NCBI GenBank assembly: GCA_018820855.1
Contig: JAHJNL010000028.1
Span: 62,001-126,000, forward strand
Direction: 5' to 3'
From: Pseudomonadota bacterium
GTDB lineage: Bacteria > Desulfobacterota > Desulfobulbia > Desulfobulbales > Desulfocapsaceae
DNA length: 64,000 bases
This document shows positions 1 to 64,000 of the stretch, one piece after another. Position numbers and translations under genes: made by a program. The notes beneath the pieces are model-generated. The model was not told where the DNA came from. It saw nothing but the letters and a program-made list of their open reading frames with translations, and did not search any database. Within the stretch, counting starts at the first letter, position 1; each line of letters starts with the position of its first letter.

Positions 1-633
1 CCCATTGTTGATGATGACACCGGAGCCTTCTGCGTTCGAACATCGACAATCGCTTACTGTAAAGGCAGATGAGTCGGTAATAAAGAGCATATTTCTGCCG
101 GAGGAACAGTTGATTCCTTCGATGGAGAAATCCTCACAGCCAGCAATCTCGATGAAAAACTTATTGTTATGCGAGGGTGTTATAAGAGGAAGAGAACTGC
201 GGATGGTGAAATGGTTACAATTGTTCACCCGGATAGAAGAGTGTCTGTTAAGAGTTTCCTGGTTTAAAATCAGGCTAAAGTGATCTTTTTCTGAGAGGCA
301 GTTGTTCTTGAAAGGGTATGTGATTGTCTCGCTGTCATTTTGTTTTTTGGGGCTATGATTGGCAATCTGCGCCTTTATCTCGTTTCCTTCCAAGGGGATA
401 AAATATTCAAGAGCCAAGAGGCTCATTGGTACCGCTGGTGTTAACCTGGCGGCTTGAAGGAGCTTTTTGTCGGTCGTTGGCACTTTATGTGTTGGTGGAT
501 ACACGGGAGCAGGTATTTGTTTGGTTGAGGAAAGTAATTGAAGGTATGAAGTGAATATACTACTGTTTTCAAGTTTCCTGCAAGAAAACTGTGTGGATTG
601 GTATAAAACATCGGATTTTTCAGAGGAAAACAT
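1..633 (-). CDS. Right-handed beta-helix protein, 3' end outside window (partial)
   Basis: This reading frame is absent from the ORF track because it runs off the left edge. Reading the complement from an ATG at 633 gives 211 codons without a stop; an in-frame TGA lies just upstream (658-660). The last 90 or so residues have the short alternating hydrophobic/polar strands with Asn, Ser and Gly turns typical of parallel beta-helix (pectate-lyase-like) proteins, for example FFIEIAGCEDFSIEGINC and GSGVIINN. The first 110 residues are polar and not recognised, and I see no signal peptide and no clear ribosome site. It is divergent from the sulfotransferase-like gene at 746. Such folds occur in glycan lyases, epimerases and tailspikes; the exact activity is unknown. 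The start could be further downstream if the N-terminal part is not coding. Confidence 0.6.
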   Translation of the reverse strand, partial: MFSSEKSDVLYQSTQFSCRKLENSSIFTSYLQLLSSTKQIPAPVYPPTHKVPTTDKKLLQAARLTPAVPMSLLALEYFIPLEGNEIKAQIANHSPKKQNDSETITYPFKNNCLSEKDHFSLILNQETLNRHSSIRVNNCNHFTIRSSLPLITPSHNNKFFIEIAGCEDFSIEGINCSSGRNMLFITDSSAFTVSDCRCSNAEGSGVIINNG

Positions 634-745
634 TAGATTATGTACGTGGCTAAAAAATCACACTTTGCTTTTCATGGGTAACTCATAGTTGATTGATTGC
701 TTTTTCCAGAGATTATCCCAAAGAATTCAATTTCTAGACATTACA

Positions 746-1852
746 ATGAAAAAAACACTAATTATACATATTGGCTGGCATAAAACAGCCACAAAAGTAA
801 TACAGTTGTATTTTGCCAATTATCGGAAAAAGCTTAAAAAATTTGATGTTTGTTATCCAGTGATTGATAACCGAACTGGTTTTGGTGGCATAAAACATTC
901 AGATCTTTTGGTGTCTATTTTTGACGAACTAAAACAAGGACATAAGCGACACAACGTTCGTACATTTGATGAGCTGTTTAAAATGTCTGTGAATGAGATA
1001 ACTAACTCAAAATGTCGTTGGGCAATCCTTAGTGAAGAAGGGTTTAGTATGGAGTATCTCGGAATACCCAAATTAATGGGTCGATATAAAGAATATTTTG
1101 ATGATATAAAAATTGTTGCTTACATCAGGCGGCAGGATTATTTTTTAGAATCGTTTCATTCACAAGTTATTAAGCAGAGTGTTACCCGAGATACAAAAAA
1201 TCTCAATGATTTTTTGTCGCATTCTGGAATAAAAAAACGTGCTGATTACGCTTTGATTCTTGATTGGTGGGCTGATGTTTTCGGTAAGGAAAATATACTT
1301 ATTGCACCATTTGAACGTCATACTATTATCCCAGATCCGTTAACTTATTTTTTTAATCTCACTGGTCTTCCTACAAAAATACTTGCTAACTATTCTGTGG
1401 AACAAACACAGACGCACATCTCGCCACCCAGAGAGGTGACGGAGTTTTATCGATATATGAATTTGAAAGGCATAGATTTTCAAGAGAAAGCGCTATGCGA
1501 ATATCTCTTGAAAAGTGGTGCTACTCTTACGGATACAAAATATTTTGGACGAGCCGAGCGTGACAGGATACTTAGAGAGTATGGCAGTTCAAATGAAGAG
1601 GTGGCAAAGAAATATTTAAATAGAGAGGATGGTATTCTTTTTGAGGAACCGATCAGGGATTATCTTAACTGCTCGGAAACCTGGACAGGATTAAAGCCCG
1701 AAGATGTATTAGACTATGCCATGCCCATAATAGGAATGATGTCATTTGAAATCTCAAGACTGAGGCACGAAAACCAAAAGATGGCAAGCCTCAAAAAAAG
1801 AATATCTCATTTTTTATATAAATTTTACAGGCAGATGACAAGAAAAGCATGA
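746..1852 (+). CDS. Sulfotransferase-like protein
   Basis: A 368-residue cytoplasmic protein with a sulfotransferase-type P-loop right at the N-terminus (IIHIGWHKTATKVIQ, about residues 5-19), resembling the PAPS 5'-phosphosulfate loop, and a 3'-phosphate-binding-like strand YIRRQDYFLESFHSQ near residue 130. The usual TT of the loop is TK here, so activity is uncertain. By family it would move sulfate from PAPS to a sugar hydroxyl. The ORF track starts at a TTG (689); I prefer the ATG at 746 because the P-loop strand normally begins within the first ten residues, although no strong ribosome site precedes it. It is followed by the convergent gene at 2101-4032. It is the first of six sulfotransferase-like domains in this window. 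Confidence 0.65.
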   Translation: MKKTLIIHIGWHKTATKVIQLYFANYRKKLKKFDVCYPVIDNRTGFGGIKHSDLLVSIFDELKQGHKRHNVRTFDELFKMSVNEITNSKCRWAILSEEGFSMEYLGIPKLMGRYKEYFDDIKIVAYIRRQDYFLESFHSQVIKQSVTRDTKNLNDFLSHSGIKKRADYALILDWWADVFGKENILIAPFERHTIIPDPLTYFFNLTGLPTKILANYSVEQTQTHISPPREVTEFYRYMNLKGIDFQEKALCEYLLKSGATLTDTKYFGRAERDRILREYGSSNEEVAKKYLNREDGILFEEPIRDYLNCSETWTGLKPEDVLDYAMPIIGMMSFEISRLRHENQKMASLKKRISHFLYKFYRQMTRKA

Positions 1853-2100
1853 TAACGGCTAACTTCAATTGGTTGTTTCATTTCCTCTGTACCACTTCAG
1901 ACCTTACGGTGCGAATGTTTACGGGCAGAATTGTCCTAATATCTATGGGACGTATAGCGTTCACAGGCGTTCCGGTTCGCTCCGTTCATCCCGATGCTCA
2001 TGGTAATGTACTCTAATGATTTTATGCGGTAGAGGTGAATAAAAGGCTGCGGTGTTTAACTGTTGGTAGTAGAGAGCAGTGCAAGAATCTATCCAGCGAT

Positions 2101-4032
2101 TCACCGGAGCAGAAGATAAATGCCGGGATTAAAAGCAACTGGAGGCCCAATTGGAACTGATGACATAGTGTTATCTTTGTATCCGGAATTTGGTGTACCG
2201 AATCTACTCACCACACCATTTGTAACTGATTTTACCCAGTAATAATAAACTAATCCATTCTGGGCGGTCGTGTCCGTATACCATGTGTTGGTAATTCCAT
2301 ATGCAATTCGAGGTGCTGTAATTGGCAAAGGAACCGTATGACGATAGATTTCGTAACTCTGAGCACCGGGTGCGGCATCCCAGGAAAGTGCCACATCGCG
2401 ATAACGGCCATCGCTAGCAGAGACAGAACCTGGCGTTAGGGGGGGGAGTGTGCTGCCGCCGACTTGAAAGCGTGATGAGAGGGACCAACTCCCCTCACCG
2501 TTGGCATAGCGTTGTACCCACCATTCATAACTACCATCGGGGAGATAACTCACAAAATGTTCAGAGTCACTGCCCAGCCGCCAGACATCTGAATATTTTA
2601 TGCCATTCCTGTACAGAAGCATATAATAGAAGTCTGCCTGTGGAACCGTTGACCAATTCATCATAAAAGTACTTCCTGCGAAACTCCGATTTGCAGGAAA
2701 TTGTGGTACGGGGACATCTGCCAGGGCAGGAAGTGCTGAAATGTCATATTCTCGGAAATAGAGTTTTGTATTTTCCCAGTCACCTAACACCAGGAAAAAC
2801 AGTCTGTTGTTATGAATGCGGATACGAGGGATTCCTTCTGCTGAAAAGGGTTCCAGGAGTCCTTTGTAGGTCCATGAATCATTAGGGCCGCTTCTGTATA
2901 AGGCGATACTTCCTGTGATGTCCTCCTCTATATTTTCTTTAAAAAAATTGATGGGTCGCCGAGGAGAGTCGTTCCATGCGCCAAAGAGATCATTGGGGCC
3001 ATTTGTGATCAAAGTGACTCCCATGCCAGCACCTGAATCTGGGAAATTGTCACCGGCAATAATTCGTTTCTTCCATTTGTTCCCTCCGTATCGCCTGGCC
3101 ATCAGAGCAGAGGTTCCGATGGCAAACAGTTGATTGTATTCCGCATATTTGAAAAAGGCAACAACCGGTACGTCATTGTCAAGTGTAAGGGTAGTCCAAA
3201 ATTCTTTTTCATATAGTGTGCCAGAGCTATCGACAAGGCTGGGAGACCAGTGTTCACCATCCGTCGAGGATGCGTAGAAGAAATTGTGGAAGGTTCCATC
3301 AACATATTCAGTTGATGCTTTCCCATTTAAAACTTTCTTTGTGTAGGCTCCATCGCCATAAGTTATATGGTATATCCCATTTTTGTAGATAAAGTTGCCT
3401 ATCGTAAACTGGTAGTCATTTGGGATATCAACAGGAGTTTCTGACCATGTTACCCCATCGGTGGTCCTGAAGAGTTTGAGCTGGCTTGACTGATCCAATG
3501 AGGAGACTCCTTCACGGATAAACATTGCCCGGTTGTTGTCATCCAATTGCATACGTGAATGCCAGCCACCTAGGCTGATTTGATATTCGGGGCCAGGAAT
3601 ACCATTTACAATTTTTTGATAGGCGAGATATGGATCTGGGGAATCAATGGCCAGCTTTCTCATATAACAGACATGGATCGTGTCATCATTAGGGTCAATT
3701 ACCACTCTTGTTGACCTTGTGCCAATCCAACCCAGTTGATTCAATACTTGATCACTTTGCCATTGCCCGGCTTTCCTCCACTTGTAAATGATTTGGGCAC
3801 GATCTTCATTTGGCACGGGTTTCGTGTAAATGATATGGACATCGCCTACGGAGTCTATCCCCATGTAATAGCCATAAATTCGTCGATTAAAGGGCTCCTC
3901 CGAGTCGGCAATGATTCTTGCTTCTACGGGTGTAAGCCTCGCGTAGGCAGAATAATTGCCAAGGAACAGAAGGCAGGTGGCTGAAAGTGACAAAAAAAGT
4001 ATTTTTATTCGGATGGAGGTATAATGTTTCAT
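2101..4032 (-). CDS. Secreted beta-propeller-like protein with two FN3-like domains
   Basis: A 643-residue protein starting at ATG 4032 with a clear signal peptide (ILFLSLSATCLLFLGNYSAYA, cleavage likely after residue 31). Residues about 40-445 contain repeated strands with Trp/Tyr-rich turns such as SSTDGEHWSPSLVDSSG and TTDGVTWSETPVDIP, which look like BNR/sialidase-type propeller blades. Residues about 448-530 and 535-625 are two fibronectin-III-like units (FMMNWSTVPQADFYYMLLYRN; VALSWDAAPGAQSYEIYR). It is exported and probably binds or acts on carbohydrate outside the cytoplasm. No sialidase Arg triad or Asp-box set could be assigned with confidence, so no enzymatic activity is claimed. 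It is one of only three minus-strand genes and converges with the sulfotransferase-like gene, so it has its own promoter. Confidence 0.7.
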   Translation of the reverse strand: MKHYTSIRIKILFLSLSATCLLFLGNYSAYARLTPVEARIIADSEEPFNRRIYGYYMGIDSVGDVHIIYTKPVPNEDRAQIIYKWRKAGQWQSDQVLNQLGWIGTRSTRVVIDPNDDTIHVCYMRKLAIDSPDPYLAYQKIVNGIPGPEYQISLGGWHSRMQLDDNNRAMFIREGVSSLDQSSQLKLFRTTDGVTWSETPVDIPNDYQFTIGNFIYKNGIYHITYGDGAYTKKVLNGKASTEYVDGTFHNFFYASSTDGEHWSPSLVDSSGTLYEKEFWTTLTLDNDVPVVAFFKYAEYNQLFAIGTSALMARRYGGNKWKKRIIAGDNFPDSGAGMGVTLITNGPNDLFGAWNDSPRRPINFFKENIEEDITGSIALYRSGPNDSWTYKGLLEPFSAEGIPRIRIHNNRLFFLVLGDWENTKLYFREYDISALPALADVPVPQFPANRSFAGSTFMMNWSTVPQADFYYMLLYRNGIKYSDVWRLGSDSEHFVSYLPDGSYEWWVQRYANGEGSWSLSSRFQVGGSTLPPLTPGSVSASDGRYRDVALSWDAAPGAQSYEIYRHTVPLPITAPRIAYGITNTWYTDTTAQNGLVYYYWVKSVTNGVVSRFGTPNSGYKDNTMSSVPIGPPVAFNPGIYLLLR

Positions 4033-4690
4033 ATTTTCTATTGAGTGGTTATTTTCATATTGGTAGAGTAGGGATTTTTCGCTACTGTACCAAACAATGT
4101 ATCAACCCACCAATCTGATCAGTGTCAACCAGAATGAGCAATTGCCAAAAAGCCTAGTAGATACCGTAACTCTTGAGGATTCATTCAACGCCAGGTTAGC
4201 CTCTGTGGAACCAGTTCTATATTCTACTATATACTAGTATAGTTAACCATTCTCTGGTAGTCAAGCCGTGGGAGAATTTGAATTCTGGGTTTCCTTTCAC
4301 TTTGCTTGTCATCGGCAAGTATTTTATGATACCAGTTGCGTTTCAGACATCTTTCGTTTATTTGCAGGACCATGTAATTGCTTTTAATGCAGAGTAAAAT
4401 ATATATTGAATGTTTTATCTGAACAGTGAAGCTTTTTCTCTCTTGAGGATATTTCTCTGTGCAGTATCTCCGGTGCGACAGAAGAAAAAAATACAATGAA
4501 AATAGCTTGTTATGCAAGGTGCGGATTGTGCTGTACGCTTTATTGCAAGCAGAATATGGGCGGTTTTGTTATTTGGAGTGAAAACTCTTATTTTATCGTA
4601 AAATAAAACGGTTAACTAGAATATTAAAAAAAGTCAATAAGGTCAGTACGGCTATTGCCGATAATTGATAATAACAGACAGGAGAGAAGG
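4033..4690. other. Non-coding stretch between divergent genes
   Basis: About 660 bases without a convincing gene. The 96-codon minus-strand ORF at 4227-4517 has a basic, low-complexity composition, no ribosome site and no recognisable motif, and I treat it as chance. The stretch should carry promoters for the minus-strand gene at 4032 and the plus-strand methyltransferase at 4691. It is AT-rich and has a 12-bp perfect palindrome at 4230-4241 (TATACTAGTATA) and a tight inverted repeat at 4588-4606. Confidence 0.5.
4588..4606. promoter_or_regulatory. AT-rich inverted repeat upstream of the 4691 gene
   Basis: TTATTTTA-TCG-TAAAATAA is a perfect 8-bp inverted repeat with a 3-nt centre, about 85 bases before the ATG at 4691. 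It could be an operator or part of a promoter. No regulator is encoded nearby, so the role is open. Confidence 0.3.
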
Positions 4691-5707
4691 ATGGAGAGGA
4701 CGCAAACTTACTTGACGAAAACTATAAAAGAGGTTGATGGGCTGCCCTGTTCACACCCGGCTTCAGTGAACATTGATGTAGCAAACTTCTACTATAGTTT
4801 GACTAAAATGGTTCGGCCACTTCTTGTTGTAGAAATAGGGTGTTTCATCGGGTTCTCCACTTTACATTTTGCTCAGGCGCTTCGAGAGCAAGGCTTTGGT
4901 AAAATGATCTCCATAGATGCCTTTGATTGGGAGGTCGATGCAGGGAATGGATTGGAAAATCGTCAGGATGTAGCTTTGCGTTATTGGAGGAGGGCCCAAC
5001 TTGAAGATATTGTGACCTATGTCAAAGGCTATTCAACAGAGGTGTATCCCCAGTTGGAAAGTGAAATAAAAAAGAAGATCGATTTACTATATATCGATGG
5101 TGATCATTCGATTAATGGAGTTTTTAAGGATTTTAATGTGTATTACGGTGATGTTCGGGTTGGAGGGTATATTATCTTGCATGATATTTATCCGTCTATG
5201 TGCGGTGAGTATGGACCACGAGTGCTGATAGATCATTTGAAGTCTCGTCGTTTGATACCGAATAAACTGGAATTGATTGAAATGCAGACAAGGGATGGGT
5301 TCGGTATTGCTGTGTTACGAAAGATAAAAGCTGCCCCCTTACGAGTTCATGTGCCCGTGACCGGCATATCCAAAAGTTTTGTTAAAAGAGTCTTGGCGAA
5401 ACTTAAAGGAAAGTATCGGCATCTGCGAAGAAGAAATTTGATCAAAGATCAGATTATTATTCAGATCATAGTTCTTGATGCGAGCACCAAGAAACCGATT
5501 CCCGGTGTTTTGCTTGTTTGTCCTCAACGTTGGGATGAAAAAAGAATAACCGATGAAACAGGCTCTGTCTGGTTAGATCACTATTTGCCTAATCGGTATT
5601 TATGGAATGTTTCTACTGAAGGGTATCATGAGGTAATTGATGTCCTGCTTGACGTCGAATCAAATAAGTCGCCGCAACAGTTTATCATAATGCTGGAAGC
5701 GAAATAG
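4691..5707 (+). CDS. SAM-dependent methyltransferase with C-terminal carboxypeptidase-regulatory-like domain
   Basis: A 338-residue protein. The N-terminal 210 residues form a class I methyltransferase of the Methyltransf_24 type: motif I is VEIGCFIGFSTLHFA (about residues 48-62), then an acidic strand ISIDAF, LLYIDGDHSINGVFKDF with the DGDH motif, and GGYIILHDI. Residues about 260-338 form a separate beta-rich unit (IVLDASTKKPIPGVLL, ITDETGSVWL) like the carboxypeptidase-regulatory/transthyretin-type sandwich, which is unusual for a cytoplasmic enzyme. I place the start at ATG 4691 because AGGAGA lies a good distance upstream; the track's TTG at 4655 lacks that. It stands alone between two long non-coding stretches. 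The substrate is probably a sugar or sugar nucleotide, by context only. Confidence 0.75.
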   Translation: MERTQTYLTKTIKEVDGLPCSHPASVNIDVANFYYSLTKMVRPLLVVEIGCFIGFSTLHFAQALREQGFGKMISIDAFDWEVDAGNGLENRQDVALRYWRRAQLEDIVTYVKGYSTEVYPQLESEIKKKIDLLYIDGDHSINGVFKDFNVYYGDVRVGGYIILHDIYPSMCGEYGPRVLIDHLKSRRLIPNKLELIEMQTRDGFGIAVLRKIKAAPLRVHVPVTGISKSFVKRVLAKLKGKYRHLRRRNLIKDQIIIQIIVLDASTKKPIPGVLLVCPQRWDEKRITDETGSVWLDHYLPNRYLWNVSTEGYHEVIDVLLDVESNKSPQQFIIMLEAK

Positions 5708-6262
5708 ACCAATGTGTAAGGGATTACCAAACACTGCCTCTGAGAAGCCGTGCAGTCATTTATACCTTAGAAAAAAACGGAGTTTACGTATTGTTTTGTA
5801 ATGAGTTGTACCGGATAGCATAACAGAGAATCAGCCTTTCTTGTATGGATTTGGTAAGGTAAGGCATACACCATTTTCTTGTGAGTAGAAGCTGGTTCAC
5901 TGTTTTGCTTTCGTAAGTCCTGAGTACTGTTGAACTGTTACAGAGTGGAAGTTAAACAAGATTGGAAGGCGCTCTGATGATGAGGGCGGGAGAAGTTTTA
6001 TAGTCAAAATATCTTCTTGTAATAAAAGACACATCGAATATTATGGTCACATTTTTCATTTTATTCGGAGCATGGAAGTGGCTTTTTTGGAGGGAATGCT
6101 CAGAAATGGGCTTCCTGGCGCTAGTGTCTGTGAGGATATGGGGCAGAGTGCTTCCAAGTCTCAACTCTTTTTGAAAATATGTGTAAATCCTTCTGCGCTT
6201 GAGGCAGGCTGGATAATTTTACCATCATATTGTTTCTTTCTCTGAATCGTAGGTGATCCTGG
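5708..6262. other. Non-coding stretch before glf
   Basis: About 555 bases with no supported gene. The 70-codon minus-strand ORF at 5952-6164 shows no motif and no ribosome site. No strong hairpin plus T-run was seen. A promoter for the glf operon is expected here but I could not single one out. Confidence 0.45.
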
Positions 6263-7420
6263 ATGTTTGATGTGGTAATTGTTGGGGCCGGTTTTGCTGG
6301 TTCGGTTTTGGCACGGCAGCTGGCCTCACAGAAAGATAAGCAAATACTGCTTATTGAAAAACGTAGGCATATTGCCGGAAATTGCTACGATTATTTTAAT
6401 AAACATGGGGTGTTGGTGCATGAGTACGGACCTCACCTTTTCCATACTTCCAATAAAGAAGTCTTTCACTACTTGGGGCAATTCACCGAGTGGAGTGAGT
6501 ATCAGCATCGTGTTTTGGCTGTAGTCGATGGACAAACGGTTCCGCTTCCATTCAACTTGAATGCCCTGGAGATGCTTTTTCCCAAAAGCATGGCCGAATC
6601 CCTGGAAAAAAAGCTTATAGATCATTTCGGGTTCGGAGTGAAGGTCCCTATCCTGGAATTGATTAAGGCTGATGACCCTGAATTGAAAGAATTAGCCGAT
6701 TTCATTTATGAGAAGATTTTTGTCAATTATACAGCAAAACAGTGGGGGTGTAGCCCTCAGGATATTGCTCCTGAGGTGATGGGCCGGGTTCCGGTCTTTG
6801 TGTCAAGGGATGACCGTTACTTTCAGGATACTTATCAGGCTGTGCCAAAAGACGGGTATACAAAGATGTTTGAGAATATCCTTGACCATCCCAATATTCA
6901 TCCGTTGCTGAATACTGATTATAAAGATGTTGTCTCTCTGGATGCAGACAGTGGTCAACTCAGTCTTTTTGACGTCCCCTATACGGGAGAGTTCATCTTT
7001 ACCGGAATGATTGACGAACTCTTTGATTTTCGTTTTGGGAGCTTACCCTATCGTTCGCTGGATTTTCAATTTGAAACACTTGAGCAGGAGTATTTTCAGG
7101 AAGTTGCTACGGTAAATTATCCGAACAATTATGACTTTACCCGTATTACCGAATTTAAACGTATCCATAATCAACAACTCAAGAACACGACCATATTGAG
7201 GGAGTATCCTCGAGATTATTTGGGAGTTGATAGTGAGACAGACACTCCTTGTTATCCTGTGTTCAAAGATGAGAACATCAATCGTTGCAAACAATATCAG
7301 GATTTTGCCGCTCAGTTTGCTCATATTACTCTGGTAGGACGCCTTGCCGAGTACCGCTATTATGATATGGATGATATTGTTTCACGGGCACTGGAAGTAT
7401 ATCAGAGTAAGTTCGCCTGA
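6263..7420 (+). CDS. glf: UDP-galactopyranose mutase
   Basis: A 385-residue flavoenzyme that interconverts UDP-galactopyranose and UDP-galactofuranose in the cytoplasm, giving the donor for galactofuranosyltransferases. The FAD-binding fold opens at the N-terminus (VVIVGAGFAGSVLARQLA), followed by the family hallmarks RRHIAGNCYD, HEYGPHLFHT, FVNYTAKQWG, VPVFVSRDDRYF and, near the C-terminus, LVGRLAEYRYYDMDD. Length fits the bacterial family. The start ATG has AGGTGA about 8 bases upstream. Two GT2 genes follow at once (11-base gap, then a 4-base overlap), which suggests that they use its product. The flavin must be reduced for activity; no dedicated reductase is seen nearby. Confidence 0.97.
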   Translation: MFDVVIVGAGFAGSVLARQLASQKDKQILLIEKRRHIAGNCYDYFNKHGVLVHEYGPHLFHTSNKEVFHYLGQFTEWSEYQHRVLAVVDGQTVPLPFNLNALEMLFPKSMAESLEKKLIDHFGFGVKVPILELIKADDPELKELADFIYEKIFVNYTAKQWGCSPQDIAPEVMGRVPVFVSRDDRYFQDTYQAVPKDGYTKMFENILDHPNIHPLLNTDYKDVVSLDADSGQLSLFDVPYTGEFIFTGMIDELFDFRFGSLPYRSLDFQFETLEQEYFQEVATVNYPNNYDFTRITEFKRIHNQQLKNTTILREYPRDYLGVDSETDTPCYPVFKDENINRCKQYQDFAAQFAHITLVGRLAEYRYYDMDDIVSRALEVYQSKFA

Positions 7421-7431
7421 TCTGTCATCCT

Positions 7432-8331
7432 ATGACAACTCCCTATCCTATCAAATTAAGTATTGTTTTTCTCAACTTTAACCGTATAGAAGAAACCCGA
7501 TATACGGTTGAGAAGTTGTTGCGGATGGTTTCCGACAGATCTGATGTGGAAATCATTGCGGTGGACAATAATTCAGAAGACGGCACTGCGGAATATTTGC
7601 AGAATCAGAAGGGTGTGCAGTCCATACTCCTCAAGACAAACGATGGTATTGCCGGATACAATGAAGGTTTTAGAAGGGCGGCCGGGGAATATATTCTTGT
7701 ACTTGATGATGATTCTTGTCCGGCCGATGCAAAAACTCTGGATCTTCTTATAACGCTACTGGATGATAATCCCGGAACAGGAGTTGTTGCCTGTCATATA
7801 GAAACACCGAAAGGGGAGCCGCAATGGAAGTGGCATTTGCCTCAAGAGTTCCGTTTTGCAGTTTCCCCTTTTTTCGTCGGTTGCGGTTTTGCTATTCGCC
7901 GTGAACTGTTTGAACAGATAGGCTGGTATCCCGGTAAATTTTTTATCTATCAAAATGAGATAGATGTAAGTTTTAAAGTGAGACAACAAGGATATGAGAT
8001 TTACTATCATCCTGACTGTCGGGTCATCCATCGTGGCATTCCCAGTGAGAGACCTGGGTGGCGTTGTGTCTATTATCCCACCAGGAATACCATCTGGCTG
8101 ATTCAGGAATATTATCCTCAACCCATGGCCTCTTATATGCTTTTTTCTCGCTTCCTTATAGGACTTGGCAGAGCAGTGTGTTTACGTCAATTGCCAACCT
8201 TTTGGAAAGCAATCCGTGATGCCTTTGCTGAGCCAGTCTCCAGGCATCCGCTCTCACCTGAAATTCGGTCCGTAACGACACCATTCTGGCGCCAAAACTC
8301 CATTTTTCATCAACTCTTTAAGTGGACATGA
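7432..8331 (+). CDS. Family 2 glycosyltransferase, possible galactofuranosyl/rhamnosyl type
   Basis: A 299-residue GT-A-fold enzyme. Visible features are the N-terminal strand LSIVFLNFNR, the nucleotide-binding VDNNSEDGT, the metal-binding LVLDDDSCP (about residue 85), the acceptor-side NEIDVSFKVRQQGYEI and a C-terminal tail with hydrophobic patches but no clear membrane segments. It should transfer a sugar from a nucleotide donor to a lipid-linked glycan on the cytoplasmic face. It sits 11 bases after glf and overlaps the next GT2 by ATGA, so galactofuranose is a reasonable but unproven donor. Confidence 0.85.
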   Translation: MTTPYPIKLSIVFLNFNRIEETRYTVEKLLRMVSDRSDVEIIAVDNNSEDGTAEYLQNQKGVQSILLKTNDGIAGYNEGFRRAAGEYILVLDDDSCPADAKTLDLLITLLDDNPGTGVVACHIETPKGEPQWKWHLPQEFRFAVSPFFVGCGFAIRRELFEQIGWYPGKFFIYQNEIDVSFKVRQQGYEIYYHPDCRVIHRGIPSERPGWRCVYYPTRNTIWLIQEYYPQPMASYMLFSRFLIGLGRAVCLRQLPTFWKAIRDAFAEPVSRHPLSPEIRSVTTPFWRQNSIFHQLFKWT

Positions 8332-9731
8332 TTGATTCTCCAACAGTTCTTATTATTATAGTTACCTGGAATAAGCAGTCTTACGTAGTGGACCTTCTCA
8401 ATTCTCTACAGAGATTGCAGTATCCGGTTGAGAAGATGGATATTGTTGTTGTCGATAATGCCAGCACCGATGGAACAGTTGAGGGCCTAAAAAATGACTT
8501 TCCTCATATTCATCTCATAGAAAACCATGAAAATTTAGGTGGCACAGGAGGCTTTAATACCGGACTTGCCTATGCCTTTGCTCAACCAGAAGGCCAATAT
8601 GAGTACTTATGGCTGCTCGATAATGATGTGCAGGTACACCACAACGCCTTATCAGAACTGATTGCAATCCTGGAATCTGAAAAGGATGTTGCCATTGCCG
8701 GATCAACAATGATGCAGCTGACCACCCCCTGGCGCATAAATGAAATGGGGGCGTTTGTAGAGCTAGGCAGGGGGACTCTGCTCCTGAATAGACACAAAGA
8801 GGATGTTTTCGGGCTGCAGGGAAAATCTTTGCAGGAACTCCATGAAAGTTCTATCGATCTGAGCGAACACCTGAAACACTGCAGACCCTCTATGGATGTT
8901 GATTATGTCGCTGCTGCCTCCCTGGTTATTCGTGCATCGGTTGCCAAAGAAGCAGGGCTCTGGGACGACTACTTTATTCATTTTGATGATGTGGAATGGT
9001 GTGTCCGTATAGCCCGAATGGGATATAGAATCATGGTCTCGGCACGTTCCCTTATCTGGCATCTCCCGGCGGAATACAAAGTGCCCAGCTGGGTTCTTTA
9101 TTATGACAACAGAAATGTTCTGTATATGCTGGAAAAACATGCCTGGCCGGGTGCTATAAAGGGAACAAGGCGCTGGATTCAGAAAAAAAGTCTCTACTAT
9201 GCCCTGTTGGGGAAAGAGGATTTGGCAAGGTTGCACCAGGAAGCCCTTGATGACTATGACCAAAGGAAAACCGGAAAACGTGACATTGAACTTGATAACT
9301 GTTATTTTCCTTTATCTCAGGTGGAGCAGCTTTTGCAGAAAGGGGAGATTTGCCGCATTCTGATTCCCTGGACAGTCAATCTTCAAGCCAGTAATCTTCA
9401 GAGAACTTTGGTGAAGGCCATGAAAATGCGTCCGGATCTGCATGTGGATTATCTTGTTTCTCCTCCCCCATTACCGAAAGATACGCTACGTTGTCAACTC
9501 CCTGGGACAGGTTCAGTGCATATGCCTTCAGGCAAGATACGACGCCTGTATGCCTATCTCAAGCTTCGAAATAAATATGATCTTGTGTTTCAGTCGGATT
9601 ACAGGCCTATTTTACCTTTGTCCTGGGTGGCCAGGAAAATCGTATTTGTTAATTATGAAGGGATCAGTCTGCGACAGCGTCCAACCATCAATTCCATTTT
9701 CCCATATATTAAATCCCTTTTGGGAAAATAG
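8328..9731 (+). CDS. Family 2 glycosyltransferase with GGTGGF motif and extra C-terminal region
   Basis: A 467-residue protein. The first 320 residues form a GT2 domain: TVLIIIVTWNKQ, VVDNASTDGT, NLGGTGGFNTG, LWLLDNDVQV (DxD equivalent) and FDDVEWCVRIARMGYR. The GGxGGF motif is shared by galactofuranosyl- and rhamnosyltransferases of the COG1216 group, which fits the glf gene two positions upstream. About 150 extra C-terminal residues (for example ICRILIPWTVNLQASNLQRT) are unassigned and may bind the acceptor. The track's GTG at 8322 is possible, but ATG 8328 gives an ATGA overlap with the preceding stop and is preferred. Confidence 0.85.
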   Translation: MIDSPTVLIIIVTWNKQSYVVDLLNSLQRLQYPVEKMDIVVVDNASTDGTVEGLKNDFPHIHLIENHENLGGTGGFNTGLAYAFAQPEGQYEYLWLLDNDVQVHHNALSELIAILESEKDVAIAGSTMMQLTTPWRINEMGAFVELGRGTLLLNRHKEDVFGLQGKSLQELHESSIDLSEHLKHCRPSMDVDYVAAASLVIRASVAKEAGLWDDYFIHFDDVEWCVRIARMGYRIMVSARSLIWHLPAEYKVPSWVLYYDNRNVLYMLEKHAWPGAIKGTRRWIQKKSLYYALLGKEDLARLHQEALDDYDQRKTGKRDIELDNCYFPLSQVEQLLQKGEICRILIPWTVNLQASNLQRTLVKAMKMRPDLHVDYLVSPPPLPKDTLRCQLPGTGSVHMPSGKIRRLYAYLKLRNKYDLVFQSDYRPILPLSWVARKIVFVNYEGISLRQRPTINSIFPYIKSLLGK

Positions 9732-9850
9732 TAGAAGTGAGAAAAAACCATTTTTAGAATTGCCAATGAAATGGTGAACGATGAGTTTTAATTTTTTCAG
9801 AATAAGAAAATGAATGAGAGGTCAAGTCGTTCACAACATAACTTAATTTT

Positions 9851-11209
9851 ATGAATTCTTCTCAACTAGCTATCTGTCTTAAAAATATCTCCAAGAGTTA
9901 CAGGCTATATCAAAAACCTTCCCATCGTATTTTAGAGACGTTTCACCCGTTTCGGAAAAAATATCACAAGGTATTCCCTGCATTGCAGGATATCAGTTTG
10001 GCTATTGGACGGGGGGAGACTGTTGGCATCGTGGGGCGGAACGGCTGCGGTAAGTCGACCTTGTTGCAGATAATCTGCGGAATCATGCCACCGACGACAG
10101 GGGAATTGGCAGTACATGGCCGCATTTCTGCAATCCTGGAACTGGGGGCAGGGTTTAATCCTGAATTCAATGGGATAGACAATGTCTATTTGAAATGCTC
10201 TATCTTGGGGATAAGGAGAGAAGAGGTTGATAAACGAATAGGTGATATTCTTGCGTTTGCCGATATCGGTGATTTTATTTATCAGCCTGTAAAGACCTAT
10301 TCCAGTGGTATGAATGTTCGATTGGCTTTCTCTGTCGCTATTAACATTGATCCTGATATTCTGGTCATTGATGAGGCACTCTCTGTTGGGGATTCTGCAT
10401 TCCAGAGAAAGTGTTTTTCTCGAATACATGATCTTCAGGAAGGAGGAACAACAATTCTGTTTGTTTCTCATAGTGCCGGAGCCGTGGTCGAACTTTGCAA
10501 CCGGGCCATATTAATCGATCAGGGTGAAATGCTCTATGCGGGGAACCCGAAAAAGGTTGTTACTCTCTACCACAAACTTCTTTTCGCTCCTGAAAAAAAG
10601 GTAAACATTGTAAAGGAAGAAATTCGTAAAAGCTTTTTGGGCACGGACAAAATAGTTGACAAGCCTGACGATAAAATTGATACCGGAAAATCAGAAAAAA
10701 ACAAGATTCATCCTTGCTATAATCCCCATCTGATCCCGAAAAGTATATCTTGGTATGAACCTGATGGCGCTGTAATTGAGGACCCCTGTATTCTTTCTCT
10801 GGATAATGAACGGGTAAATATACTTGTTCGCAATGAGGAATATTTTTTTTCGTATAAAGTCAAGATGTTGGAGGATGCGTTTGGTGTTCGCTTTGCCATG
10901 TTGATCAAGACAGTAAGGGGCGTTGAGCTTGGTGGGTACGGGAAAAGAGTTGAAGACGGCGGTATAGAATATCTTGCCGAGGGAACTACAGCCTGTGTGA
11001 AATTACGGTTTCGATGCGTACTGCTCCCGGGAGCTTATTTTCTCAATGCTGGAGTGGTGGGAGTCGTTGATCAAGAAGAACGGTTTTTGCATCGAGGTAT
11101 TGATGTTGCCATGTTTGAGGTGATGCAAGAGGATAATATTGGTTCGACAGCAATAGTGGATTTTGGCGTGAATCCGTCGGTTACGTTTGAGGAAACTCCT
11201 TGTAAATAA
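9851..11209 (+). CDS. wzt: ABC exporter ATPase of the Wzt type, without adjacent permease
   Basis: A 452-residue ATPase of an O-antigen/teichoic-acid-type ABC-2 exporter. Residues 1-250 are the nucleotide-binding domain, with Walker A GRNGCGKST (62-70), signature YSSGMNVRLAFS, Walker B ILVIDEALSVGD and the H-loop FVSHS. After a charged linker (about 255-300), residues 300-450 form a beta-rich domain (VNILVRNEEYFFSYKVKM, LLPGAYFLNAGVV) like the Wzt C-terminal carbohydrate-recognition domain that checks the finished chain end. No permease lies next to it. The nearest unpaired Wzm is at 42217, over 30 kb away. A second Wzt with its own Wzm is at 49659. No clear ribosome site was seen before ATG 9851. 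Confidence 0.9.
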   Translation: MNSSQLAICLKNISKSYRLYQKPSHRILETFHPFRKKYHKVFPALQDISLAIGRGETVGIVGRNGCGKSTLLQIICGIMPPTTGELAVHGRISAILELGAGFNPEFNGIDNVYLKCSILGIRREEVDKRIGDILAFADIGDFIYQPVKTYSSGMNVRLAFSVAINIDPDILVIDEALSVGDSAFQRKCFSRIHDLQEGGTTILFVSHSAGAVVELCNRAILIDQGEMLYAGNPKKVVTLYHKLLFAPEKKVNIVKEEIRKSFLGTDKIVDKPDDKIDTGKSEKNKIHPCYNPHLIPKSISWYEPDGAVIEDPCILSLDNERVNILVRNEEYFFSYKVKMLEDAFGVRFAMLIKTVRGVELGGYGKRVEDGGIEYLAEGTTACVKLRFRCVLLPGAYFLNAGVVGVVDQEERFLHRGIDVAMFEVMQEDNIGSTAIVDFGVNPSVTFEETPCK

Positions 11210-11231
11210 GTAGATTGTGGTAGTAGAAAAT

Positions 11232-14200
11232 ATGAAAAAAAAAGCTGTCATTGTTCTCGGAATGCATCGTTCAGGGACTTCTGCACTCACTGCTGGATTA
11301 TCAGCATTGGGTGTTGACTTAGGGCAACTGGCTGACACTGGATCTGACGAGAATGCTAAAGGTTATTTTGAAAATAGGGAAGTTCAGGAATTAAATGATC
11401 GCTTGTTGTCTTGTCTTGGAACGACATGGAATAACCCTTTTTCTTGGAATGCGTTTGATTTCGATAAGCCTGAATTAAAGAAGTGTCTCCCGGAGGCTAT
11501 TGAAATACTAAACAAATATTTCGATTCTAAAGATTGTTGGGGGGTAAAAGACCCAAGGATGTGCTTACTCTTGCCGTTTTGGCAAAATGCAATTGCTCAA
11601 AGCAATAAGAGTGATACTTACTATGTACATATAGTAAGAAATCCTCTGGAAGTTGCTGAAAGCCTCATGCAACGATTTGCAAGAAATAATTATGTCCTCT
11701 GTGGGGATTTGTTGCAGAATGTTTTTTTGTGGTTCTTGTATCATTTCAAAGCATTACAATATGTTGACCATAGTAGAAGTATTGTTGTAACTTTTGATAG
11801 TTTAACGGTTGATCCATATGCTCAGCTAAAACGTATTGCTGGTTTTGTAGGACTGTCACCTGACAAACAACAATTGCAAAAATATGTTGAGTTTTTTCTT
11901 GATTATGACCTGAAACATCATCATAGATCAATTGATGAGTTGAGGGGTAAATTTGGTGGGCTTGAATTTGTTGTTGAATTTTATTTAAAGTTAATTTCGT
12001 ATTTGGATAAGTCGGTTTTTACTAAACAGGATATAAATGAAGTATTGATGTCTGTTCCTGATATGACATTTCTGAAAACATGTTCTGATATAGCCTCACC
12101 TTTTTTTTCTAAGTCTGTTGAGATTACTTCTCGCGAAGAAAAAATCAGTAAGATTGACCAAGAGTTGCAGGTGCAGCGTAATTATATATCGAAGTTAACA
12201 ACGGAATTGGAAGAACGTGCAGGCTGTGCAGAAAGCCTTGATCGAGAATTGGAGGTGCAGCGTGACCTGGTAGCGAATCGAACAAAAGAGTTGAGAGAAC
12301 GAACAGTTCAGGTACAAAGACTTGATCAAGAAGTTCGTGTCCTTCGACAGAATTTGGAAAAAGTGACTAGCCTTAAAAATCAGCTAGTTAACTCGCATTC
12401 CTGGAGGTTGACTAAACCTCTAAGAGGAATAAATCGATTAGCAAAAGGGAAAAAAACAGGTTTCCGCCGATGGGTACGCCCAACGGTCCATAAGGTTGAG
12501 GAAAATCTCTTTTGTAAGATGCCTCTTTCTTCTAAAATGAAAGAGTGTTGTGCGCAAGGAGTCTATAGACAGGCGGGCACATTTTTTACTGGGAGTCCTT
12601 ATTTTGAAAGTTGGACTCGTTTGCAAAAGATTCGATTTGATCTTGTTGAGAATCCTGAAATTTCAATCATTATACCTACATATGGTAAGATTTGTCATAC
12701 GTCGCTTTGTCTACTTTCTATAAAACGTAACCTTCCCAAGGTCAGTATAGAGGTAATTGTTGTAGACGATGCGTCATCCGGTGTTGGTCTTACCTGGCTC
12801 TCTAAAGTCCCTGGGGTACGGTTTATTACTAATAAGGAAAATCTTGGCTTTCTGAAAAATTGTAACTTCGCTGCTTCCCAGGCACAAGGTAACTATCTTT
12901 ATTTTTTAAACAATGATACTGAAGTGACTGAAGGCTGGCTTGACAGTATGGTAGAACTTTTCCACTTACGTGATGATTGTGGCATGGTAGGGTCCAAATT
13001 GGTTTATCCTGACGGACGATTACAGGAAGCAGGTGGTGTGTTGTGGGATGACGGTTCCGCATGGAATTTCGGTCATTCGGATGACCCTGCTCGGAGTATT
13101 TATAATTATGTGAAAGAGGTCGATTACGTCTCAGGGGCCTCGTTGTTGATTCCAACAGTTTTGTTTGAAGAATTAGGTGGTTTTTCTGAAGAGTATACGC
13201 CTGCATACTATGAAGATGTTGATTTGGCCTTTAAGGTCCGTTCCACAGGGAAAAAAGTGTACTATCAGCCGCACTCCAAAGTGATACATTATGAAGGTGT
13301 GTCCTGTGGAACTGATACATCTTCAGGAATTAAATCTTATCAGGTAGTCAATCAGAAAAAACTGTACCAAAAATGGAAAGATATACTCAAACAGGATAAT
13401 TTCCCGAATGGAAAAAATGTCTATCATGCCCGTGATCGCTCTCACAATAAGGAGAGTATTCTTGTCATAGATCATTATGTCCCTCAACCTGACCATGATG
13501 CCGGCTCCAAAAATATCTGGTGCTATTTGCAGGTGCTTGTAGAAATGGGATTTAATGTGAAATTTTGGCCTCACAATTTATGGAGAGACCAAAAATATTG
13601 CTCTCCTCTACAACAACTTGGAATTGAAGTTTTTTATGGGGAAGAATATCGCGACAAGTTCCCTGACTGGATTAAGGATCATGGTCACATGATAGACTAT
13701 ATCTGGGTGAGTCGTCCGAATGTGTGTGCGTTGTATCTCTCAGCCATCAAAGAAAACTCTAAGGCAAAAATAATATATTATGGTGTTGATATTCACTATA
13801 AACGGATGCTGCTTGAGTCGCAAGTTTGTAAGAATGCGCATACTGAGGAAGATATTGAAAAATGGAAAAATTTAGAGCAAGGGATTTGGAAGGATGTTGA
13901 TGTGGTGTTGTATCCCTCTGCCGCAGAAACGGAAACTGTTAAGAAATTTGATCCGCAGCTCAATGCTCAGACAATTCCTCTTTATTTTTATGATGATATA
14001 GAAAAATATTCGCAGCGCAAGGTGGTAGCGTCGAATACTGTAATATTTGTTGCCGGTTTTCGACATAGCCCTAATGTTGATGCTGCTATCTGGTTTGTCA
14101 CTGAAATACTACCTCTTGTGTTGCGTGAATGTGAAGACCTGCACGTATATCTGGTTGGTTCACATCCAACGCAAAAGGTAATTGACTTAGCCTCTTCTCA

Positions 14201-14573
14201 CGTCACTGTGACTGGATATGTAACCGACAAGGAACTTCTCGAGTTCTATCGGCGGGCACGATTTGCTGTTGTTCCACTAAGGTTCGGGGCGGGAACTAAA
14301 GGAAAAGTCCTTGAGGCGATGGCCCTTGGTGTGCCTCTGGTAACAACTGATATCGGAATACAAGGTATGTCGGAGCTTACTGATGTTATTTCTGTTGAAA
14401 ATTCGGCTGAGGCGTTTGCTGCAGCAATGATTTCATTGCTGCAAGATGACAATGCTTGCCAAAAAGTTTCTAAGGCAGGTTGGAAGTATGTGAGCGAACA
14501 TTTTTCTAGAGCAGCAGTGAGATCCGTGCTTGAAAGAAATTTTCAGAGGCAATCAAAAGAAAATGTGGTGTGA
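11232..14573 (+). CDS. Four-part fusion: sulfotransferase, coiled coil, GT2 and GT4
   Basis: A 1113-residue protein starting at ATG 11232 (the track's GTG 11217 adds five residues). Residues 1-270 are a sulfotransferase-like domain with P-loop [12 protein letters not shown] and 3'-phosphate strand [16 protein letters not shown]. Residues about 300-385 are a coiled coil made of an exact 28-residue repeat. Then comes a short basic segment with [13 protein letters not shown], a motif often seen before GT2 domains in very large glycosyltransferases. Residues about 475-725 are GT2 ([43 protein letters not shown]). Residues about 740-1110 are GT4-like ([36 protein letters not shown]). It would build and sulfate a glycan on one scaffold, a functional inference. 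Confidence 0.85.
12153..12365 (+). repeat. 84-base tandem repeat encoding coiled-coil units
   Basis: Three units begin at 12153, 12237 and 12321, exactly 84 bases (28 codons, four heptads) apart; the third is cut short. The units begin [18 protein letters not shown] and LDQEVRVLR. The DNA is only partly conserved (GAG/GAA-TTG-GAG/CAG-GTGCAGCGT), so selection on the protein seems to maintain the period. Confidence 0.85.
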
Positions 14574-14648
14574 TCTGAATAGGGAATTTCTCTGGGAGGC
14601 CGAGAATGTGTAATTTGACGATAATTCACCAGGATGTGAAACCAACGA

Positions 14649-15476
14649 ATGCGTAATATAATTATTCACAATCATTTGTTTAAAAATGCCGGAACGACTT
14701 TTGATTGGTCATTGGGAAGGAATTTTGGTACTGCGTTTTTAGATCATCGTGATGATTTGGAAATGCAGCAAGGGGCAAAGTATTTAGGGCCCTTCCTGCT
14801 CAACCACCCTGAAGTGATTGCGTTATCAAGTCATCACTTGAAATTTCCCTTGCCTGTCCTGCCTAATATTCGATTGTTTCCTGTCGTCTTTCTCAGGCAT
14901 CCTATTGATAGAGTCGGTTCTGTTTACGCCTTCGAACATAAGCAGGACTCAGATTCTCTTGGTGCTCGTATGGCCAAAAAAATGACCTTCAATGAATATG
15001 TCCAATGGCGGATGCAGCCTGATGCACCGATTACCATTCGTGATTTCCAGACCAGTCGATGTCTGGATATTCCTGATACCATAAAAGCGTTTATTACCCG
15101 CAGATTAACGGAAACGAATTATGCAAATGCCAAAAAACAGATTGGGGATATGGGGTTACTGGGTGTCGTTGATATGTATGATGAGAGTATGGTTCTCTTC
15201 GAAGAATATTTGAAACCGTTTTTCCCCAATATTGACCTTTCGTGTGTCAAACAGAACATCACCAGCGGGCGGAAGAAAAGTCTGGTTGAACGGGTGCGTT
15301 CTGTTTTTCATGATCTCGACCTTGATGTGATCAACAGTATGTTATTGCATAATCATTTTGATTTGATGCTTTACCTTGAAGCAAAAGAGATTGTGAAGAA
15401 CAGGATTAATAATATCCCTGATTTTAAAGAGAAATTGGATGGTTTTCGTAATAGATGTGATGCGAAGAGTCTGTGA
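14649..15476 (+). CDS. Sulfotransferase family protein
   Basis: A 275-residue protein like the Sulfotransfer_2 group (heparan 2-O and HNK-1 type). The 5'-phosphosulfate loop is IIHNHLFKNAGTTFDWSL, where the usual HIPKTAGTT is HNHLFKNAGTT with the Lys kept, and the 3'-phosphate motif is VFLRHPIDRVGSVYAFEH. These are the two PAPS contact sites of the family. It probably sulfates a sugar on the growing glycan in the cytoplasm. The downstream WcbI-like gene overlaps it by GTGA. The 75-base gap upstream has no obvious promoter or terminator. Confidence 0.8.
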   Translation: MRNIIIHNHLFKNAGTTFDWSLGRNFGTAFLDHRDDLEMQQGAKYLGPFLLNHPEVIALSSHHLKFPLPVLPNIRLFPVVFLRHPIDRVGSVYAFEHKQDSDSLGARMAKKMTFNEYVQWRMQPDAPITIRDFQTSRCLDIPDTIKAFITRRLTETNYANAKKQIGDMGLLGVVDMYDESMVLFEEYLKPFFPNIDLSCVKQNITSGRKKSLVERVRSVFHDLDLDVINSMLLHNHFDLMLYLEAKEIVKNRINNIPDFKEKLDGFRNRCDAKSL

Positions 15477-16402
15477 AAATGATCCTAGGGAAATATCTAA
15501 GAGGATTGCTTCTAACCAGGCCAAAGATACGACCTAAAGTGAAGGTTGTTGTGGTGGGAAACTGTCAGGCTCGGCCATTGGCGAAAATTTTGACCGCACT
15601 TAATGCTGATATTGAAGTTACTGCTATCGCTATTGTGCACCTCTTGAAGTCAGAGCAGGCTGATGAGTATCTTCCTTTTTTTAAGGAGGCTGATTTCATT
15701 ATTGCACAATTGGTTGCAGACAACTATCCATGTGATTTCGTGCGCACTCCTGTCCTTAAAGAGGCATATGGGGATAAATTGATCAGCATAGTGAACCTCT
15801 ATTATTCAGGCTACAATCCGGAACTTATATATATAAGAAACGGACCTGCAGGGACCTTGAAAAGTCCCCTTGGTGAATATCATAATAAAACCTTCCTGGA
15901 TACTTGGAAAGAGGGGAGGGGCGTTGAGGAAGCTCTGGAGAGACATTTCGACATTGCTTATAATGAAAAACACTATTCTTCATTGATCTCTGATTCACTT
16001 GAAGAATTGAAGAGAAGGGAAAAACTTGTTGATATTGCCGTGACAGACTTGATAGAAGGTAGTTTTGGTCAGGAGAGACTGTTTTTTACCTTTAATCATC
16101 CGTGTATGAGCTTGCTGGTCCACATGGCACAAAGAATCTTGACGAAAGTCGAATTGAATATTGATGCACCAGAGTCTGTTCTTCAATTAAAAGAGCCACT
16201 TGATAAAATTGTTGTCCCTGTGAATCCTTTTGCCACAAAAATTTTGGCAGTGCAATTTGAGGATTCTCGTACTTTTAAGGGGGTTGAATGTATTGTTGAA
16301 CAAGATGGGTCTGTTATTGTGTCAAGGGACCGTAATTATATACCATCTGAAATTGTAGAGAAGTATTTTGAGATATATAATAAAAATCTCACAAGGGGAT
16401 GA
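15473..16402 (+). CDS. WcbI-family polysaccharide biosynthesis protein
   Basis: A 309-residue protein with the WcbI signature VVVGNCQARPLAKILTAL near residues 25-42, followed by a Rossmann-like pattern (ADFIIAQLVADNY, KLISIVNLYYSGYNPEL) and a conserved-looking FTFNHPCMSLLVHMA. WcbI of the Burkholderia capsule locus is a putative acetyltransferase acting on the polysaccharide. The start is GTG 15473 (GTGA overlap with the upstream stop); ATG 15479 is a close alternative. It closes the first operon-like block and is followed by a 280-base non-coding stretch and the IS remnant. Function is by family only. Confidence 0.75.
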   Translation: MKMILGKYLRGLLLTRPKIRPKVKVVVVGNCQARPLAKILTALNADIEVTAIAIVHLLKSEQADEYLPFFKEADFIIAQLVADNYPCDFVRTPVLKEAYGDKLISIVNLYYSGYNPELIYIRNGPAGTLKSPLGEYHNKTFLDTWKEGRGVEEALERHFDIAYNEKHYSSLISDSLEELKRREKLVDIAVTDLIEGSFGQERLFFTFNHPCMSLLVHMAQRILTKVELNIDAPESVLQLKEPLDKIVVPVNPFATKILAVQFEDSRTFKGVECIVEQDGSVIVSRDRNYIPSEIVEKYFEIYNKNLTRG

Positions 16403-16637
16403 ATCGTTTGGGGGGGGCTGTAGTTTTTCAGGCCTGATCTGATAGTTTTTTGATGTTATGGCTTTTTTAAATATTTATTGGGAACCAAAAGATATTTTGA
16501 CACCAAATGATCATACTGCTACCAATTGGCTTTTTGCATATTGAGGTCGAATGAAAAAAATGTTTTTCGCCGGTCGCCTTTGAACGCTGGTTTTGTAAGT
16601 TGCAAGAAATGGTATAACGATTTGGTGTTCGCTATTG

Positions 16638-16668
16638 CCGACTGACTTCATTTTTTGCTATCAGTCGG
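16638..16668. other. Hairpin-forming inverted repeat
   Basis: CCGACTGA at 16638-16645 and TCAGTCGG at 16661-16668 form a perfect 8-bp stem with a 15-base T-rich loop. It lies 236 bases after the WcbI-like stop and 15 bases before the IS left end. No T-run follows, so it is a poor intrinsic terminator. It may be an old structure at the insertion site. Confidence 0.35.
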
Positions 16669-16683
16669 ATACCTGTACAAATA

Positions 16684-16698
16684 CCTTAATCCGCGACA
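16684..16698 (+). repeat. IS left terminal inverted repeat
   Basis: CCTTAATCCGCGACA, the left end of the IS1380-type element, paired with 18316-18330. Confidence 0.75.
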
Positions 16699-16802
16699 GA
16701 AGAGCAGCAAAAACTGCAGTGTTACTAGTCAAATTAATTGAATATTTACTCAAAATATTGCAATATTCACCTGTCTAACAAAATCACTCAGCAGGTGAAA
16801 AA

Positions 16803-18135
16803 ATGAAACGTTTTATTCTTGAATAATCCGAGGACGAATTTTACACAAGCCATTCAGATCTGGCCTTGGCTGTGCTGTGTATTAAACGATACAGCGACCT
16901 TCCCCGAGTAATTGGGCGGAAAATGAATAACCACAATAACCTCATTTCCCACATCGGCCTTCTTCGCAGCTACCTTGGTTTGCTCTGTCTTGGTAAGAGT
17001 GATTATGAAGCCGTAACCTCTATGCGGCAGGACGATTATTTTAAGGATTCGCTTGGAATCAACAATGTTCCGTGTCTGCGGAGGGATTGCGTCAGCGTTT
17101 TGATGAAAAAGCTGACGATTACCTGCCAATAGTACAAAAATGCTCGGTGTCCGTGTTGAAAAATGGCCAAGCAAATATCACAGGTCTTAATACAGGCCAT
17201 ATTCCACTTGATGCTGATGTCTTCCCTATGAATAACTCAGGTACGCAAAAAGAAAAAGTCAGTCGGACCTATAAGGGACATAATGGTTACGCTCCCATTG
17301 CTGCCTATCTTGGCATGGAAGGATGGTGTCTTGAAGTTGAATCGCGTCCCGGCAGTCAGCACAGCCAGAAAGGTTTTGTCCCATTTATAGAACGAGTCCT
17401 CTGCAAGGCAAGGGTTCTAACCAAAAAGAAAGTATTGGTGCGCCTCGATTCTTCCCGTGATGCAATAGAAAACCGGGTCCTCCTGAGAAACGCAGAAAAA
17501 GTTTCTTACATTATCAAGTGGAATCCCAGGCGAGAAGATATTAGCAAACTCCACAAAAGAGCCTTTGCCGAAGGCAAGGTAACAGAACCCCGTAACGGAA
17601 AAAGGGTTGCTCTGCTAACAATCCGAACGCGACAGACTTACAAGGGAAAAAACTATTGCTTTACCAAGGTAATCCAGGTAACAGAACGTACCGTTAACAA
17701 ACATGGTCCACTCTACTCGTACCGGATATTACCGTCGAGGGCTGGTGGACAAACTTAGATTTTCCCGAAAAAAAGATCATCTCCCTCTATCAAAATCATC
17801 GGTTGAGTGAGCAGTTCCACAGTGAGTTCAAAACTGATCTCGATTTCGAACGGTTACCAAGCGGAAAATTTGCGACCAATGCTCTTGTAATGGCTCTTGG
17901 GGCCTTTGCTTATAATATTCTGCGGTTTATAGGTCAGCTTAGTTTGCTCGGAGAAAAATCCCCGGTTCGGCATCCAGGTAAAAGGCGTCGGCTTAAAACG
18001 GTTATCCAGGAACTGATGTATCTAGCAGCACGTTTAATCAGAAGTAGCCGTAGATTAGGTTCGCGAGTTAGCAAACATTGTCCGGCCTATTCGGCATTTT
18101 CCGACCTATACGGTCGACTATTTGTATGTATCTGA
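16803..18135 (+). pseudogene. IS1380-family transposase, broken
   Basis: From ATG 16803 the frame reads MKRFILE, then a TAA, then continues in the same frame with SHSDLALAVLCIKRYSDL to about 17080. The protein continues in a second frame (17072-17758) containing TYKGHNGYAPIAAYLG and LEVESRPGSQHSQKGF, which are typical IS1380 blocks around the DDE catalytic residues. It ends in a third frame (after about 17745) with SEQFHSEFKTDLDFERLPSGKFATNALVMALG, also typical. One stop plus two frameshifts means that no full-length transposase can be made. The three fragments in the ORF track are therefore pieces of one dead gene. Confidence 0.9.
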
Positions 18136-18315
18136 TTGTTTTCCTGCCGCTAAAATTCAACAAACAGAAGAGATGCGCCGTTTTGAAGTAATTTTCGTCA
18201 GATTGTCAAAGATCATGCCCCCGCAGCTCAAATCATGACTGCAGAGCTGCAAACTAAGAGGCTGCAAGAATAAAAATTACTGAAAAAAACTTTTACGAAA
18301 CACTGCCCACTAAAG

Positions 18316-18330
18316 CGTCACGGATTGAGG
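18316..18330 (-). repeat. IS right terminal inverted repeat
   Basis: CGTCACGGATTGAGG, which reads CCTCAATCCGTGACG on the minus strand, matches the left end at 12 of 15 positions. Its last bases, GAGG, join the flanking AG to form the GAGGAG ribosome site used by the gene at 18341. Confidence 0.75.
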
Positions 18331-18340
18331 AGATATATTT

Positions 18341-19747
18341 ATGCACTTTAAGCAATTTTGTCGTAGAGGGAAAATGAAGTATACTGTGATTGTTTTAGTA
18401 TTTGGTATTATGAATTTTTGGACAGTATGCATGTCGTCTGAGCAACATCAAATTGATGTTGTGAGCGATTTGTTTGATTCAGCCATTAATTATGAAGATA
18501 ATGGTATTGATTCAGAAAGTTTTCAGGTTGCTAACGAGAAAAATAAAGAAAATTTCATAATTCCTGATTTTATGGATTCTCCTGTTAAAGGGGTTTCTTT
18601 CTTTTATTTAGATGGGAGAAGAGACGAAAATCAAATTATCCTGATCCAGGAATTACCTGCTGGCGATGAAGCAATATCTGTACGTCTTGCTAAAACAATT
18701 GCTGAAATAAAAATATCAGGATTCAATTGGGTGAGGATTATTATAAGCAAAAATCATTACAAGATGTATGATGAGAAGTATCCTGAATATGATTATAGTC
18801 AGGATATTTATCCTTTAATGTCTAGTGATGAGGCTATAAAAATAAATTCATTTATTGATAACTTTCGAAAAGGTACTGATGGATTAAAAATTGAGTTGCT
18901 TCTTACCGCAGGGTTTATCGATAATACTACGATGAGAGATAAACAAAATGATGCCCTGTTTTTTGAGAGTATTTTGAAGCAAATAGATACTACTGGGATT
19001 GAACTTGTCATGCTTGGTGGAGACATGATGCCATGCAATATTATCTCACTTGTAGCTGTTGATGATACTATATGTGACGAAGATGGACCAAAGGGTGATT
19101 GGAATGATGCTGAATGGATTAGATTTCAGCTTGACTACTTTTCAAATAATCCCATTGATAGATTAAGGAATCTAAATTATTCATTCGACACTATTACCTA
19201 TCCAACAGTTAATGCATTTAAAACATATTTAGAGTGGGTCAAGAATAATGTGATATCATATATACCTATTGTGTCTGTTTCTGCTTACTATGCACGGCCA
19301 GGAGCAACCGAGAAAGATTACCTATCTCATTTTAATGACCTTGTAAATGCTTATGCGGAAAGTGGACTTAACAAGCCTTTTTGGTTTGATGAATATGGTT
19401 TTGGTTTACATGACTTTTATTCTGAAAAAGACACATTTTTATATTTCAAAGGTTTTTTACAGTCAACTCGCTGTAAGAACGGTGTGGATTCCTCACTTTT
19501 TTATCCTTCCGTTGCGTGGGTAGTAGGCTCAGATCGTGACACCAATATTGTTTGGCCGATTAATTTGAAGTCTTATGGATTATTCCAAGGATATAATTTG
19601 AAAAATTCTCCTATTGTAGGTCAAACCTGGGAGCTAATTAAATGGTTTAATAATACTGAAGGAGTATGCTCAAAGCCAATTCCCAATTATCAGGAAAGAA
19701 AATCTGTGCCGCCTATTGGAGCAAGTAGTTTGTTGTTAGATTTGTAG
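18341..19747 (+). CDS. Secreted glycoside-hydrolase-like protein
   Basis: A 468-residue protein, AT-rich compared with its neighbours (18 of 60 bases GC in the line at 18781). Near the N-terminus is a signal peptide, MKYTVIVLVFGIMNFWTVCMSS, if translation starts at ATG 18374; from ATG 18341 eleven residues precede it. Both starts have ribosome sites (GAGGAG eight bases before 18341, GAGGG close before 18374). The rest looks like a clan-A TIM-barrel hydrolase: GFNWVRIIISK, KIELLLTAGF, LGGDMMPC in the place where the acid/base Asn-Glu is usual, and FWFDEYGFGLHD, where the Glu fits a nucleophile. The missing NE pair lowers confidence in activity. It may trim a glycan in the periplasm. Confidence 0.6.
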   Translation: MHFKQFCRRGKMKYTVIVLVFGIMNFWTVCMSSEQHQIDVVSDLFDSAINYEDNGIDSESFQVANEKNKENFIIPDFMDSPVKGVSFFYLDGRRDENQIILIQELPAGDEAISVRLAKTIAEIKISGFNWVRIIISKNHYKMYDEKYPEYDYSQDIYPLMSSDEAIKINSFIDNFRKGTDGLKIELLLTAGFIDNTTMRDKQNDALFFESILKQIDTTGIELVMLGGDMMPCNIISLVAVDDTICDEDGPKGDWNDAEWIRFQLDYFSNNPIDRLRNLNYSFDTITYPTVNAFKTYLEWVKNNVISYIPIVSVSAYYARPGATEKDYLSHFNDLVNAYAESGLNKPFWFDEYGFGLHDFYSEKDTFLYFKGFLQSTRCKNGVDSSLFYPSVAWVVGSDRDTNIVWPINLKSYGLFQGYNLKNSPIVGQTWELIKWFNNTEGVCSKPIPNYQERKSVPPIGASSLLLDL

Positions 19748-19969
19748 TAATAATCTTCTGGCAGGCTCTAAGTTGCTTGTTCTTGAGAATGTCTAACTGT
19801 TTGTTATTATAACGTAAGATGGTCTAAAGGGACTGGGTGGTGTGCAAGCTTATGATGTTATTTGTCGAAACATTTTTCAGTGTTAAGGGAAGGATCAAGG
19901 ACAGAAAAATAATCTTTCCCGTAAGTTAATTGACAAACTTTGTCCAGATAAATTTTAAAGGTCATTTTA

Positions 19970-20893
19970 GTGAAGTATAGTATTGTTATTCCTGTTTTTA
20001 ATAGTCAAGATGTGGTAGGGGCGACCATCGACCGTACTGTTGAATTCTTTCGTAATGAGGGACTCGATTTCGAGATTATCCTGATTAACGACGGCAGCCC
20101 GGACCAGAGCTGGGAAGTGATACTGCAGAAGGCGCAGGAATATCCTAAGGTTATCGCAGTTGATCTGCTTCATAACTATGGTCAGCACGTGGCCAACCTG
20201 TGTGGCTTCTTTCAAGCGACAGGCGATTACGTCATCACCATGGATGACGACCTACAAAACCCGCCGAAAGAGATTCGTAAATTGATCGATAAAGCGGCAG
20301 AAGGTTACGATCTGGTCATTGGTCGTTTCAAAGAAAAGAAACACTCACTAGTTCGGCGCTTGGGCAGCCGTGTGGTCGGTTTCATCAACAGAAAAATATT
20401 TAACGCTCCGAAAGATTTGGTGTTGAGTAATTTTCGGATTATCCGGAAAGACGTGGTGCAAAGGGTGTGCGCCTATAAAGCTAGCTATCCATACATCCCC
20501 GGTTTGGTGGTTATGTTTTCCTCACATCGTGCGAACGTGTTGGTGGAGCATAACAAACGTGAGGTAGGGCAGAGCAATTATAACATCTGGCGTATCGCCA
20601 AACTCGTTTCTGAGATACTGTTCAATTACTCGTCTTATCCGTTACGGTTGGTCGCCGGGATAGGTCTGGTTACAGCGCTGATTAGCTTTACGCTTAGTGT
20701 TTTCTATCTGGTGGTTGATGTCGTTGTCGGTATCAATGTACCTGGATGGACCACCGTGATCGTGCTGCTTTCGTTTTTCAACGGCATGACCTTGTTCGTA
20801 CTGGGAATGGTTGGTGAGTATCTGGTACGCTTGATTAACCAGACCAGCCGTACAGACTTGTATCATGTCAAAGAGGTCGTCCGTGGCTCATAA
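19970..20893 (+). CDS. ArnC/GtrB-like polyprenyl-phosphate glycosyltransferase (set A)
   Basis: A 307-residue GT2 with a soluble catalytic part (SIVIPVFNSQDV, LINDGSPDQSW, ITMDDDLQNPP, and LSNFRIIRKDVV on the acceptor side) and two C-terminal membrane segments (about residues 225-250 and 260-285). This is the layout of ArnC, GtrB and dolichyl-phosphate mannose synthase, which load one sugar onto undecaprenyl phosphate on the inner face of the membrane. The start is GTG 19970 with AAAGG upstream. It heads a compact GC-rich block with a sulfotransferase, an ArnE/F-like pair and WecE, so the loaded sugar may be a 4-amino-4,6-dideoxyhexose. A homologue of the same type lies at 28372. Confidence 0.85.
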   Translation: MKYSIVIPVFNSQDVVGATIDRTVEFFRNEGLDFEIILINDGSPDQSWEVILQKAQEYPKVIAVDLLHNYGQHVANLCGFFQATGDYVITMDDDLQNPPKEIRKLIDKAAEGYDLVIGRFKEKKHSLVRRLGSRVVGFINRKIFNAPKDLVLSNFRIIRKDVVQRVCAYKASYPYIPGLVVMFSSHRANVLVEHNKREVGQSNYNIWRIAKLVSEILFNYSSYPLRLVAGIGLVTALISFTLSVFYLVVDVVVGINVPGWTTVIVLLSFFNGMTLFVLGMVGEYLVRLINQTSRTDLYHVKEVVRGS

Positions 20894-21647
20894 ACACCTG
20901 TTTATCGTTGGCGCACAACGTACCGGTACCACTTACCTTTACAAAGTGTTAGATGCACATCCTGTAGTATACATGGCCAAGCCGATCAAGCCGGAGCCGA
21001 AATATTTCTTGGACTCTGACAATGTGGTTGAGGGATATGCTACCTACTTCAGCACATACTTCTCGGATGCTGGCGATGTTTCATGGTTTGGCGAAAAAAG
21101 CACATCTTATATTGAAAATGAAGAAGCAGCACTTGCAATCAAGCGGATTATGCCTGACGCCCTTATTTTAGTGATGTTGCGCGATCCGGTGGAAAGAGCC
21201 ATTTCGCATTATAGCTTCACAAGAGATCACGACCTTGAACCATACGATATTGAACGAGCTATCCAGGAAGAGACGGCACGAAAAGATAATTGGCATGCCG
21301 CTGGAACTTCGGTTACTCCCTATGCTTACACCGAACGGGGCAAGTATGCCCAATATCTGGAATATTGGGAACGCTTGTTTGGAAAGGATAATCTGATACT
21401 GCTCGTGGCAGAGCAATTCATCGGCAATCTGTCGGCGGTTTCTATGCTCTATCAACGACTAGGAATATGCCCGGATTTCATCCCGCCCAGTCTGACTGAA
21501 CGTGTGAACGCAGGCTCTCCCGGACGAGCCAAATGCAAGATGACTGTCGATTTCAGGGCTTCGCTACAAGAGATGTTCCGGCCTTGGAACCGTAAATTAG
21601 AAGAAGGCTACGGGCTGGACTTGTCGTGCTGGGAGAAAAAGGCGTGA
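20865..21647 (+). CDS. Sulfotransferase domain protein (set A)
   Basis: A 260-residue cytoplasmic enzyme of the Sulfotransfer_1 type with PAPS loop FIVGAQRTGTTYLYKVL (about residues 12-28), catalytic-region KPEPKYF, 3'-phosphate motif VMLRDPVERAISHYSF and the late RGKYAQYLEYWERLF block. This arrangement matches heparan N-deacetylase/sulfotransferase-like and bacterial glycan sulfotransferases. The ATG lies 29 bases inside the preceding GT2 gene, which suggests coupling. The base composition is GC-rich like the rest of the block. Confidence 0.85.
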   Translation: MSKRSSVAHKHLFIVGAQRTGTTYLYKVLDAHPVVYMAKPIKPEPKYFLDSDNVVEGYATYFSTYFSDAGDVSWFGEKSTSYIENEEAALAIKRIMPDALILVMLRDPVERAISHYSFTRDHDLEPYDIERAIQEETARKDNWHAAGTSVTPYAYTERGKYAQYLEYWERLFGKDNLILLVAEQFIGNLSAVSMLYQRLGICPDFIPPSLTERVNAGSPGRAKCKMTVDFRASLQEMFRPWNRKLEEGYGLDLSCWEKKA

Positions 21648-22027
21648 ACCAACGTCTACTCGTAATCCTGTTGGTCAGTGTGGCTGTCGGGCTGAATCTT
21701 GTCAGTGCAGTCGTGCTGAAAGAAGCGGCTGATATGAAAAACGCTTCCCTGCTGGTGATTGTCGCTCTCGTTTTTCTGGTTGTTCTCATCAACTTGCTAC
21801 GTTTGGCCTTTTGGTCGGCGATTCACAAGCGCTTCCGGTTGTCCGATTCCTACCCGTTGACCAGTATGTTTTTTCCTATGATTTTGCTGTTGTCAGCGCT
21901 GTATGGTGAAGAGATTGTGATTGCCAAATTGATCGGTACTGCACTTATTACGCTGGGTGTCCTGATATTGATGAACGGTAAAAAGTCGGAGATGGCTGCG
22001 GATGAAACAGCGCGGGGCGCCCAGTGA
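21644..22027 (+). CDS. Small four-helix DMT/EamA-type membrane protein, ArnE/ArnF-like subunit 1
   Basis: About 127 residues with four hydrophobic helices, from LLVILLVSVAVGLNLVSAVV to a last helix ending LITLGVLILMNGKK, the pattern of half-size drug/metabolite transporters. I use GTG 21644, which overlaps the preceding TGA as GTGA; the track's GTG 21626 adds six residues. The next gene has the same design and follows at once. In the arn pathway two such proteins (ArnE and ArnF) flip undecaprenyl-phosphate-aminoarabinose, and the upstream ArnC-like gene makes the comparison attractive. The flippase role is inferred. Confidence 0.7.
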   Translation: MNQRLLVILLVSVAVGLNLVSAVVLKEAADMKNASLLVIVALVFLVVLINLLRLAFWSAIHKRFRLSDSYPLTSMFFPMILLLSALYGEEIVIAKLIGTALITLGVLILMNGKKSEMAADETARGAQ

Positions 22028-22344
22028 TTGGCATTTATTCATCACTTGCATCCTTGCTGTTTGCTTTGCTATGCACCTCTGTCGGACAATTGTTGTTCAG
22101 GATGTATTATGTGCGCACGAAAAAGATCTACTTGGTCGCCTCGCTGGGTATGTTCCTAGTTGTACCGGTGCTCAGCTACTTTGCGCTAGTCAATCTCACA
22201 TTGGCCTTCGTATACATGAGTACGGCGCTTACACATGTATTGGTGTTGATTATGTCACACATGTTCCTTAAAGAACATCTTACCAGAAAACAATACCTCT
22301 CGATGTCACTCATTGTCGTCGGGATAATCACCTTCAACCTTTGA
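22024..22344 (+). CDS. Small four-helix DMT/EamA-type membrane protein, ArnE/ArnF-like subunit 2
   Basis: About 106 residues: four predicted helices and the typical ending KEHLTRKQYLSMSLIVVGII, as in EamA/SMR-like proteins. The start is GTG 22024 in a GTGA overlap with the previous stop. The plus-strand ORF at 22002-22271 in another frame is a shadow. With the preceding gene it probably makes a heterodimer in the inner membrane. The substrate may be a polyprenyl-phosphate-linked sugar, by analogy with ArnE/ArnF. A general efflux role cannot be excluded from sequence alone. Confidence 0.7.
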   Translation: MIGIYSSLASLLFALLCTSVGQLLFRMYYVRTKKIYLVASLGMFLVVPVLSYFALVNLTLAFVYMSTALTHVLVLIMSHMFLKEHLTRKQYLSMSLIVVGIITFNL

Positions 22345-22375
22345 ACTGTCACAAGAAACCTACGGAAAACACGAG

Positions 22376-23518
22376 ATGCCTATCAGATTTAACATCCCGC
22401 CGCGAGCTGGCCGCGAGCTCGAATACATCAAGGAAGCGATCGATAGTGGTCGGCTATCTGGCAACGGGGAGTTTACCAAACGTTGCCATGTCAAATTGCA
22501 GAAGTTGACCGGTGCGGGCAAGGTGTTGCTTACTCCTTCATGCACTGATGCGTTGGAGATGGCTGCAATACTCGCTGGAGTCGGGCCGGGAGACGAAGTT
22601 GTCATGCCCTCGTACACCTTCGTCTCCACCGCTAATGCTTTCGTTTTGCGTGGTGTGACGCCGGTGTTCGTGGATATTTCTGCTGAAACCTTGAACATTG
22701 ACCCGGAGCAGGTCGCTAGCGCTGTTACCTCGAAAACTAAAGCTATCGTCCCGGTGCATTATGCTGGTGTTGGTTGTGACATGGATAGTCTGATGCAGAT
22801 TGCTCAAAAGTTCGGCGTGTTGGTGATCGAAGATGCCGCACAAGGCATGATGTCGGCGATCAATGGTGTGCCGTTGGGCGGTATAGGCGACCTGGCGGCA
22901 CTCAGCTTTCATGAAACCAAGAACATCGTTTCCGGCGAAGGCGGCGCATTACTGATCAATGATCCGGAGCTGTTTGAGCGATCCGAGATTGTCTGGGAGA
23001 AAGGTACCAATCGCTCTAAGTTCTTCCGCGGTGAAGTGGATAAATATACTTGGGTGGACATCGGCTCGTCTTACCTTCCTAGCGAACTACAAGCGGCCTT
23101 CTTGTTGGCGCAGCTCGAATCAGCGGAAGAGATCACCGGACGGCGCATGGCAGCATGGCAAAGATATAGGCAGAATTTGTTGGCGCTCGAAATCACTGGT
23201 AAGTTACGCTTACCGGTGATTCCGCAAGGGTATCGGCATAACTCCCACATGTTCTATATCCTGCTGAACTCTGCACAAGAGCAGGGCAAGCTGCTGGCGG
23301 GTATGAAGAAGGCAGGGGTCAACGCGGTATTCCACTACCAGCCGCTGCACAGTACGCCAGCCGGGCGTAAATATGGCAGGGCGCACGGTGTTCTCAAGGT
23401 TACCGATGATCTTTCCGGCAGACTTGTGCGCTTGCCGTTGTTCGCCGATATTTCACCTGGGCAGGTGGATTTTATATGCGAAGTACTTGAGCAAGTGATG
23501 GGTACGAGGGGATATTGA
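22376..23518 (+). CDS. wecE: WecE-type dTDP-4-amino-4,6-dideoxygalactose transaminase (set A)
   Basis: A 380-residue PLP enzyme that makes dTDP-Fuc4N from dTDP-4-keto-6-deoxyglucose with glutamate. It is very like enterobacterial WecE/RffA: VLLTPSCTDALEMAA, GDEVVMPSYTFVSTANAF, VPVHYAGVGCDMD, VIEDAAQGMMS and FHETKNIVSGEGG, with the PLP lysine at about residue 182, then VDKYTWVDIGSSYLPSELQAAF. All key blocks are intact. It is GC-rich (36 of 60 bases in the line at 22561). A clear paralogue with ordinary composition is at 33225. rmlA/rmlB are not in the window, so the keto-sugar must come from elsewhere. Confidence 0.9.
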   Translation: MPIRFNIPPRAGRELEYIKEAIDSGRLSGNGEFTKRCHVKLQKLTGAGKVLLTPSCTDALEMAAILAGVGPGDEVVMPSYTFVSTANAFVLRGVTPVFVDISAETLNIDPEQVASAVTSKTKAIVPVHYAGVGCDMDSLMQIAQKFGVLVIEDAAQGMMSAINGVPLGGIGDLAALSFHETKNIVSGEGGALLINDPELFERSEIVWEKGTNRSKFFRGEVDKYTWVDIGSSYLPSELQAAFLLAQLESAEEITGRRMAAWQRYRQNLLALEITGKLRLPVIPQGYRHNSHMFYILLNSAQEQGKLLAGMKKAGVNAVFHYQPLHSTPAGRKYGRAHGVLKVTDDLSGRLVRLPLFADISPGQVDFICEVLEQVMGTRGY

Positions 23519-24060
23519 TGCAGCAACTAAAGAAATATATGCTGGCGAACCAAGTGCGCATGCGGATATTTAACCAGACGTTTGTTTACGTCATTCACTT
23601 GGTGCAAAGCTTCCTGAATCTGATGCCGCCGTTTATCCGCAATCTTGGGTTCAAACTCATGATGGCACGCTGTGGGAAGAACGTATTTTTTGATTACAAC
23701 ATCTTTGTCAAATTTCCATGGCTTGTTGAAGTAGGAAACGATGTGGCGATCAATCGCGGCGTACAGTTTTTTCCGGCCTATCACGGTAACCATCGCATCA
23801 TTCTGGGCAGTGATGTCTATCTTGCTCCCAACGTTTGTTTTTTTGCCTCTGGTCACGATATTAACGACCTGAGTCAACTTGTCGGCGGCGACATTGTCAT
23901 AGGCGATCACGTCTGGATAGGAGCGAATGCGATTGTATTGGCCGGAGTGACCATCGGCGCTGGCAGTGTGATTGGTGCTGGTAGCGTAGTGACAAAGCGC
24001 ATCCCGCCGGACTCGCTAGCGGTCGGTAACCCGGCCCATGTAATCAGAACGAGGGAATGA
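23518..24060 (+). CDS. Hexapeptide-repeat O/N-acyltransferase (set A)
   Basis: About 180 residues. The C-terminal half has left-handed beta-helix hexads (VAINRGVQF, DIVIGDHVWIGANAIVLAGVTIGAGSVIGAGSVV) and ends with DSLAVGNPAHVIR, the classical sugar acetyltransferase tail. The likely catalytic His is in FASGHDINDL. The N-terminal 50 residues include an amphipathic stretch. The start is ATG 23518, overlapping the WecE stop by one base. Following WecE, it may N-acetylate dTDP-Fuc4N or O-acetylate another sugar; sequence alone does not choose. It ends the GC-rich block, and a 230-base gap follows in which I see no gene. Confidence 0.85.
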   Translation: MQQLKKYMLANQVRMRIFNQTFVYVIHLVQSFLNLMPPFIRNLGFKLMMARCGKNVFFDYNIFVKFPWLVEVGNDVAINRGVQFFPAYHGNHRIILGSDVYLAPNVCFFASGHDINDLSQLVGGDIVIGDHVWIGANAIVLAGVTIGAGSVIGAGSVVTKRIPPDSLAVGNPAHVIRTRE

Positions 24061-24290
24061 AAAGCATTAAATGTCAAAGGATCATTGAATCGCACTTATT
24101 GTTTTTTCATCCGGTGAAATCACCTCCAAAAACATTTACCACGTCATCTTGCCGAAGTCTGTTGTCGGTTTAATTGGCAATTTTGCATGGAATACCTTCC
24201 TTGGCTTATGTCGCCATTAATTTAAAACCACTTCAACAGTATCAATTCGAGCTGGCTGAGTATTGGTGGTAATCAGAAAATGAAAAGACA

Positions 24291-25994
24291 ATGAATAAGC
24301 TTATTATATCGACATTGAGCATGATTTTCTCCGAACGCAATAAAAAAGTGGCACTGGTAGTATTGCTTCTAAACGTGCTGATCGTGGGCTATTTTTGGAC
24401 GGTGCTTGGTAAAAACTACACCCCGGTAAATGATGGCTGGGCTAGTGTTTCTATTTTCGATTTTTCCGCTTCACGCGGGACGATTAGGTTCCCAAATTGG
24501 TCAGATGCAAGAGCTGTGAGGTCAATACCTTTCATTTTGGCGTCTCAATTTAAGGGCGATGGTTTTATCCCGATCAACTTACTTCTTGTCACAATAAATA
24601 TCTTCACAGGGCTTGGGATTTTCCTTGTTATAAGTCGTTTTTTCCCGAACAAGGTGTTGTTTTGTGCCATAGCATCGTTGTTCATCATGTATTTTCCCTA
24701 CGATGGAACAATGTTCTGGCTCGGTGCATTCGGTGTGAATCTGGGCTATCTGTTGTGCATATACGCCCTCTATTTTTTTATTTGTTCGATCGAAGATCAT
24801 TCCAAAACAACGTTCTGGGTGTCGGTCCTGTTGTTATTGGCTAGCGGTAGAACGTATCCGGGATACCTGCCTGTCCAAGTGCTTGTTCTCTTCCTATATT
24901 TAATTTCAATAAAAGATTCTTGGAAGACATGGTGGCCCAAGGCAGGTTTGTTTGTTGCCATATGGGGCGTCGGATTCATAAATTTTGCGTTACATGTCAG
25001 TTCTGGGCATGGACGAGAAAGCAAGGTCGTGAATTTCGAATTGAGTGAAGTATTGAAAGGCTTTGGTCATGCATTTAAGCAGTTGTACGTTGGTATGCAT
25101 GCAAAATTGTTTGAAGTTCATCTTGCGCAATTGGAACCAATGGTTGTTGTTGTCACACTTTTGGTTGCCGTTGCATTTTATGGAATTGGTCGAACAATGG
25201 TAGGTGAAAGTGATAGGGTGACAGATGGCAAGGAATATAAAAAGATCACACTCTACCTTGCCATAGTTGCCCCTCTAATACTGATAGCTGGCTATCTTCC
25301 TTTTGCGGTAAGCGATATTCGTTATGGCACTGATAGACAATTTCTTTTTGCGCGACCTGGTGTTGTGTTATTCTTTATGGCTATTCTATTTTGGTTGAGT
25401 TTTTCATTCATTAAACATAAAAAGGTTGCCGAAATTTGGATCGTTGTCTTGTCATCAGTAATTATTGGATTGTCCATTCAGGCCAAAACGAAGTTAGCCA
25501 ATGAATATCGTCTTGTTTCACAGGTTGAACGTATTTTTCTTGGTGATGTCGCAGAAATTATACCTAGAATTGTAGGAAATCCCTATATCTTTATATATTT
25601 TGAGGACAATGATGCAATTGTGAGCAAGAAAATCTTTGTGTTGTTGAATCATCCAGGGCGTTTGTTTGGTTATTTGTATGATCGGCCCTGGTTGGATGCG
25701 GTTGGGGTGAATCAATTACTAGTTAAGAGATACAAAATAAAAGTGCATGACAACATGCTGCAGATAAAAGACCAAAACATACCCATGGAGAGATTGTTGG
25801 TAATTGGTTATAGCCTTACACGTGGTGCGAGGATATTAGATCACTTGAAAATCCCGGTTGGAAAAAAAGGGGAGGAAATTGTTCAATTCTCCAAGCAAGA
25901 GATTGTACACGTGCCGCTGACGTCGAGGCAGAAGTGGTTCGTTGATGAGCGTGATAGGTTGTTGAAAATATTATCTTTAAGGGGGGGCTCGTAG
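24291..25994 (+). CDS. Multispanning membrane protein, GT-C-like glycosyltransferase candidate (set A)
   Basis: A 567-residue inner-membrane protein with roughly ten helices in the first 400 residues and a soluble C-terminal part of about 160 residues. The first helix (VALVVLLLNVLIVGYFWTVL) is followed by a long first outer loop with DGWASVSIFDFSAS, where acidic residues sit as in the catalytic loop of GT-C enzymes that use polyprenyl-phosphate sugars. No family was recognised from memory. Its place right after the ArnC-like/flippase-like block fits a periplasmic transferase that uses the flipped sugar. Composition is nearer to the window average than that of the GC-rich genes before it. Confidence 0.55.
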   Translation: MNKLIISTLSMIFSERNKKVALVVLLLNVLIVGYFWTVLGKNYTPVNDGWASVSIFDFSASRGTIRFPNWSDARAVRSIPFILASQFKGDGFIPINLLLVTINIFTGLGIFLVISRFFPNKVLFCAIASLFIMYFPYDGTMFWLGAFGVNLGYLLCIYALYFFICSIEDHSKTTFWVSVLLLLASGRTYPGYLPVQVLVLFLYLISIKDSWKTWWPKAGLFVAIWGVGFINFALHVSSGHGRESKVVNFELSEVLKGFGHAFKQLYVGMHAKLFEVHLAQLEPMVVVVTLLVAVAFYGIGRTMVGESDRVTDGKEYKKITLYLAIVAPLILIAGYLPFAVSDIRYGTDRQFLFARPGVVLFFMAILFWLSFSFIKHKKVAEIWIVVLSSVIIGLSIQAKTKLANEYRLVSQVERIFLGDVAEIIPRIVGNPYIFIYFEDNDAIVSKKIFVLLNHPGRLFGYLYDRPWLDAVGVNQLLVKRYKIKVHDNMLQIKDQNIPMERLLVIGYSLTRGARILDHLKIPVGKKGEEIVQFSKQEIVHVPLTSRQKWFVDERDRLLKILSLRGGS

Positions 25995-26115
25995 TTCTGT
26001 GCCAGTAAGTTGACAGCTGATATATTCAGCTGAAAAATGGTGACACAAAATTATGAATACATCCCATAAAAACGTAAGATGCTATTCAAGCGAACAAAGC
26101 CACCCTTCTACATAA

Positions 26116-27675
26116 ATGAGAAATTTTTATAAAACGTACTATTTGAATATTTTACTACTTTCACTCTTCTCTGTCAGTATGCTGTTTCTCTTTGAGGGAA
26201 GGTTTATTGTCGGATTGGCAGACGAAGGACTGCTGTGGTATGGCACATGGCGAAAAACGCTGGGAGAGATACCTTTTTTAGATTTTCAAGGCTACAGTCC
26301 CGGTCGGTATTATTGGGGGGCACTTTGGTATGACTCCTTCGGTCATAATCTACTTACCCTTCGTCTTTCAGAGTACAGTTTTGCAGCAATAGGTCTTTAT
26401 TTGCTTTCCTCACTTGTCTACCGTGCAACTCACAGTTGGCGGATCGTTTTTTTTGGTATTCTCCTTTTTTTACTTTGGATAGTGCCTATCCATAAAACTT
26501 TTTCACAAACAATCAGTATCTGTCAAATATTGCTTTTATTCTGGATAATTGATGATAAGGATAAAAAAAAAGTTTTCTTTGCCGGTATTCTATCAGGTTT
26601 GATGCTTTTTTGGGGCAAGAACTATGCGTTATACTCACTTCTCTCAATTTTCATTTATTGTTTGGCCCTCGCAATCAGAGAGCGGAGTATGGCAACCTGC
26701 CTAAAGAATAGTCGATTATTCATTCCAGGCTATCTGATGGGTTTGCTTCCATTTCTTTGCATGTTGTTGTTTGTAGATGGATTTGCCTTGACCTTTTATG
26801 AGTGGATTGTCAAAGTCGTTGATCGGGGGCATACTAACCTGACAATTTCTCTGACTTCACTTTTGGACTTTGTACCAACTTCGGATAATTGGACCTTACT
26901 GTGGAGCAGTAAAATTGCTTTTCACCTCTGTTTACTCCTTTTTTTCTGTGTAAGTCTATACAGCATCTATTTAATCATTTGTTTTTTGTTTAAAAGAAAA
27001 GTAGATTCGCTACAACTCGCAGCAGCTATCACTCAACTTGTCTCTCTGCATGTGTTTTTGTCTCGTGCCGATGTCAGTCATTTGGCGCAATCCTCGATGC
27101 CTGTGTTACTGCTCTCTTTACTGATTATTACACAACTCTCATCCAAAGTGCTTCAGCTTGGTTTTTCGGTTCTCATTATTCAGATTTCATTTTTCACTCT
27201 TTTTTATAAGCACCCAGGAATTGTTAGGTTTGTTTGTCCTCTGCAGTTTGAAAATATCATCATCAATGAGGAGCCTTTGATAACAACCAAACAGCAAAAA
27301 AAGATGATTGAAGCGGTTATCTTAACCGTAACACAAACCGTTAAAGCGGGAGAGTCTGTCTGGTTTGCCCCGGATATCCCATTTTTTTATCCATTGCTTT
27401 CACTCAAGTCGCCCACTTATTATCTTTTCTATATTTTCCCAAGACACAAAGAATTTGAATCTGACCTCATAAAAGATCTTGAAAATAACAATGTGCAATG
27501 GATATTACTTGGAAATACGAAATTTGATGGTCGAGAAGAGATGATGTTTAAAAATACACATCAGATAGTTTATCGGTATGTACAGGAGAATTACCAACCA
27601 GTCAAACAGATTGGTCGTTATGTCTATTATAAGAAAAGAATTGCCTCGCCGGGCTACATGGTTAACGGTATATAA
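26116..27675 (+). CDS. Multispanning membrane protein, GT-C-like glycosyltransferase candidate (set B)
   Basis: A 519-residue protein with about ten membrane helices. The first outer loop begins FIVGLADEGLLWYGTWRK and holds the adjacent Asp-Glu typical of GT-C/ArnT-like enzymes, then LDFQGYSPGRYYWGAL. A soluble region lies near the C-terminus. It opens set B, directly ahead of WbqC (one-base TAATG overlap), the second ArnC-like GT2 and DegT genes. The periplasmic transferase role is inferred from topology and context, not from a recognised family. Confidence 0.6.
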   Translation: MRNFYKTYYLNILLLSLFSVSMLFLFEGRFIVGLADEGLLWYGTWRKTLGEIPFLDFQGYSPGRYYWGALWYDSFGHNLLTLRLSEYSFAAIGLYLLSSLVYRATHSWRIVFFGILLFLLWIVPIHKTFSQTISICQILLLFWIIDDKDKKKVFFAGILSGLMLFWGKNYALYSLLSIFIYCLALAIRERSMATCLKNSRLFIPGYLMGLLPFLCMLLFVDGFALTFYEWIVKVVDRGHTNLTISLTSLLDFVPTSDNWTLLWSSKIAFHLCLLLFFCVSLYSIYLIICFLFKRKVDSLQLAAAITQLVSLHVFLSRADVSHLAQSSMPVLLLSLLIITQLSSKVLQLGFSVLIIQISFFTLFYKHPGIVRFVCPLQFENIIINEEPLITTKQQKKMIEAVILTVTQTVKAGESVWFAPDIPFFYPLLSLKSPTYYLFYIFPRHKEFESDLIKDLENNNVQWILLGNTKFDGREEMMFKNTHQIVYRYVQENYQPVKQIGRYVYYKKRIASPGYMVNGI

Positions 27676-28370
27676 TGAAAAAAGTAGCTCTCACGCAATC
27701 CTCATACATACCGTGGAAAGGGTATTTTGATCTCATCAATATGGTAGATGAGTTTATTCTCTTTGACAGTGTCCAGTATGTTAAAAAAAGCTGGAGAAAT
27801 CGTAATTATATCAAGGGAGCCAATGGTCCTTTGCTCCTAAGTATTCCCGTCCTTGTGAAAGGAAAACTCAGCCAACGTGTCCGTGATGTTATTGCTCGTG
27901 ATGATCAATGGCGAAAAAAACACTGGAAAGCCTTTGTTGTTAATTACTCAAAAAGTCAATATTTTAGTGAGTATAAAGATATCTTCGAAGCTCTTTATCT
28001 GAAACAAAATGTCTATGAACTGAGTACAATCAACTATCATTTTATTAAGACAATATGCGAACTTCTCGGCATTACAACCCAAATTAAATATGATACAGAC
28101 TATAATTATTTCCATGAAAATGCGAATATCGATAAGATCATCGAATTGTTACAGTGTGCGCAAACCGAAATATTTATTAACGGACCAACCGCACAACAGT
28201 ATATGACAAAAGAGATGTTTGCCGTGCACAATATTGATTTGCAATGGATGGATTATGATGGCTATCCAGAATATACCCAACTCCATCCTCCCTTTGAGCA
28301 TCATGTCTCAATTTTGGATCTCCTGTTTAATGAAGGTCCAAACGCGAATAAATTTCTAAAGAGTTTTTAG
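27675..28370 (+). CDS. WbqC-family protein
   Basis: A 231-residue cytoplasmic protein with the family hallmarks: N-terminal VALTQSSYIPWKGYFDLI, FILFDSVQYVKKSWRNRNYIKG, LLSIPV and the C-terminal YPEYTQLHPPFEHHVSILDLLFNEG. WbqC proteins accompany dTDP-4-amino-sugar genes in O-antigen loci and are thought to acylate or otherwise modify the 4-amino group; I know of no firm biochemical assignment. It overlaps the upstream GT-C-like gene by one base and precedes the GT2 by one base, so it belongs to the same transcript. In set A its place seems to be filled by the hexapeptide acyltransferase. Confidence 0.9.
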   Translation: MKKVALTQSSYIPWKGYFDLINMVDEFILFDSVQYVKKSWRNRNYIKGANGPLLLSIPVLVKGKLSQRVRDVIARDDQWRKKHWKAFVVNYSKSQYFSEYKDIFEALYLKQNVYELSTINYHFIKTICELLGITTQIKYDTDYNYFHENANIDKIIELLQCAQTEIFINGPTAQQYMTKEMFAVHNIDLQWMDYDGYPEYTQLHPPFEHHVSILDLLFNEGPNANKFLKSF

Positions 28371-28371
28371 T

Positions 28372-29301
28372 ATGAAGATGCCCAAATATTCAGTGATTGT
28401 TCCGGTATACAATTCCTCTGCGACCTTGATTGCCATTTCTGAACGCATCAAAGCTTTTTTTGCTGAGAGACCTCAGGTAGATTATGAATTGATCTATGTT
28501 AACGATAGCCCGTTCTCCCGGACAACGTGTGAGACATTGGCAAAACTTGTAGAAGAGAATTCCCATGTGGTAGTCATTGAATTGATGAAAAACTTTGGAC
28601 AGCAGGAGGCTACGTTATGCGGTATTGAGCATTCTTGTGGTGATTACATTATCACCATGGATGATGATTTACAGCATGCGCCTGAAGACATTGCTCTGCT
28701 CATGAATAAACAACATCATGATGTTGTGGTCGCCAAATACAAACAGAAAAAACATTCGCGCTTTAAATGTATTACCAGCAGTATTAAAGGTTACTTTGAT
28801 TATCTCTTACTCGGAAAGCCTTATCAGCTCAAATTGACACCATTTCGCTTGATTAGTCGTCATGTTTCGCGACTGATGCTTGAGAGGAAAACTTCCTATC
28901 CTTTTATTCCGGCACTCTTTTTTTCCGTGACAGATGATGTTGTCAATGTGGAACTCGATCATTATGAACGCCAGGAAGGTAAAGGCAGTTATACTCTCTT
29001 TAAGTTGATTAAAATATTCAGTAATCTGCTGATAAACAACTCTTCATTTTTGTTGCGTCTTGTAGGTTATGTCGGAATCAGTAGCGCATTTTTCAGCTTC
29101 TTTTATGGCGCTTCAATTATTTTTAAAAAAGTTGTTTACGGACATACTGCATTAGGTTGGTCATCCATTATGGTGGCTGTTTTGTTTTTCGGTGGTACCA
29201 TCTTGTTTGCACTGGGAGTAGTCGGTGAGTATCTTATCCGAATCATCGTTACTGCGGAACAACGTCCTACCTATTATGTCAGAAAAGTGGTTAAGCAGTA
29301 G
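28372..29301 (+). CDS. ArnC/GtrB-like polyprenyl-phosphate glycosyltransferase (set B)
   Basis: A 309-residue GT2 of the same design as the gene at 19970: YSVIVPVYNSSATL, LIYVNDSPF, NFGQQEATLCG (compare NYGQHVANLCG), ITMDDDLQHAP, TSYPFIPAL and two C-terminal helices ending GVVGEYLIRII. Such enzymes load a sugar onto undecaprenyl phosphate. Only moderate identity to the set A copy and ordinary GC content argue for separate origins rather than a recent duplication. It sits between WbqC and a DegT-family gene with 0-1 base gaps, so a 4-amino sugar donor is likely. Confidence 0.85.
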   Translation: MKMPKYSVIVPVYNSSATLIAISERIKAFFAERPQVDYELIYVNDSPFSRTTCETLAKLVEENSHVVVIELMKNFGQQEATLCGIEHSCGDYIITMDDDLQHAPEDIALLMNKQHHDVVVAKYKQKKHSRFKCITSSIKGYFDYLLLGKPYQLKLTPFRLISRHVSRLMLERKTSYPFIPALFFSVTDDVVNVELDHYERQEGKGSYTLFKLIKIFSNLLINNSSFLLRLVGYVGISSAFFSFFYGASIIFKKVVYGHTALGWSSIMVAVLFFGGTILFALGVVGEYLIRIIVTAEQRPTYYVRKVVKQ

Positions 29302-30380
29302 TGGTTGCGGCCATACTTAAAGAAAAGTTTTCCCACCTTTTTCCTCAAAAACAGCTATTTTTTACAGGGAGCGGGACATCGGCTCTTTTTCTCTATTTGA
29401 AGGCTACTTCGATTTCCGGTAAACAGATCCTCTGTCCGTCAAATATTTGTTATAGTGTTGTCTTTGCTATCATGGAAAGTGGAAATGTCCCTCTTTTCTG
29501 TGATGTAGATCCTTATTCGGGAAATATTACATTAACCGATCTGCAACAGGTAATTGATCAACATCATGATATTGGGGCTGCTGTTTTGCCGTATATGTAT
29601 GCAAATGCTATCGAGGATCTGCCGTTAATCGTTCAACATTGTAAAGAGAAAGGGATACGTGTTGTCGAGGACCTGGCTGCCGCGTTGGGGACAGAGTACA
29701 GAGAGTATCAACCCGGAACCTTGGGTGATGCCGCCATTTATAGTTTTGGGCGGAATAAACATATCGATCTAGGGAATGGAGGCTTGCTGGGAATTAATAC
29801 GATGGGTGAATTTTCCATTGAAATTTTGAGGCCTTTTCATGAAAGAGCCTCTTTGGTGCAGCAACGTTTTGAGCGAGCATATAAAAAAGTACTTTACTCA
29901 ACAAGTCACCTTGAACGACTTGAATCTCTGCAAGATTTGGCACGAAACTCCGCGTCATCATATATTGGAGGTTTTTTACCCGATACCGACTATGTAAAGT
30001 TGCTTGAAAAACGATTGCATGAGGCAATGTCTGAAAAAAAACGACGATGTGAGCTTGTATCATATATTGATGCGAATATTATCTTTGCTTCAAGGCTCAT
30101 TCAACCCTATGCCTTTGCCGACGGCAGTAATATCTGGCGTTATAATCTCCTTGTAAGCGATAAGGGCTTCAAAGATAAGTTGATAAACAAGCTACTCGAG
30201 GCCAAGATGCCTGTAAGTATCTGGTACCCTCCCATCAACAAATTATTCAGTAAAGAATTCCCTCCCAAGGTGATAGAGTTTTCCAGAAAAATTGTTAATC
30301 TGGATTTTTCTAAAATGGATCGTACTGCAATTGCTACTTTTATTGCATTGGTAAACAGACAGGTTAGGGCAACGCATTGA
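29301..30380 (+). CDS. Divergent DegT/DnrJ/EryC1-family PLP aminotransferase
   Basis: A 359-residue fold-type-I PLP enzyme starting at GTG 29301, whose first base is the last of the preceding TAG. Visible blocks are FFTGSGTSALFLYLKAT, QILCPSNICYSVVFAIM, VVEDLAAALGTEY (PLP-ring Asp) and YSFGRNKHIDLGNGGLL, with the PLP lysine at about residue 153. The blocks are degenerate compared with WecE but the catalytic residues remain, so it may act on a different keto-sugar or serve as a partner. It is followed by a TTGA-coupled sulfotransferase gene. The substrate is unknown. Confidence 0.75.
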   Translation: MVAAILKEKFSHLFPQKQLFFTGSGTSALFLYLKATSISGKQILCPSNICYSVVFAIMESGNVPLFCDVDPYSGNITLTDLQQVIDQHHDIGAAVLPYMYANAIEDLPLIVQHCKEKGIRVVEDLAAALGTEYREYQPGTLGDAAIYSFGRNKHIDLGNGGLLGINTMGEFSIEILRPFHERASLVQQRFERAYKKVLYSTSHLERLESLQDLARNSASSYIGGFLPDTDYVKLLEKRLHEAMSEKKRRCELVSYIDANIIFASRLIQPYAFADGSNIWRYNLLVSDKGFKDKLINKLLEAKMPVSIWYPPINKLFSKEFPPKVIEFSRKIVNLDFSKMDRTAIATFIALVNRQVRATH

Positions 30381-31423
30381 ATACACTTTTCCTTACCGGT
30401 ATGTCACGGTCCGGGACGACACTTCTCGATAAGCTGTTGAGCTGTCATCGTGACGTACATATTCTGTCTCAGCCTTTTCCGTACTTATTTATTGATGCAG
30501 TAAAAAAATTTTTGCAGACACAAGGCATCGATAAATATTATGTGATGAATGATGAGATCAAAAGTCGCATCTATCAACCGGAGAAGTTTGAGCAATATCT
30601 TACGCATTACAGAGTTACTGCAGCTGAAATCAGAGATCGTTTTGCGGCCATGCAAAACTATTCAGGGCAATATGCTAAGCCTTCCCGGTGCTTGGAAAAT
30701 TCCAATCGTGAAATATCATCATTTTATCAACTCTATCAAGAAGCTCTCTCCTTGTTTGATATGGATGACAGGTTGCAATATGTCGGTTCTAAAGAGACCG
30801 TTTGCGAAGCCTTTATTCCTTATTTTTGCCGTCGTGGGATCAAGACGATTTTGATCGTCAGGGATCCCCGTGATGTTCTGGCTTCCATGAATTACGCCAT
30901 GGGCTCGAAATATGCGGGTACTAAGAAACCTGCACTATTTGTGTTGCGTACGTGGAGAAAGAGTTTTGAATACCTTTATCGCCTGAAAGAGGAAGGTGAT
31001 TTCCTTTTTATATGTTATGAGGATCTGGTACGTGCAACTGATATTACATTGGAAAAAATAACTCAATTTCTGGGAATTACTCCTTTTGAGTTGAGGCGAT
31101 TTGAGCATGATATAATCGATCAAAACGGGGAGAAATGGCAGGCCAACTCATCATTTTATGAACAGAAAAATGGCATTTCTGTCGATTCGATAAGTATTTA
31201 TCGAACCCAATTGACAAGTCAGGAAATTGAGTATGTTGATGTCATTTGTGGCAAAGAGATGCGCTGGCTTGGCTATAAGCCAGGGGAGGTATCTGATCCC
31301 GGACGTGTCATCCGAAGCTATAGAGATTATGATGTCGCAACTTCGCATGAAGTGAGTGCGGATTACAGTAGTAAACCTGAGAATATTGAACATGAAGTCG
31401 CATGGTTGCATGCTAGGCTTTGA
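30377..31423 (+). CDS. Sulfotransferase family protein (set B, first)
   Basis: A 348-residue protein with PAPS loop FLTGMSRSGTTLLDKLL at residues 4-20 and 3'-phosphate motif ILIVRDPRDVLASMNYAM near residue 160. An inserted helical region (about residues 30-110) separates it from short family members. The start is TTG 30377, overlapping the preceding TGA as TTGA; the first downstream ATG is inside the P-loop, which would destroy it, so the TTG is well supported. The ORF in the track at 30549 is a shadow. It probably sulfates a glycan or lipid-linked sugar together with the next gene. Confidence 0.85.
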   Translation: MNTLFLTGMSRSGTTLLDKLLSCHRDVHILSQPFPYLFIDAVKKFLQTQGIDKYYVMNDEIKSRIYQPEKFEQYLTHYRVTAAEIRDRFAAMQNYSGQYAKPSRCLENSNREISSFYQLYQEALSLFDMDDRLQYVGSKETVCEAFIPYFCRRGIKTILIVRDPRDVLASMNYAMGSKYAGTKKPALFVLRTWRKSFEYLYRLKEEGDFLFICYEDLVRATDITLEKITQFLGITPFELRRFEHDIIDQNGEKWQANSSFYEQKNGISVDSISIYRTQLTSQEIEYVDVICGKEMRWLGYKPGEVSDPGRVIRSYRDYDVATSHEVSADYSSKPENIEHEVAWLHARL

Positions 31424-31442
31424 AATATAATAAGGATTTTAA

Positions 31443-32312
31443 ATGGTAAGCGATTCACCTATGCCCGATGCGATTATGGCCGGTATGTCCAGAGCCGGTA
31501 CGACTTTTATGTACCACTATCTTCAGAAGCACCCTGACATCTTTATACCGACTCGCAAGGAGGTTTGTTTCTTTGCCCACCATTTCGGTCGTGGTTTGGA
31601 ATGGTATCATGACTTTTATAAAGAGAAAAAAAGAGAACAGAAGACACTGGATATCTGTGGTGTCTACTTTTCAACACCTGAGTCGCTGGAGAGAATTTAC
31701 CAGTACAACCCAGACATCAAGATTGTTCTGAGCATTCGCAACCCCTTTGAATGGATATATTCCTATTACGAACAGTATTCGGGGACATTCGATGTTCCCC
31801 CATTTAAAGAGTTTCTCCAGGGATGCAGTGTCGAGCGTGAAGGGGAGACCCAACACATTGATTTTAGTAATCAGATTATCAGCAAAACCATCGGGAATTA
31901 TCTGAAACTTTTCAAGGGCAATGTTCTTATTTACGATTTTTCTTACTTCGAAGAAGACCCGCTGGCCGTTCTAAATAAAATCGAAACCTTTCTGGGAGTT
32001 TCTAACTATTTCAATGAAACTAATTTTCAAAACCATAAAATCAATGCACGCGGCCGAAAAAGGGTATCCTGGTTCGCAAAATTGCTTCATGTCAAAGGCG
32101 TCGTCGATCTTATTTTAAAACTCTTTCCACGCAGATTGATTCTGGCAATTCGAGAAAAGCTGGAGCAAAATGCCGTGAAAAATCTTAATGTTAAGCAGGT
32201 GAAGGCAAAAGAGTATTCGTCAGAGGAGAAGGCTCTGGTCCAAGAGATTTTTCAAGCTGATCATGACTATATTAGGCAACTGTTTGAAGATGCGAGAATA
32301 TTTGTTGTCTAA
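31443..32312 (+). CDS. Sulfotransferase family protein (set B, second)
   Basis: A 289-residue protein with loop IMAGMSRAGTTFMYHYLQKHP, RKEVCFFAHHF, and 3'-phosphate motif VLSIRNPFEWIYSYYEQY, the layout of bacterial Sulfotransfer_1 enzymes. A basic C-terminal segment (RRLILAIREKLEQNAVKNL) may bind the membrane. The ATG is 19 bases after the previous stop. Its 3' end overlaps the next gene by 23 bases. Two adjacent sulfotransferases suggest two sulfated positions or two acceptor sugars. Confidence 0.85.
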   Translation: MVSDSPMPDAIMAGMSRAGTTFMYHYLQKHPDIFIPTRKEVCFFAHHFGRGLEWYHDFYKEKKREQKTLDICGVYFSTPESLERIYQYNPDIKIVLSIRNPFEWIYSYYEQYSGTFDVPPFKEFLQGCSVEREGETQHIDFSNQIISKTIGNYLKLFKGNVLIYDFSYFEEDPLAVLNKIETFLGVSNYFNETNFQNHKINARGRKRVSWFAKLLHVKGVVDLILKLFPRRLILAIREKLEQNAVKNLNVKQVKAKEYSSEEKALVQEIFQADHDYIRQLFEDARIFVV

Positions 32313-33228
32313 CCTTAGTGTGTTGCTCAAGCTATTGGTGGGGATTTCCTTGACAGGAGTGCTGTTTTATTTTGTTGACTTGAAGCAAATGGTAATACAA
32401 CTGCGTGTGCTGAACTGGCAGGCATTGATGCTCATTTTTCTCTCTTCTTTTTTGTTGCTGCTGATGCAGACATTACGGCTTCATCTTTTGATTAAACATT
32501 ATATTCCCATGTATTTTAATACATTTCGATTAACATTGATCGGGCAATTTTTTAGTAACTTTCTTCCAGGAAGTGTTAGTGGCGATGTGTATAAAATATA
32601 TTTTCTTAATAAAGAATGCGCATCGCTGACTTCAGCTGTCACCCTTGTCGCTATTGACAGAATAATTGGTTTTCTGCTTGTTTTGTTTTTTGGAGGAGTA
32701 TACTTTTTTTGTTTTTCCTCCGGCCAGGTAGATATTGCTGTTGATATATCAAAAACTTTGAACTTTTTACTCTTATTCGTAGCTGTTATTTTGATTGGGT
32801 TGAGTATCTATAAAACTAGTGCACTTGTTCAATCTAAGTGGGATCGAATGATTGCTAATTTCAAGGTTGAGTGTAAAAAGTTTTGCTTTTCGGAATTCCT
32901 GTTTTTTTTAATTGTCGCTGTGGGGGCCTATTTTGTCCGTTTGCTGAAATTTTTTGTTCTCATCTGGGCTTTTGGGCAATCATTGCCAGTTGTGGATCTT
33001 ATGTTGTTGGTGCTTATTATTCAACTGGTTGGAATGCTCCCTCTTTCTGTTGGTGGTTTGGGACTTGTCGAGGGATCGCTTGTTTTCGGCTTGAGCCTGT
33101 TTGCCATAGCACCTGATATTGGCCTGGCCATTGCTCTTGTCAATCGCTTCATCGTATGGCTTTTCTCCCTCTTGGGCGGGCTTTTTTGGCTGACAACAAA
33201 AAAGCAACAAAGGAGGGAGATTGTATGA
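32290..33228 (+). CDS. AglD/LPG-synthase-type flippase-like membrane protein (set B)
   Basis: A 312-residue protein with eight or so helices, starting at ATG 32290 (the track's 32263 start adds nine residues). Signature blocks of the lysylphosphatidylglycerol-synthase transmembrane family (UPF0104) are FFSNFLPGSVSGDVYKIY, AIDRIIGFLLVLFFGGV and LPLSVGGLGLVEGSLVFGL. Members sit next to polyprenyl-phosphate glycosyltransferases in many glycan loci and are proposed flippases. Here it takes the place held by the ArnE/F-like pair in set A. It ends in an ATGA overlap with the WecE gene. Confidence 0.8.
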   Translation: MREYLLSNLSVLLKLLVGISLTGVLFYFVDLKQMVIQLRVLNWQALMLIFLSSFLLLLMQTLRLHLLIKHYIPMYFNTFRLTLIGQFFSNFLPGSVSGDVYKIYFLNKECASLTSAVTLVAIDRIIGFLLVLFFGGVYFFCFSSGQVDIAVDISKTLNFLLLFVAVILIGLSIYKTSALVQSKWDRMIANFKVECKKFCFSEFLFFLIVAVGAYFVRLLKFFVLIWAFGQSLPVVDLMLLVLIIQLVGMLPLSVGGLGLVEGSLVFGLSLFAIAPDIGLAIALVNRFIVWLFSLLGGLFWLTTKKQQRREIV

Positions 33229-34358
33229 TCCCTTTTAATCAACCATCACGTACTGGTGATGAAGAAAAGTACGTGCTTGATGCCTTGCGGAGTCAACGAA
33301 TTTCCGGAGAAGGGCAATATACGCAAAAATGCCATAAATGGTTTGAAGAACACCTGGGATGCTATAAAGCACTCTTGACGCCTTCATGTACCCACGCGCT
33401 GGAAATGGCTGCCATTCTGATAAATATACAGCCCGGTGATGAAGTGATTATGCCCAGTTACACATTCGTTTCAACTGCCAATGCCTTTGTGTTGCGTGGT
33501 GCAACTGTCGTTTTTGTGGATATTCGGCCCGATACGATGAATATGGATGAGAAGCTCATCGAATCGGCTATTACTGCAAAAACAAAAGCGATCGTACCTG
33601 TTCACTATGCCGGTGTTGCCTGTGAGATGGAGACGATTATGGCCATTGCCGAACAATATAATCTTTTTGTTATCGAAGATGCGGCGCAAGGGATGATGGC
33701 AACCTACAAGAAGAGGTCGTTGGGCACTATTGGTCATATGGGGGTGTATAGTTTTCATGAAACCAAGAACTATACCAGCGGCGGAGAAGGCGGATTGTTA
33801 ATTGTTAACGATGAACAGTTTGTCGAGCGGGCTGAATTTATTCGAGAGAAAGGGACCGATAGGAATAAATTTTTCCGTGGAATGATTGATAAGTACAGTT
33901 GGGTCGACATTGGTAGCAGTTACTTGCCTAGTGAGTTGCAAGCTGCGTATCTATGGGCACAGCTGGAACATGCGGAACGAATTGATAACCAACGGCTTAC
34001 GAGTTGGACTGCCTATTATGAGCAATTGCTTCCGTTGCAGCGAGAAGGGTATATTACACTGCCTACTATTCCAGATACTATCAAATACAACGGGCACATG
34101 TTCTATATCAAGGTTGCCACCGATCACCTGCAGCGAGAGCTTATTGCCTATCTCAAGGCCTATGATATTCAGGCTGTCTTTCATTACATCCCTTTGCACA
34201 GTAGTGTCGCTGGCAGAAAGCATGGACGGTTCAACGACCGAGATCAGTTTACAACTGTAGAGTCCAGGCGTCTGGTTCGTTTACCCATGTACTATAAAAT
34301 CACTATTGAAGATATCCGAACCGTAACCAAAACGATCCACCGCTTTTTTGATAAATAG
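33225..34358 (+). CDS. wecE: WecE-type dTDP-4-amino-4,6-dideoxygalactose transaminase (set B)
   Basis: A 377-residue PLP enzyme starting at ATG 33225, with GGAGG upstream and an ATGA overlap with the previous stop; the track's start at 33156 is too early. It is strongly WecE-like: ALLTPSCTHALEMAAILI, GDEVIMPSYTFVSTANAF, VPVHYAGVACEME, VIEDAAQGMMATYKKR, FHETKNYTSGGEGG (PLP lysine about residue 181) and VDIGSSYLPSELQAAYLWAQ. It should make dTDP-Fuc4N. It is clearly related to the set A copy at 22376 but differs at many positions and in base composition, so the two were probably acquired separately. Confidence 0.92.
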   Translation: MIPFNQPSRTGDEEKYVLDALRSQRISGEGQYTQKCHKWFEEHLGCYKALLTPSCTHALEMAAILINIQPGDEVIMPSYTFVSTANAFVLRGATVVFVDIRPDTMNMDEKLIESAITAKTKAIVPVHYAGVACEMETIMAIAEQYNLFVIEDAAQGMMATYKKRSLGTIGHMGVYSFHETKNYTSGGEGGLLIVNDEQFVERAEFIREKGTDRNKFFRGMIDKYSWVDIGSSYLPSELQAAYLWAQLEHAERIDNQRLTSWTAYYEQLLPLQREGYITLPTIPDTIKYNGHMFYIKVATDHLQRELIAYLKAYDIQAVFHYIPLHSSVAGRKHGRFNDRDQFTTVESRRLVRLPMYYKITIEDIRTVTKTIHRFFDK

Positions 34359-34416
34359 TTTTTTTGGTGAGTTAGCGGCATATTCTCTGCGTGGAAATTA
34401 ATATGAATATTGTCTG

Positions 34417-34422
34417 TATAAT
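34417..34422 (+). promoter_or_regulatory. Candidate promoter -10 box (TATAAT)
   Basis: A perfect TATAAT lies about 50 bases before the gene at 34470. The -35 region is poor (TGGAAA about 19 bases upstream). If used, transcription would begin inside the inverted repeat at 34427-34459. Confidence 0.35.
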
Positions 34423-34426
34423 ACAC

Positions 34427-34459
34427 ATATATTCATGAATTTATTTTTCATGAATATAT
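34427..34459. promoter_or_regulatory. 13-bp perfect inverted repeat overlapping the 5' leader
   Basis: ATATATTCATGAA (34427-34439), a 7-base loop, then TTCATGAATATAT (34447-34459) is a perfect inverted repeat ending 7-10 bases before the start codon. Each arm contains the 8-bp palindrome TTCATGAA, so it may be a double operator or an RNA hairpin next to the start. It follows a TATAAT. No T-run follows, so it is not a normal terminator. Confidence 0.5.
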
Positions 34460-34469
34460 TGAAAACGTG

Positions 34470-36047
34470 ATGATTCTAAAAAGACCACAATTAATAATAA
34501 TATTATTATATTTTATTTTGTATGCTAGCTTAAATATGCATATGTATCATATTGATTTTACATCTGCAATTAAAGGTGTTGTGTTTGTTTTGTTATTGTG
34601 TGTTCTTGGTGGAAAAATTCTATTTAAGTTAGTTCCTGAAGATTTGGGTATATTCGCACTTTTAACTGCTGGATTTGTTTTAAGCATGAGTATGATATCT
34701 TTTGTTTCTTTTACCATGTTTCATTTTGTCCAGTATGGATTGAGTTACGAAACTATATTTTATAATTCTATGTTTTTTTTAATTTTACTTTCTTTGTTAA
34801 TTCATCGAAAAGAAAGTAAAGAATATATTTTGTTCTTATTAAGAAAAGAAAAGAATGAATATTTGTTTACTATAGTATTTTTATTATTTTATTCTTTTGT
34901 ATATGCTGTTGTTTATTACTATGGAAAAGCAAATGTACTCTCTAATTTGGAATTTGGGATAAATATCGGTGATTGGGCAAACCAAACGGATCTCTATGCT
35001 CATTTCTCAAGAAATATAGATCCTATTTTAATGGGATTGCCCTTGGCAAAGCTAAAGCATATGTTTAATCATTTCACTGGGTTGGGCTTTAGCTTTTGGA
35101 GTTTTGATAAACTTACATTAGCAACCTCCATTGTTGCGTTTAAAATGTTATTGCCATTTTTCATATTCACAATTCTTGTCTGGTTAAATCTTTTTTATAA
35201 ATTCACTTTTGAAATCAACAATGCCTTTGTGTGGACTTTGTTAACACCCTTGTTTGCTCCAATTACTTTTAATATAATCAGTTATAATCCTTTTAATTCT
35301 AGGTTTGGTTTTCTTTCTTGGACTTCGTTGTACCATAGCGATACGCAATTATTGGTTGTAGCGCCTATTCTAATTGCATTATTCTTTTTGTTTCGGTCTC
35401 TTAAAAAAGATGATGCATCATCATTTACATTGTTTAGTGTGTTTTTGTTTATTTCTTTCTTTATAAAACCGTCTGGTTATACAGTTATTTTTCCCAGTGT
35501 ATTATTGATATTATTAGTTTTTAGAAAATTTTATTCAAAAGGATATGTGCTAGGGGGGATAATTTTGATGATCCCTCCAATATATTGGAAGTTATATAGT
35601 AGCTCAATGGGAATAATTACAAATGCAAATATGATAAAATTTAAATTTTCTTTCTTGGAAACTAAAATAAAATCATTGCAGAAGTTATACGAATATGGAG
35701 AATTATCACTTTATATTTCAGTTCTAATAATCTTTCTTTCATCATTTTTGTTTGTAATTCCTGTTTTTGTTCATTTGTTAAAAAGAAAATCAATTGATAT
35801 TGATTCTGTTAATTTATTTATTATTGTCCTGACCATAGTTGGAGTTGTGCCTGCAGTATTATTTAATAGTAATAATTCTAATATAGGTTGGTTGTCAGTA
35901 ATTAGTATAATGGTTATACTCCCCGCTATAATTCGCTACGCGCAACTACAGTTTGAGCGAACATGGAAATATGTTTTTTATTTTATAATGTTTTTACATT
36001 GTTACAGTGGTTTTAAGTTTGGATGGTATTTCGTTAAGTTTTGTTGA
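34470..36047 (+). CDS. Very AT-rich multispanning membrane protein, possible glycosyltransferase or polymerase
   Basis: About 525 residues with twelve or so hydrophobic helices. I use ATG 34470; GTG 34467 directly before it is an alternative. No clear ribosome site is visible, and a perfect inverted repeat sits just upstream. Composition is extreme (10 of 60 bases GC in the line at 34861), unlike all neighbours, which suggests recent transfer from an AT-rich genome. A large outer loop contains NIGDWANQTDLYAHFSRNID and LKHMFNHFTGLG, reminiscent of GT-C-type loops, but I do not recognise a family. It comes after set B and before the initiation cassette. Confidence 0.6.
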   Translation: MILKRPQLIIILLYFILYASLNMHMYHIDFTSAIKGVVFVLLLCVLGGKILFKLVPEDLGIFALLTAGFVLSMSMISFVSFTMFHFVQYGLSYETIFYNSMFFLILLSLLIHRKESKEYILFLLRKEKNEYLFTIVFLLFYSFVYAVVYYYGKANVLSNLEFGINIGDWANQTDLYAHFSRNIDPILMGLPLAKLKHMFNHFTGLGFSFWSFDKLTLATSIVAFKMLLPFFIFTILVWLNLFYKFTFEINNAFVWTLLTPLFAPITFNIISYNPFNSRFGFLSWTSLYHSDTQLLVVAPILIALFFLFRSLKKDDASSFTLFSVFLFISFFIKPSGYTVIFPSVLLILLVFRKFYSKGYVLGGIILMIPPIYWKLYSSSMGIITNANMIKFKFSFLETKIKSLQKLYEYGELSLYISVLIIFLSSFLFVIPVFVHLLKRKSIDIDSVNLFIIVLTIVGVVPAVLFNSNNSNIGWLSVISIMVILPAIIRYAQLQFERTWKYVFYFIMFLHCYSGFKFGWYFVKFC

Positions 36048-36204
36048 TTTTAGGTAGTGTGTTAAAAGGTTATATGTGAGTCGATTGCTCTCATTAGGTT
36101 CCTCGCTGTTTCGAGTGGGTGATGGTCTGACAAGAGACATGTCATTGCCTGGGTTTTGAATTGCAAAAAATCTGGGTCGTTGTTTGCTGTTGTCCTTTCT
36201 ATTC

Positions 36205-36240
36205 ACTTCTGTAGCTCAGCTGGAAAGATAACGAATCTGT
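36205..36240 (+). other. tRNA 5'-half-like remnant
   Basis: TGTAGCTCAGCTGGAAAGA matches the U8 to D-arm part of many tRNA genes, but the D stem cannot close (GCTC faces TAAC) and no anticodon or T-arm (GGTTCGAATCC-like) follows. It is at most a fragment, possibly an old integration scar, and could be chance. Confidence 0.3.
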
Positions 36241-36256
36241 TGTTTTTATGAGGCAT

Positions 36257-36997
36257 TTATTTGATGGCTGAGATGATAGTACGACCATAATGCCAGGGGA
36301 TAGAAAATGACGGTCTGAGGAGTTGGACAGAGGAGAAGCCTTGGCTGTTAACCCGTTGTGTAATATCTTTGCCGTAATCTCTAACGACGAGTACCGGTTG
36401 ATGATCGCGGATCGGATCTCCATGATAGTGGGCTGGAAGGAGATATTCGATGTGCTGGTTGTGGTCAAGTTGTACTCTCTCGATAGTGGTAGCTGACGGG
36501 AAGAGCGGGACAGTGAAGAGGAATATTCCTCCCGGTCGCAAGACCCTCCTTATTTCGGCAAAGCCTGCCAGATCGTTGGGGACATGTTCAAATACCTCGG
36601 TGGAGGTGCAGATGTCAAAGCTGTTATCCGGAAATGTCAACTTCTGCACGTCCTGGCAGAGGATGCCGTTATGAGAGTCTCCCGGTGTCACTTCGTCGAA
36701 ATATTCAGAACAGGTCAGTTTCCCGCAGTTTCTTTTGAGGAATGTAACCAGCGGTCCTCGGGATGAGAGTTCGTAGACCTCCTTTGTAGAGAGGTCAGGG
36801 ACCAACTGGCGTATAACTGCTATTAGGGACATGGTAACGGCCGTTGCCCGACATGTCAGGCAGCGGACTGCAATTTCATTGTGATGAAGTCTGATTATGA
36901 TACGTTTAGCGGCGCAGACAGGGCAGTAGCTATGGGTCATGGCAAATTCCCGCCATTTCACACTGCTGATAGCTCTGATAAGGGTATCTGACATCAT
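36257..36997 (-). CDS. Class I SAM methyltransferase with N-terminal zinc-ribbon-like motif
   Basis: A 246-residue protein on the minus strand starting at ATG 36997 or 36994. Residues about 25-50 hold two CxxC pairs (CPVCAAKR and RCLTC) suggesting a zinc ribbon. A Methyltransf_11-type domain follows with LTFPDNSFDICTSTEVFEHVPND and RRVLRPGGIFLFTVPLFP. The usual motif I glycine-rich loop is not seen: the region reads VYELSSRGPLVTFL, so SAM binding may be altered. It is convergent with the gene before and divergent from the GT2 at 37163, so it has its own promoter, and it interrupts an otherwise plus-strand locus. Confidence 0.75.
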   Translation of the reverse strand: MMSDTLIRAISSVKWREFAMTHSYCPVCAAKRIIIRLHHNEIAVRCLTCRATAVTMSLIAVIRQLVPDLSTKEVYELSSRGPLVTFLKRNCGKLTCSEYFDEVTPGDSHNGILCQDVQKLTFPDNSFDICTSTEVFEHVPNDLAGFAEIRRVLRPGGIFLFTVPLFPSATTIERVQLDHNQHIEYLLPAHYHGDPIRDHQPVLVVRDYGKDITQRVNSQGFSSVQLLRPSFSIPWHYGRTIISAIK

Positions 36998-37162
36998 TGC
37001 TTAATTTGTCTTGTTGAATTTTTCTTGAAATACTGGCTGGCTGGCCCTTAATTCATTGCCATGTTCCAGCTCCTCTTATATGATATCCTAAAATTTGGAC
37101 AAGTTCTCTTTATTATTGGCAGTAGTTTCTATTCGGTTTTCTTTTTTTTCTCAAGGTGAAGC

Positions 37163-38062
37163 GTGTCTCCCCGGATTTCTGTTATAATCGTCAATTACAA
37201 TGCCGGCATGGAGCTCTCCAAGTGCGTCCAATCTGTCGCTAAGACCGAAAGTGACCTGGAAATACTCGTTGTCGACAATGCTTCCCATGATGAAAGTGTC
37301 CAACAGCTTCAAGCTCTATATAATGGTGAGAAGAAGCTACTTATCTTGAATAATAAAAAGAACCTGGGGTTCGCAGTGGCCTGTAATCAGGGAAGCAGCG
37401 CTGCCACAGGAGAATTCTTGCTCTATCTTAATCCGGATTGTATTGTTGAACCAACGACAATTCCTGCTCTGCTGCAATGTCTGCAGAATGATTCACAGGT
37501 GGGAATGGCTGGTGGCTTGATTTTGAATCATGATGGATCTGAACAAAGGGGATGTCGAAGAGCCATACCGACCCCATGGAAATCATTGGTTAATTCTTTT
37601 GGTTTGAAACATCTGGCTTGCTTAAATCGAAAGCTTTTTTCTGATTTTCGACTTGACCAGGAGGCGCTTCCAGAACAAGCGTTGGAAGTCGATGCCATTT
37701 CCGGAGCCTGTATGCTTGTCAGCAGAGAGGCTCTTGCACATGTCGGCCCCATGGACGAAGGATATTTCCTGCACTGTGAAGATTTAGACTGGTGTATGCA
37801 GTTCAGGCGGCGGGGGTGGAAAATTATGTTTGTTCCTCGGGCCAGACTGTTTCACAGTAAGGGCAGTTGCTCTGCCTCTCGCCCGGTTTTTGTTGAATGG
37901 TCCAAACACAAGGGGATGGTTCGCTTTTACAGGAAATTTTTTATCGATCAGTATTCGAGGCCGATGCTGTGGCTGGTCTGTTTCGGAATATGGTTGCGCT
38001 TTGGCCTTTTTCTTGCGGAGCATTTTCTGCGAAAGCTATTTGGGATGGGGCAAAAAAGGTGA
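37163..38062 (+). CDS. Family 2 glycosyltransferase, rhamnosyltransferase (WbbL)-like
   Basis: A 299-residue enzyme beginning at GTG 37163 with AAGGTGAA upstream. GT2 landmarks are SVIIVNYNAGMELSKCV, VVDNASHDES, NLGFAVACNQG, LYLNPDCIVEP (metal-binding region) and YFLHCEDLDWCMQFRRRGW. The C-terminus is basic with one or two hydrophobic segments. WbbL-type enzymes add the second sugar of O units or mycobacterial linkers to a lipid-PP-sugar acceptor. It overlaps the following SDR gene by GTGA and leads the initiation cassette, so it may act just after the WbpL-like step. Confidence 0.85.
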   Translation: MSPRISVIIVNYNAGMELSKCVQSVAKTESDLEILVVDNASHDESVQQLQALYNGEKKLLILNNKKNLGFAVACNQGSSAATGEFLLYLNPDCIVEPTTIPALLQCLQNDSQVGMAGGLILNHDGSEQRGCRRAIPTPWKSLVNSFGLKHLACLNRKLFSDFRLDQEALPEQALEVDAISGACMLVSREALAHVGPMDEGYFLHCEDLDWCMQFRRRGWKIMFVPRARLFHSKGSCSASRPVFVEWSKHKGMVRFYRKFFIDQYSRPMLWLVCFGIWLRFGLFLAEHFLRKLFGMGQKR

Positions 38063-38913
38063 TTGAAAAGAGAGTCGGCCTGATAGGCGCTGCCAGTTTT
38101 GTTGGGGAACGGTTACGTCTTCTCCTTGAAAAGGAGGGGTATCGGATCACAGCTTTTTCAAGACGAGGCGGCAGTAATATGGTATCTCTCCTTACTCCCG
38201 CTGTAGAGCCTCTTGAGCAAATCGAAAACTGGATTTGCCTGGCCCCCATATGGACATTGCCGGAAAACTTTCATCTTCTTGAAAAACATGGGGCAAAACG
38301 GCTTGTGGCTTTAAGCTCTACCAGTCGTTTCAGTAAAAAAAACTCTCCTTCATTATCTGACCGAGAATTGGCCTCTCAATTAATAAGAGGCGAGGAACAG
38401 GTATTGGATTGGGCTCACTCAGCAGAGTGTCTTCTCGTTATTCTCCAGCCTACCTTGATTTATGGACTGGGAAAGGATAGAAACGTGACTGAGATTGCGA
38501 GATTTGTCCAGCGCTTTGGTTTTTTTCCACTTTTTGGGCAGGGAAGAGGGCTGCGTCAACCTGTTCATGTCGATGATGTCGCTGCTGCCTGTTGTTCTGC
38601 CTTGCAGATGTCCTCTGGAAAAAAAAACTGCTATATCCTTTCCGGACAGGAAGTGTTGTCATACCGTACCATGGTGGAACGTATTTTTGTGGCTCTTGGT
38701 CGCAAACCGTTGTTCCTTCGTTGTCCGCTTTGGCTTTTTGACCTGGCGGTGCGTTTAGCCAACCTGCTGCCGTCGTTCAAAGGGCTGACTACAGAGATGG
38801 CGGTGAGAATGGATAAAGATCAGAACTTTGATAACACAGAAGCGAAAGCTGATCTCGGGTTCAGGCCCAGACCCTTTCACCCACTCCATTCCGATTGTAC
38901 GGATAGATCTTAA
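38059..38913 (+). CDS. WbpV-like NAD-dependent epimerase/reductase
   Basis: A 284-residue short-chain dehydrogenase/reductase starting at GTG 38059 in a GTGA overlap; the track's start at 37897 runs into the preceding gene. The Rossmann loop is reduced to LIGAASFVGERL instead of GxxGxxG, followed by LVALSSTSRFSK and LQPTLIYGLGKDRNV, PVHVDDVAAACC and KADLGFRPRPFHP. I see no YxxxK pair at the expected place. Such shortened SDRs sit beside wbpL and wbpM and are thought to reduce the 4-keto product of the dehydratase to UDP-FucNAc or UDP-QuiNAc. The assignment rests on context and overall shape. Confidence 0.75.
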   Translation: MIEKRVGLIGAASFVGERLRLLLEKEGYRITAFSRRGGSNMVSLLTPAVEPLEQIENWICLAPIWTLPENFHLLEKHGAKRLVALSSTSRFSKKNSPSLSDRELASQLIRGEEQVLDWAHSAECLLVILQPTLIYGLGKDRNVTEIARFVQRFGFFPLFGQGRGLRQPVHVDDVAAACCSALQMSSGKKNCYILSGQEVLSYRTMVERIFVALGRKPLFLRCPLWLFDLAVRLANLLPSFKGLTTEMAVRMDKDQNFDNTEAKADLGFRPRPFHPLHSDCTDRS

Positions 38914-38935
38914 AAACTATCCCTGAAATAACTCT

Positions 38936-39958
38936 ATGCCACTGGATTTTTTGTTTTTGTTGCTTTTTTCATTTTTTGTTAGCTGTGTGGGGACCTGGGG
39001 AATTAGAAAACTTGCTCTCCGGTACAGTCTGCTTGATGTGCCTAACCAGCGAAGTTCGCACAGTCTGCCCATACCACACGGGGGCGGGGTTGCCCTGCTG
39101 TTCAGCTTTTATCTGGCTGGAGGGTACCTCGTTTTCACCAGTACAATCAATATTCCTCATGTCCTCGGGTTGAGCGGGTGCGGGGTTGGTATCGCCATGG
39201 TCGGTCTTTTGGACGATTTTTTTCAGCTCTCTGCGGCCAAACGTTTCATTGTCCATTTTTGTTGTGCTTTTTTGGCGGTCAACTTTTTCATATCGAATGA
39301 CGCATTGTTCTTACCAGGAGGCTACGGAGTTCCTCTCCTTCTTGTTCGGCTCTTTCTCGTTGTTGGGCTGGTGTGGCTTTTGAACCTCTTTAATTTCATG
39401 GATGGAATTGACGGGCTTGCCGGTGCAGAGGCGATATCTGTAGCTTTGGGGGCAGGAGTCCTTCTCTTCTGCAGTGGGGAAAATGGAAATTATTTGTATC
39501 TACTCATGGTCCTGGCTGCCTCTGCCCTCGGATTCCTCATATGGAATTGGCCTCCAGCCAAGATATTCATGGGAGATGCCTGCAGCGGTTTTCTCGGTTT
39601 TTGTTTTGGCATACTTTGTCTCCTTACCACATCATCCACCGGGATGACTCTCTGGGCCTGGTTACTTCTTTTTGGTGCTTTTGTCGTAGATTCTACTGTT
39701 ACGCTGATGGTGCGTGTCTGGCGAGGTGAAAAATTTTATCAGGCGCACAGGAGTCATGCCTATCAGATCCTGGCCAGAAGGATGAGGTCGCATCTCAAGG
39801 TGACCCTCTGTTATATCGGAGTAAACTGGCTGTTTCTTTTTCCTCTGGCCTGTTTCTCAGTATATAGACCCGAGTATGGTCTGTTCTTGGTCATTTTTTC
39901 ATACTCACTTTTGACTATTCTTTGTATGGTCGTCGGAGCCGGGACGACGAACGACTGA
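38936..39958 (+). CDS. wbpL: WbpL/WecA-type polyprenyl-phosphate sugar-1-phosphate transferase
   Basis: A 340-residue inner-membrane protein with about ten helices. Family motifs are RSSHSLPIPHGGG (inner loop 1), VGLLDDFFQL (metal-binding Asp pair), LNLFNFMDGIDGLAG, IFMGDACSGFLGF and HRSHAYQILARRM. It should transfer a 2-acetamido sugar-1-phosphate from UDP to undecaprenyl phosphate, starting O-antigen synthesis. In Pseudomonas, WbpL starts both ABC-dependent and polymerase-dependent chains. It stands between the SDR and the WbpM-like gene, the same trio as in P. aeruginosa. The gap upstream is 22 bases. Confidence 0.92.
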   Translation: MPLDFLFLLLFSFFVSCVGTWGIRKLALRYSLLDVPNQRSSHSLPIPHGGGVALLFSFYLAGGYLVFTSTINIPHVLGLSGCGVGIAMVGLLDDFFQLSAAKRFIVHFCCAFLAVNFFISNDALFLPGGYGVPLLLVRLFLVVGLVWLLNLFNFMDGIDGLAGAEAISVALGAGVLLFCSGENGNYLYLLMVLAASALGFLIWNWPPAKIFMGDACSGFLGFCFGILCLLTTSSTGMTLWAWLLLFGAFVVDSTVTLMVRVWRGEKFYQAHRSHAYQILARRMRSHLKVTLCYIGVNWLFLFPLACFSVYRPEYGLFLVIFSYSLLTILCMVVGAGTTND

Positions 39959-40068
39959 TATTGAAAGAAAAAGTCGTTTCTAAGTAACCACTGATAAAGA
40001 ATAATGTGGCTGGTGGGAAAGACCATACGCTTTTTGCCTAGACATATTTAAAGAGTATTATCTTCGAT

Positions 40069-41907
40069 ATGACCAAAAAATTTCTTAAATCGTTTTTATT
40101 AAACAAGTGGTCTGCTATGATTCACGATCTTTTGTGGATCCCTTTGGCACTTGTGCTGTCTTACTGGCTACGATTTAACTTGGAATCTATACCCAGTCAA
40201 TTTCTCAATTCGTTGCTGCTGCTTGTTGTTATCGCCGTTCCTCTTCAGGGGATCCTTTTCTGGCATCTTGGTCTCTACAGGGGGTTGTGGCGGTTTGCAT
40301 CTATTCCTGATCTTGTCCGGATTATCAAGGCCTCATGTGTGGGGACCCTTCTTCTTGTCGGTAGCTGTGCTATTACCACCAGACTGGTGTGGGTACCGCG
40401 GTCCATTTTCTTTCTCTACCCACTTCTACTGACTACCGGTCTTTCTTTGTCCAGGATTTCTTACAGATGGTATAAAGATCATCACTTTACCCTTCGGGCC
40501 AGGACCGGGGTGCGTACTTTGATTGTCGGGGCTGGGCGGGCAGGAGAAATGCTTGCACGAGACTTGCAATATCGGGAGGAATATCAACCTGTTGCCTTTG
40601 TAGATGACAATGAGAAACTGCATAACAGGGAAATTCATGGACTTCCGGTAGTTGGAAGTATTGAAAACCTGGAGGAAATTGCGCGTGGCCTGGACGGAGA
40701 ACTGATTTTAATTGCCATTCCCTCTGCTGACAAGGCGCTTCTGCAGAAGATCGTTTCGCAATGTAATCGCGTTGAAATTCCTTATAAGACCTTGCCCTCG
40801 GTTTTCGAGATAGAAGAAGGACAGGTCAGTGTTGAAAAACTTCGGCCTGTCACGGTGGAAGATCTTTTAGGCAGAGAAGTGATAGAGATGAATTACACTG
40901 CCATTGCGGCCTATCTTGCCGGGAAGGTTGTGTTGGTAACAGGTGGTGGAGGATCGATCGGCTCTGAACTGTGTCGGCAGATTGCCGCTTTAGGACCGGT
41001 GCGACTCATCATTTTCGAAAACAGTGAGTTTAATCTCTATTCCATCGAACAGGAACTTCTTAATGATTTTCCGGAAATACCGATTGAAGTTATACTGGGT
41101 GATATAAAAGATACAGACCGGGTTGCCTGGGTATTCAGTAGTTTTTCTCCTCATGTCGTCTTTCATGCAGCCGCATATAAACATGTCCCCATGCTTGAAT
41201 CTAATCCGGCTGAAGCGGTTCGTAATAATGTTATGGGGACCAAGGTGGTCGCTGATGCTGCACACCGTTTTCATGCCGAACGGTTTGTGCTGATTTCAAC
41301 GGATAAGGCGGTGAACCCAACCAATATTATGGGGACCACTAAGCGAATCGGGGAGCTGTACTGCCAGAATTTTGATCAGTTTTCCAAGACACGATTTGTC
41401 ACTACCCGTTTTGGCAATGTTCTCGGATCTGCTGGTTCGGTAGTACCCCTTTTTAAAAAGCAGATTGAAAACGGTGGCCCAGTGACTGTTACTCACCCGG
41501 AAATAACACGATTTTTTATGACCATCCCTGAGTCCGTCAGTCTTATCCTTCAGGCAGGTTCCATGGGCAAGGGGGGGGAAATTTTTGTTCTGGATATGGG
41601 AGAACCTGTCCTGATTGATGACCTGGCAAAACAGATGATTCAGCTTTCGGGGCTGAAGGTCGGAGAGGATATACGAATCGTTTATATAGGCCTACGGCCC
41701 GGCGAGAAACTATTTGAAGAACTTTTGCATGAAAGCGAGGCCCTGCAGGATACCAGTCATGGTAAATTGTTTCTCGCTCGCAGTCGTCAGGTAGAGTGGC
41801 AGGTTTTGACACAACAGTTGGAACACCTCTATAAGGCAGCGGTTTCGAGAAATGTTCAAGAGATGACGGATATCATGCATGAGATTGTTCCAGAGTTTCG
41901 TCAATAA
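40069..41907 (+). CDS. wbpM: WbpM/CapD-type UDP-HexNAc 4,6-dehydratase, membrane-anchored
   Basis: A 612-residue protein: four N-terminal helices (residues about 10-130), a first Rossmann part (LIVGAGRAGEMLARDLQ) and a C-terminal SDR catalytic part (VLVTGGGGSIGSELCRQI, VFHAAAYKHVPMLE, STDKAVNPTNIMGTTKR). The catalytic Tyr of ordinary SDRs is replaced by Met, as in WbpM and PglF-type enzymes. It converts UDP-GlcNAc to the 4-keto-6-deoxy intermediate used for QuiNAc and FucNAc. Full length, all motifs present. It follows the WbpL-like gene by 110 bases. Confidence 0.95.
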   Translation: MTKKFLKSFLLNKWSAMIHDLLWIPLALVLSYWLRFNLESIPSQFLNSLLLLVVIAVPLQGILFWHLGLYRGLWRFASIPDLVRIIKASCVGTLLLVGSCAITTRLVWVPRSIFFLYPLLLTTGLSLSRISYRWYKDHHFTLRARTGVRTLIVGAGRAGEMLARDLQYREEYQPVAFVDDNEKLHNREIHGLPVVGSIENLEEIARGLDGELILIAIPSADKALLQKIVSQCNRVEIPYKTLPSVFEIEEGQVSVEKLRPVTVEDLLGREVIEMNYTAIAAYLAGKVVLVTGGGGSIGSELCRQIAALGPVRLIIFENSEFNLYSIEQELLNDFPEIPIEVILGDIKDTDRVAWVFSSFSPHVVFHAAAYKHVPMLESNPAEAVRNNVMGTKVVADAAHRFHAERFVLISTDKAVNPTNIMGTTKRIGELYCQNFDQFSKTRFVTTRFGNVLGSAGSVVPLFKKQIENGGPVTVTHPEITRFFMTIPESVSLILQAGSMGKGGEIFVLDMGEPVLIDDLAKQMIQLSGLKVGEDIRIVYIGLRPGEKLFEELLHESEALQDTSHGKLFLARSRQVEWQVLTQQLEHLYKAAVSRNVQEMTDIMHEIVPEFRQ

Positions 41908-42216
41908 GGCGAATAGAGGAAGATCAGGTTATTAACTGAGGAGCAGACACGGCTCCTGCCGTGAAAGAGGGTTGCTGACAGTTGGGGCGTTGAAATAGAT
42001 CAGGGATGATTCTGTCACAGATAAATTCGCTCCTACAGTTGTGTTTCCCAGTATACCGAAAAATAGGGAGACAGATCTCCTTTCTTGCCAACCTGTTTTG
42101 ATTCCGCTATGGTATTCTGTCTTGTCCATGTCTATGGTACACAATTCATTTGAAAAAATAAGCCATCTTGCAACGGATGAGTTGTAGAATATGGCATTTT
42201 GTTAACGAGAGTTTGT
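41908..42216. other. Non-coding stretch between wbpM-like and wzm-like genes
   Basis: About 310 bases without a supported gene. Two short mutually exclusive stems (GGAGC/GCTCC and CACGG/CCGTG around 41941-41965) are visible but no T-run follows, so a terminator is not convincing. It probably carries a promoter for the export genes, which I could not define. Confidence 0.4.
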
Positions 42217-43020
42217 ATGATTCATTCAGCGATGCGATTTTTTCGTCTATTGATTGGACAGAGGCAATTGATTCTGTCCATGGCCAAGAGGGAGGTAAGG
42301 AGTCGTCATATCGGTTCGTTACTCGGCTTTGTCTGGACATTTATCCAGCCGTTGGTCATGATAACGGTGTTCTGGTTTGTTTTCAGTGTCGGGTTTCGCT
42401 CAAAACCGATGGGCGACGTACCCTTTATTGTCTGGTTGACTGCAGGCATGGCACCGTGGTTTGCTTTTTCTGATATTGTCTTGGGATCCACTGGTGTTAT
42501 CATTGGGAATGCCAATCTTATCAAAAAAACATTGTTTCACTCCCAGATTCTGCCTGTGGTGAAAATTGTCTCTACCACAGTAAGCCATGCTGTCTTTCTT
42601 CTGTTACTTATCGGACTCATTCTTTTTCAAGGGTTGCCATTTTCCTTTTGGTTTTTTCAATTATTTTACTATTTTTTCGCAATGTGCGTTTTGGCACTGG
42701 GGATTAGCTGGATAGCCTCATCTGTTAATGTATTTGTCAGGGACGTCGGGCAGATCATGAAGGTCATCATTCAGGTGGGGTTCTGGGCAACACCTATTTT
42801 CTGGAACATTGGTATGATGCCTGAGCGTGTTCGGTTTTATCTGAAATTGAACCCCATGTACTATATTATCCAGGGATATAGGGAGTCCTTTATCACTTTT
42901 GTACCCTTTTGGCATCATCCTTTGTTGACTGTTTATTTCTGGAGCCTGGCACTGACCTTTTTGGTCCTCGGGGCTCTTGTGTTTCAGAAACTGAAACCTC
43001 AGTTTGCTGATGTTTTATAA
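42217..43020 (+). CDS. wzm: ABC-2 polysaccharide exporter permease (Wzm type), without adjacent ATPase
   Basis: A 267-residue inner-membrane protein with six helices. The Wzm/TagG signature is near the N-terminus (LILSMAKREVRSRHIGSLLGFVWTFIQPL) and NVFVRDVGQIMKVIIQVGFWATPIFWN lies in the second half. It would form the channel that moves the lipid-linked glycan across the inner membrane with a Wzt ATPase. No ATPase follows it; GDP-fucose synthase does. The unpaired Wzt at 9851 is the natural partner candidate. The start is ATG 42217; the track's 42199 start adds six residues. Confidence 0.92.
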   Translation: MIHSAMRFFRLLIGQRQLILSMAKREVRSRHIGSLLGFVWTFIQPLVMITVFWFVFSVGFRSKPMGDVPFIVWLTAGMAPWFAFSDIVLGSTGVIIGNANLIKKTLFHSQILPVVKIVSTTVSHAVFLLLLIGLILFQGLPFSFWFFQLFYYFFAMCVLALGISWIASSVNVFVRDVGQIMKVIIQVGFWATPIFWNIGMMPERVRFYLKLNPMYYIIQGYRESFITFVPFWHHPLLTVYFWSLALTFLVLGALVFQKLKPQFADVL

Positions 43021-43065
43021 GGAAAGTTTAGGTCCTGAAGAGAAATCGTAATAGCTAGAGTATGT

Positions 43066-44052
43066 ATGAAACTGGATAGTAGAATTTATGTGGCAGGACA
43101 CAGGGGGCTTGTTGGCTCGGCCATTATTCATGTCCTTGAGAAAAACGGATACACCAATCTTGTGCTGCGATCTCATAGAGAACTTGAGTTGACGGAACAG
43201 GATGCTGTTCGCTCCTTTTTTGAAACGGAAAAGCCGGAGTATGTCTTTATGGCAGCCGCCAAAGTTGGTGGGATTGGGGCTAATAGTGCTTATCCGGCTG
43301 AATTTATATATGATAATCTGGCGGTCCAACAAAACGTTATTCATCAGGCATGGAGAACAGGTGTTAAGCGTCTCCTTTTTCTCGGTTCTTCCTGTATTTA
43401 TCCACGAGATTGTCAACAGCCGATGAAGGAAGAGTATCTCCTTACCGGTCCTCTGGAAATAACAAATCGATCTTATGCTGTTGCCAAGATAGCAGGTATT
43501 GAAATGTGCAGTGCGTATAATAAACAATATGGGACGCGATATCTATCTGTAATGCCAACTAATTTGTTTGGTCCAAGAGATAATTACGACCTGGAAAATT
43601 CTCATGTCCTGCCAGCCCTGATTCGTAAAATGCATGAAGCGAAAATGCAGAAGGCCATGAAAGCAGTTGTTTGGGGGAGCGGGGCTCCTCGCAGGGAATT
43701 TCTGTATAGTGAAGATATGGCAGAAGCCTGTGTTTTTTTAATGAAGTTACCTGAAGATAAGTTTTCTGCATTACTCAACTCTTCTCCTGTAACGGCAAAC
43801 AATTCTCCTCCTCTTGTAAATATTGGTTGTGGAGAGGATATTACGATAAAAGAACTGGCAAATATGGTTCGGCAGATAATTGGATTTACCGGTGAAATCG
43901 AGTGGGATTTGACAAGACCGGATGGTACTCCCAGGAAATTGATGGATGTAGAAAAAATATTTTCATTAGGATGGCGTCCTCGAATATCTCTTATTGATGG
44001 CATTAAGAAAGCATACGCCGATTTCTTGAGGAATTATCCTGAAATCATCTGA
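43066..44052 (+). CDS. fcl: GDP-L-fucose synthase
   Basis: A 328-residue SDR that epimerises and reduces GDP-4-keto-6-deoxymannose to GDP-L-fucose using NADPH. Motifs are YVAGHRGLVGSAI, VFMAAAKVGGIGANSAYPAEF, LLFLGSSCIYPRDC (catalytic Ser and Cys region) and SYAVAKIAGIEMC (YxxxK). Length fits the family. The dehydratase that feeds it, gmd, is at 46697, with the ligase gene between them. An out-of-frame ATG at 43062 is ignored. Confidence 0.95.
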   Translation: MKLDSRIYVAGHRGLVGSAIIHVLEKNGYTNLVLRSHRELELTEQDAVRSFFETEKPEYVFMAAAKVGGIGANSAYPAEFIYDNLAVQQNVIHQAWRTGVKRLLFLGSSCIYPRDCQQPMKEEYLLTGPLEITNRSYAVAKIAGIEMCSAYNKQYGTRYLSVMPTNLFGPRDNYDLENSHVLPALIRKMHEAKMQKAMKAVVWGSGAPRREFLYSEDMAEACVFLMKLPEDKFSALLNSSPVTANNSPPLVNIGCGEDITIKELANMVRQIIGFTGEIEWDLTRPDGTPRKLMDVEKIFSLGWRPRISLIDGIKKAYADFLRNYPEII

Positions 44053-44064
44053 CCCTACTAACGA

Positions 44065-46512
44065 ATGAAAAGCTTTCGAGAAACGCAGACAGAGACAAAC
44101 ACAGGATGGGGGAGAAGTGTCTGGTTTGTCGGGATAGTTTTTTTGCTTTTAAATTGCTCAGCTAGATTGGGAGTTCTTTTTACCGGTAGTTCCTTTCTGA
44201 TCCAGGTCCTTGGCCTGTCTGGAATTGTACTGTGTTTGTTACCATTGTTTAAACCTTCATGGTTAAAAGCCAGCATTTTTTGTTTTGCCCTGACTTTTCC
44301 ATTGTATGGCTCTTTTTCATACAGCACGCATGCCTTTCTGTTTGAGTTGTATTTGAACTTTTTAGCTTTAACACTTTCCGTAACAGTATATAAAGCCGGT
44401 TCTTTCTCACGCGGTAGTGGATTGTTGCAGTGTATTCTTTTCCTGTATGGCATTTTGTCTTGTGCTTCGCTTTTGCTGTTACCGATTCAACAGATGGCCT
44501 GGCAATTACTTCTTTGGGACTGGAATATCTTTTGGAATGCTGTGTTTTTTGCAACACCAGAATTATCGCTCTATTCTGTTGCGGCATTGAACAGGCTTGT
44601 CCTTTATATTCTCTGTGCAATCTTGCTTTCCAGCTGCCAAGAAGCAAAGGAACTGTATCGTGCTTTTTTTGTAGGTTTACTTGTGGCTGCCTTTTGGGCT
44701 TCTGTAATAGGTATTCTGGATTATTATAAGTTTATTGATTTGCGCAGGTTTCGTGATGTCTTTGATGATGGGCTTCGCCTGCAGTCAGTATTTGCAAATC
44801 CGGGTTGGTTTGCAGAGTATCTGGCAGTCATCATTCCTTATATCTTGCTTGGATTTCTCAGTTCAGAGTTACAGAAAACAAACAAAATTTGTTTATTTGG
44901 GATCCTTATTGTCTGTGAAATCGCAATCATTTTGACCTACTCCCGTACTGGTTGGATTATTTATCCGTTTGTCCTTATTGTCTGCTGGTTTTTCTTTTAT
45001 GTTGCTACCCGGACAGACAGTGGCCGGTGTACTTGGAAGCAAGTTGGCAAGGTTTCTCTACAGGTCGTTATCTCAGTTCCCTTGACTATCTGTGTGAGCT
45101 ATTTTTTGATCTTTCATGTTTTTGATTTATTGAATTCTTCAGCATGTAAGGACAGCAACAAATTTGAACAGCGGATCAGCCAAATGAAAAACCCGGCTGC
45201 CAGGAAGGTCATTTGGGAAGAAAGTTTAGAGATGGTGAAAGAGAAACCCCTGTTTGGGTATGGCTATGAGAGTTTCAAGCTGCATAACACTATTTTAAAA
45301 AAGGTAACAAAAGAATGGGATACCCCGCATAATTTGTATTTGCAACTGCTTGTCAGTGGTGGTATCGCAGGTTTGATCCTTTGGGGTATTCTGATTTTTG
45401 CTACTCTTTACCTTCTCGTTGCTGATCTTATAAAAAATAAGACATATTTTAATATAGCGGTTATTTTATCCATAGTGGCATTTCATTTGTATGGACTTGC
45501 TCAGGCGATGCAATATATTCCCATGATATGGTTTTTGATATTCGTCAATATCGGATATGCAATGACCATAAATGGGAATGTGTTGCCTGACTGGTTTCGG
45601 AGAAAAGAGACTGCTTTTACCGGGATGTTAATACTGGTGGTTCTCATAGGTGTTATTTCCTATGCCTCTGATTTTGAGTCAAGGAAGCTTGCTGCGAAAG
45701 GAAATATGAAGATCTACTCGGCGGATCAGGAACAAAACAACTATTTAGGTTTTTATCCGAGTGAACGATGGAAAGAGCAGGGGATTTATCGGTGGACAGG
45801 TTCTTCCGCGATTATCAAACTTCCCCGCTCTGAATTGTTTGAGTTGACTTTCGTCTGTGGCGCACCTGATTTAGAAAACAATCCCCTTGTCTTGTCCGTT
45901 TATGAGGGGCCTAGGCAAATTGATGAGGTTACCTTTTTTCAGCAAGAATCTATAACAAAAAAATATTTTATTTCCCAGGCCAGGTCTGTGGATAAAAAAT
46001 TGTATTTTCAAGTTTCCAGAACATGGAACCTGAAAAAACTCGGTGTTGCCAATGATACAAGAAATCTTGGAGTAGCGATTAGTGAGATTAAAGTTATTGA
46101 GGAAATGCCGATTGATGGGGTTGGCTTTTATCATTGGGAAATGTGGCAGGGGAGCCCTTTGCCAGAAAAAAATGACGATTCTTTTCAATACAGATGGACT
46201 GGACGGGAAGCCGTTTTTAATCCTCAACAGTTAGATAGGGATAAGAGTTTATATTTCCGTGCAGGACAACCTGGATTACCGGATAAGCCCCTGTTTGTTC
46301 AAATATGGCAAAAAAAGAAAGTTATAAAGAGCTTGCAACTTGCAGATACGGAATGGCATCGTATTAGCTTACAAAATGTAAGTAATCTGTCTGAACCTTG
46401 TGTAATAACGGTTGCCAGAACTTGGGTTGCCAAAAAAACAGGAGTTGGTGAAGATAAACGTACTCTCGGTGTCGCTGTTGCAGGTTTAGCCAGGGGAGAT
46501 ATAGTAAGATAA
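44065..46512 (+). CDS. O-antigen ligase/Wzy_C-type membrane protein with tandem C-terminal beta domains
   Basis: An 815-residue protein. The first 530 residues hold about twelve helices and the Wzy_C ligase core: AEYLAVIIPYILLGF, TYSRTGWIIYPFVL (conserved Arg) and an outer loop with GYGYESFKLHN and DTPHNLYLQLLVSGG (conserved His). Residues about 565-690 and 690-812 are two related beta-sandwich units, each with YRWTG near the start, a LVLSVYEG/LFVQIWQK strand and an ARTW-like signature with KKxGVxxDxRxLGVA at the end. Plain WaaL proteins stop near 400-450 residues, so this extension is unusual. It probably joins the exported glycan to lipid A core or another acceptor. Confidence 0.8.
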   Translation: MKSFRETQTETNTGWGRSVWFVGIVFLLLNCSARLGVLFTGSSFLIQVLGLSGIVLCLLPLFKPSWLKASIFCFALTFPLYGSFSYSTHAFLFELYLNFLALTLSVTVYKAGSFSRGSGLLQCILFLYGILSCASLLLLPIQQMAWQLLLWDWNIFWNAVFFATPELSLYSVAALNRLVLYILCAILLSSCQEAKELYRAFFVGLLVAAFWASVIGILDYYKFIDLRRFRDVFDDGLRLQSVFANPGWFAEYLAVIIPYILLGFLSSELQKTNKICLFGILIVCEIAIILTYSRTGWIIYPFVLIVCWFFFYVATRTDSGRCTWKQVGKVSLQVVISVPLTICVSYFLIFHVFDLLNSSACKDSNKFEQRISQMKNPAARKVIWEESLEMVKEKPLFGYGYESFKLHNTILKKVTKEWDTPHNLYLQLLVSGGIAGLILWGILIFATLYLLVADLIKNKTYFNIAVILSIVAFHLYGLAQAMQYIPMIWFLIFVNIGYAMTINGNVLPDWFRRKETAFTGMLILVVLIGVISYASDFESRKLAAKGNMKIYSADQEQNNYLGFYPSERWKEQGIYRWTGSSAIIKLPRSELFELTFVCGAPDLENNPLVLSVYEGPRQIDEVTFFQQESITKKYFISQARSVDKKLYFQVSRTWNLKKLGVANDTRNLGVAISEIKVIEEMPIDGVGFYHWEMWQGSPLPEKNDDSFQYRWTGREAVFNPQQLDRDKSLYFRAGQPGLPDKPLFVQIWQKKKVIKSLQLADTEWHRISLQNVSNLSEPCVITVARTWVAKKTGVGEDKRTLGVAVAGLARGDIVR

Positions 46513-46696
46513 GAAGGATGTAAAAAAAACCAGACCTGATTTTTAGTGTCTTTGACCAGGGATGTGGTAAAGACGTTGACCTCAGCATAGCTTTCCTTTA
46601 AACTCACTAGTTTGTTTTTCGGTGTCTCTATAACATAACGTTTATTCAATTTTGGCATGATTGCTGTTGTGGCAGTCGTAACCAGGAGAATTTTTA

Positions 46697-47830
46697 ATGA
46701 AAAAAGCATTAATAACAGGTGTTACCGGGCAGGATGGAGCATATCTTGCGGAATTTTTGTTAAATAAAGGATACGAGGTACACGGTGTTAAACGTCGTAC
46801 TTCTCTTTTTAACACCGATAGAATTGACCATCTCTATCAAGGGCCACATGCAGAACGACGAAGGTTTATTCTGCACCACGGAGATATGACAGATTCAAGC
46901 AGTTTGATCCATATCCTCCAGGAAGTTCAGCCCGATGAGGTGTATAACCTGGCTGCTCAGTCTCATGTTGCCGTCTCTTTTGAGGAACCTGAGTACACGG
47001 CCAATTCCGATGCCCTTGGGGCCTTGAGGATACTGGAGGCGATCCGGACCATTGGTCTTGGTGAAAAAACAAGATACTATCAGGCATCTACCTCTGAGTT
47101 GTTTGGAAAGGTTCAGGAGACTCCTCAGACTGAGAAGACCCCTTTCTATCCCCGTTCCCCTTATGCCGTGGCTAAGCTCTATGCCTATTGGATTACGGTT
47201 AATTATCGAGAGGCATACGGCATTTATGCCTGTAATGGAATTCTCTTTAATCACGAATCTCCTGTTCGTGGGGAAACCTTTGTCACCAGGAAAATCACCC
47301 GGGCATTGAGCCGGATCGTGCTTGGTCTGAAAAAATGTGTCCATCTTGGAAATCTTGACGCCAAGCGTGACTGGGGCCATGCAAAAGACTATGTGGAAAT
47401 GCAATGGTTGATGCTTCAGCAGGAAAAACCGGAAGATTTTGTCATTGCTACCGGGAAGCAGTATTCTGTTCGTGATTTTGTCGATGCTGCAGCCGCAGAA
47501 CTGGGTATCCACCTCAAGTGGCAGGGAAGCGGGACAGAGGAACAAGGTATTGTTGACCACGTTGAGAGTTCAGCAGACAACGCGTTTGATGCCAGCGCTC
47601 ATGTAAAGCCAGGTGATATTGTTGTTCGGGTTGATCCTCGCTATTTCCGTCCAACAGAGGTGGAAACCTTGCTCGGAGATGCCACAATGGCCAAGGAGAA
47701 ACTGGGATGGGTACCGAAAATCAGTTTTAACGAGTTGGTTTCCGAGATGATACAGCATGATATGCAAGAGGCGCGCAGGGACGAGCTTTGTCAGAATGAA
47801 GGCTTCCGGATCAATTCCTACTATGAATAA
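46697..47830 (+). CDS. gmd: GDP-mannose 4,6-dehydratase
   Basis: A 377-residue SDR with [19 protein letters not shown] (NADP loop), [36 protein letters not shown] (catalytic Thr/Ser and Glu), [12 protein letters not shown] (YxxxK) and [19 protein letters not shown], all canonical. It makes GDP-4-keto-6-deoxy-D-mannose for GDP-fucose (with fcl) or other GDP-deoxy sugars. AGGAG precedes the ATG. The last eight bases overlap a second Gmd-type gene. Confidence 0.97.
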
Positions 47831-48791
47831 AAAAGCGCTTATTTTAGGGGTCTCTGGTCAGGACGGGGCCTATCTGGCCAAATTACTGCTGAACAAGGGC
47901 TATCGGGTAGTAGGGTCATCGCGTGATGCCCAGATGTCTTCCTTTGTGAACCTTGACCGCCTTGGCATAAAAAAAGAGGTCCAGGTCGAGTCAGTATCTT
48001 CCAATGATTTCCGCAGCGTACTGCAGGTACTGAAAAAAGTAGAGCCGGATGAGATTTATAACCTGGCTGGCCAGAGTTCTGTGGGGCTATCATTTAGTCA
48101 GCCCATGGAGACCTTTGAGAGTATCAGCATAGGGACACTTAATCTGTTGGAGGCTATCCGCATTATGGACATGCCTGTGCGCTTCTACAATGCCTGTTCC
48201 AGTGAATGCTTTGGCAACACCGATGGGAAACGTGCAAACGAGGAAACCCCCTTTCGGCCGCGCAGTCCATATGCGGTTGCAAAAGCAGCTGCTTTTTGGC
48301 AGATAGCCAACTATCGTGAGGCCTATGGCCTTTTTGCCTGTTCCGGACTGTTGTTTAATCATGAGTCACCACTCCGTCCGGAGCGGTTTGTTACTCAAAA
48401 AATAGTCCAGGAAGCCTGCCGGATCAAGGCTGGCCTGCAGGAGAAGATGAAGCTTGGCAATATTTCGGTTAAGCGTGACTGGGGATGGGCTCCTGAGTAT
48501 GTAGAAGCCATGTGGCTGATGCTGCAGCAGAAAGAGGCCAGCGATTTTATTGTTGCCACTGGACAAACCCACAGTCTGGAAGAAATGGTTGAAACCATTT
48601 TTTCTTCTTTGGGACTCAATTGGCAGGAGCATGTTGAATTGAACCCGGACCTGCTGCGGCCAACCGATATAAAGATTTCTCTTGCTGATCCTGGCAAGGC
48701 GGAAAGGGAGCTGGGCTGGAAGGCCAGGTATGGAATGAAAGAAGTGGCAAGGATGATGGTGGAAGAATGCCTGAAGAGTGTGTCAACATGA
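47823..48791 (+). CDS. Second GDP-mannose 4,6-dehydratase-type SDR
   Basis: A 322-residue protein starting at ATG 47823 (the track's 47757 start lies within gmd). It is clearly Gmd-related: [65 protein letters not shown] and [19 protein letters not shown]. It is about 50 residues shorter than its neighbour. Catalytic Ser/Glu and YxxxK are present. It could be a bifunctional dehydratase/reductase making GDP-D-rhamnose, as some Gmd homologues do, or a dehydratase for another GDP-hexose. It is followed by the Wzm/Wzt pair, an order similar to D-rhamnan loci. Confidence 0.88.
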
Positions 48792-48858
48792 ACATGAAGT
48801 ACTCTTGCGGAGTTGTCTTTTCTGTAACCTCCCGCATTCAATACTTGTCCTTATAAAA

Positions 48859-49662
48859 ATGGGTGATTTTAAGGGTAGGCTTATTGCCCTGTACCACTAT
48901 AGAGGATTTGTGCTCAGTATGGTGGCAAGGGAATTCCGCAGCCGTTATATGGGGTCGCTCCTTGGCAGTATCTGGTCCATTCTGAATCCTCTGGCCATGA
49001 TTTTTATCTATACGGTGATTTTTTCACGGGTCATGCGGGCAAAACTGCCTGGGATTGATGATTCAATGGCCTATGGTCTTTTTGTTTGCGCGGGCCTGTT
49101 GCCCTGGATGTTTTTTGTTGAACTCCTAAGCCGTTTCCCTAATATCTTTATTGAACAGGCGGCGCTTCTCAAAAAAGTCAGTTTTCCCAGAATAACATTG
49201 CCTGTTATCGTTCTTTGTTCGGCGACGATTAATTTTTTGATAGTCTTCAGTCTCTTTCTCCTTTTCCTCTTGGTTACAGGCCGCTTTCCAGGTTGGGTGG
49301 TGTTGGGCTATATCCCACTGCTTGTTATCCAGCAGATGTTTGTAGTGGGCTTTGGCGTGATGCTTGGAAGCATAAATGTTTTTTTCCGTGATGTCGGCCA
49401 ATTTATTAATGTTATTATTCAGTTTTGGTTCTGGTTCACTCCCATTGTCTATGCTCTCACCATGGTGCCTGAAGAGGCTCAACGAATTCTTCCTTTAAAT
49501 CCAATGACCTCCTTTGTCTTGGCCTATCAAAAGATTATTCTGTATGGCACATGGCCTGATTTAATGCATTTTAAACTGCATTTTTTAGGGGCTTTCATTG
49601 CTTTGGTTGGCGGTTTTTTTGTGTTCCACCGGCTGGCAGATGAAATGGTGGATGAATTGTGA
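48859..49662 (+). CDS. wzm: ABC-2 polysaccharide exporter permease (Wzm type)
   Basis: A 267-residue six-helix permease. I start at ATG 48859 because MGDFKGRLIALYHYRGFVLSMVAREFRSRYMG is the family N-terminus; the track's 48778 start adds 27 unlikely residues. The SINVFFRDVGQFINVIIQFWFWFTPIVYAL block is typical. It is coupled by GTGA to the ATPase that follows. It is related to but clearly distinct from the permease at 42217, so the locus has two ABC exporters. Confidence 0.93.
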   Translation: MGDFKGRLIALYHYRGFVLSMVAREFRSRYMGSLLGSIWSILNPLAMIFIYTVIFSRVMRAKLPGIDDSMAYGLFVCAGLLPWMFFVELLSRFPNIFIEQAALLKKVSFPRITLPVIVLCSATINFLIVFSLFLLFLLVTGRFPGWVVLGYIPLLVIQQMFVVGFGVMLGSINVFFRDVGQFINVIIQFWFWFTPIVYALTMVPEEAQRILPLNPMTSFVLAYQKIILYGTWPDLMHFKLHFLGAFIALVGGFFVFHRLADEMVDEL

Positions 49663-50897
49663 GCGGTCGTATCGTTGTCAACAACATGGGGAAAAAATAT
49701 AAACGCTATCCGAACCGCTGGACTCGTCTTGGTGAGTGGTTTAGTTTCGGGAAATACCAGGGACATAAGGCTACCTGGGTTCTGCGCAATCTCAGTTTTG
49801 AAGTAAACGATGGTGAATCCCTTGGCATCATCGGAGTCAATGGCGCCGGCAAATCAACATTGCTGAAACTCTTGACCAGAACTTCGGCACCCAGCGAAGG
49901 AAGCGTAGAGATATCGGGCCGTGTGTCGGCCTTGCTTGAACTGGGGATGGGCTTTCATCAGGATTTTACCGGTCGTGTCAACGCCTTGATGACCTGTCAG
50001 ATGATGGGTTACAGCAGCGAAGAGGCGCATGGCCTTATCGAAGAGATACGGGAGTTCTCAGAGCTTGGCGACTACCTGGATCAACCAGTGAGGGTCTATT
50101 CTACCGGTATGCAGGTTCGATTGGCCTTCAGTGCAGCCACCGTCACCCGCCCTGAAATTCTGATAGTGGACGAGGCCTTATCTGTTGGTGATGCCTATTT
50201 CCAGCATAAATGTATACGTCGTATTCGTGAATACCGTGAGCAGGGAACCACTCTGCTCTTTGTCTCGCACGATCCGGGAGCAGTGAAATCTCTCTGTAAT
50301 CGGGCAATTCTTCTGGATGGCGGAGCCATTATAAAAGACGGTGCGCCGGATAGTGTGCTCGATTACTATAATTCGGTGATCGCACGAAAAAAGAATGACG
50401 AAGAAATTCATCAGGTAGAAGGTAAAGAAGGACGCATATCGACCCGCTCCGGAAACGGCAATGCCAGAATAGCGGATGTGGATATCACAAGGGCTGGCGG
50501 CCAGTCGGTCCGTTCTTTTCTTGTCGGAGAACAGGTGAAGTTATGCTGTCATGCAGAATTTTATAAAAATATGGACAATCCTACAGTTGGCATTCTCCTG
50601 CGTGACCGGATGGGTAATGACGTGTACGGGACGAATACCAGTCACCTTGGTGAAAGTGATCTGTCAGTGGTTAAGGGTGATTGCCTTGAGGTCACCTTTA
50701 CCCTTGCTTTAAATATAGGCCCTGGCAATTACTCGGTCTGTGTGGCCATCCATGCTGGTGATTCTCACCTGGTTGAAAATTGCGACTGGTGGGATCAGTG
50801 CCTCGTCTTTCAGGTCATTGCCGGAGATGAGAGCTCGTTTGTCGGAGTGGCTGCTTTGCCAGCCGAGGTAGTAGTCACCAAGAATCGTTTGCATTAA
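49659..50897 (+). CDS. wzt: ABC exporter ATPase of the Wzt type with C-terminal glycan-binding domain
   Basis: A 412-residue ATPase. The nucleotide-binding domain has Walker A GVNGAGKST (59-67), signature YSTGMQVRLAFS, Walker B ILIVDEALSVGD and H-loop FVSHD. Residues about 265-400 form the Wzt C-terminal beta sandwich (FLVGEQVKLCCHAEFYKN, VGILLRDRMGNDVYGTNT, GPGNYSVCVAIH), which in E. coli O9a reads the methyl/phosphate cap of the finished chain. It starts at GTG 49659 in a GTGA overlap with the permease. The coiled-coil methyltransferase that follows may provide that cap. Confidence 0.95.
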   Translation: MSGRIVVNNMGKKYKRYPNRWTRLGEWFSFGKYQGHKATWVLRNLSFEVNDGESLGIIGVNGAGKSTLLKLLTRTSAPSEGSVEISGRVSALLELGMGFHQDFTGRVNALMTCQMMGYSSEEAHGLIEEIREFSELGDYLDQPVRVYSTGMQVRLAFSAATVTRPEILIVDEALSVGDAYFQHKCIRRIREYREQGTTLLFVSHDPGAVKSLCNRAILLDGGAIIKDGAPDSVLDYYNSVIARKKNDEEIHQVEGKEGRISTRSGNGNARIADVDITRAGGQSVRSFLVGEQVKLCCHAEFYKNMDNPTVGILLRDRMGNDVYGTNTSHLGESDLSVVKGDCLEVTFTLALNIGPGNYSVCVAIHAGDSHLVENCDWWDQCLVFQVIAGDESSFVGVAALPAEVVVTKNRLH

Positions 50898-50962
50898 TAA
50901 TGAAGACTGTTCAGCATCAGAGAAGATGCCGATATTCTGTCAAAGTCTGAGAGGACCTGTTC

Positions 50963-52198
50963 ATGCTGGAAAGCAAAAATCCCGAGATTGATTTAACTCA
51001 GCTGCTTGAAAAAATTGGATTGGAATTAAAACTGCAGCAAAAGAGAGCTGCAGGAGGGCCTGAGCCTGCGGTTTCTGAAGAACTTGAAATCAACGACCCC
51101 TATTCTTGGGGGCAGTTGAGCTCGACTTTGAATATTGCCGAACAAAATGTCAATGCCGGAGCCGAGGTTACTACCATGCTCCATTATCGCGGCATTGTCC
51201 GGAAATTTGCGAAGTTGCTTGGTAAGATAACCATTTTTCTTGGCCGGGTAATTACCATTCCCCAAAGAAATTTCAACAGTTCCATCCTCCACAGCCAACG
51301 CATTACTCTAGATGGTATTCGGGATATGAATCGCAATACAGCCCTTTTGGACAGGCGTATGCGGCAGATAGAAGGACAGCTTAAAGAAAAGTCAGCACTT
51401 ATCGATTATCTGAAGACCGGTCTTGTTACTCAGGAAAGACGTGTCTCTATCCTGCTGGAAGAGTTGCGGCGGCAGCTAACGGCTGGAGAAGGCAAGGAAG
51501 ATTTCGCAGTGAATCTTGCTGTGCCGGATATCCTGGACCCTCTTTATCTGGCCTTTGAAAATCAATTCCGTGGTACTCGCGAAGAGATCCGAGAGAGACT
51601 TCTGGAGTATGTGCCGCTCATTCGTGGAGCCAGCGCAGGTTCAGCCGACCGTGAAATCCTTGATATCGGTTGTGGCCGGGGCGAGTGGCTTGAGATTTTG
51701 AAAGATGAAGGTCTTGCAGCAAGAGGCCTGGATCTCAATCATGTACTGGTGCAGGAGTGTCGTGAAAAGGGCTTTGAGGTGGTGGAGAAGGATGCCCTGA
51801 GCCACCTTCGCTCTCTGCCGGATAACAGCCTTGGGGCAATCACCGCGTTTCATGTGATCGAACACCTTGGTTTTGATGATAGAATAGCCCTGTTTGATGA
51901 GAGTGTACGGGTTTTGAAACCCGGTGGGGTAGCTTTTTTTGAAACGCCTAATCCCAGGAATCTCCTGGTGGGCGGCTGCAATTTCTGGGCTGATCCCACC
52001 CATCTCCGTCCTCTTTACCCTGAAACGCAGCAGTTTCTTATGGAATATCGCGGCTTCTGTAAAGTTGATCTTCTTTTCCTCCATCCCCATGAAGGAGAGC
52101 AGCGTCTTCCTGAGGAAGAGGCACCGCAACTGGCTTCACGTCTGAATGAGGTCTTCTCCTGTGCCAGGGATTACACCGTTGTTGGATATAAGGTATGA
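50963..52198 (+). CDS. Methyltransferase with N-terminal coiled coil, candidate chain terminator
   Basis: A 411-residue protein with AGAGGA-like ribosome site upstream. Residues about 1-110 include an amphipathic segment (LGKITIFLGRVITIP) and residues 115-180 a likely coiled coil (LLDRRMRQIEGQLKEKSALI, ERRVSILLEELRRQL). Residues about 220-400 are a class I methyltransferase: ILDIGCGRGEWLEIL, GLDLNHVLV, AITAFHVIEHL and LKPGGVAFFETPNP. E. coli WbdD also joins a methyltransferase to a coiled coil and sets chain length, but in the opposite order and with a kinase. Position right after Wzm/Wzt suggests a similar capping job; this is inference. Confidence 0.82.
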   Translation: MLESKNPEIDLTQLLEKIGLELKLQQKRAAGGPEPAVSEELEINDPYSWGQLSSTLNIAEQNVNAGAEVTTMLHYRGIVRKFAKLLGKITIFLGRVITIPQRNFNSSILHSQRITLDGIRDMNRNTALLDRRMRQIEGQLKEKSALIDYLKTGLVTQERRVSILLEELRRQLTAGEGKEDFAVNLAVPDILDPLYLAFENQFRGTREEIRERLLEYVPLIRGASAGSADREILDIGCGRGEWLEILKDEGLAARGLDLNHVLVQECREKGFEVVEKDALSHLRSLPDNSLGAITAFHVIEHLGFDDRIALFDESVRVLKPGGVAFFETPNPRNLLVGGCNFWADPTHLRPLYPETQQFLMEYRGFCKVDLLFLHPHEGEQRLPEEEAPQLASRLNEVFSCARDYTVVGYKV

Positions 52199-54522
52199 AA
52201 CCGGTTGCCTTTGTTATTCCCTGGTTTGGTGAGAACCTCAAAGGCGGTGCTGAACAGCTTGCCTGGCAGGTCTCCAACCGCCTGGCAAAGCGGGGGTATT
52301 CAGTTGAGGTCCTTACAACCTGCTGCGCTTCCTTTCTTGATGACTGGTCCACCAATCATTTGCCTGCCGGTGTTGAACATCTCGATGGGCTTGTTGTGCG
52401 CAGGTTCAAGGTTGATAAACGAAATGGTGAACTGTTCAATCAGGCCAACACCTATGGTCTGTCAATTTCGCCAGAAGATTTGCGGCCAGGGATCAATCCC
52501 TTTACCTTTGGTACAGGAGAGTTGTTTGTTGCCGAAAATATCAACTCTTCGGCCCTGGAACGCTATCTGAAGTGGAATAAAAAAAAGTATCATGCCTTTG
52601 TCTTTTTACCCTATCTCTACGGGGTGATTCTCAATGGTCTGCCACTGGTAGCCAAACAATCCTGGCTGCAGCCCTGCCTTCATGATGAGGTCTATGCGTA
52701 TCTGCCTGATGTTGAAAATGCTATGCGGCAGTGTCGGGGGATTCTCTATAACTCCCTGGGGGAGGAGCGTCTGGCCTCTCATTTGTTTGGGCCGGGGATT
52801 GTGCGGAAAGGAGAGGTCGTCGGAGTCGGAGTTGAAAGTTTTGATCTGACCCACAGCGAGTTGCCTAAACAGGTGGCCGGACATCAGCTGGAACAGGAAA
52901 AATATGTATTATGCCTGGGGCGGCGCGATAAAACCAAAAATACTGTCATGCTTGTTGAGGCGTTCCGGAAATATCGGAAGAGATATCCGGAAAGTTCCTT
53001 ACAGCTCATCATTGCCGGTCCAGGAGACGGGCCGTTTGGTGTGGCTGTAAAGGGCGTTCATGACCTGGGGCTAGTTTCGGAACTGGATAAAGAGTCACTT
53101 CTCTCTAACTGTACGGCACTGTTTCAGCCCAGCAGGAATGAAAGCTACTCCCGTGTCATCATGGAGGCCTGGTTTTATAACAGACCTGTGGCTGCTCATG
53201 GGGCGTGTCTGGCAACGGCAATGGCTGTTGAGGCTGCAGGTGGGGGCTGGCTGGCTGAGGATCTTGAAGAGTGGGCGCAGCTTTTTCACAGGCTCAACGA
53301 GACGGAAGAGAGTGAACTTGTCGAATTTGGGAAAAAAGGCAGGGAATATGCTCGTCGCTATGCGGAGTGGGATGCGGTCATTGATCGCTATGAGATCGTC
53401 CTTGGTTTGCGGTCACCTCAAATAGCTAAGGAAAGAAAGCAGGATAGATCAGCTATTCGCACAATTCATCAGCTGCTTCCAGGATTTGCCTATGGAGATG
53501 CCATAAGTAATCAGACCATTATCATTCGCGATCTGCTGAGAAGTCAAGGCTACAAATCTGAGATCTTTACGGAACAGATCGACCCTTCCATGATCCATGA
53601 AGCTCGCCTGTTCAAGGATGGAAAAGGGATAAAGGCAGACGCTGGTCTTATTTATCATCATTCAATCGGTGCCGGTCTTACGGATTTTGTTATTAACCAT
53701 CCTGGTCCTAAAAGCCTTATCTATCATAACGTTACTCCACCTGAGTTAGTTCGCGATGCAGATCCGGAGCTGGCAAAAAAGCTTGAAAAGGGTCTTCGGG
53801 ATCTGCATCAATTGGCACCACATTTTCCTGTAAGTGCCGGGGATTCACGTTTTAACAGTCTTGATCTTGAAGAAAATGGTTTTTCTTCCCCAGCCGTACT
53901 TCCTATCTGTGTTTCTCCGGAGAAATGGAATATTCCTGCCGAACCCAATATGATGAGGCGGCTTCAGGACGGGAGGGACAATCTCCTCTTTGTGGGGCGA
54001 CTGGCAGCCAATAAGTGTCAACATGACTTAATTGATGTCTTTGCCAGTTATCTTTCCATGTATGGGAATTGCAGGCTGATCCTGGTCGGTGGCTTTATCG
54101 AAGAGGAGGCCTATTACCAGTCCTTAAAGGCGCAGGTCAGGAGACTGGGACTCGAAGGGGATGTGCTCTTTACCGGTAAGGTGAGCGACAGTGCCCTCCA
54201 CTCCTGTTATCGTTGTGCCGATCTGTTCTGGTCCATGAGTGAGCATGAAGGTTTCGGTGTACCTTTGATAGAGGCCATGTGGTTTGATCTGCCTGTTTTT
54301 GCCTATAAAAGCTCGGCAGTCCCGGAAACATTGGGGGAGGGGGGACTACTCTTTACCGACAAACAGGATTCCAGATATCTGTCAGCTACCGCAAGACTTC
54401 TTATGCATGATTGTGAAGTGCGAAGCAAGGTCATCTCAGCTCAAAAACAACGAAGGAAGGCATTCTTGCCCGAGGCAATAGAACCGAAACTTGAAGCACT
54501 TGTCCGGGGGATGAATGGCTAA
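52195..54522 (+). CDS. Double-GT4 glycosyltransferase
   Basis: A 775-residue cytoplasmic protein with two GT-B/GT4 enzymes in tandem. The first (residues about 1-405) has VIPWFGENLKGGAEQLAWQV, YVLCLGRRDKTKNTVMLVEAF and the E-x7-E-like ALFQPSRNESYSRVIMEAW. The second (about 425-770) has NLLFVGRLAANKCQHDLIDVF, LFTGKVSDSALHSCY and SMSEHEGFGVPLIEAMWF. Both E-x7-E sites look intact. Polymannan and rhamnan synthases such as WbdA have the same double design, so it is a good candidate for the repeat-unit polymerising enzyme of the ABC-exported chain. ATGA overlap with the methyltransferase. Confidence 0.88.
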   Translation: MKPVAFVIPWFGENLKGGAEQLAWQVSNRLAKRGYSVEVLTTCCASFLDDWSTNHLPAGVEHLDGLVVRRFKVDKRNGELFNQANTYGLSISPEDLRPGINPFTFGTGELFVAENINSSALERYLKWNKKKYHAFVFLPYLYGVILNGLPLVAKQSWLQPCLHDEVYAYLPDVENAMRQCRGILYNSLGEERLASHLFGPGIVRKGEVVGVGVESFDLTHSELPKQVAGHQLEQEKYVLCLGRRDKTKNTVMLVEAFRKYRKRYPESSLQLIIAGPGDGPFGVAVKGVHDLGLVSELDKESLLSNCTALFQPSRNESYSRVIMEAWFYNRPVAAHGACLATAMAVEAAGGGWLAEDLEEWAQLFHRLNETEESELVEFGKKGREYARRYAEWDAVIDRYEIVLGLRSPQIAKERKQDRSAIRTIHQLLPGFAYGDAISNQTIIIRDLLRSQGYKSEIFTEQIDPSMIHEARLFKDGKGIKADAGLIYHHSIGAGLTDFVINHPGPKSLIYHNVTPPELVRDADPELAKKLEKGLRDLHQLAPHFPVSAGDSRFNSLDLEENGFSSPAVLPICVSPEKWNIPAEPNMMRRLQDGRDNLLFVGRLAANKCQHDLIDVFASYLSMYGNCRLILVGGFIEEEAYYQSLKAQVRRLGLEGDVLFTGKVSDSALHSCYRCADLFWSMSEHEGFGVPLIEAMWFDLPVFAYKSSAVPETLGEGGLLFTDKQDSRYLSATARLLMHDCEVRSKVISAQKQRRKAFLPEAIEPKLEALVRGMNG

Positions 54523-57500
54523 AAAGTGGTTGGAGCTGTCGGCCGTCTTCTTCCTGATGCTGGCCTTGGCAATTATTTCAACGTATCCCCTGATACTCCA
54601 TTTCGACACAGGGATTCCCTATGCCCCCTGGGGTGGACCAATGGCATGGAACAGGTCAGGGGATCAGATTCAACTTCTCTACTGGTTTTGGCTTGTTAAA
54701 GAAAACTTCATAGGATCTATACCATTTGATACCAATCCTTATGAATTTAACATGCTCATCTCTCATGTAACGTCAGGTCTTAATAGTATTCCGTTGGCCT
54801 TCCTTTATATGTTATTCACTCCCTTTGGCGATGTGGCCGCGTATAACTGCACTATTCTCAGTTCCTATGTGCTGGCCGGCGTCTTTATGTATCTTCTTGT
54901 CCGGCTTTACAGTGACAGCAGAATAGGGGCCTTGCTGGGGGCAATAATATTTACCTTCGCACCCAGTCGAATTAACGGATTTGTAGCCGGACACGGCTAT
55001 GGCTTCCTCTATTTCAGTTATCCGTTTATTCTCTTTTTCCTGGAAAAAGGCATCAGATCAAAGAAAATTCGTTATGGTTTTCTGTCCGGTCTCGGTCTGA
55101 TATGTCTCGCAATGCTTGAGCCGCATCTCATTTATTATATTTGTGTGTTTTTAGGTGTTTACATTCCTGTCCGCACTCTCTCCCTATTGCCGGTTTATCG
55201 GGATGATAGTGTCGTCAATCGACACTGTAACAGGATGTTTTCCTGGTCTACACGTCGTTCCTTGTTCTTTTTATGGGGTACTGGTGCTGCCACAGTTTTT
55301 TATGCACAAATCCTGTTTAGCTATCGTGATCATGACCCGCTTGTTTCTCATTCTTTCTGGTGGATCATTGCTGTCTATCCGCTTATCCCTGTTCTTGTCT
55401 CTTTTTGTTGTGCTGCGCTGTATCAACGAGTAACGCCTTTGACTTTTCGTCAAAGTTTAGCTGTAGAGTCGGGTTCTTTGCTGCCTTTGTTTTTGCTGGT
55501 TCTTATATGCGGACTGGCATGTCTTTACAAACCTGTTGATACAACACTGTTGGTGGTTGCCGCGTTAGGAACAGTTGTCGTGACAAAATTCGTGATACTT
55601 CGTCAATATCTGTTTTTGATGCTGAAAGTATTGGCAGACGGAATTTGGACCGAGAAAAGGAAGATTTTGCCGATTCTCCCGGTGATCTTTTCCATGGGGG
55701 CGATTGTTTACTGGATAGCGGCGACTAAGGTGAATAAGGTCGCAAGCACCATAGCCGGCGGCGGAAGAACATTAGATGATGTCGGGCTCTATTCTGCACG
55801 TCTGTCTGATCTGTTTTTGTCCATAAGTCATGTCTATATCGGCACAGTACCTGCAGTGCTTGGCGGAGGACTGTTGCTTACTCTCTTATTCTCTGTTGCT
55901 TTCAATAAACATCGCGACAAGTTTAGCCAGGAAACAGAGTTGCTCACTCTTTTTTATGTAGTAACTGCTTTTTGCTGTTTTATTCTGGCCCTTGGTCTGG
56001 CCTTTGGTAAATCTTCACTCTATATACTGTTTTATCACTATTTTCCCTTTTTTAATTATCCCAGGGTTTCTAATCGTATTATCACCCTGGTTTTATTTTC
56101 TTTGGCCATCATCACCGGTTTTGTTGTTAAATATATTCAGGGACGTTGCACCAGGCGAATTTCTTGCGGAGCTGTTACCTTGCTCGTTCTTGCGGCTGCA
56201 GGCCTGCAGCTTAAAGATTTTAACATCATGAAACCAATGGGAATAAATGTTCTTGATAAAGGGCAGGATGTTTACACCCATGTGAAGGAAAATATCGGAG
56301 AAGGTCTGTTGTTGGAAATTCCTCTTTGGCCGGGGGATTCACACCAATCATCACTTTATCAACACTATATTATGCTTGATCGGGTGAATCGGGTGAATGG
56401 ATGCAGTCCACTGGTGTTAAGTGAGTACATAGAGACTGTCTTTGAGCCGTTGGCACCCATTAATCAAGGCAGGCTTGGCAGGAAGCAATATGATCTCCTG
56501 CTTGAGATGGGCGTTAAGTTTATCACTGTTCATGATAACAGAGACATCTTTCTGGAAAAGGTGAGCCCATTTGTTCCGTTAACCACAGTCAGAAGGTTGA
56601 AGAATTCACCCTACTTGGAATTTGTTGATATTGATAACAGCATCTATTTCAAAACGTTTGAGAAGAAAAACGAGAACTTGTATCTTTTTCGTTTGAAAGA
56701 CAGAGAGAGTGTTGATGATAGCGACCAACCTGCCTGGTATGAAATGCCTTATTTCTATGATGTGAATAGCCGCCTGCACCAGCAGACAGGAGAGATTGTA
56801 GAGGACAAAGATATCGGACGAAGGGTCTATCAGGCTACAGCAGGTAAGAATGGTCCCGGTTTCATGGTGTATGGCCCCTATGATACGTATACTCCTGGTG
56901 CTTATCGTTGTTATTTTACCATTTATCTGGATGCTGATTTAGAGGACAATGTCGCAAGGATAGAGGTGTCGAGTCTTACAGGAAATGATGAACAGGTTGT
57001 TATTGGCCAAAGAGAATTGAAGGGCAATGATCGGAACAGGATTTATAGAAAAGAATATTTGGATTTTTCCATAACAGAGAATACAAAACTGGAGTTTCGC
57101 GTTTTCTATTACGGAAAAGGATCGGTGCGTGTTGAAAAGATTGCAGTCAACAAGATTGGTCATGATACGCCGCTGACCTTCCTGAAAGCTGAAAATATGG
57201 TCGGCGATACTGGTCAGCTGGTGTATGAAAAGGATGTATCCACCGGAAAGGTTGTTGAGGCAATTGTAGGAAAGAGTAAAAATGGGGACATGGTATACGG
57301 CCCTAACAGGATCTATAAGAAGGGGCGGTATAAAGCTCGTTTTTACCTGAAGATAAAAGATGGTACAGACCATGATGGAACAGATACTGTTAGCGTTCTC
57401 TCTGTAACAGACGGACAGAATTTAACTGTTTTTTCCAAACGCAATGTTATGATTAAAGAACTCAGTGACAATGGATTTACAGGAATTGACACTGAGTTTG

Positions 57501-57592
57501 AATTAAACCGTGACGAGGAACTCAGTTTTCATGTGTGGTTCACAGGCAAGGTGGGCCTGCAACTGGATGGAATTGAAATTATTAGGCAGTGA
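54515..57592 (+). CDS. Very large multispanning membrane protein with two C-terminal beta domains
   Basis: A 1025-residue protein. Residues 1-575 hold about thirteen helices; the first outer loop contains FDTGIPYAPWGGPMAWNRSGDQIQLLYWFW, with an acidic residue where GT-C and YfhO-like enzymes bind metal or donor. Residues 575-740 are a soluble segment (LLLEIPLWPGDSHQSSLYQHY). Residues about 760-890 and 900-1023 are two related beta sandwiches, each with a (F/D)MVYGP motif and ending in a carbohydrate-binding-like fold. It starts at ATG 54515, overlapping the previous gene by eight bases. It may add a side sugar on the periplasmic side; the family is not certain. Confidence 0.7.
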   Translation: MAKKWLELSAVFFLMLALAIISTYPLILHFDTGIPYAPWGGPMAWNRSGDQIQLLYWFWLVKENFIGSIPFDTNPYEFNMLISHVTSGLNSIPLAFLYMLFTPFGDVAAYNCTILSSYVLAGVFMYLLVRLYSDSRIGALLGAIIFTFAPSRINGFVAGHGYGFLYFSYPFILFFLEKGIRSKKIRYGFLSGLGLICLAMLEPHLIYYICVFLGVYIPVRTLSLLPVYRDDSVVNRHCNRMFSWSTRRSLFFLWGTGAATVFYAQILFSYRDHDPLVSHSFWWIIAVYPLIPVLVSFCCAALYQRVTPLTFRQSLAVESGSLLPLFLLVLICGLACLYKPVDTTLLVVAALGTVVVTKFVILRQYLFLMLKVLADGIWTEKRKILPILPVIFSMGAIVYWIAATKVNKVASTIAGGGRTLDDVGLYSARLSDLFLSISHVYIGTVPAVLGGGLLLTLLFSVAFNKHRDKFSQETELLTLFYVVTAFCCFILALGLAFGKSSLYILFYHYFPFFNYPRVSNRIITLVLFSLAIITGFVVKYIQGRCTRRISCGAVTLLVLAAAGLQLKDFNIMKPMGINVLDKGQDVYTHVKENIGEGLLLEIPLWPGDSHQSSLYQHYIMLDRVNRVNGCSPLVLSEYIETVFEPLAPINQGRLGRKQYDLLLEMGVKFITVHDNRDIFLEKVSPFVPLTTVRRLKNSPYLEFVDIDNSIYFKTFEKKNENLYLFRLKDRESVDDSDQPAWYEMPYFYDVNSRLHQQTGEIVEDKDIGRRVYQATAGKNGPGFMVYGPYDTYTPGAYRCYFTIYLDADLEDNVARIEVSSLTGNDEQVVIGQRELKGNDRNRIYRKEYLDFSITENTKLEFRVFYYGKGSVRVEKIAVNKIGHDTPLTFLKAENMVGDTGQLVYEKDVSTGKVVEAIVGKSKNGDMVYGPNRIYKKGRYKARFYLKIKDGTDHDGTDTVSVLSVTDGQNLTVFSKRNVMIKELSDNGFTGIDTEFELNRDEELSFHVWFTGKVGLQLDGIEIIRQ

Positions 57593-57628
57593 AATACTAG
57601 TATTTCAAATCTCTGGTGAACGAATATT

Positions 57629-58639
57629 ATGGCACAAAGGACAGACTGGGTAGACTACGCGAAAGGTCTTGGAATTATACTGGTTGTTTATGCTCATCTG
57701 TTAAGTAGCGGCTTCCATGCACATCTCCATATTCAGGAGTATTTCTTTTTTCTTTCAGACAGTATTGTTTACAGTTTTCATATGCCGCTTTTCTTTTTTC
57801 TGGCAGGGCTGTTTGTTGAAAAGAGTTATAACAAACGAGGTGCCAGAGAGTTTCTTGTCAATAAAGTAAAATTTATCGCCTATCCATACCTGTTATGGTC
57901 ATTTTTACAGGCCTCTATAGAGCTGTTTTTTTCAAAACAGTCCTATAGAGGGATAACGTTAGGTGATATCATGGCAATTCCTTATCTGCCTTTTTCCCAG
58001 TTTTGGTTTTTGTATGCCCTTATCTTGATGTATGTTTTTTATACATTATTGAGCATGTTCGGCAGATTTGCTCCTCCTGCAATGATTACTGTTGCCTGCG
58101 TCTTGTTTTTTTATCCAATAAATACAGACATACTTGCCTTGCATGGTTTTTCCACGGGGTTCGTTTTTTTTGTAGCCGCGATTTTCGTCAGAGAATATCT
58201 TGGAAATTTGGAAAAAAATTCTATACCGGCAGGAATTACCTGTATCCTTTTTCTTATCTTGTCAGGGTCCGGCTGGTATGTTTTTGAGCGGGCAATTGAG
58301 CCGACCCGTTTAACAGACGGTTCTCATCCATTCTATTTTCTCTATCTTGCAGGTGTCGGTATAACGTTTTGTATAGGGCTGGCCCAGTTTTTTGCCGAGA
58401 AAAAGTGTTGTCGGTTGATCAGGATATTCGGGATCTACTCCCTGCAGATTTACCTTGTCCATATGTTGGCAGGGGTGGCTGCAAGAATAGTTCTTTTGAA
58501 TATCTTTTCGATTGAGAATCCGGTATTACATATGATCATCGGGGTGTGCGCCGGTTTAATTGTTCCCATTGCCCTCTACAAAGCAGCACTGAAGTTGAAT
58601 TTTCCTTATCTGTTTGAGATGAGACGGATGGTTCATTAG
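57629..58639 (+). CDS. Acyltransferase-3 family membrane protein
   Basis: A 336-residue ten-helix protein of the OafA/NodX group. The hallmark N-terminus is RTDWVDYAKGLGIILVVYAHLL with its catalytic His, and FHMPLFFFLAGLFVEKS follows. These enzymes carry acetyl or other acyl groups across the inner membrane and place them on periplasmic glycans. GGTGA precedes the ATG. It stands 37 bases after the large membrane protein, whose likely product it may modify. Confidence 0.9.
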   Translation: MAQRTDWVDYAKGLGIILVVYAHLLSSGFHAHLHIQEYFFFLSDSIVYSFHMPLFFFLAGLFVEKSYNKRGAREFLVNKVKFIAYPYLLWSFLQASIELFFSKQSYRGITLGDIMAIPYLPFSQFWFLYALILMYVFYTLLSMFGRFAPPAMITVACVLFFYPINTDILALHGFSTGFVFFVAAIFVREYLGNLEKNSIPAGITCILFLILSGSGWYVFERAIEPTRLTDGSHPFYFLYLAGVGITFCIGLAQFFAEKKCCRLIRIFGIYSLQIYLVHMLAGVAARIVLLNIFSIENPVLHMIIGVCAGLIVPIALYKAALKLNFPYLFEMRRMVH

Positions 58640-58671
58640 GATTCAAATGTGAAAACTACGGCAAGACTGTC

Positions 58672-59493
58672 ATGATATTTGTAGATTCCCACGTCCATAT
58701 TTATGATTGCTTTGATGTCGATCTCCTCCTAGACTCGGCCTTAAAAAATTTTCAATCGGCAGCAAAACAACATACTATTGCACAACAGACATCCTCGTAT
58801 GTGCTTCTCCTGACCGAATGCGCAAGGGATAACTGGTTTCAGCAGCAACTGACAACTTTTCAGGATTCTAAATCTAAACATGGGGCATTTGCCAGGAGAT
58901 GGTGTGTCGTGGGATCAAGAGAAGAGGATTCCATGGTGGTTTGTCGGAACGATTCTTCGGAGGATAAAATTCATCTTGTTGCCGGTCGGCAAGCAGTCAC
59001 CAAAGAGAAAATAGAAGTCCTTGCACTTTTTTTTAAAAAGAGCATCAGTAATGGAATGTCTCTACATGAAACCATCGATGCGATAAGGCAAGCAGATGGT
59101 ATTCCTGTTTTGCCCTGGGGAGCTGGTAAATGGTTGGGGAAGAGGGGGGGAATCCTCAAAGCTTTTCTATCTGCTCAAGGGAAAAGCAACCTTTTCTTAG
59201 GTGACAATGGAGGTCGGCCACAGTTCTGGCCAACTCCGAACCTGTTTGATCTTGCTGAAAAGAAAGGTATCTCCGTTTTGCCTGGCAGTGATCCGCTCCC
59301 CCTTCCCGGTGAAGCCGGACGTGTCGGGAGTTTCGGATTTTACCTGCATGGAAATTCTTCTTATAGCGATTCTCCGACAGTATATCTCAAAAAGGCCTTG
59401 TGCTCAGCAAAGACAACACCTGTTCCTTTTGGTCGTCTGCAAAAAAACAGTATGTTTCTGTTCAATCAGCTTCGTCTTCGCCTCTCTATTTAA
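58672..59493 (+). CDS. PHP/amidohydrolase-like metal-dependent protein
   Basis: A 273-residue protein with the metal-binding start FVDSHVHIYDCFDVDLLLD, the HxH seen in PHP and amidohydrolase enzymes, later IPVLPWGAGKWLGKRG, LFLGDNGGRPQFWPTP and LPGSDPLPLPGEAGRVGSFGFYL with a likely metal-binding Asp. It lies 33 bases after the acyltransferase and 20 before the flavoprotein. No glycan role is known to me for this group, but its place in a compact cluster with a glycerol-3-phosphate-dehydrogenase-like protein suggests a phosphoester or small-molecule hydrolase. The function is open. Confidence 0.65.
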   Translation: MIFVDSHVHIYDCFDVDLLLDSALKNFQSAAKQHTIAQQTSSYVLLLTECARDNWFQQQLTTFQDSKSKHGAFARRWCVVGSREEDSMVVCRNDSSEDKIHLVAGRQAVTKEKIEVLALFFKKSISNGMSLHETIDAIRQADGIPVLPWGAGKWLGKRGGILKAFLSAQGKSNLFLGDNGGRPQFWPTPNLFDLAEKKGISVLPGSDPLPLPGEAGRVGSFGFYLHGNSSYSDSPTVYLKKALCSAKTTPVPFGRLQKNSMFLFNQLRLRLSI

Positions 59494-59512
59494 GTTTTAC
59501 CGGAATCGACCC

Positions 59513-61141
59513 ATGATAACACGTAATCTTACCAAACTCAGCGCAGATATTCTCGATGTCCTTGTTATTGGGGGGGGCGCTCACGGGGCAACAATTGCCT
59601 ATCATGTAGCAAAGGCAGGCTATCGCACAGCACTTGTGGAAAAAAATGATTTTTGCGGTGCAACGTCAGCCAGTAGTCTGAAGATCCTCCATGGCGGTCT
59701 TCGATATCTTCAGCATCTCAATATCAAGAGGATGCGACATTCCATTGCTGCGAGAAGAGAGATGATGCAGCTCGCTCCATACCTCGTTGAACCTCTGGCC
59801 TGCATGATGCCGCTTTATGGGAAAGGTCTACGCGGGAAACGAGTTATGCAGGCAGCACTTTTTCTCAATGATTGTATAGGATGGGATCGGAATCGTGACC
59901 TGCCTGCTGCTATCCGTTTACCCCGTGGACATATCGTTTCTGAAAAAAAGGTCAGAGAAACTGTACCTGATATTGATGGTGAGGATCTGCATGGTGCGTG
60001 TGTCTGGTATGATGGTTTGGCTGTGGATACGGAACGATTGATTCTTGAGTATGTCTTAGGAAGCATGACATATGGGGCAAGGGCGGCCAATTATGCCGAG
60101 GCTACAGCCATTAACAAAGGAGACGATGACCTGTATCAGGTGACCATCCGGGACAGGCTCAGCAACGAGATACATCAGGTAACAACCAGATTTGTAGTGA
60201 ACGCCTCAGGGCCATGGTTTGAAAAAAGTATTCAGGCCTCCCAAAAAAAGGATACAAAACAAAAATGGGCCTTGGCCTTAAACATTGTCTCGAAAAAGAA
60301 AATATTTGAAAAGTATGCTGTGGCCTTGGAAGGACATACTCAGTATGAAGACAGGGACGCTATTATAAAACGAGATAAACGGCTTTACTTTTTCGTCCCC
60401 TGGCGTGGCCATACCATGATCGGCACTGAATATATGGAAAGTATTGCCGATCCGGATTGTTTACAGGTGAAACCTGAAATGATTCAGAATATGGTTGATG
60501 GAGTGAATGCTATCTATCCACCAGCTCAACTGAAATACGAAGACATCTCTTTCTTCCATGCCGGCTTGTTGCCCATGCATAGTAAATCGGAAGAGAATAA
60601 TATCCAGATGGAGAAAAATTCGACTTTTTTTGTACATACACATGCCGGGTTCAGCAGGGTGCTTTCTGTCAAGGGAGTGAAATATACCACTGCTCCGCAT
60701 ATAGCCCATGAGATTGTAGAGTTTCTTAGAAAACAGCTGCAACTTGAGTCCGGTATTGAAAAGTTGAAAGATTCTCATGTCACTGCCGGGCAGTGGAACT
60801 CTGACCAGCTGCAATACAAAGATATACTTGAAAGGAAATATGGACAAAGGGCGGTACGAATCCTTTCTTATATGCAGAATGAACAAAAGGCTGATATCTG
60901 GATTGATGAAGCTTCAGAATTGTTAAAGGCCGAGGTGAGTTATCTGATAAATGAAGAAATGGCCTGTAAGCTGTCAGATATTGTTTTGCGCAGAACTGGA
61001 CTGGGGACTGCAGAGTGCCCTGGGCGCAGCGTCCTGGAAAAACTGGTGGAGTATATGGGTGGGATCCTTTCTTGGGATGAGGCACGAAAAGGACAGGAAG
61101 TAAAGGAAGTTCTTCAGCGTTATGCTCCGTTAGTTTTTTGA
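59513..61141 (+). CDS. GlpA/GlpD-like FAD-dependent oxidoreductase
   Basis: A 542-residue flavoprotein starting at ATG 59513; the track's start at 59201 reads through the upstream gene. The FAD fold is LDVLVIGGGAHGATIAYHVAKAGY, followed by NDFCGATSASSLKILHGGLRYL, a glycerol-3-phosphate dehydrogenase hallmark (SSxSxxLHGGxRYL), and the C-terminal EMACKLSDIVLRRTGLGTAE, also typical of GlpD/GlpA. It would oxidise sn-glycerol-3-phosphate or a similar polyol phosphate and feed electrons to quinone. It is odd inside a polysaccharide locus and may serve a glycerol-phosphate-like decoration or be a general metabolic gene carried along. Confidence 0.88.
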   Translation: MITRNLTKLSADILDVLVIGGGAHGATIAYHVAKAGYRTALVEKNDFCGATSASSLKILHGGLRYLQHLNIKRMRHSIAARREMMQLAPYLVEPLACMMPLYGKGLRGKRVMQAALFLNDCIGWDRNRDLPAAIRLPRGHIVSEKKVRETVPDIDGEDLHGACVWYDGLAVDTERLILEYVLGSMTYGARAANYAEATAINKGDDDLYQVTIRDRLSNEIHQVTTRFVVNASGPWFEKSIQASQKKDTKQKWALALNIVSKKKIFEKYAVALEGHTQYEDRDAIIKRDKRLYFFVPWRGHTMIGTEYMESIADPDCLQVKPEMIQNMVDGVNAIYPPAQLKYEDISFFHAGLLPMHSKSEENNIQMEKNSTFFVHTHAGFSRVLSVKGVKYTTAPHIAHEIVEFLRKQLQLESGIEKLKDSHVTAGQWNSDQLQYKDILERKYGQRAVRILSYMQNEQKADIWIDEASELLKAEVSYLINEEMACKLSDIVLRRTGLGTAECPGRSVLEKLVEYMGGILSWDEARKGQEVKEVLQRYAPLVF

Positions 61142-61192
61142 GAGGCCTGCATTGAATAAGCATCTTTTGTTTTTGGAAGAGAGTACAGAAAA

Positions 61193-61915
61193 TTGGCACC
61201 CCATTTATTAGAAACCGCTGATATTGAAACAGCTTCAGATGATTATGCATCGCGTTTTGCAGGTCCTGTCGGCGACTATTTTTTAGCTGTTCAGGCTCAG
61301 CTGACACTTGATTTATTGCGTGATTTACCCGGTGCCTCGGTACTGGATGTGGGTGGCGGTCATGCGCAGCTTACAAAGCCGCTGGCAGAGAATGGTTATA
61401 AGGTCACAGTTACCGGGAGTGCTGACAGCTGCCGGGCGCGGCTGGACAGGTATTGTGAGAAGGGAAGTTTTACTTATCTGACATGTGATAGTCTGAATCT
61501 GCCTTTTGCAGATAATCAGTTTGATGTGGTCATGGCCTTTCGCCTGCTGCCTCACGCAGAGAGATGGCAACGATTGGTACAGGAAATGTGTCGGGTTGCC
61601 GGCAAGGCCGTTATTTTTGATTATCCGGATAGAAGAAGCGCAAATATCCTGTATGATATTCTTTTTGACTTGAAAAAAAATATGGAAGGGAACACCAGGA
61701 CCTACACACTTTTTTCCAGAAAAGAAATAACCCATGAATTGGCAACAAATCATTTTGGGCCGCCACAGCTCAAACCCGAATTTTTCATGCCCATGGTGAT
61801 TCATCGGAAATTAAAAAATCCAGTGATCTCTCGCTCGCTGGAAGCTGTTTCCCGACTGACCGGATTGACAAAATTATTTGGCTCTCCCATCATTGTTCGC
61901 AGTGATGGGAAATAG
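61193..61915 (+). CDS. Class I SAM methyltransferase
   Basis: A 240-residue protein with motif I ASVLDVGGGHAQLTKPLA, SLNLPFADNQFDVVMAFRLLPH and AVIFDYPDRRSANILYDI in the Methyltransf_11 pattern. Helical positive C-terminus (SRSLEAVSRLTGLTKLF). The start is TTG 61193 with GAAGAGAG upstream; no ATG fits. It lies 51 bases after the flavoprotein. The substrate is unknown; sugar O-methylation or lipid/quinone methylation are both possible. Confidence 0.8.
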   Translation: MAPHLLETADIETASDDYASRFAGPVGDYFLAVQAQLTLDLLRDLPGASVLDVGGGHAQLTKPLAENGYKVTVTGSADSCRARLDRYCEKGSFTYLTCDSLNLPFADNQFDVVMAFRLLPHAERWQRLVQEMCRVAGKAVIFDYPDRRSANILYDILFDLKKNMEGNTRTYTLFSRKEITHELATNHFGPPQLKPEFFMPMVIHRKLKNPVISRSLEAVSRLTGLTKLFGSPIIVRSDGK

Positions 61916-61942
61916 TCATCAAGTTCACGGACCTTAATTGTT

Positions 61943-63112
61943 TTGAATATTCTTCTCCTCGCTCCCCAACCTTTTTACCAGGATAGGGGTACCCCGATCG
62001 CGGTGAAACTCCTGGCTCAGACCCTCGGTGAGCTGGGCCATAGTGTCCATCTGCTTGTGTTTGCAGAAGGTGAGGAGATTGTTATTCCCCGTGTCACCAT
62101 TCATCGCCACATCCCAATCCCCGGAATAGCCAATATTAAGCCTGGATTGTCCCTGAAAAAGCTTATTTGTGATTTCTTTTTCTTTATCAAGTGTATGCAG
62201 CTGGTACGGAAACATGATTTCCAGCTGGTTCATGCTGTGGAAGAGTCTGTCTTTATGGCACTTGTGCTGAAAAAAATATTCAAGATTCCCTACGTCTATG
62301 ATATGGATTCATGCATGTCAGTGCAGCTCGTAGACAAATTTCCATCTTTGGGACTGGTGCGCCGGATAATGGAATGGCTGGAAAAAGCGGCCATAACAGG
62401 CAGTATTGGTGTGCTAGCAGTATGTAAGGCCCTTGAAGACATAGTAAAAAAATGTGCCCCTGGTAAGCTCACTGCCAGGCTTGAGGATATAACGCTGCTG
62501 GAGAGTGGAAGTGAGGGAGATGAAAATCTTCGAGAAGAGCTGGGTATAAATGGTCTTGTTTTGATGTATGTGGGTAATTTGGAGAAATATCAAGGGATTG
62601 ATCTGTTGCTTGCCGGGTTTAAAGAAGCTGTGGCCAGACGGAGTGATCTTGCTCTTGTCTTGATTGGTGGAAAAAAAGAAGATATTCAGTCTTATCAGCA
62701 ACAAACAAAACAGTTTGGTATAGCAGCAAATGTCTTTTTTTGTGGCCCGCGTCCGGTGCAGCAGCTTGGTTATTATCTCGGTCAGGCAGATATCCTTGTT
62801 TCTCCCAGAACCCAGGGCAACAACACCCCGATGAAAATTTATTCTTATCTGGATTCCGGTATACCTGTTTTGGCAACCAAGCTGCCTACCCATACCCAGG
62901 TATTGGATGAGGATATTTCCTGTCTTGTCAAACCAATACCGGCAGACATGGCAGAAGGGATACTTATTCTTGCCGAAGATAAGGTGTTGCGGGAACGAAT
63001 TGCCGGTAAGGCCAGGCAACGTGTGCAGGAGGAGTACTCTCTTCCGGCCTTTCAACGGAAACTGAAAATATTTTACGAAAAGTTAGAGGACAGGCTTGAT
63101 TCACGTCTGTAA
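61943..63112 (+). CDS. Family 4 glycosyltransferase
   Basis: A 389-residue GT-B enzyme starting at TTG 61943. The N-terminal acceptor half begins NILLLAPQPFYQDRGTPIAVK, and the C-terminal donor half has LMYVGNLEKYQGIDLLLAGF, VFFCGPRPVQQLGYYLG and ADILVSPRTQGNNTPMKIYSYLDSGIPVLAT, where the second-Glu site reads NNTPMKIYSYLDSG rather than the usual ExFGxxxxE, as in WcaI/GumH-like divergent GT4s. It should extend the glycan in the cytoplasm. Nineteen bases separate it from the AsnB-type gene. Confidence 0.85.
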   Translation: MNILLLAPQPFYQDRGTPIAVKLLAQTLGELGHSVHLLVFAEGEEIVIPRVTIHRHIPIPGIANIKPGLSLKKLICDFFFFIKCMQLVRKHDFQLVHAVEESVFMALVLKKIFKIPYVYDMDSCMSVQLVDKFPSLGLVRRIMEWLEKAAITGSIGVLAVCKALEDIVKKCAPGKLTARLEDITLLESGSEGDENLREELGINGLVLMYVGNLEKYQGIDLLLAGFKEAVARRSDLALVLIGGKKEDIQSYQQQTKQFGIAANVFFCGPRPVQQLGYYLGQADILVSPRTQGNNTPMKIYSYLDSGIPVLATKLPTHTQVLDEDISCLVKPIPADMAEGILILAEDKVLRERIAGKARQRVQEEYSLPAFQRKLKIFYEKLEDRLDSRL

Positions 63113-63130
63113 GGCTTGAGGAATTAGTAT

Positions 63131-64000
63131 ATGTGTGGAATTTGCGGTTTTAACTGGAAAGATGAAGAGTTGATCAGGCGGATGAACAGTCAACTTGTTC
63201 ATCGGGGACCTGACCAGGACGGGATTTATTGCTGCGATCACGCCTCGCTGGGACACAGGCGTCTGAGTATCATTGATCTCAGTGAACAAGGCAGGCAGCC
63301 CATGTTCAACGAGGATGGCAGTCTTTGTCTTGTCTTTAACGGAGAAATCTATAATTTCCAGGAGCTGCGCGAGAGTCTTCAGCAGAAAGGTCACACCTTT
63401 TCCAGCCATTCCGATTCAGAGGTGATTCTCCATGCCTATGAAGAGTATGGGATGGGGGTCCTTGAAAAACTGCGGGGCATGTTTGCCTTTGCCCTCTATG
63501 ATCTGAAAGAGAAAACGATTTTTCTGGCCAGGGACCGCATCGGGATCAAACCACTGTACTATTACCACAAAGACAACAAACTTGTCTTTGCCTCGGAAAT
63601 AAAGGCGATTCTTGAAGACAAGACCATAGAGCGCAAACTGTCTCATCAGGCCTTATATGACTATATCGGTTTTGAGTTTGTTCCTGCTCCCGCCACCATG
63701 TTTCAGGATATTTACAAGATTCCTGCCGGACATTACCTGCTCTGTCGTGAAGGAAAGATTGAAGTCAAACAGTATTGGGATCTTGATTTCTCGGCAAACA
63801 GTGCCGGACTTTCCTACAATGACAGTGTGGAGAAGCTGCGAGAGCTGTTGGACTATTCGGTGAAGAGTCATCTGGTAAGTGATGTTCCCCTTGGTGTCTT
63901 CCTGTCCGGAGGACTTGATTCAAGCGCGATCGTGGCAATGATGCGTCGGCATATCTCCGGCCCTCTCAAGACCTTTACCATAGGCTACCACGATAAAAGC
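63131..64000 (+). CDS. asnB: AsnB-type glutamine amidotransferase (5' part, cut by window end)
   Basis: The ORF track does not show this gene because its stop is outside the window. From ATG 63131 there are 290 codons to the end. The N-terminus MCGICGFNW gives the catalytic Cys2 of class II glutaminases, followed by LVHRGPDQDG, GHRRLSIIDLSEQGRQPM, FNGEIYNFQELR and SDSEVILHAYEE. The synthetase domain begins, with the ATP loop LSGGLDSSAIVAM at about residue 259. Such asparagine-synthetase-like enzymes in O-antigen loci amidate uronic-type sugars; free asparagine synthesis is the alternative. TGAGGA upstream serves as ribosome site. Confidence 0.95.
   Translation, partial: MCGICGFNWKDEELIRRMNSQLVHRGPDQDGIYCCDHASLGHRRLSIIDLSEQGRQPMFNEDGSLCLVFNGEIYNFQELRESLQQKGHTFSSHSDSEVILHAYEEYGMGVLEKLRGMFAFALYDLKEKTIFLARDRIGIKPLYYYHKDNKLVFASEIKAILEDKTIERKLSHQALYDYIGFEFVPAPATMFQDIYKIPAGHYLLCREGKIEVKQYWDLDFSANSAGLSYNDSVEKLRELLDYSVKSHLVSDVPLGVFLSGGLDSSAIVAMMRRHISGPLKTFTIGYHDKS

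Follow-up and report, generated by a model that had tools for sequence, protein, structure and literature searches.

The window analysed here, a 64,000-nucleotide stretch of a contig from a bacterium of the Desulfocapsaceae, holds two compact gene sets (A, 19970–25994; B, 26116–34358) that we read as two independent variants of a three-component (Gtr/Arn) periplasmic glycosylation system, each of which would attach a 4-amino-4,6-dideoxyhexose, probably after sulfation of this sugar in its lipid-linked state. We give this reading a probability of about 0.6. Each set encodes an ArnC-like GT2, a WecE-type 4-amino-4,6-dideoxyhexose transaminase, one or more sulfotransferases, and candidates for a small transporter and a polytopic transferase. 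At the level of sequence comparison, the families of the GT2, WecE, and sulfotransferase enzymes are established, as are the modular structure, recurrence, and exchange of the sets.

Two gene sets in an O-polysaccharide locus

Within each set, neighboring genes mostly overlap or nearly abut, and the base composition of the sets differs (GC of 0.44-0.53 for the enzymes of set A versus 0.36-0.45 for set B). Given this tight spacing, the difference in GC, and the recurrence of both sets elsewhere, we do not regard them as chance groupings. They lie in an O-polysaccharide locus of the ABC-transporter type; the window also contains two Wzm and two Wzt genes, other glycosyltransferases, and further sulfotransferases. 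RmlB is present, and no Wzx gene (Polysacc_synt family) turned up in the Pfam search, which covered the window genes inward of the open reading frames at both window ends. A search of the assembly for 16S rRNA gave no match. An initial annotation had divided this region into two separable modules, each tying an ArnC-like GT2 to a WecE-type transaminase, at least one sulfotransferase, and candidates for the flippase and for a polytopic transferase, and this division held. The genes it named proved to be open frames where it had placed them, and Pfam and NCBIfam confirmed their families, except for the label "GT-C-like" at 24291 and 26116: both proteins are indeed polytopic, but neither matched a Pfam or NCBIfam family, and the label was that annotation's own inference.

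The genes of both sets, and the 12-TM gene that follows set B, lie on the forward strand. Set A opens with GT2A (19970–20893), an ArnC/GtrB-like GT2 with two C-terminal transmembrane (TM) helices (PF00535, E = 1.4e-29). Its best NCBIfam match was ArnC (198.7 bits, below the cut-off of 529), and in the PDB it matched ArnC with 169.6 bits and GtrB sll0501 with 145 bits; we predict that it is the polyprenyl-phosphate sugar synthase of this set. It is followed by ST1 (20865–21647; PF13469), a PAPS-dependent sulfotransferase of the heparan N-/3-O-sulfotransferase type, and by two small DMT-type membrane proteins, candidates for an ArnF-like and an ArnE-like flippase subunit. The first, EF1 (21626–22027), had NCBIfam ArnF as its best named match (E = 1.8e-4, 21.9 bits, cut-off 99), while the second, EF2 (22024–22344), matched EamA above cut-off (E = 7.2e-7), ArnE at E = 0.0074 (16.5 bits, cut-off 92), and SMR profiles (EbrA/EmrE) weakly (E = 0.05). 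WecE_A (22376–23518), a dTDP-4-keto-6-deoxyhexose 4-transaminase, exceeded the cut-offs of NF008687 (569 bits, cut-off 375) and TIGR02379 (559 bits, cut-off 435) and matched the WecE structure 6blg at E = 1.9e-132. HexAT (23515–24060) is a WcaF-like left-handed beta-helix acyltransferase (PF00132; PRK10502 at 91.9 bits, below the cut-off of 192) that was found again in five other loci (L017, L018, L039, L043, and L059). The last gene, GTC_A (24291–25994), encodes an orphan polytopic protein with ~10 TM segments and a C-terminal extramembrane domain, a candidate GT-C transferase that gave no match in sequence searches of Pfam, NCBIfam, the PDB, plasmids, or relatives. A single-sequence structure model of it was discarded (pLDDT 39.6).

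Set B begins with GTC_B (26116–27675), a polytopic protein with a DEG motif after TM1 and the candidate GT-C transferase of this set. It belongs to no Pfam or NCBIfam family and had no sequence match in the PDB; homologues occur in five relatives, where they adjoin or lie near WbqC in 5 of 5. A structure model built from six sequences (pLDDT 53.6, pTM 0.39) returned OST (STT3), ArnT, or AglB as its first seven Foldseek matches, all at E ≥ 0.05, a weak hint toward GT-C enzymes and thus away from the different family that the initial annotation had named as a way for its reading to fail. Next come the WbqC-family protein (27675–28370; PF08889, E = 7.5e-69), a candidate for a sugar-modifying step, and GT2B (28372–29301), a second ArnC-like GT2, which also ends in two TM helices and has ArnC as its best NCBIfam match (146.3 bits, cut-off 529). 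GT2B is 36% identical to GT2A and 55% identical to an orthologue in another locus (L034); an ST2-type gene adjoins this orthologue. DegT3 (29301–30380) is a divergent DegT/DnrJ/EryC1 aminotransferase-like protein (PF01041 in its N-terminal half, E = 3.1e-30) in which the PLP lysine, aligned with that of WecE, is conserved; this third DegT-family gene, inside set B, was missing from the initial annotation's list. Two sulfotransferases follow, the SULT-type ST2 (30377–31423; PF13469, E = 1.6e-18; hydroxysteroid sulfotransferases in the PDB, E about 1e-5) and ST3 (31443–32312; PF00685, E = 5.8e-12). The flippase candidate LPGf (32263–33228) is an AglD/LPG_synthase_TM-type membrane protein (PF03706, E = 2e-31) that scored 93.7 bits against the "flippase-like" model TIGR00374 (cut-off 43.2). 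The two sets carry unrelated transporter candidates, as the initial annotation had stated: the EamA/ArnE-F-like pair (here 21626–22344) in set A and the LPG_synthase_TM protein, which it had placed at 32290, in set B. WecE_B, a second dTDP-4-keto-6-deoxyhexose 4-transaminase (33225–34358; Shine-Dalgarno AGGAGG, ATG at 33225), exceeded the cut-offs of TIGR02379 (651 bits, cut-off 435) and NF008687 (625 bits, cut-off 375), matched WecE in the PDB at E = 4e-164, and is 55% identical to WecE_A. The two curated models that both transaminases pass name different epimers, and the product may be the galacto (Fuc4N) or the gluco (Qui4N) form. Downstream of set B lies a 12-TM protein (34467–36047; GC 0.28) without a family match, whose position is kept in a congeneric genome (G018, locus L036); it is possibly a second transferase, or it may be unrelated.

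Recurrence of the cassette and exchange of its parts

The initial annotation had proposed looking for co-occurrence in other genomes, and GT2s of the GT2A clade, WecE, sulfotransferases, and transporter candidates do recur together: the host family has three further genomes with the order GT2A-ST1-(EF1-EF2)-WecE-(HexAT), which also appears in named genomes from several phyla, and at least seven bacterial phyla contain parts of one cassette in combination. Culturable carriers are found among relatives in Marinobacter, Nocardioides sediminis, and Flammeovirga. Counting loci, which are related to each other rather than independent events and some of which lie on short contigs, a sulfotransferase of the heparan N-/3-O-type adjoined the GT2 in 14 of 21 GT2A-clade loci and in 0 of 58 other ArnC-like loci (Fisher p = 9e-11), and WecE lay within 6 kb of the GT2 in 36 of 79 loci. 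GT2A distances correlated with those of ST1 (r = 0.68) and of WecE (r = 0.60), matched in 0 of 5000 permutations. Set B was also found in other genomes, with fewer relatives and loci than set A; a search for GT2B at E ≤ 1e-70 in 297 genomes of the phylum returned the window itself alone.

These linkages bear on the alternative that survives best, in which WecE would feed an ordinary cytoplasmic pathway that places the 4-amino sugar in the ABC-exported backbone, the GT2s would load another sugar, and the sulfotransferases would be cytoplasmic enzymes with the backbone as their substrate. The surrounding O-polysaccharide genes, with their Wzm, Wzt, and further sulfotransferases, fit such a scheme. 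However, WecE stands beside ArnC-like GT2s across phyla and was co-oriented in all 36 nearby pairs, which is the opposite of the unlinked WecE that would have spoken against the initial annotation; ST1 is specific to the GT2A clade and co-diverges with GT2A; and a replacement module in the congeneric genome (see below) has a VioB/NeuD-type acetyltransferase fused to its GT2, plus its own 4-transaminase. We therefore consider a purely cytoplasmic backbone route unlikely. The initial annotation had gone further and proposed Und-P-Fuc4N-type decoration routes that are each tied to sulfation. Nothing in our data contradicts decoration via Und-P, but the link between sulfation and the 4-amino sugar is not strict, because the GT2A clade includes loci with ST1 but without WecE (L055, L056, and L058) as well as loci with WecE but without a match to ST1 (L041, L048, L051, and L057).

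In the congeneric genome, the sequences to either side share 74-84% identity with the window, and module A, including GTC_A, is exactly replaced by a module in which a NeuD/VioB-type acetyltransferase-GT2 fusion is joined by a DesI-like 4-transaminase, a transporter of the LPG type, and an 11-TM protein. The parts of set B that flank an assembly gap are retained. This exchange of the whole of set A argues against a single pathway, in which GT2A, GT2B, and both transporters would build one disaccharide or redundantly load the same sugar for one acceptor, as do the contrasts between the two sets in GC, in modifying enzymes, and in the families of sulfotransferase and transporter. The adjacency of the sets, the 55% identity of the WecE copies, and three loci (L126-L128) in which one GT2 and one WecE are paired with two polytopic proteins speak in favor of such a joint pathway, which on balance appears rather improbable.

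The remaining slots are exchanged as well. The transporter slot of related loci is filled by an EamA (ArnE/F-like) pair, GtrA (as in L059), LPG_synthase_TM (AglD/LPG-type), or a Wzx-like protein (as in L038), and the transferase slot of several by PMT_2, GT87, or PIG-U; when the polytopic proteins of different loci were compared by profile, no significant homology emerged. That EF1/EF2 would be an SMR-type small-molecule exporter, with the Und-P-sugar crossing the membrane by another route, is very unlikely despite the weak EbrA/EmrE matches of EF2, since ArnF is the best named match of EF1, the two subunits are always paired, next to GT2 and ST1 in eight loci of the GT2A clade, and GtrA, LPG-type, or Wzx-like genes sit in related loci without the pair; the replacement by these lipid-sugar transporter families likewise runs counter to the drug transporter that the initial annotation had considered.

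A putative route to a sulfated lipid-linked sugar

For the preferred reading, that of two independent glycosylation systems, we infer the identity of the sugar, the sulfation of the lipid-linked donor, its flipping, and its acceptor from this gene content. WecE of each set would convert the product of RmlB to a dTDP-4-amino-4,6-dideoxyhexose, whose sugar the ArnC-like GT2 would place on undecaprenyl phosphate. Cytosolic enzymes, i.e., the acyltransferase in set A or WbqC and DegT3 in set B, may modify the sugar, and a PAPS-dependent sulfotransferase would probably sulfate it in its lipid-linked form at the inner leaflet. The small transporter (the EF1/EF2 pair in A, the LPG/AglD-type protein in B) would then flip it, and the polytopic GT-C-type protein (GTC_A or GTC_B) would hand the sugar over to an acceptor in the periplasm, for which the O-polysaccharide that the surrounding genes make for ABC export is the most likely candidate.

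ST1 matched the profiles of NDST1 (E = 2.7e-24) and HS3ST (E about 1e-18), and its PAPS motifs, a 5' loop of the GAQRxGTT type and a 3' RxPxxRAxS, are kept in 19 homologues. The catalytic His716 of NDST is not conserved in ST1, where, in our reading of the alignment, Phe118 takes the aligned position; we accordingly rejected an assignment of ST1 as an N-sulfotransferase, and N-sulfation cannot be assigned to it. Looking beyond the window, we tentatively suggest that bacteria may possess a dedicated sulfated polyprenyl-monophosphate donor, an Und-P-4-amino-4,6-dideoxyhexose that the partner of the GT2A clade would sulfate (possibly on the amino group, as in heparan) before it is flipped and transferred, and that the cassette may have spread across many phyla, exchanging its flippase and transferase on the way.

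Comparison with known systems

Three-component systems of bacteria have been described for glucose, galactose, pentofuranoses, and L-Ara4N. To these, the recurrent GT2-sulfotransferase-transaminase cassette would add a 4-amino-6-deoxy sugar that carries sulfate, a group that would make a normally cationic decoration zwitterionic or anionic. The logic resembles that of Arn (ArnB-ArnC-ArnE/F-ArnT, L-Ara4N), with a 4-transaminase, an ArnC-like GT2 predicted to act on Und-P, a small DMT pair, and a candidate polytopic transferase. ArnC is the nearest curated family for both GT2A and GT2B, yet both fall far below its equivalog cut-off. ArnB acts on a UDP-pentose, whereas the transaminases here are of the WecE type, for a dTDP-hexose, and reached 197 (WecE_A) and 205 bits (WecE_B) against the ArnB model (cut-off 631); ArnA, ArnD, and ArnT family matches were absent from sets A and B. 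Arn also targets lipid A, whereas the present sets lie in an O-polysaccharide locus and add sulfotransferases. The enterobacterial common antigen, in which Fuc4NAc is part of an Und-PP repeat unit handled by the Wzx/Wzy route, has the WecE family in common with the window but differs in its use of Wzx, a family not found among the window genes tested.

A precedent for sulfation at the lipid stage, which we counted in favor of our reading, is found in Halobacterium salinarum, where sulfotransferases act on a DolP-linked glycan before transfer (PMC11980604). That system differs in being archaeal and in carrying sulfated hexuronic acids on a DolP tetrasaccharide for N-glycosylation (PMC11980604). 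In the open-licence literature, we found no system that combines an Und-P 4-amino sugar with a sulfotransferase. Because several unrelated families fill the transporter slot around one GT2 clade, the cassettes would offer a clean genetic setting for asking which proteins flip Und-P-sugars, including the AglD/LPG-type candidates. The closest parallels are the Gtr/Gml/GT136 three-component systems, in which a polyprenyl-phosphate sugar synthase, a flippase, and a GT-C enzyme modify ABC- or Wzy-made O-polysaccharide and in which the flippase family varies between systems (PMC11127046). Both GT2A and GT2B have the GT2 architecture of the Gtr type (PF00535, two C-terminal TM segments, ArnC/GtrB as nearest relatives). 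In contrast to those systems, the sets described here would make their own, apparently sulfated, donor sugar and carry an EamA pair or an LPG-type protein as transporter candidate in the place of GtrA or MATE (PMC11127046).

Two gene runs in a polysaccharide locus

The window, part of contig 4 of a 4.82-Mb assembly, is a polysaccharide locus encoding two ABC-2 permeases, two Wzt-type ATPases and several glycosyltransferases, epimerases and sulfotransferases. Within it lie two compact gene runs, both on the + strand. Set A (19970-25994) comprises the glycosyltransferase GT2A, the sulfotransferase ST1, the small membrane proteins EF1 and EF2, the transaminase WecE_A, a hexapeptide acyltransferase and, after a 230 bp gap, the polytopic GTC_A (567 aa). 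Set B (26116-34358) opens with the polytopic GTC_B (519 aa) and continues with WbqC, GT2B, DegT3, ST2, ST3, an LPG_synthase_TM protein (LPGf) and WecE_B; the genes that the initial annotation had named here are all open frames, and it had overlooked DegT3. The set A enzymes have a GC content of 0.44-0.53, versus 0.36-0.45 in set B. After set B lies a 12-TM protein without a family match (34467-36047), whose GC of 0.28 is far under that of its surroundings. Further left, we observed an 1118-aa fusion of sulfotransferase, GT2 and Glyco_trans_1-type domains (11217-14573), whose homologues in L017 and L043 lie close to cassette A, and, just left of set A, a broken transposase (17072-18135; DDE_Tnp_1_4 in two frames).

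WecE_A and WecE_B both exceed the WecE model cut-offs by wide margins, and their closest solved structures are WecE structures. For GT2A and GT2B, ArnC is the best curated family, yet both score well under half of its cut-off (nearest solved structures of GT2A: ArnC and GtrB), so that we class them by sequence as ArnC-like, not ArnC. Because RmlB is encoded in the host genome, the WecE substrate would be supplied; WecE identity does not fix the galacto or gluco configuration, and the predicted sugar is a 4-amino-4,6-dideoxyhexose. EF1 is weakly ArnF-like, and EF2 is an EamA protein, weakly ArnE-like. ST1 groups with sulfotransferases of the heparan N- (E 2.7e-24) and 3-O- (E about 1e-18) types and ST2 with cytosolic SULT enzymes, the two being distant relatives at best (15 bits). 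The position of NDST His716 is Phe in ST1, whose target group could be O or N.

Replacement of set A in a congeneric genome

In a congeneric genome, one locus (L125) matches window 18365-19747 at 74% DNA identity and the window from 26116 at 84%, but it lacks 19748-26115, which is precisely set A with GTC_A. In its place are an acetyltransferase (NeuD/PglD/VioB-type) fused to an ArnC/PgfS-like GT2 (L125:1965-3599), a DesI-like 4-transaminase, an LPG_synthase_TM protein and an 11-TM protein, which are predicted to fill the same functional slots with other families; the fusion would tie amino-sugar acylation to lipid loading. WbqC runs off a contig end, and the remainder of set B is kept in L036 from window 30012 onward (89% DNA identity), GT2B falling in the assembly gap between. 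Two separable modules, as proposed initially, are supported, their decoration role being predicted: set A is exchanged whole here, the sequenced parts of set B stay, and each set recurs in relatives.

The loss of GTC_A together with set A is the best evidence for its predicted role. Searches of the PDB and relatives gave no homologue of it, and structure prediction gave no usable model. For GTC_B, the first seven Foldseek matches of a weak model are oligosaccharyltransferases or ArnT (E 0.05-0.3). At the edge of the swap site, L125 keeps a 468-aa protein (18341-19747) with an N-terminal hydrophobic segment and no match in Pfam or NCBIfam; the WcbI gene (15473-16402) and the broken transposase are missing from the corresponding place in this locus. 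The 12-TM protein is also kept in place in this genome.

Recurrence and interchangeable slots

Three host-family loci (L017, L018, L019) carry GT2A, ST1, EF1, EF2 and WecE all together, the co-occurrence that had been proposed as a check, and two of the three also carry the acyltransferase. Scanning one genome per species, we found 22 close GT2A relatives (45-62% identity, the next ones lying at 40% or less), labeled by submitters' titles, mostly of MAGs, as Chloroflexota, Nitrospirota, Pseudomonadota, Actinomycetota, Bacteroidota, Campylobacterota, Planctomycetota and Omnitrophota; ORF calls were mechanical in high-GC loci. Of the 21 close loci that were scored, 14 have a sulfotransferase next to the GT2, versus none of the 58 more distantly related ArnC-like loci (Fisher p 9e-11, which overstates independence because the loci share ancestry). 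WecE lies within 6 kb in 13/21 and 23/58, respectively, co-oriented with the GT2 in all 36 nearby cases. For GT2A, pairwise distances correlate at r 0.68 with ST1 distances and at r 0.60 with WecE distances, values reached in 0 of 5000 permutations. By these genomic patterns, a sulfotransferase is the conserved partner of one GT2 clade, that of GT2A. Single relatives have neither ST1 nor WecE (L053, Planctomycetota), WecE only (L057, Campylobacterota) or ST1 only (L054, Omnitrophota, 3.8 kb contig). Host-family members are scattered in the tree (L018 with Marinobacter, 100/99; L019 with Flammeovirga, 94/84), which suggests that the cassette moved by horizontal transfer. Many Firmicutes loci (L063-L115; Lachnospiraceae, Ruminococcus, Solobacterium and others) have WecE near an ArnC-like GT2 and no sulfotransferase match, suggesting a widespread unsulfated 4-amino-sugar route.

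Parts of set B also recur, so that it is real, though seen in fewer loci than set A. Four more host-family genomes encode GTC_B homologues (27-30% identity), adjacent to WbqC in three and ~3.2 kb off in the fourth. A GT2 lies nearby in 4/4 and WecE in 3/4, and each of the four has one or two small proteins of the EamA type. In L034, orthologues of GT2B (55%) and ST2 are neighbours, with an EamA protein ~3 kb away and no LPGf homologue found in the examined stretch. Another family of the same order has GT2, a DegT3-like gene and WbqC in a row (L037:7965-10655) with an EamA-type gene and WecE, suggesting a joint role of DegT3 and WbqC in one modification.

EF1 and EF2 are always paired, neither alone, in eight GT2A-clade loci including the window. 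Elsewhere in the clade the transporter slot holds GtrA (L059), LPG_synthase_TM (L041, opposite strand) or a Wzx-like protein (L038), and the polytopic slot holds proteins passing the cut-offs for PMT_2 (L038, L019, L059), GT87 (L054) or PIG-U (L050), which we take to be GT-C families. A ~580-aa membrane protein family beside GT2/EamA/WecE genes (L035:11591-13318, L045:7159-8907, L128:7132-8877 and others; one member matches DUF6056) may provide these cassettes with a further type of transferase.

Proposed pathway and known systems

In the proposed order, the RmlB product would be aminated by WecE, optionally acylated and loaded onto Und-P by the GT2, and then sulfated, flipped and transferred to a periplasmic acceptor. 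PAPS is cytosolic, and hydropathy shows neither a signal nor an anchor at the N terminus of ST1, so sulfation must be cytosolic. GT2A-ST1 occurs without WecE in L055, L056 and L058, and because ST1 tracks GT2A rather than WecE, the lipid-linked sugar is the simplest target, with the nucleotide sugar as a possible alternative. Halobacterium offers a documented case of sulfation while the glycan is lipid-linked (PMC11980604), a precedent for the proposed ST1 step. The ABC-type O-polysaccharide surroundings and published three-component systems (PMC11127046) are the grounds on which we infer the acceptor. Overall, we read sets A and B as independent variants of a known decoration system, the three-component/Arn-like one, whose biochemical steps here are predicted.
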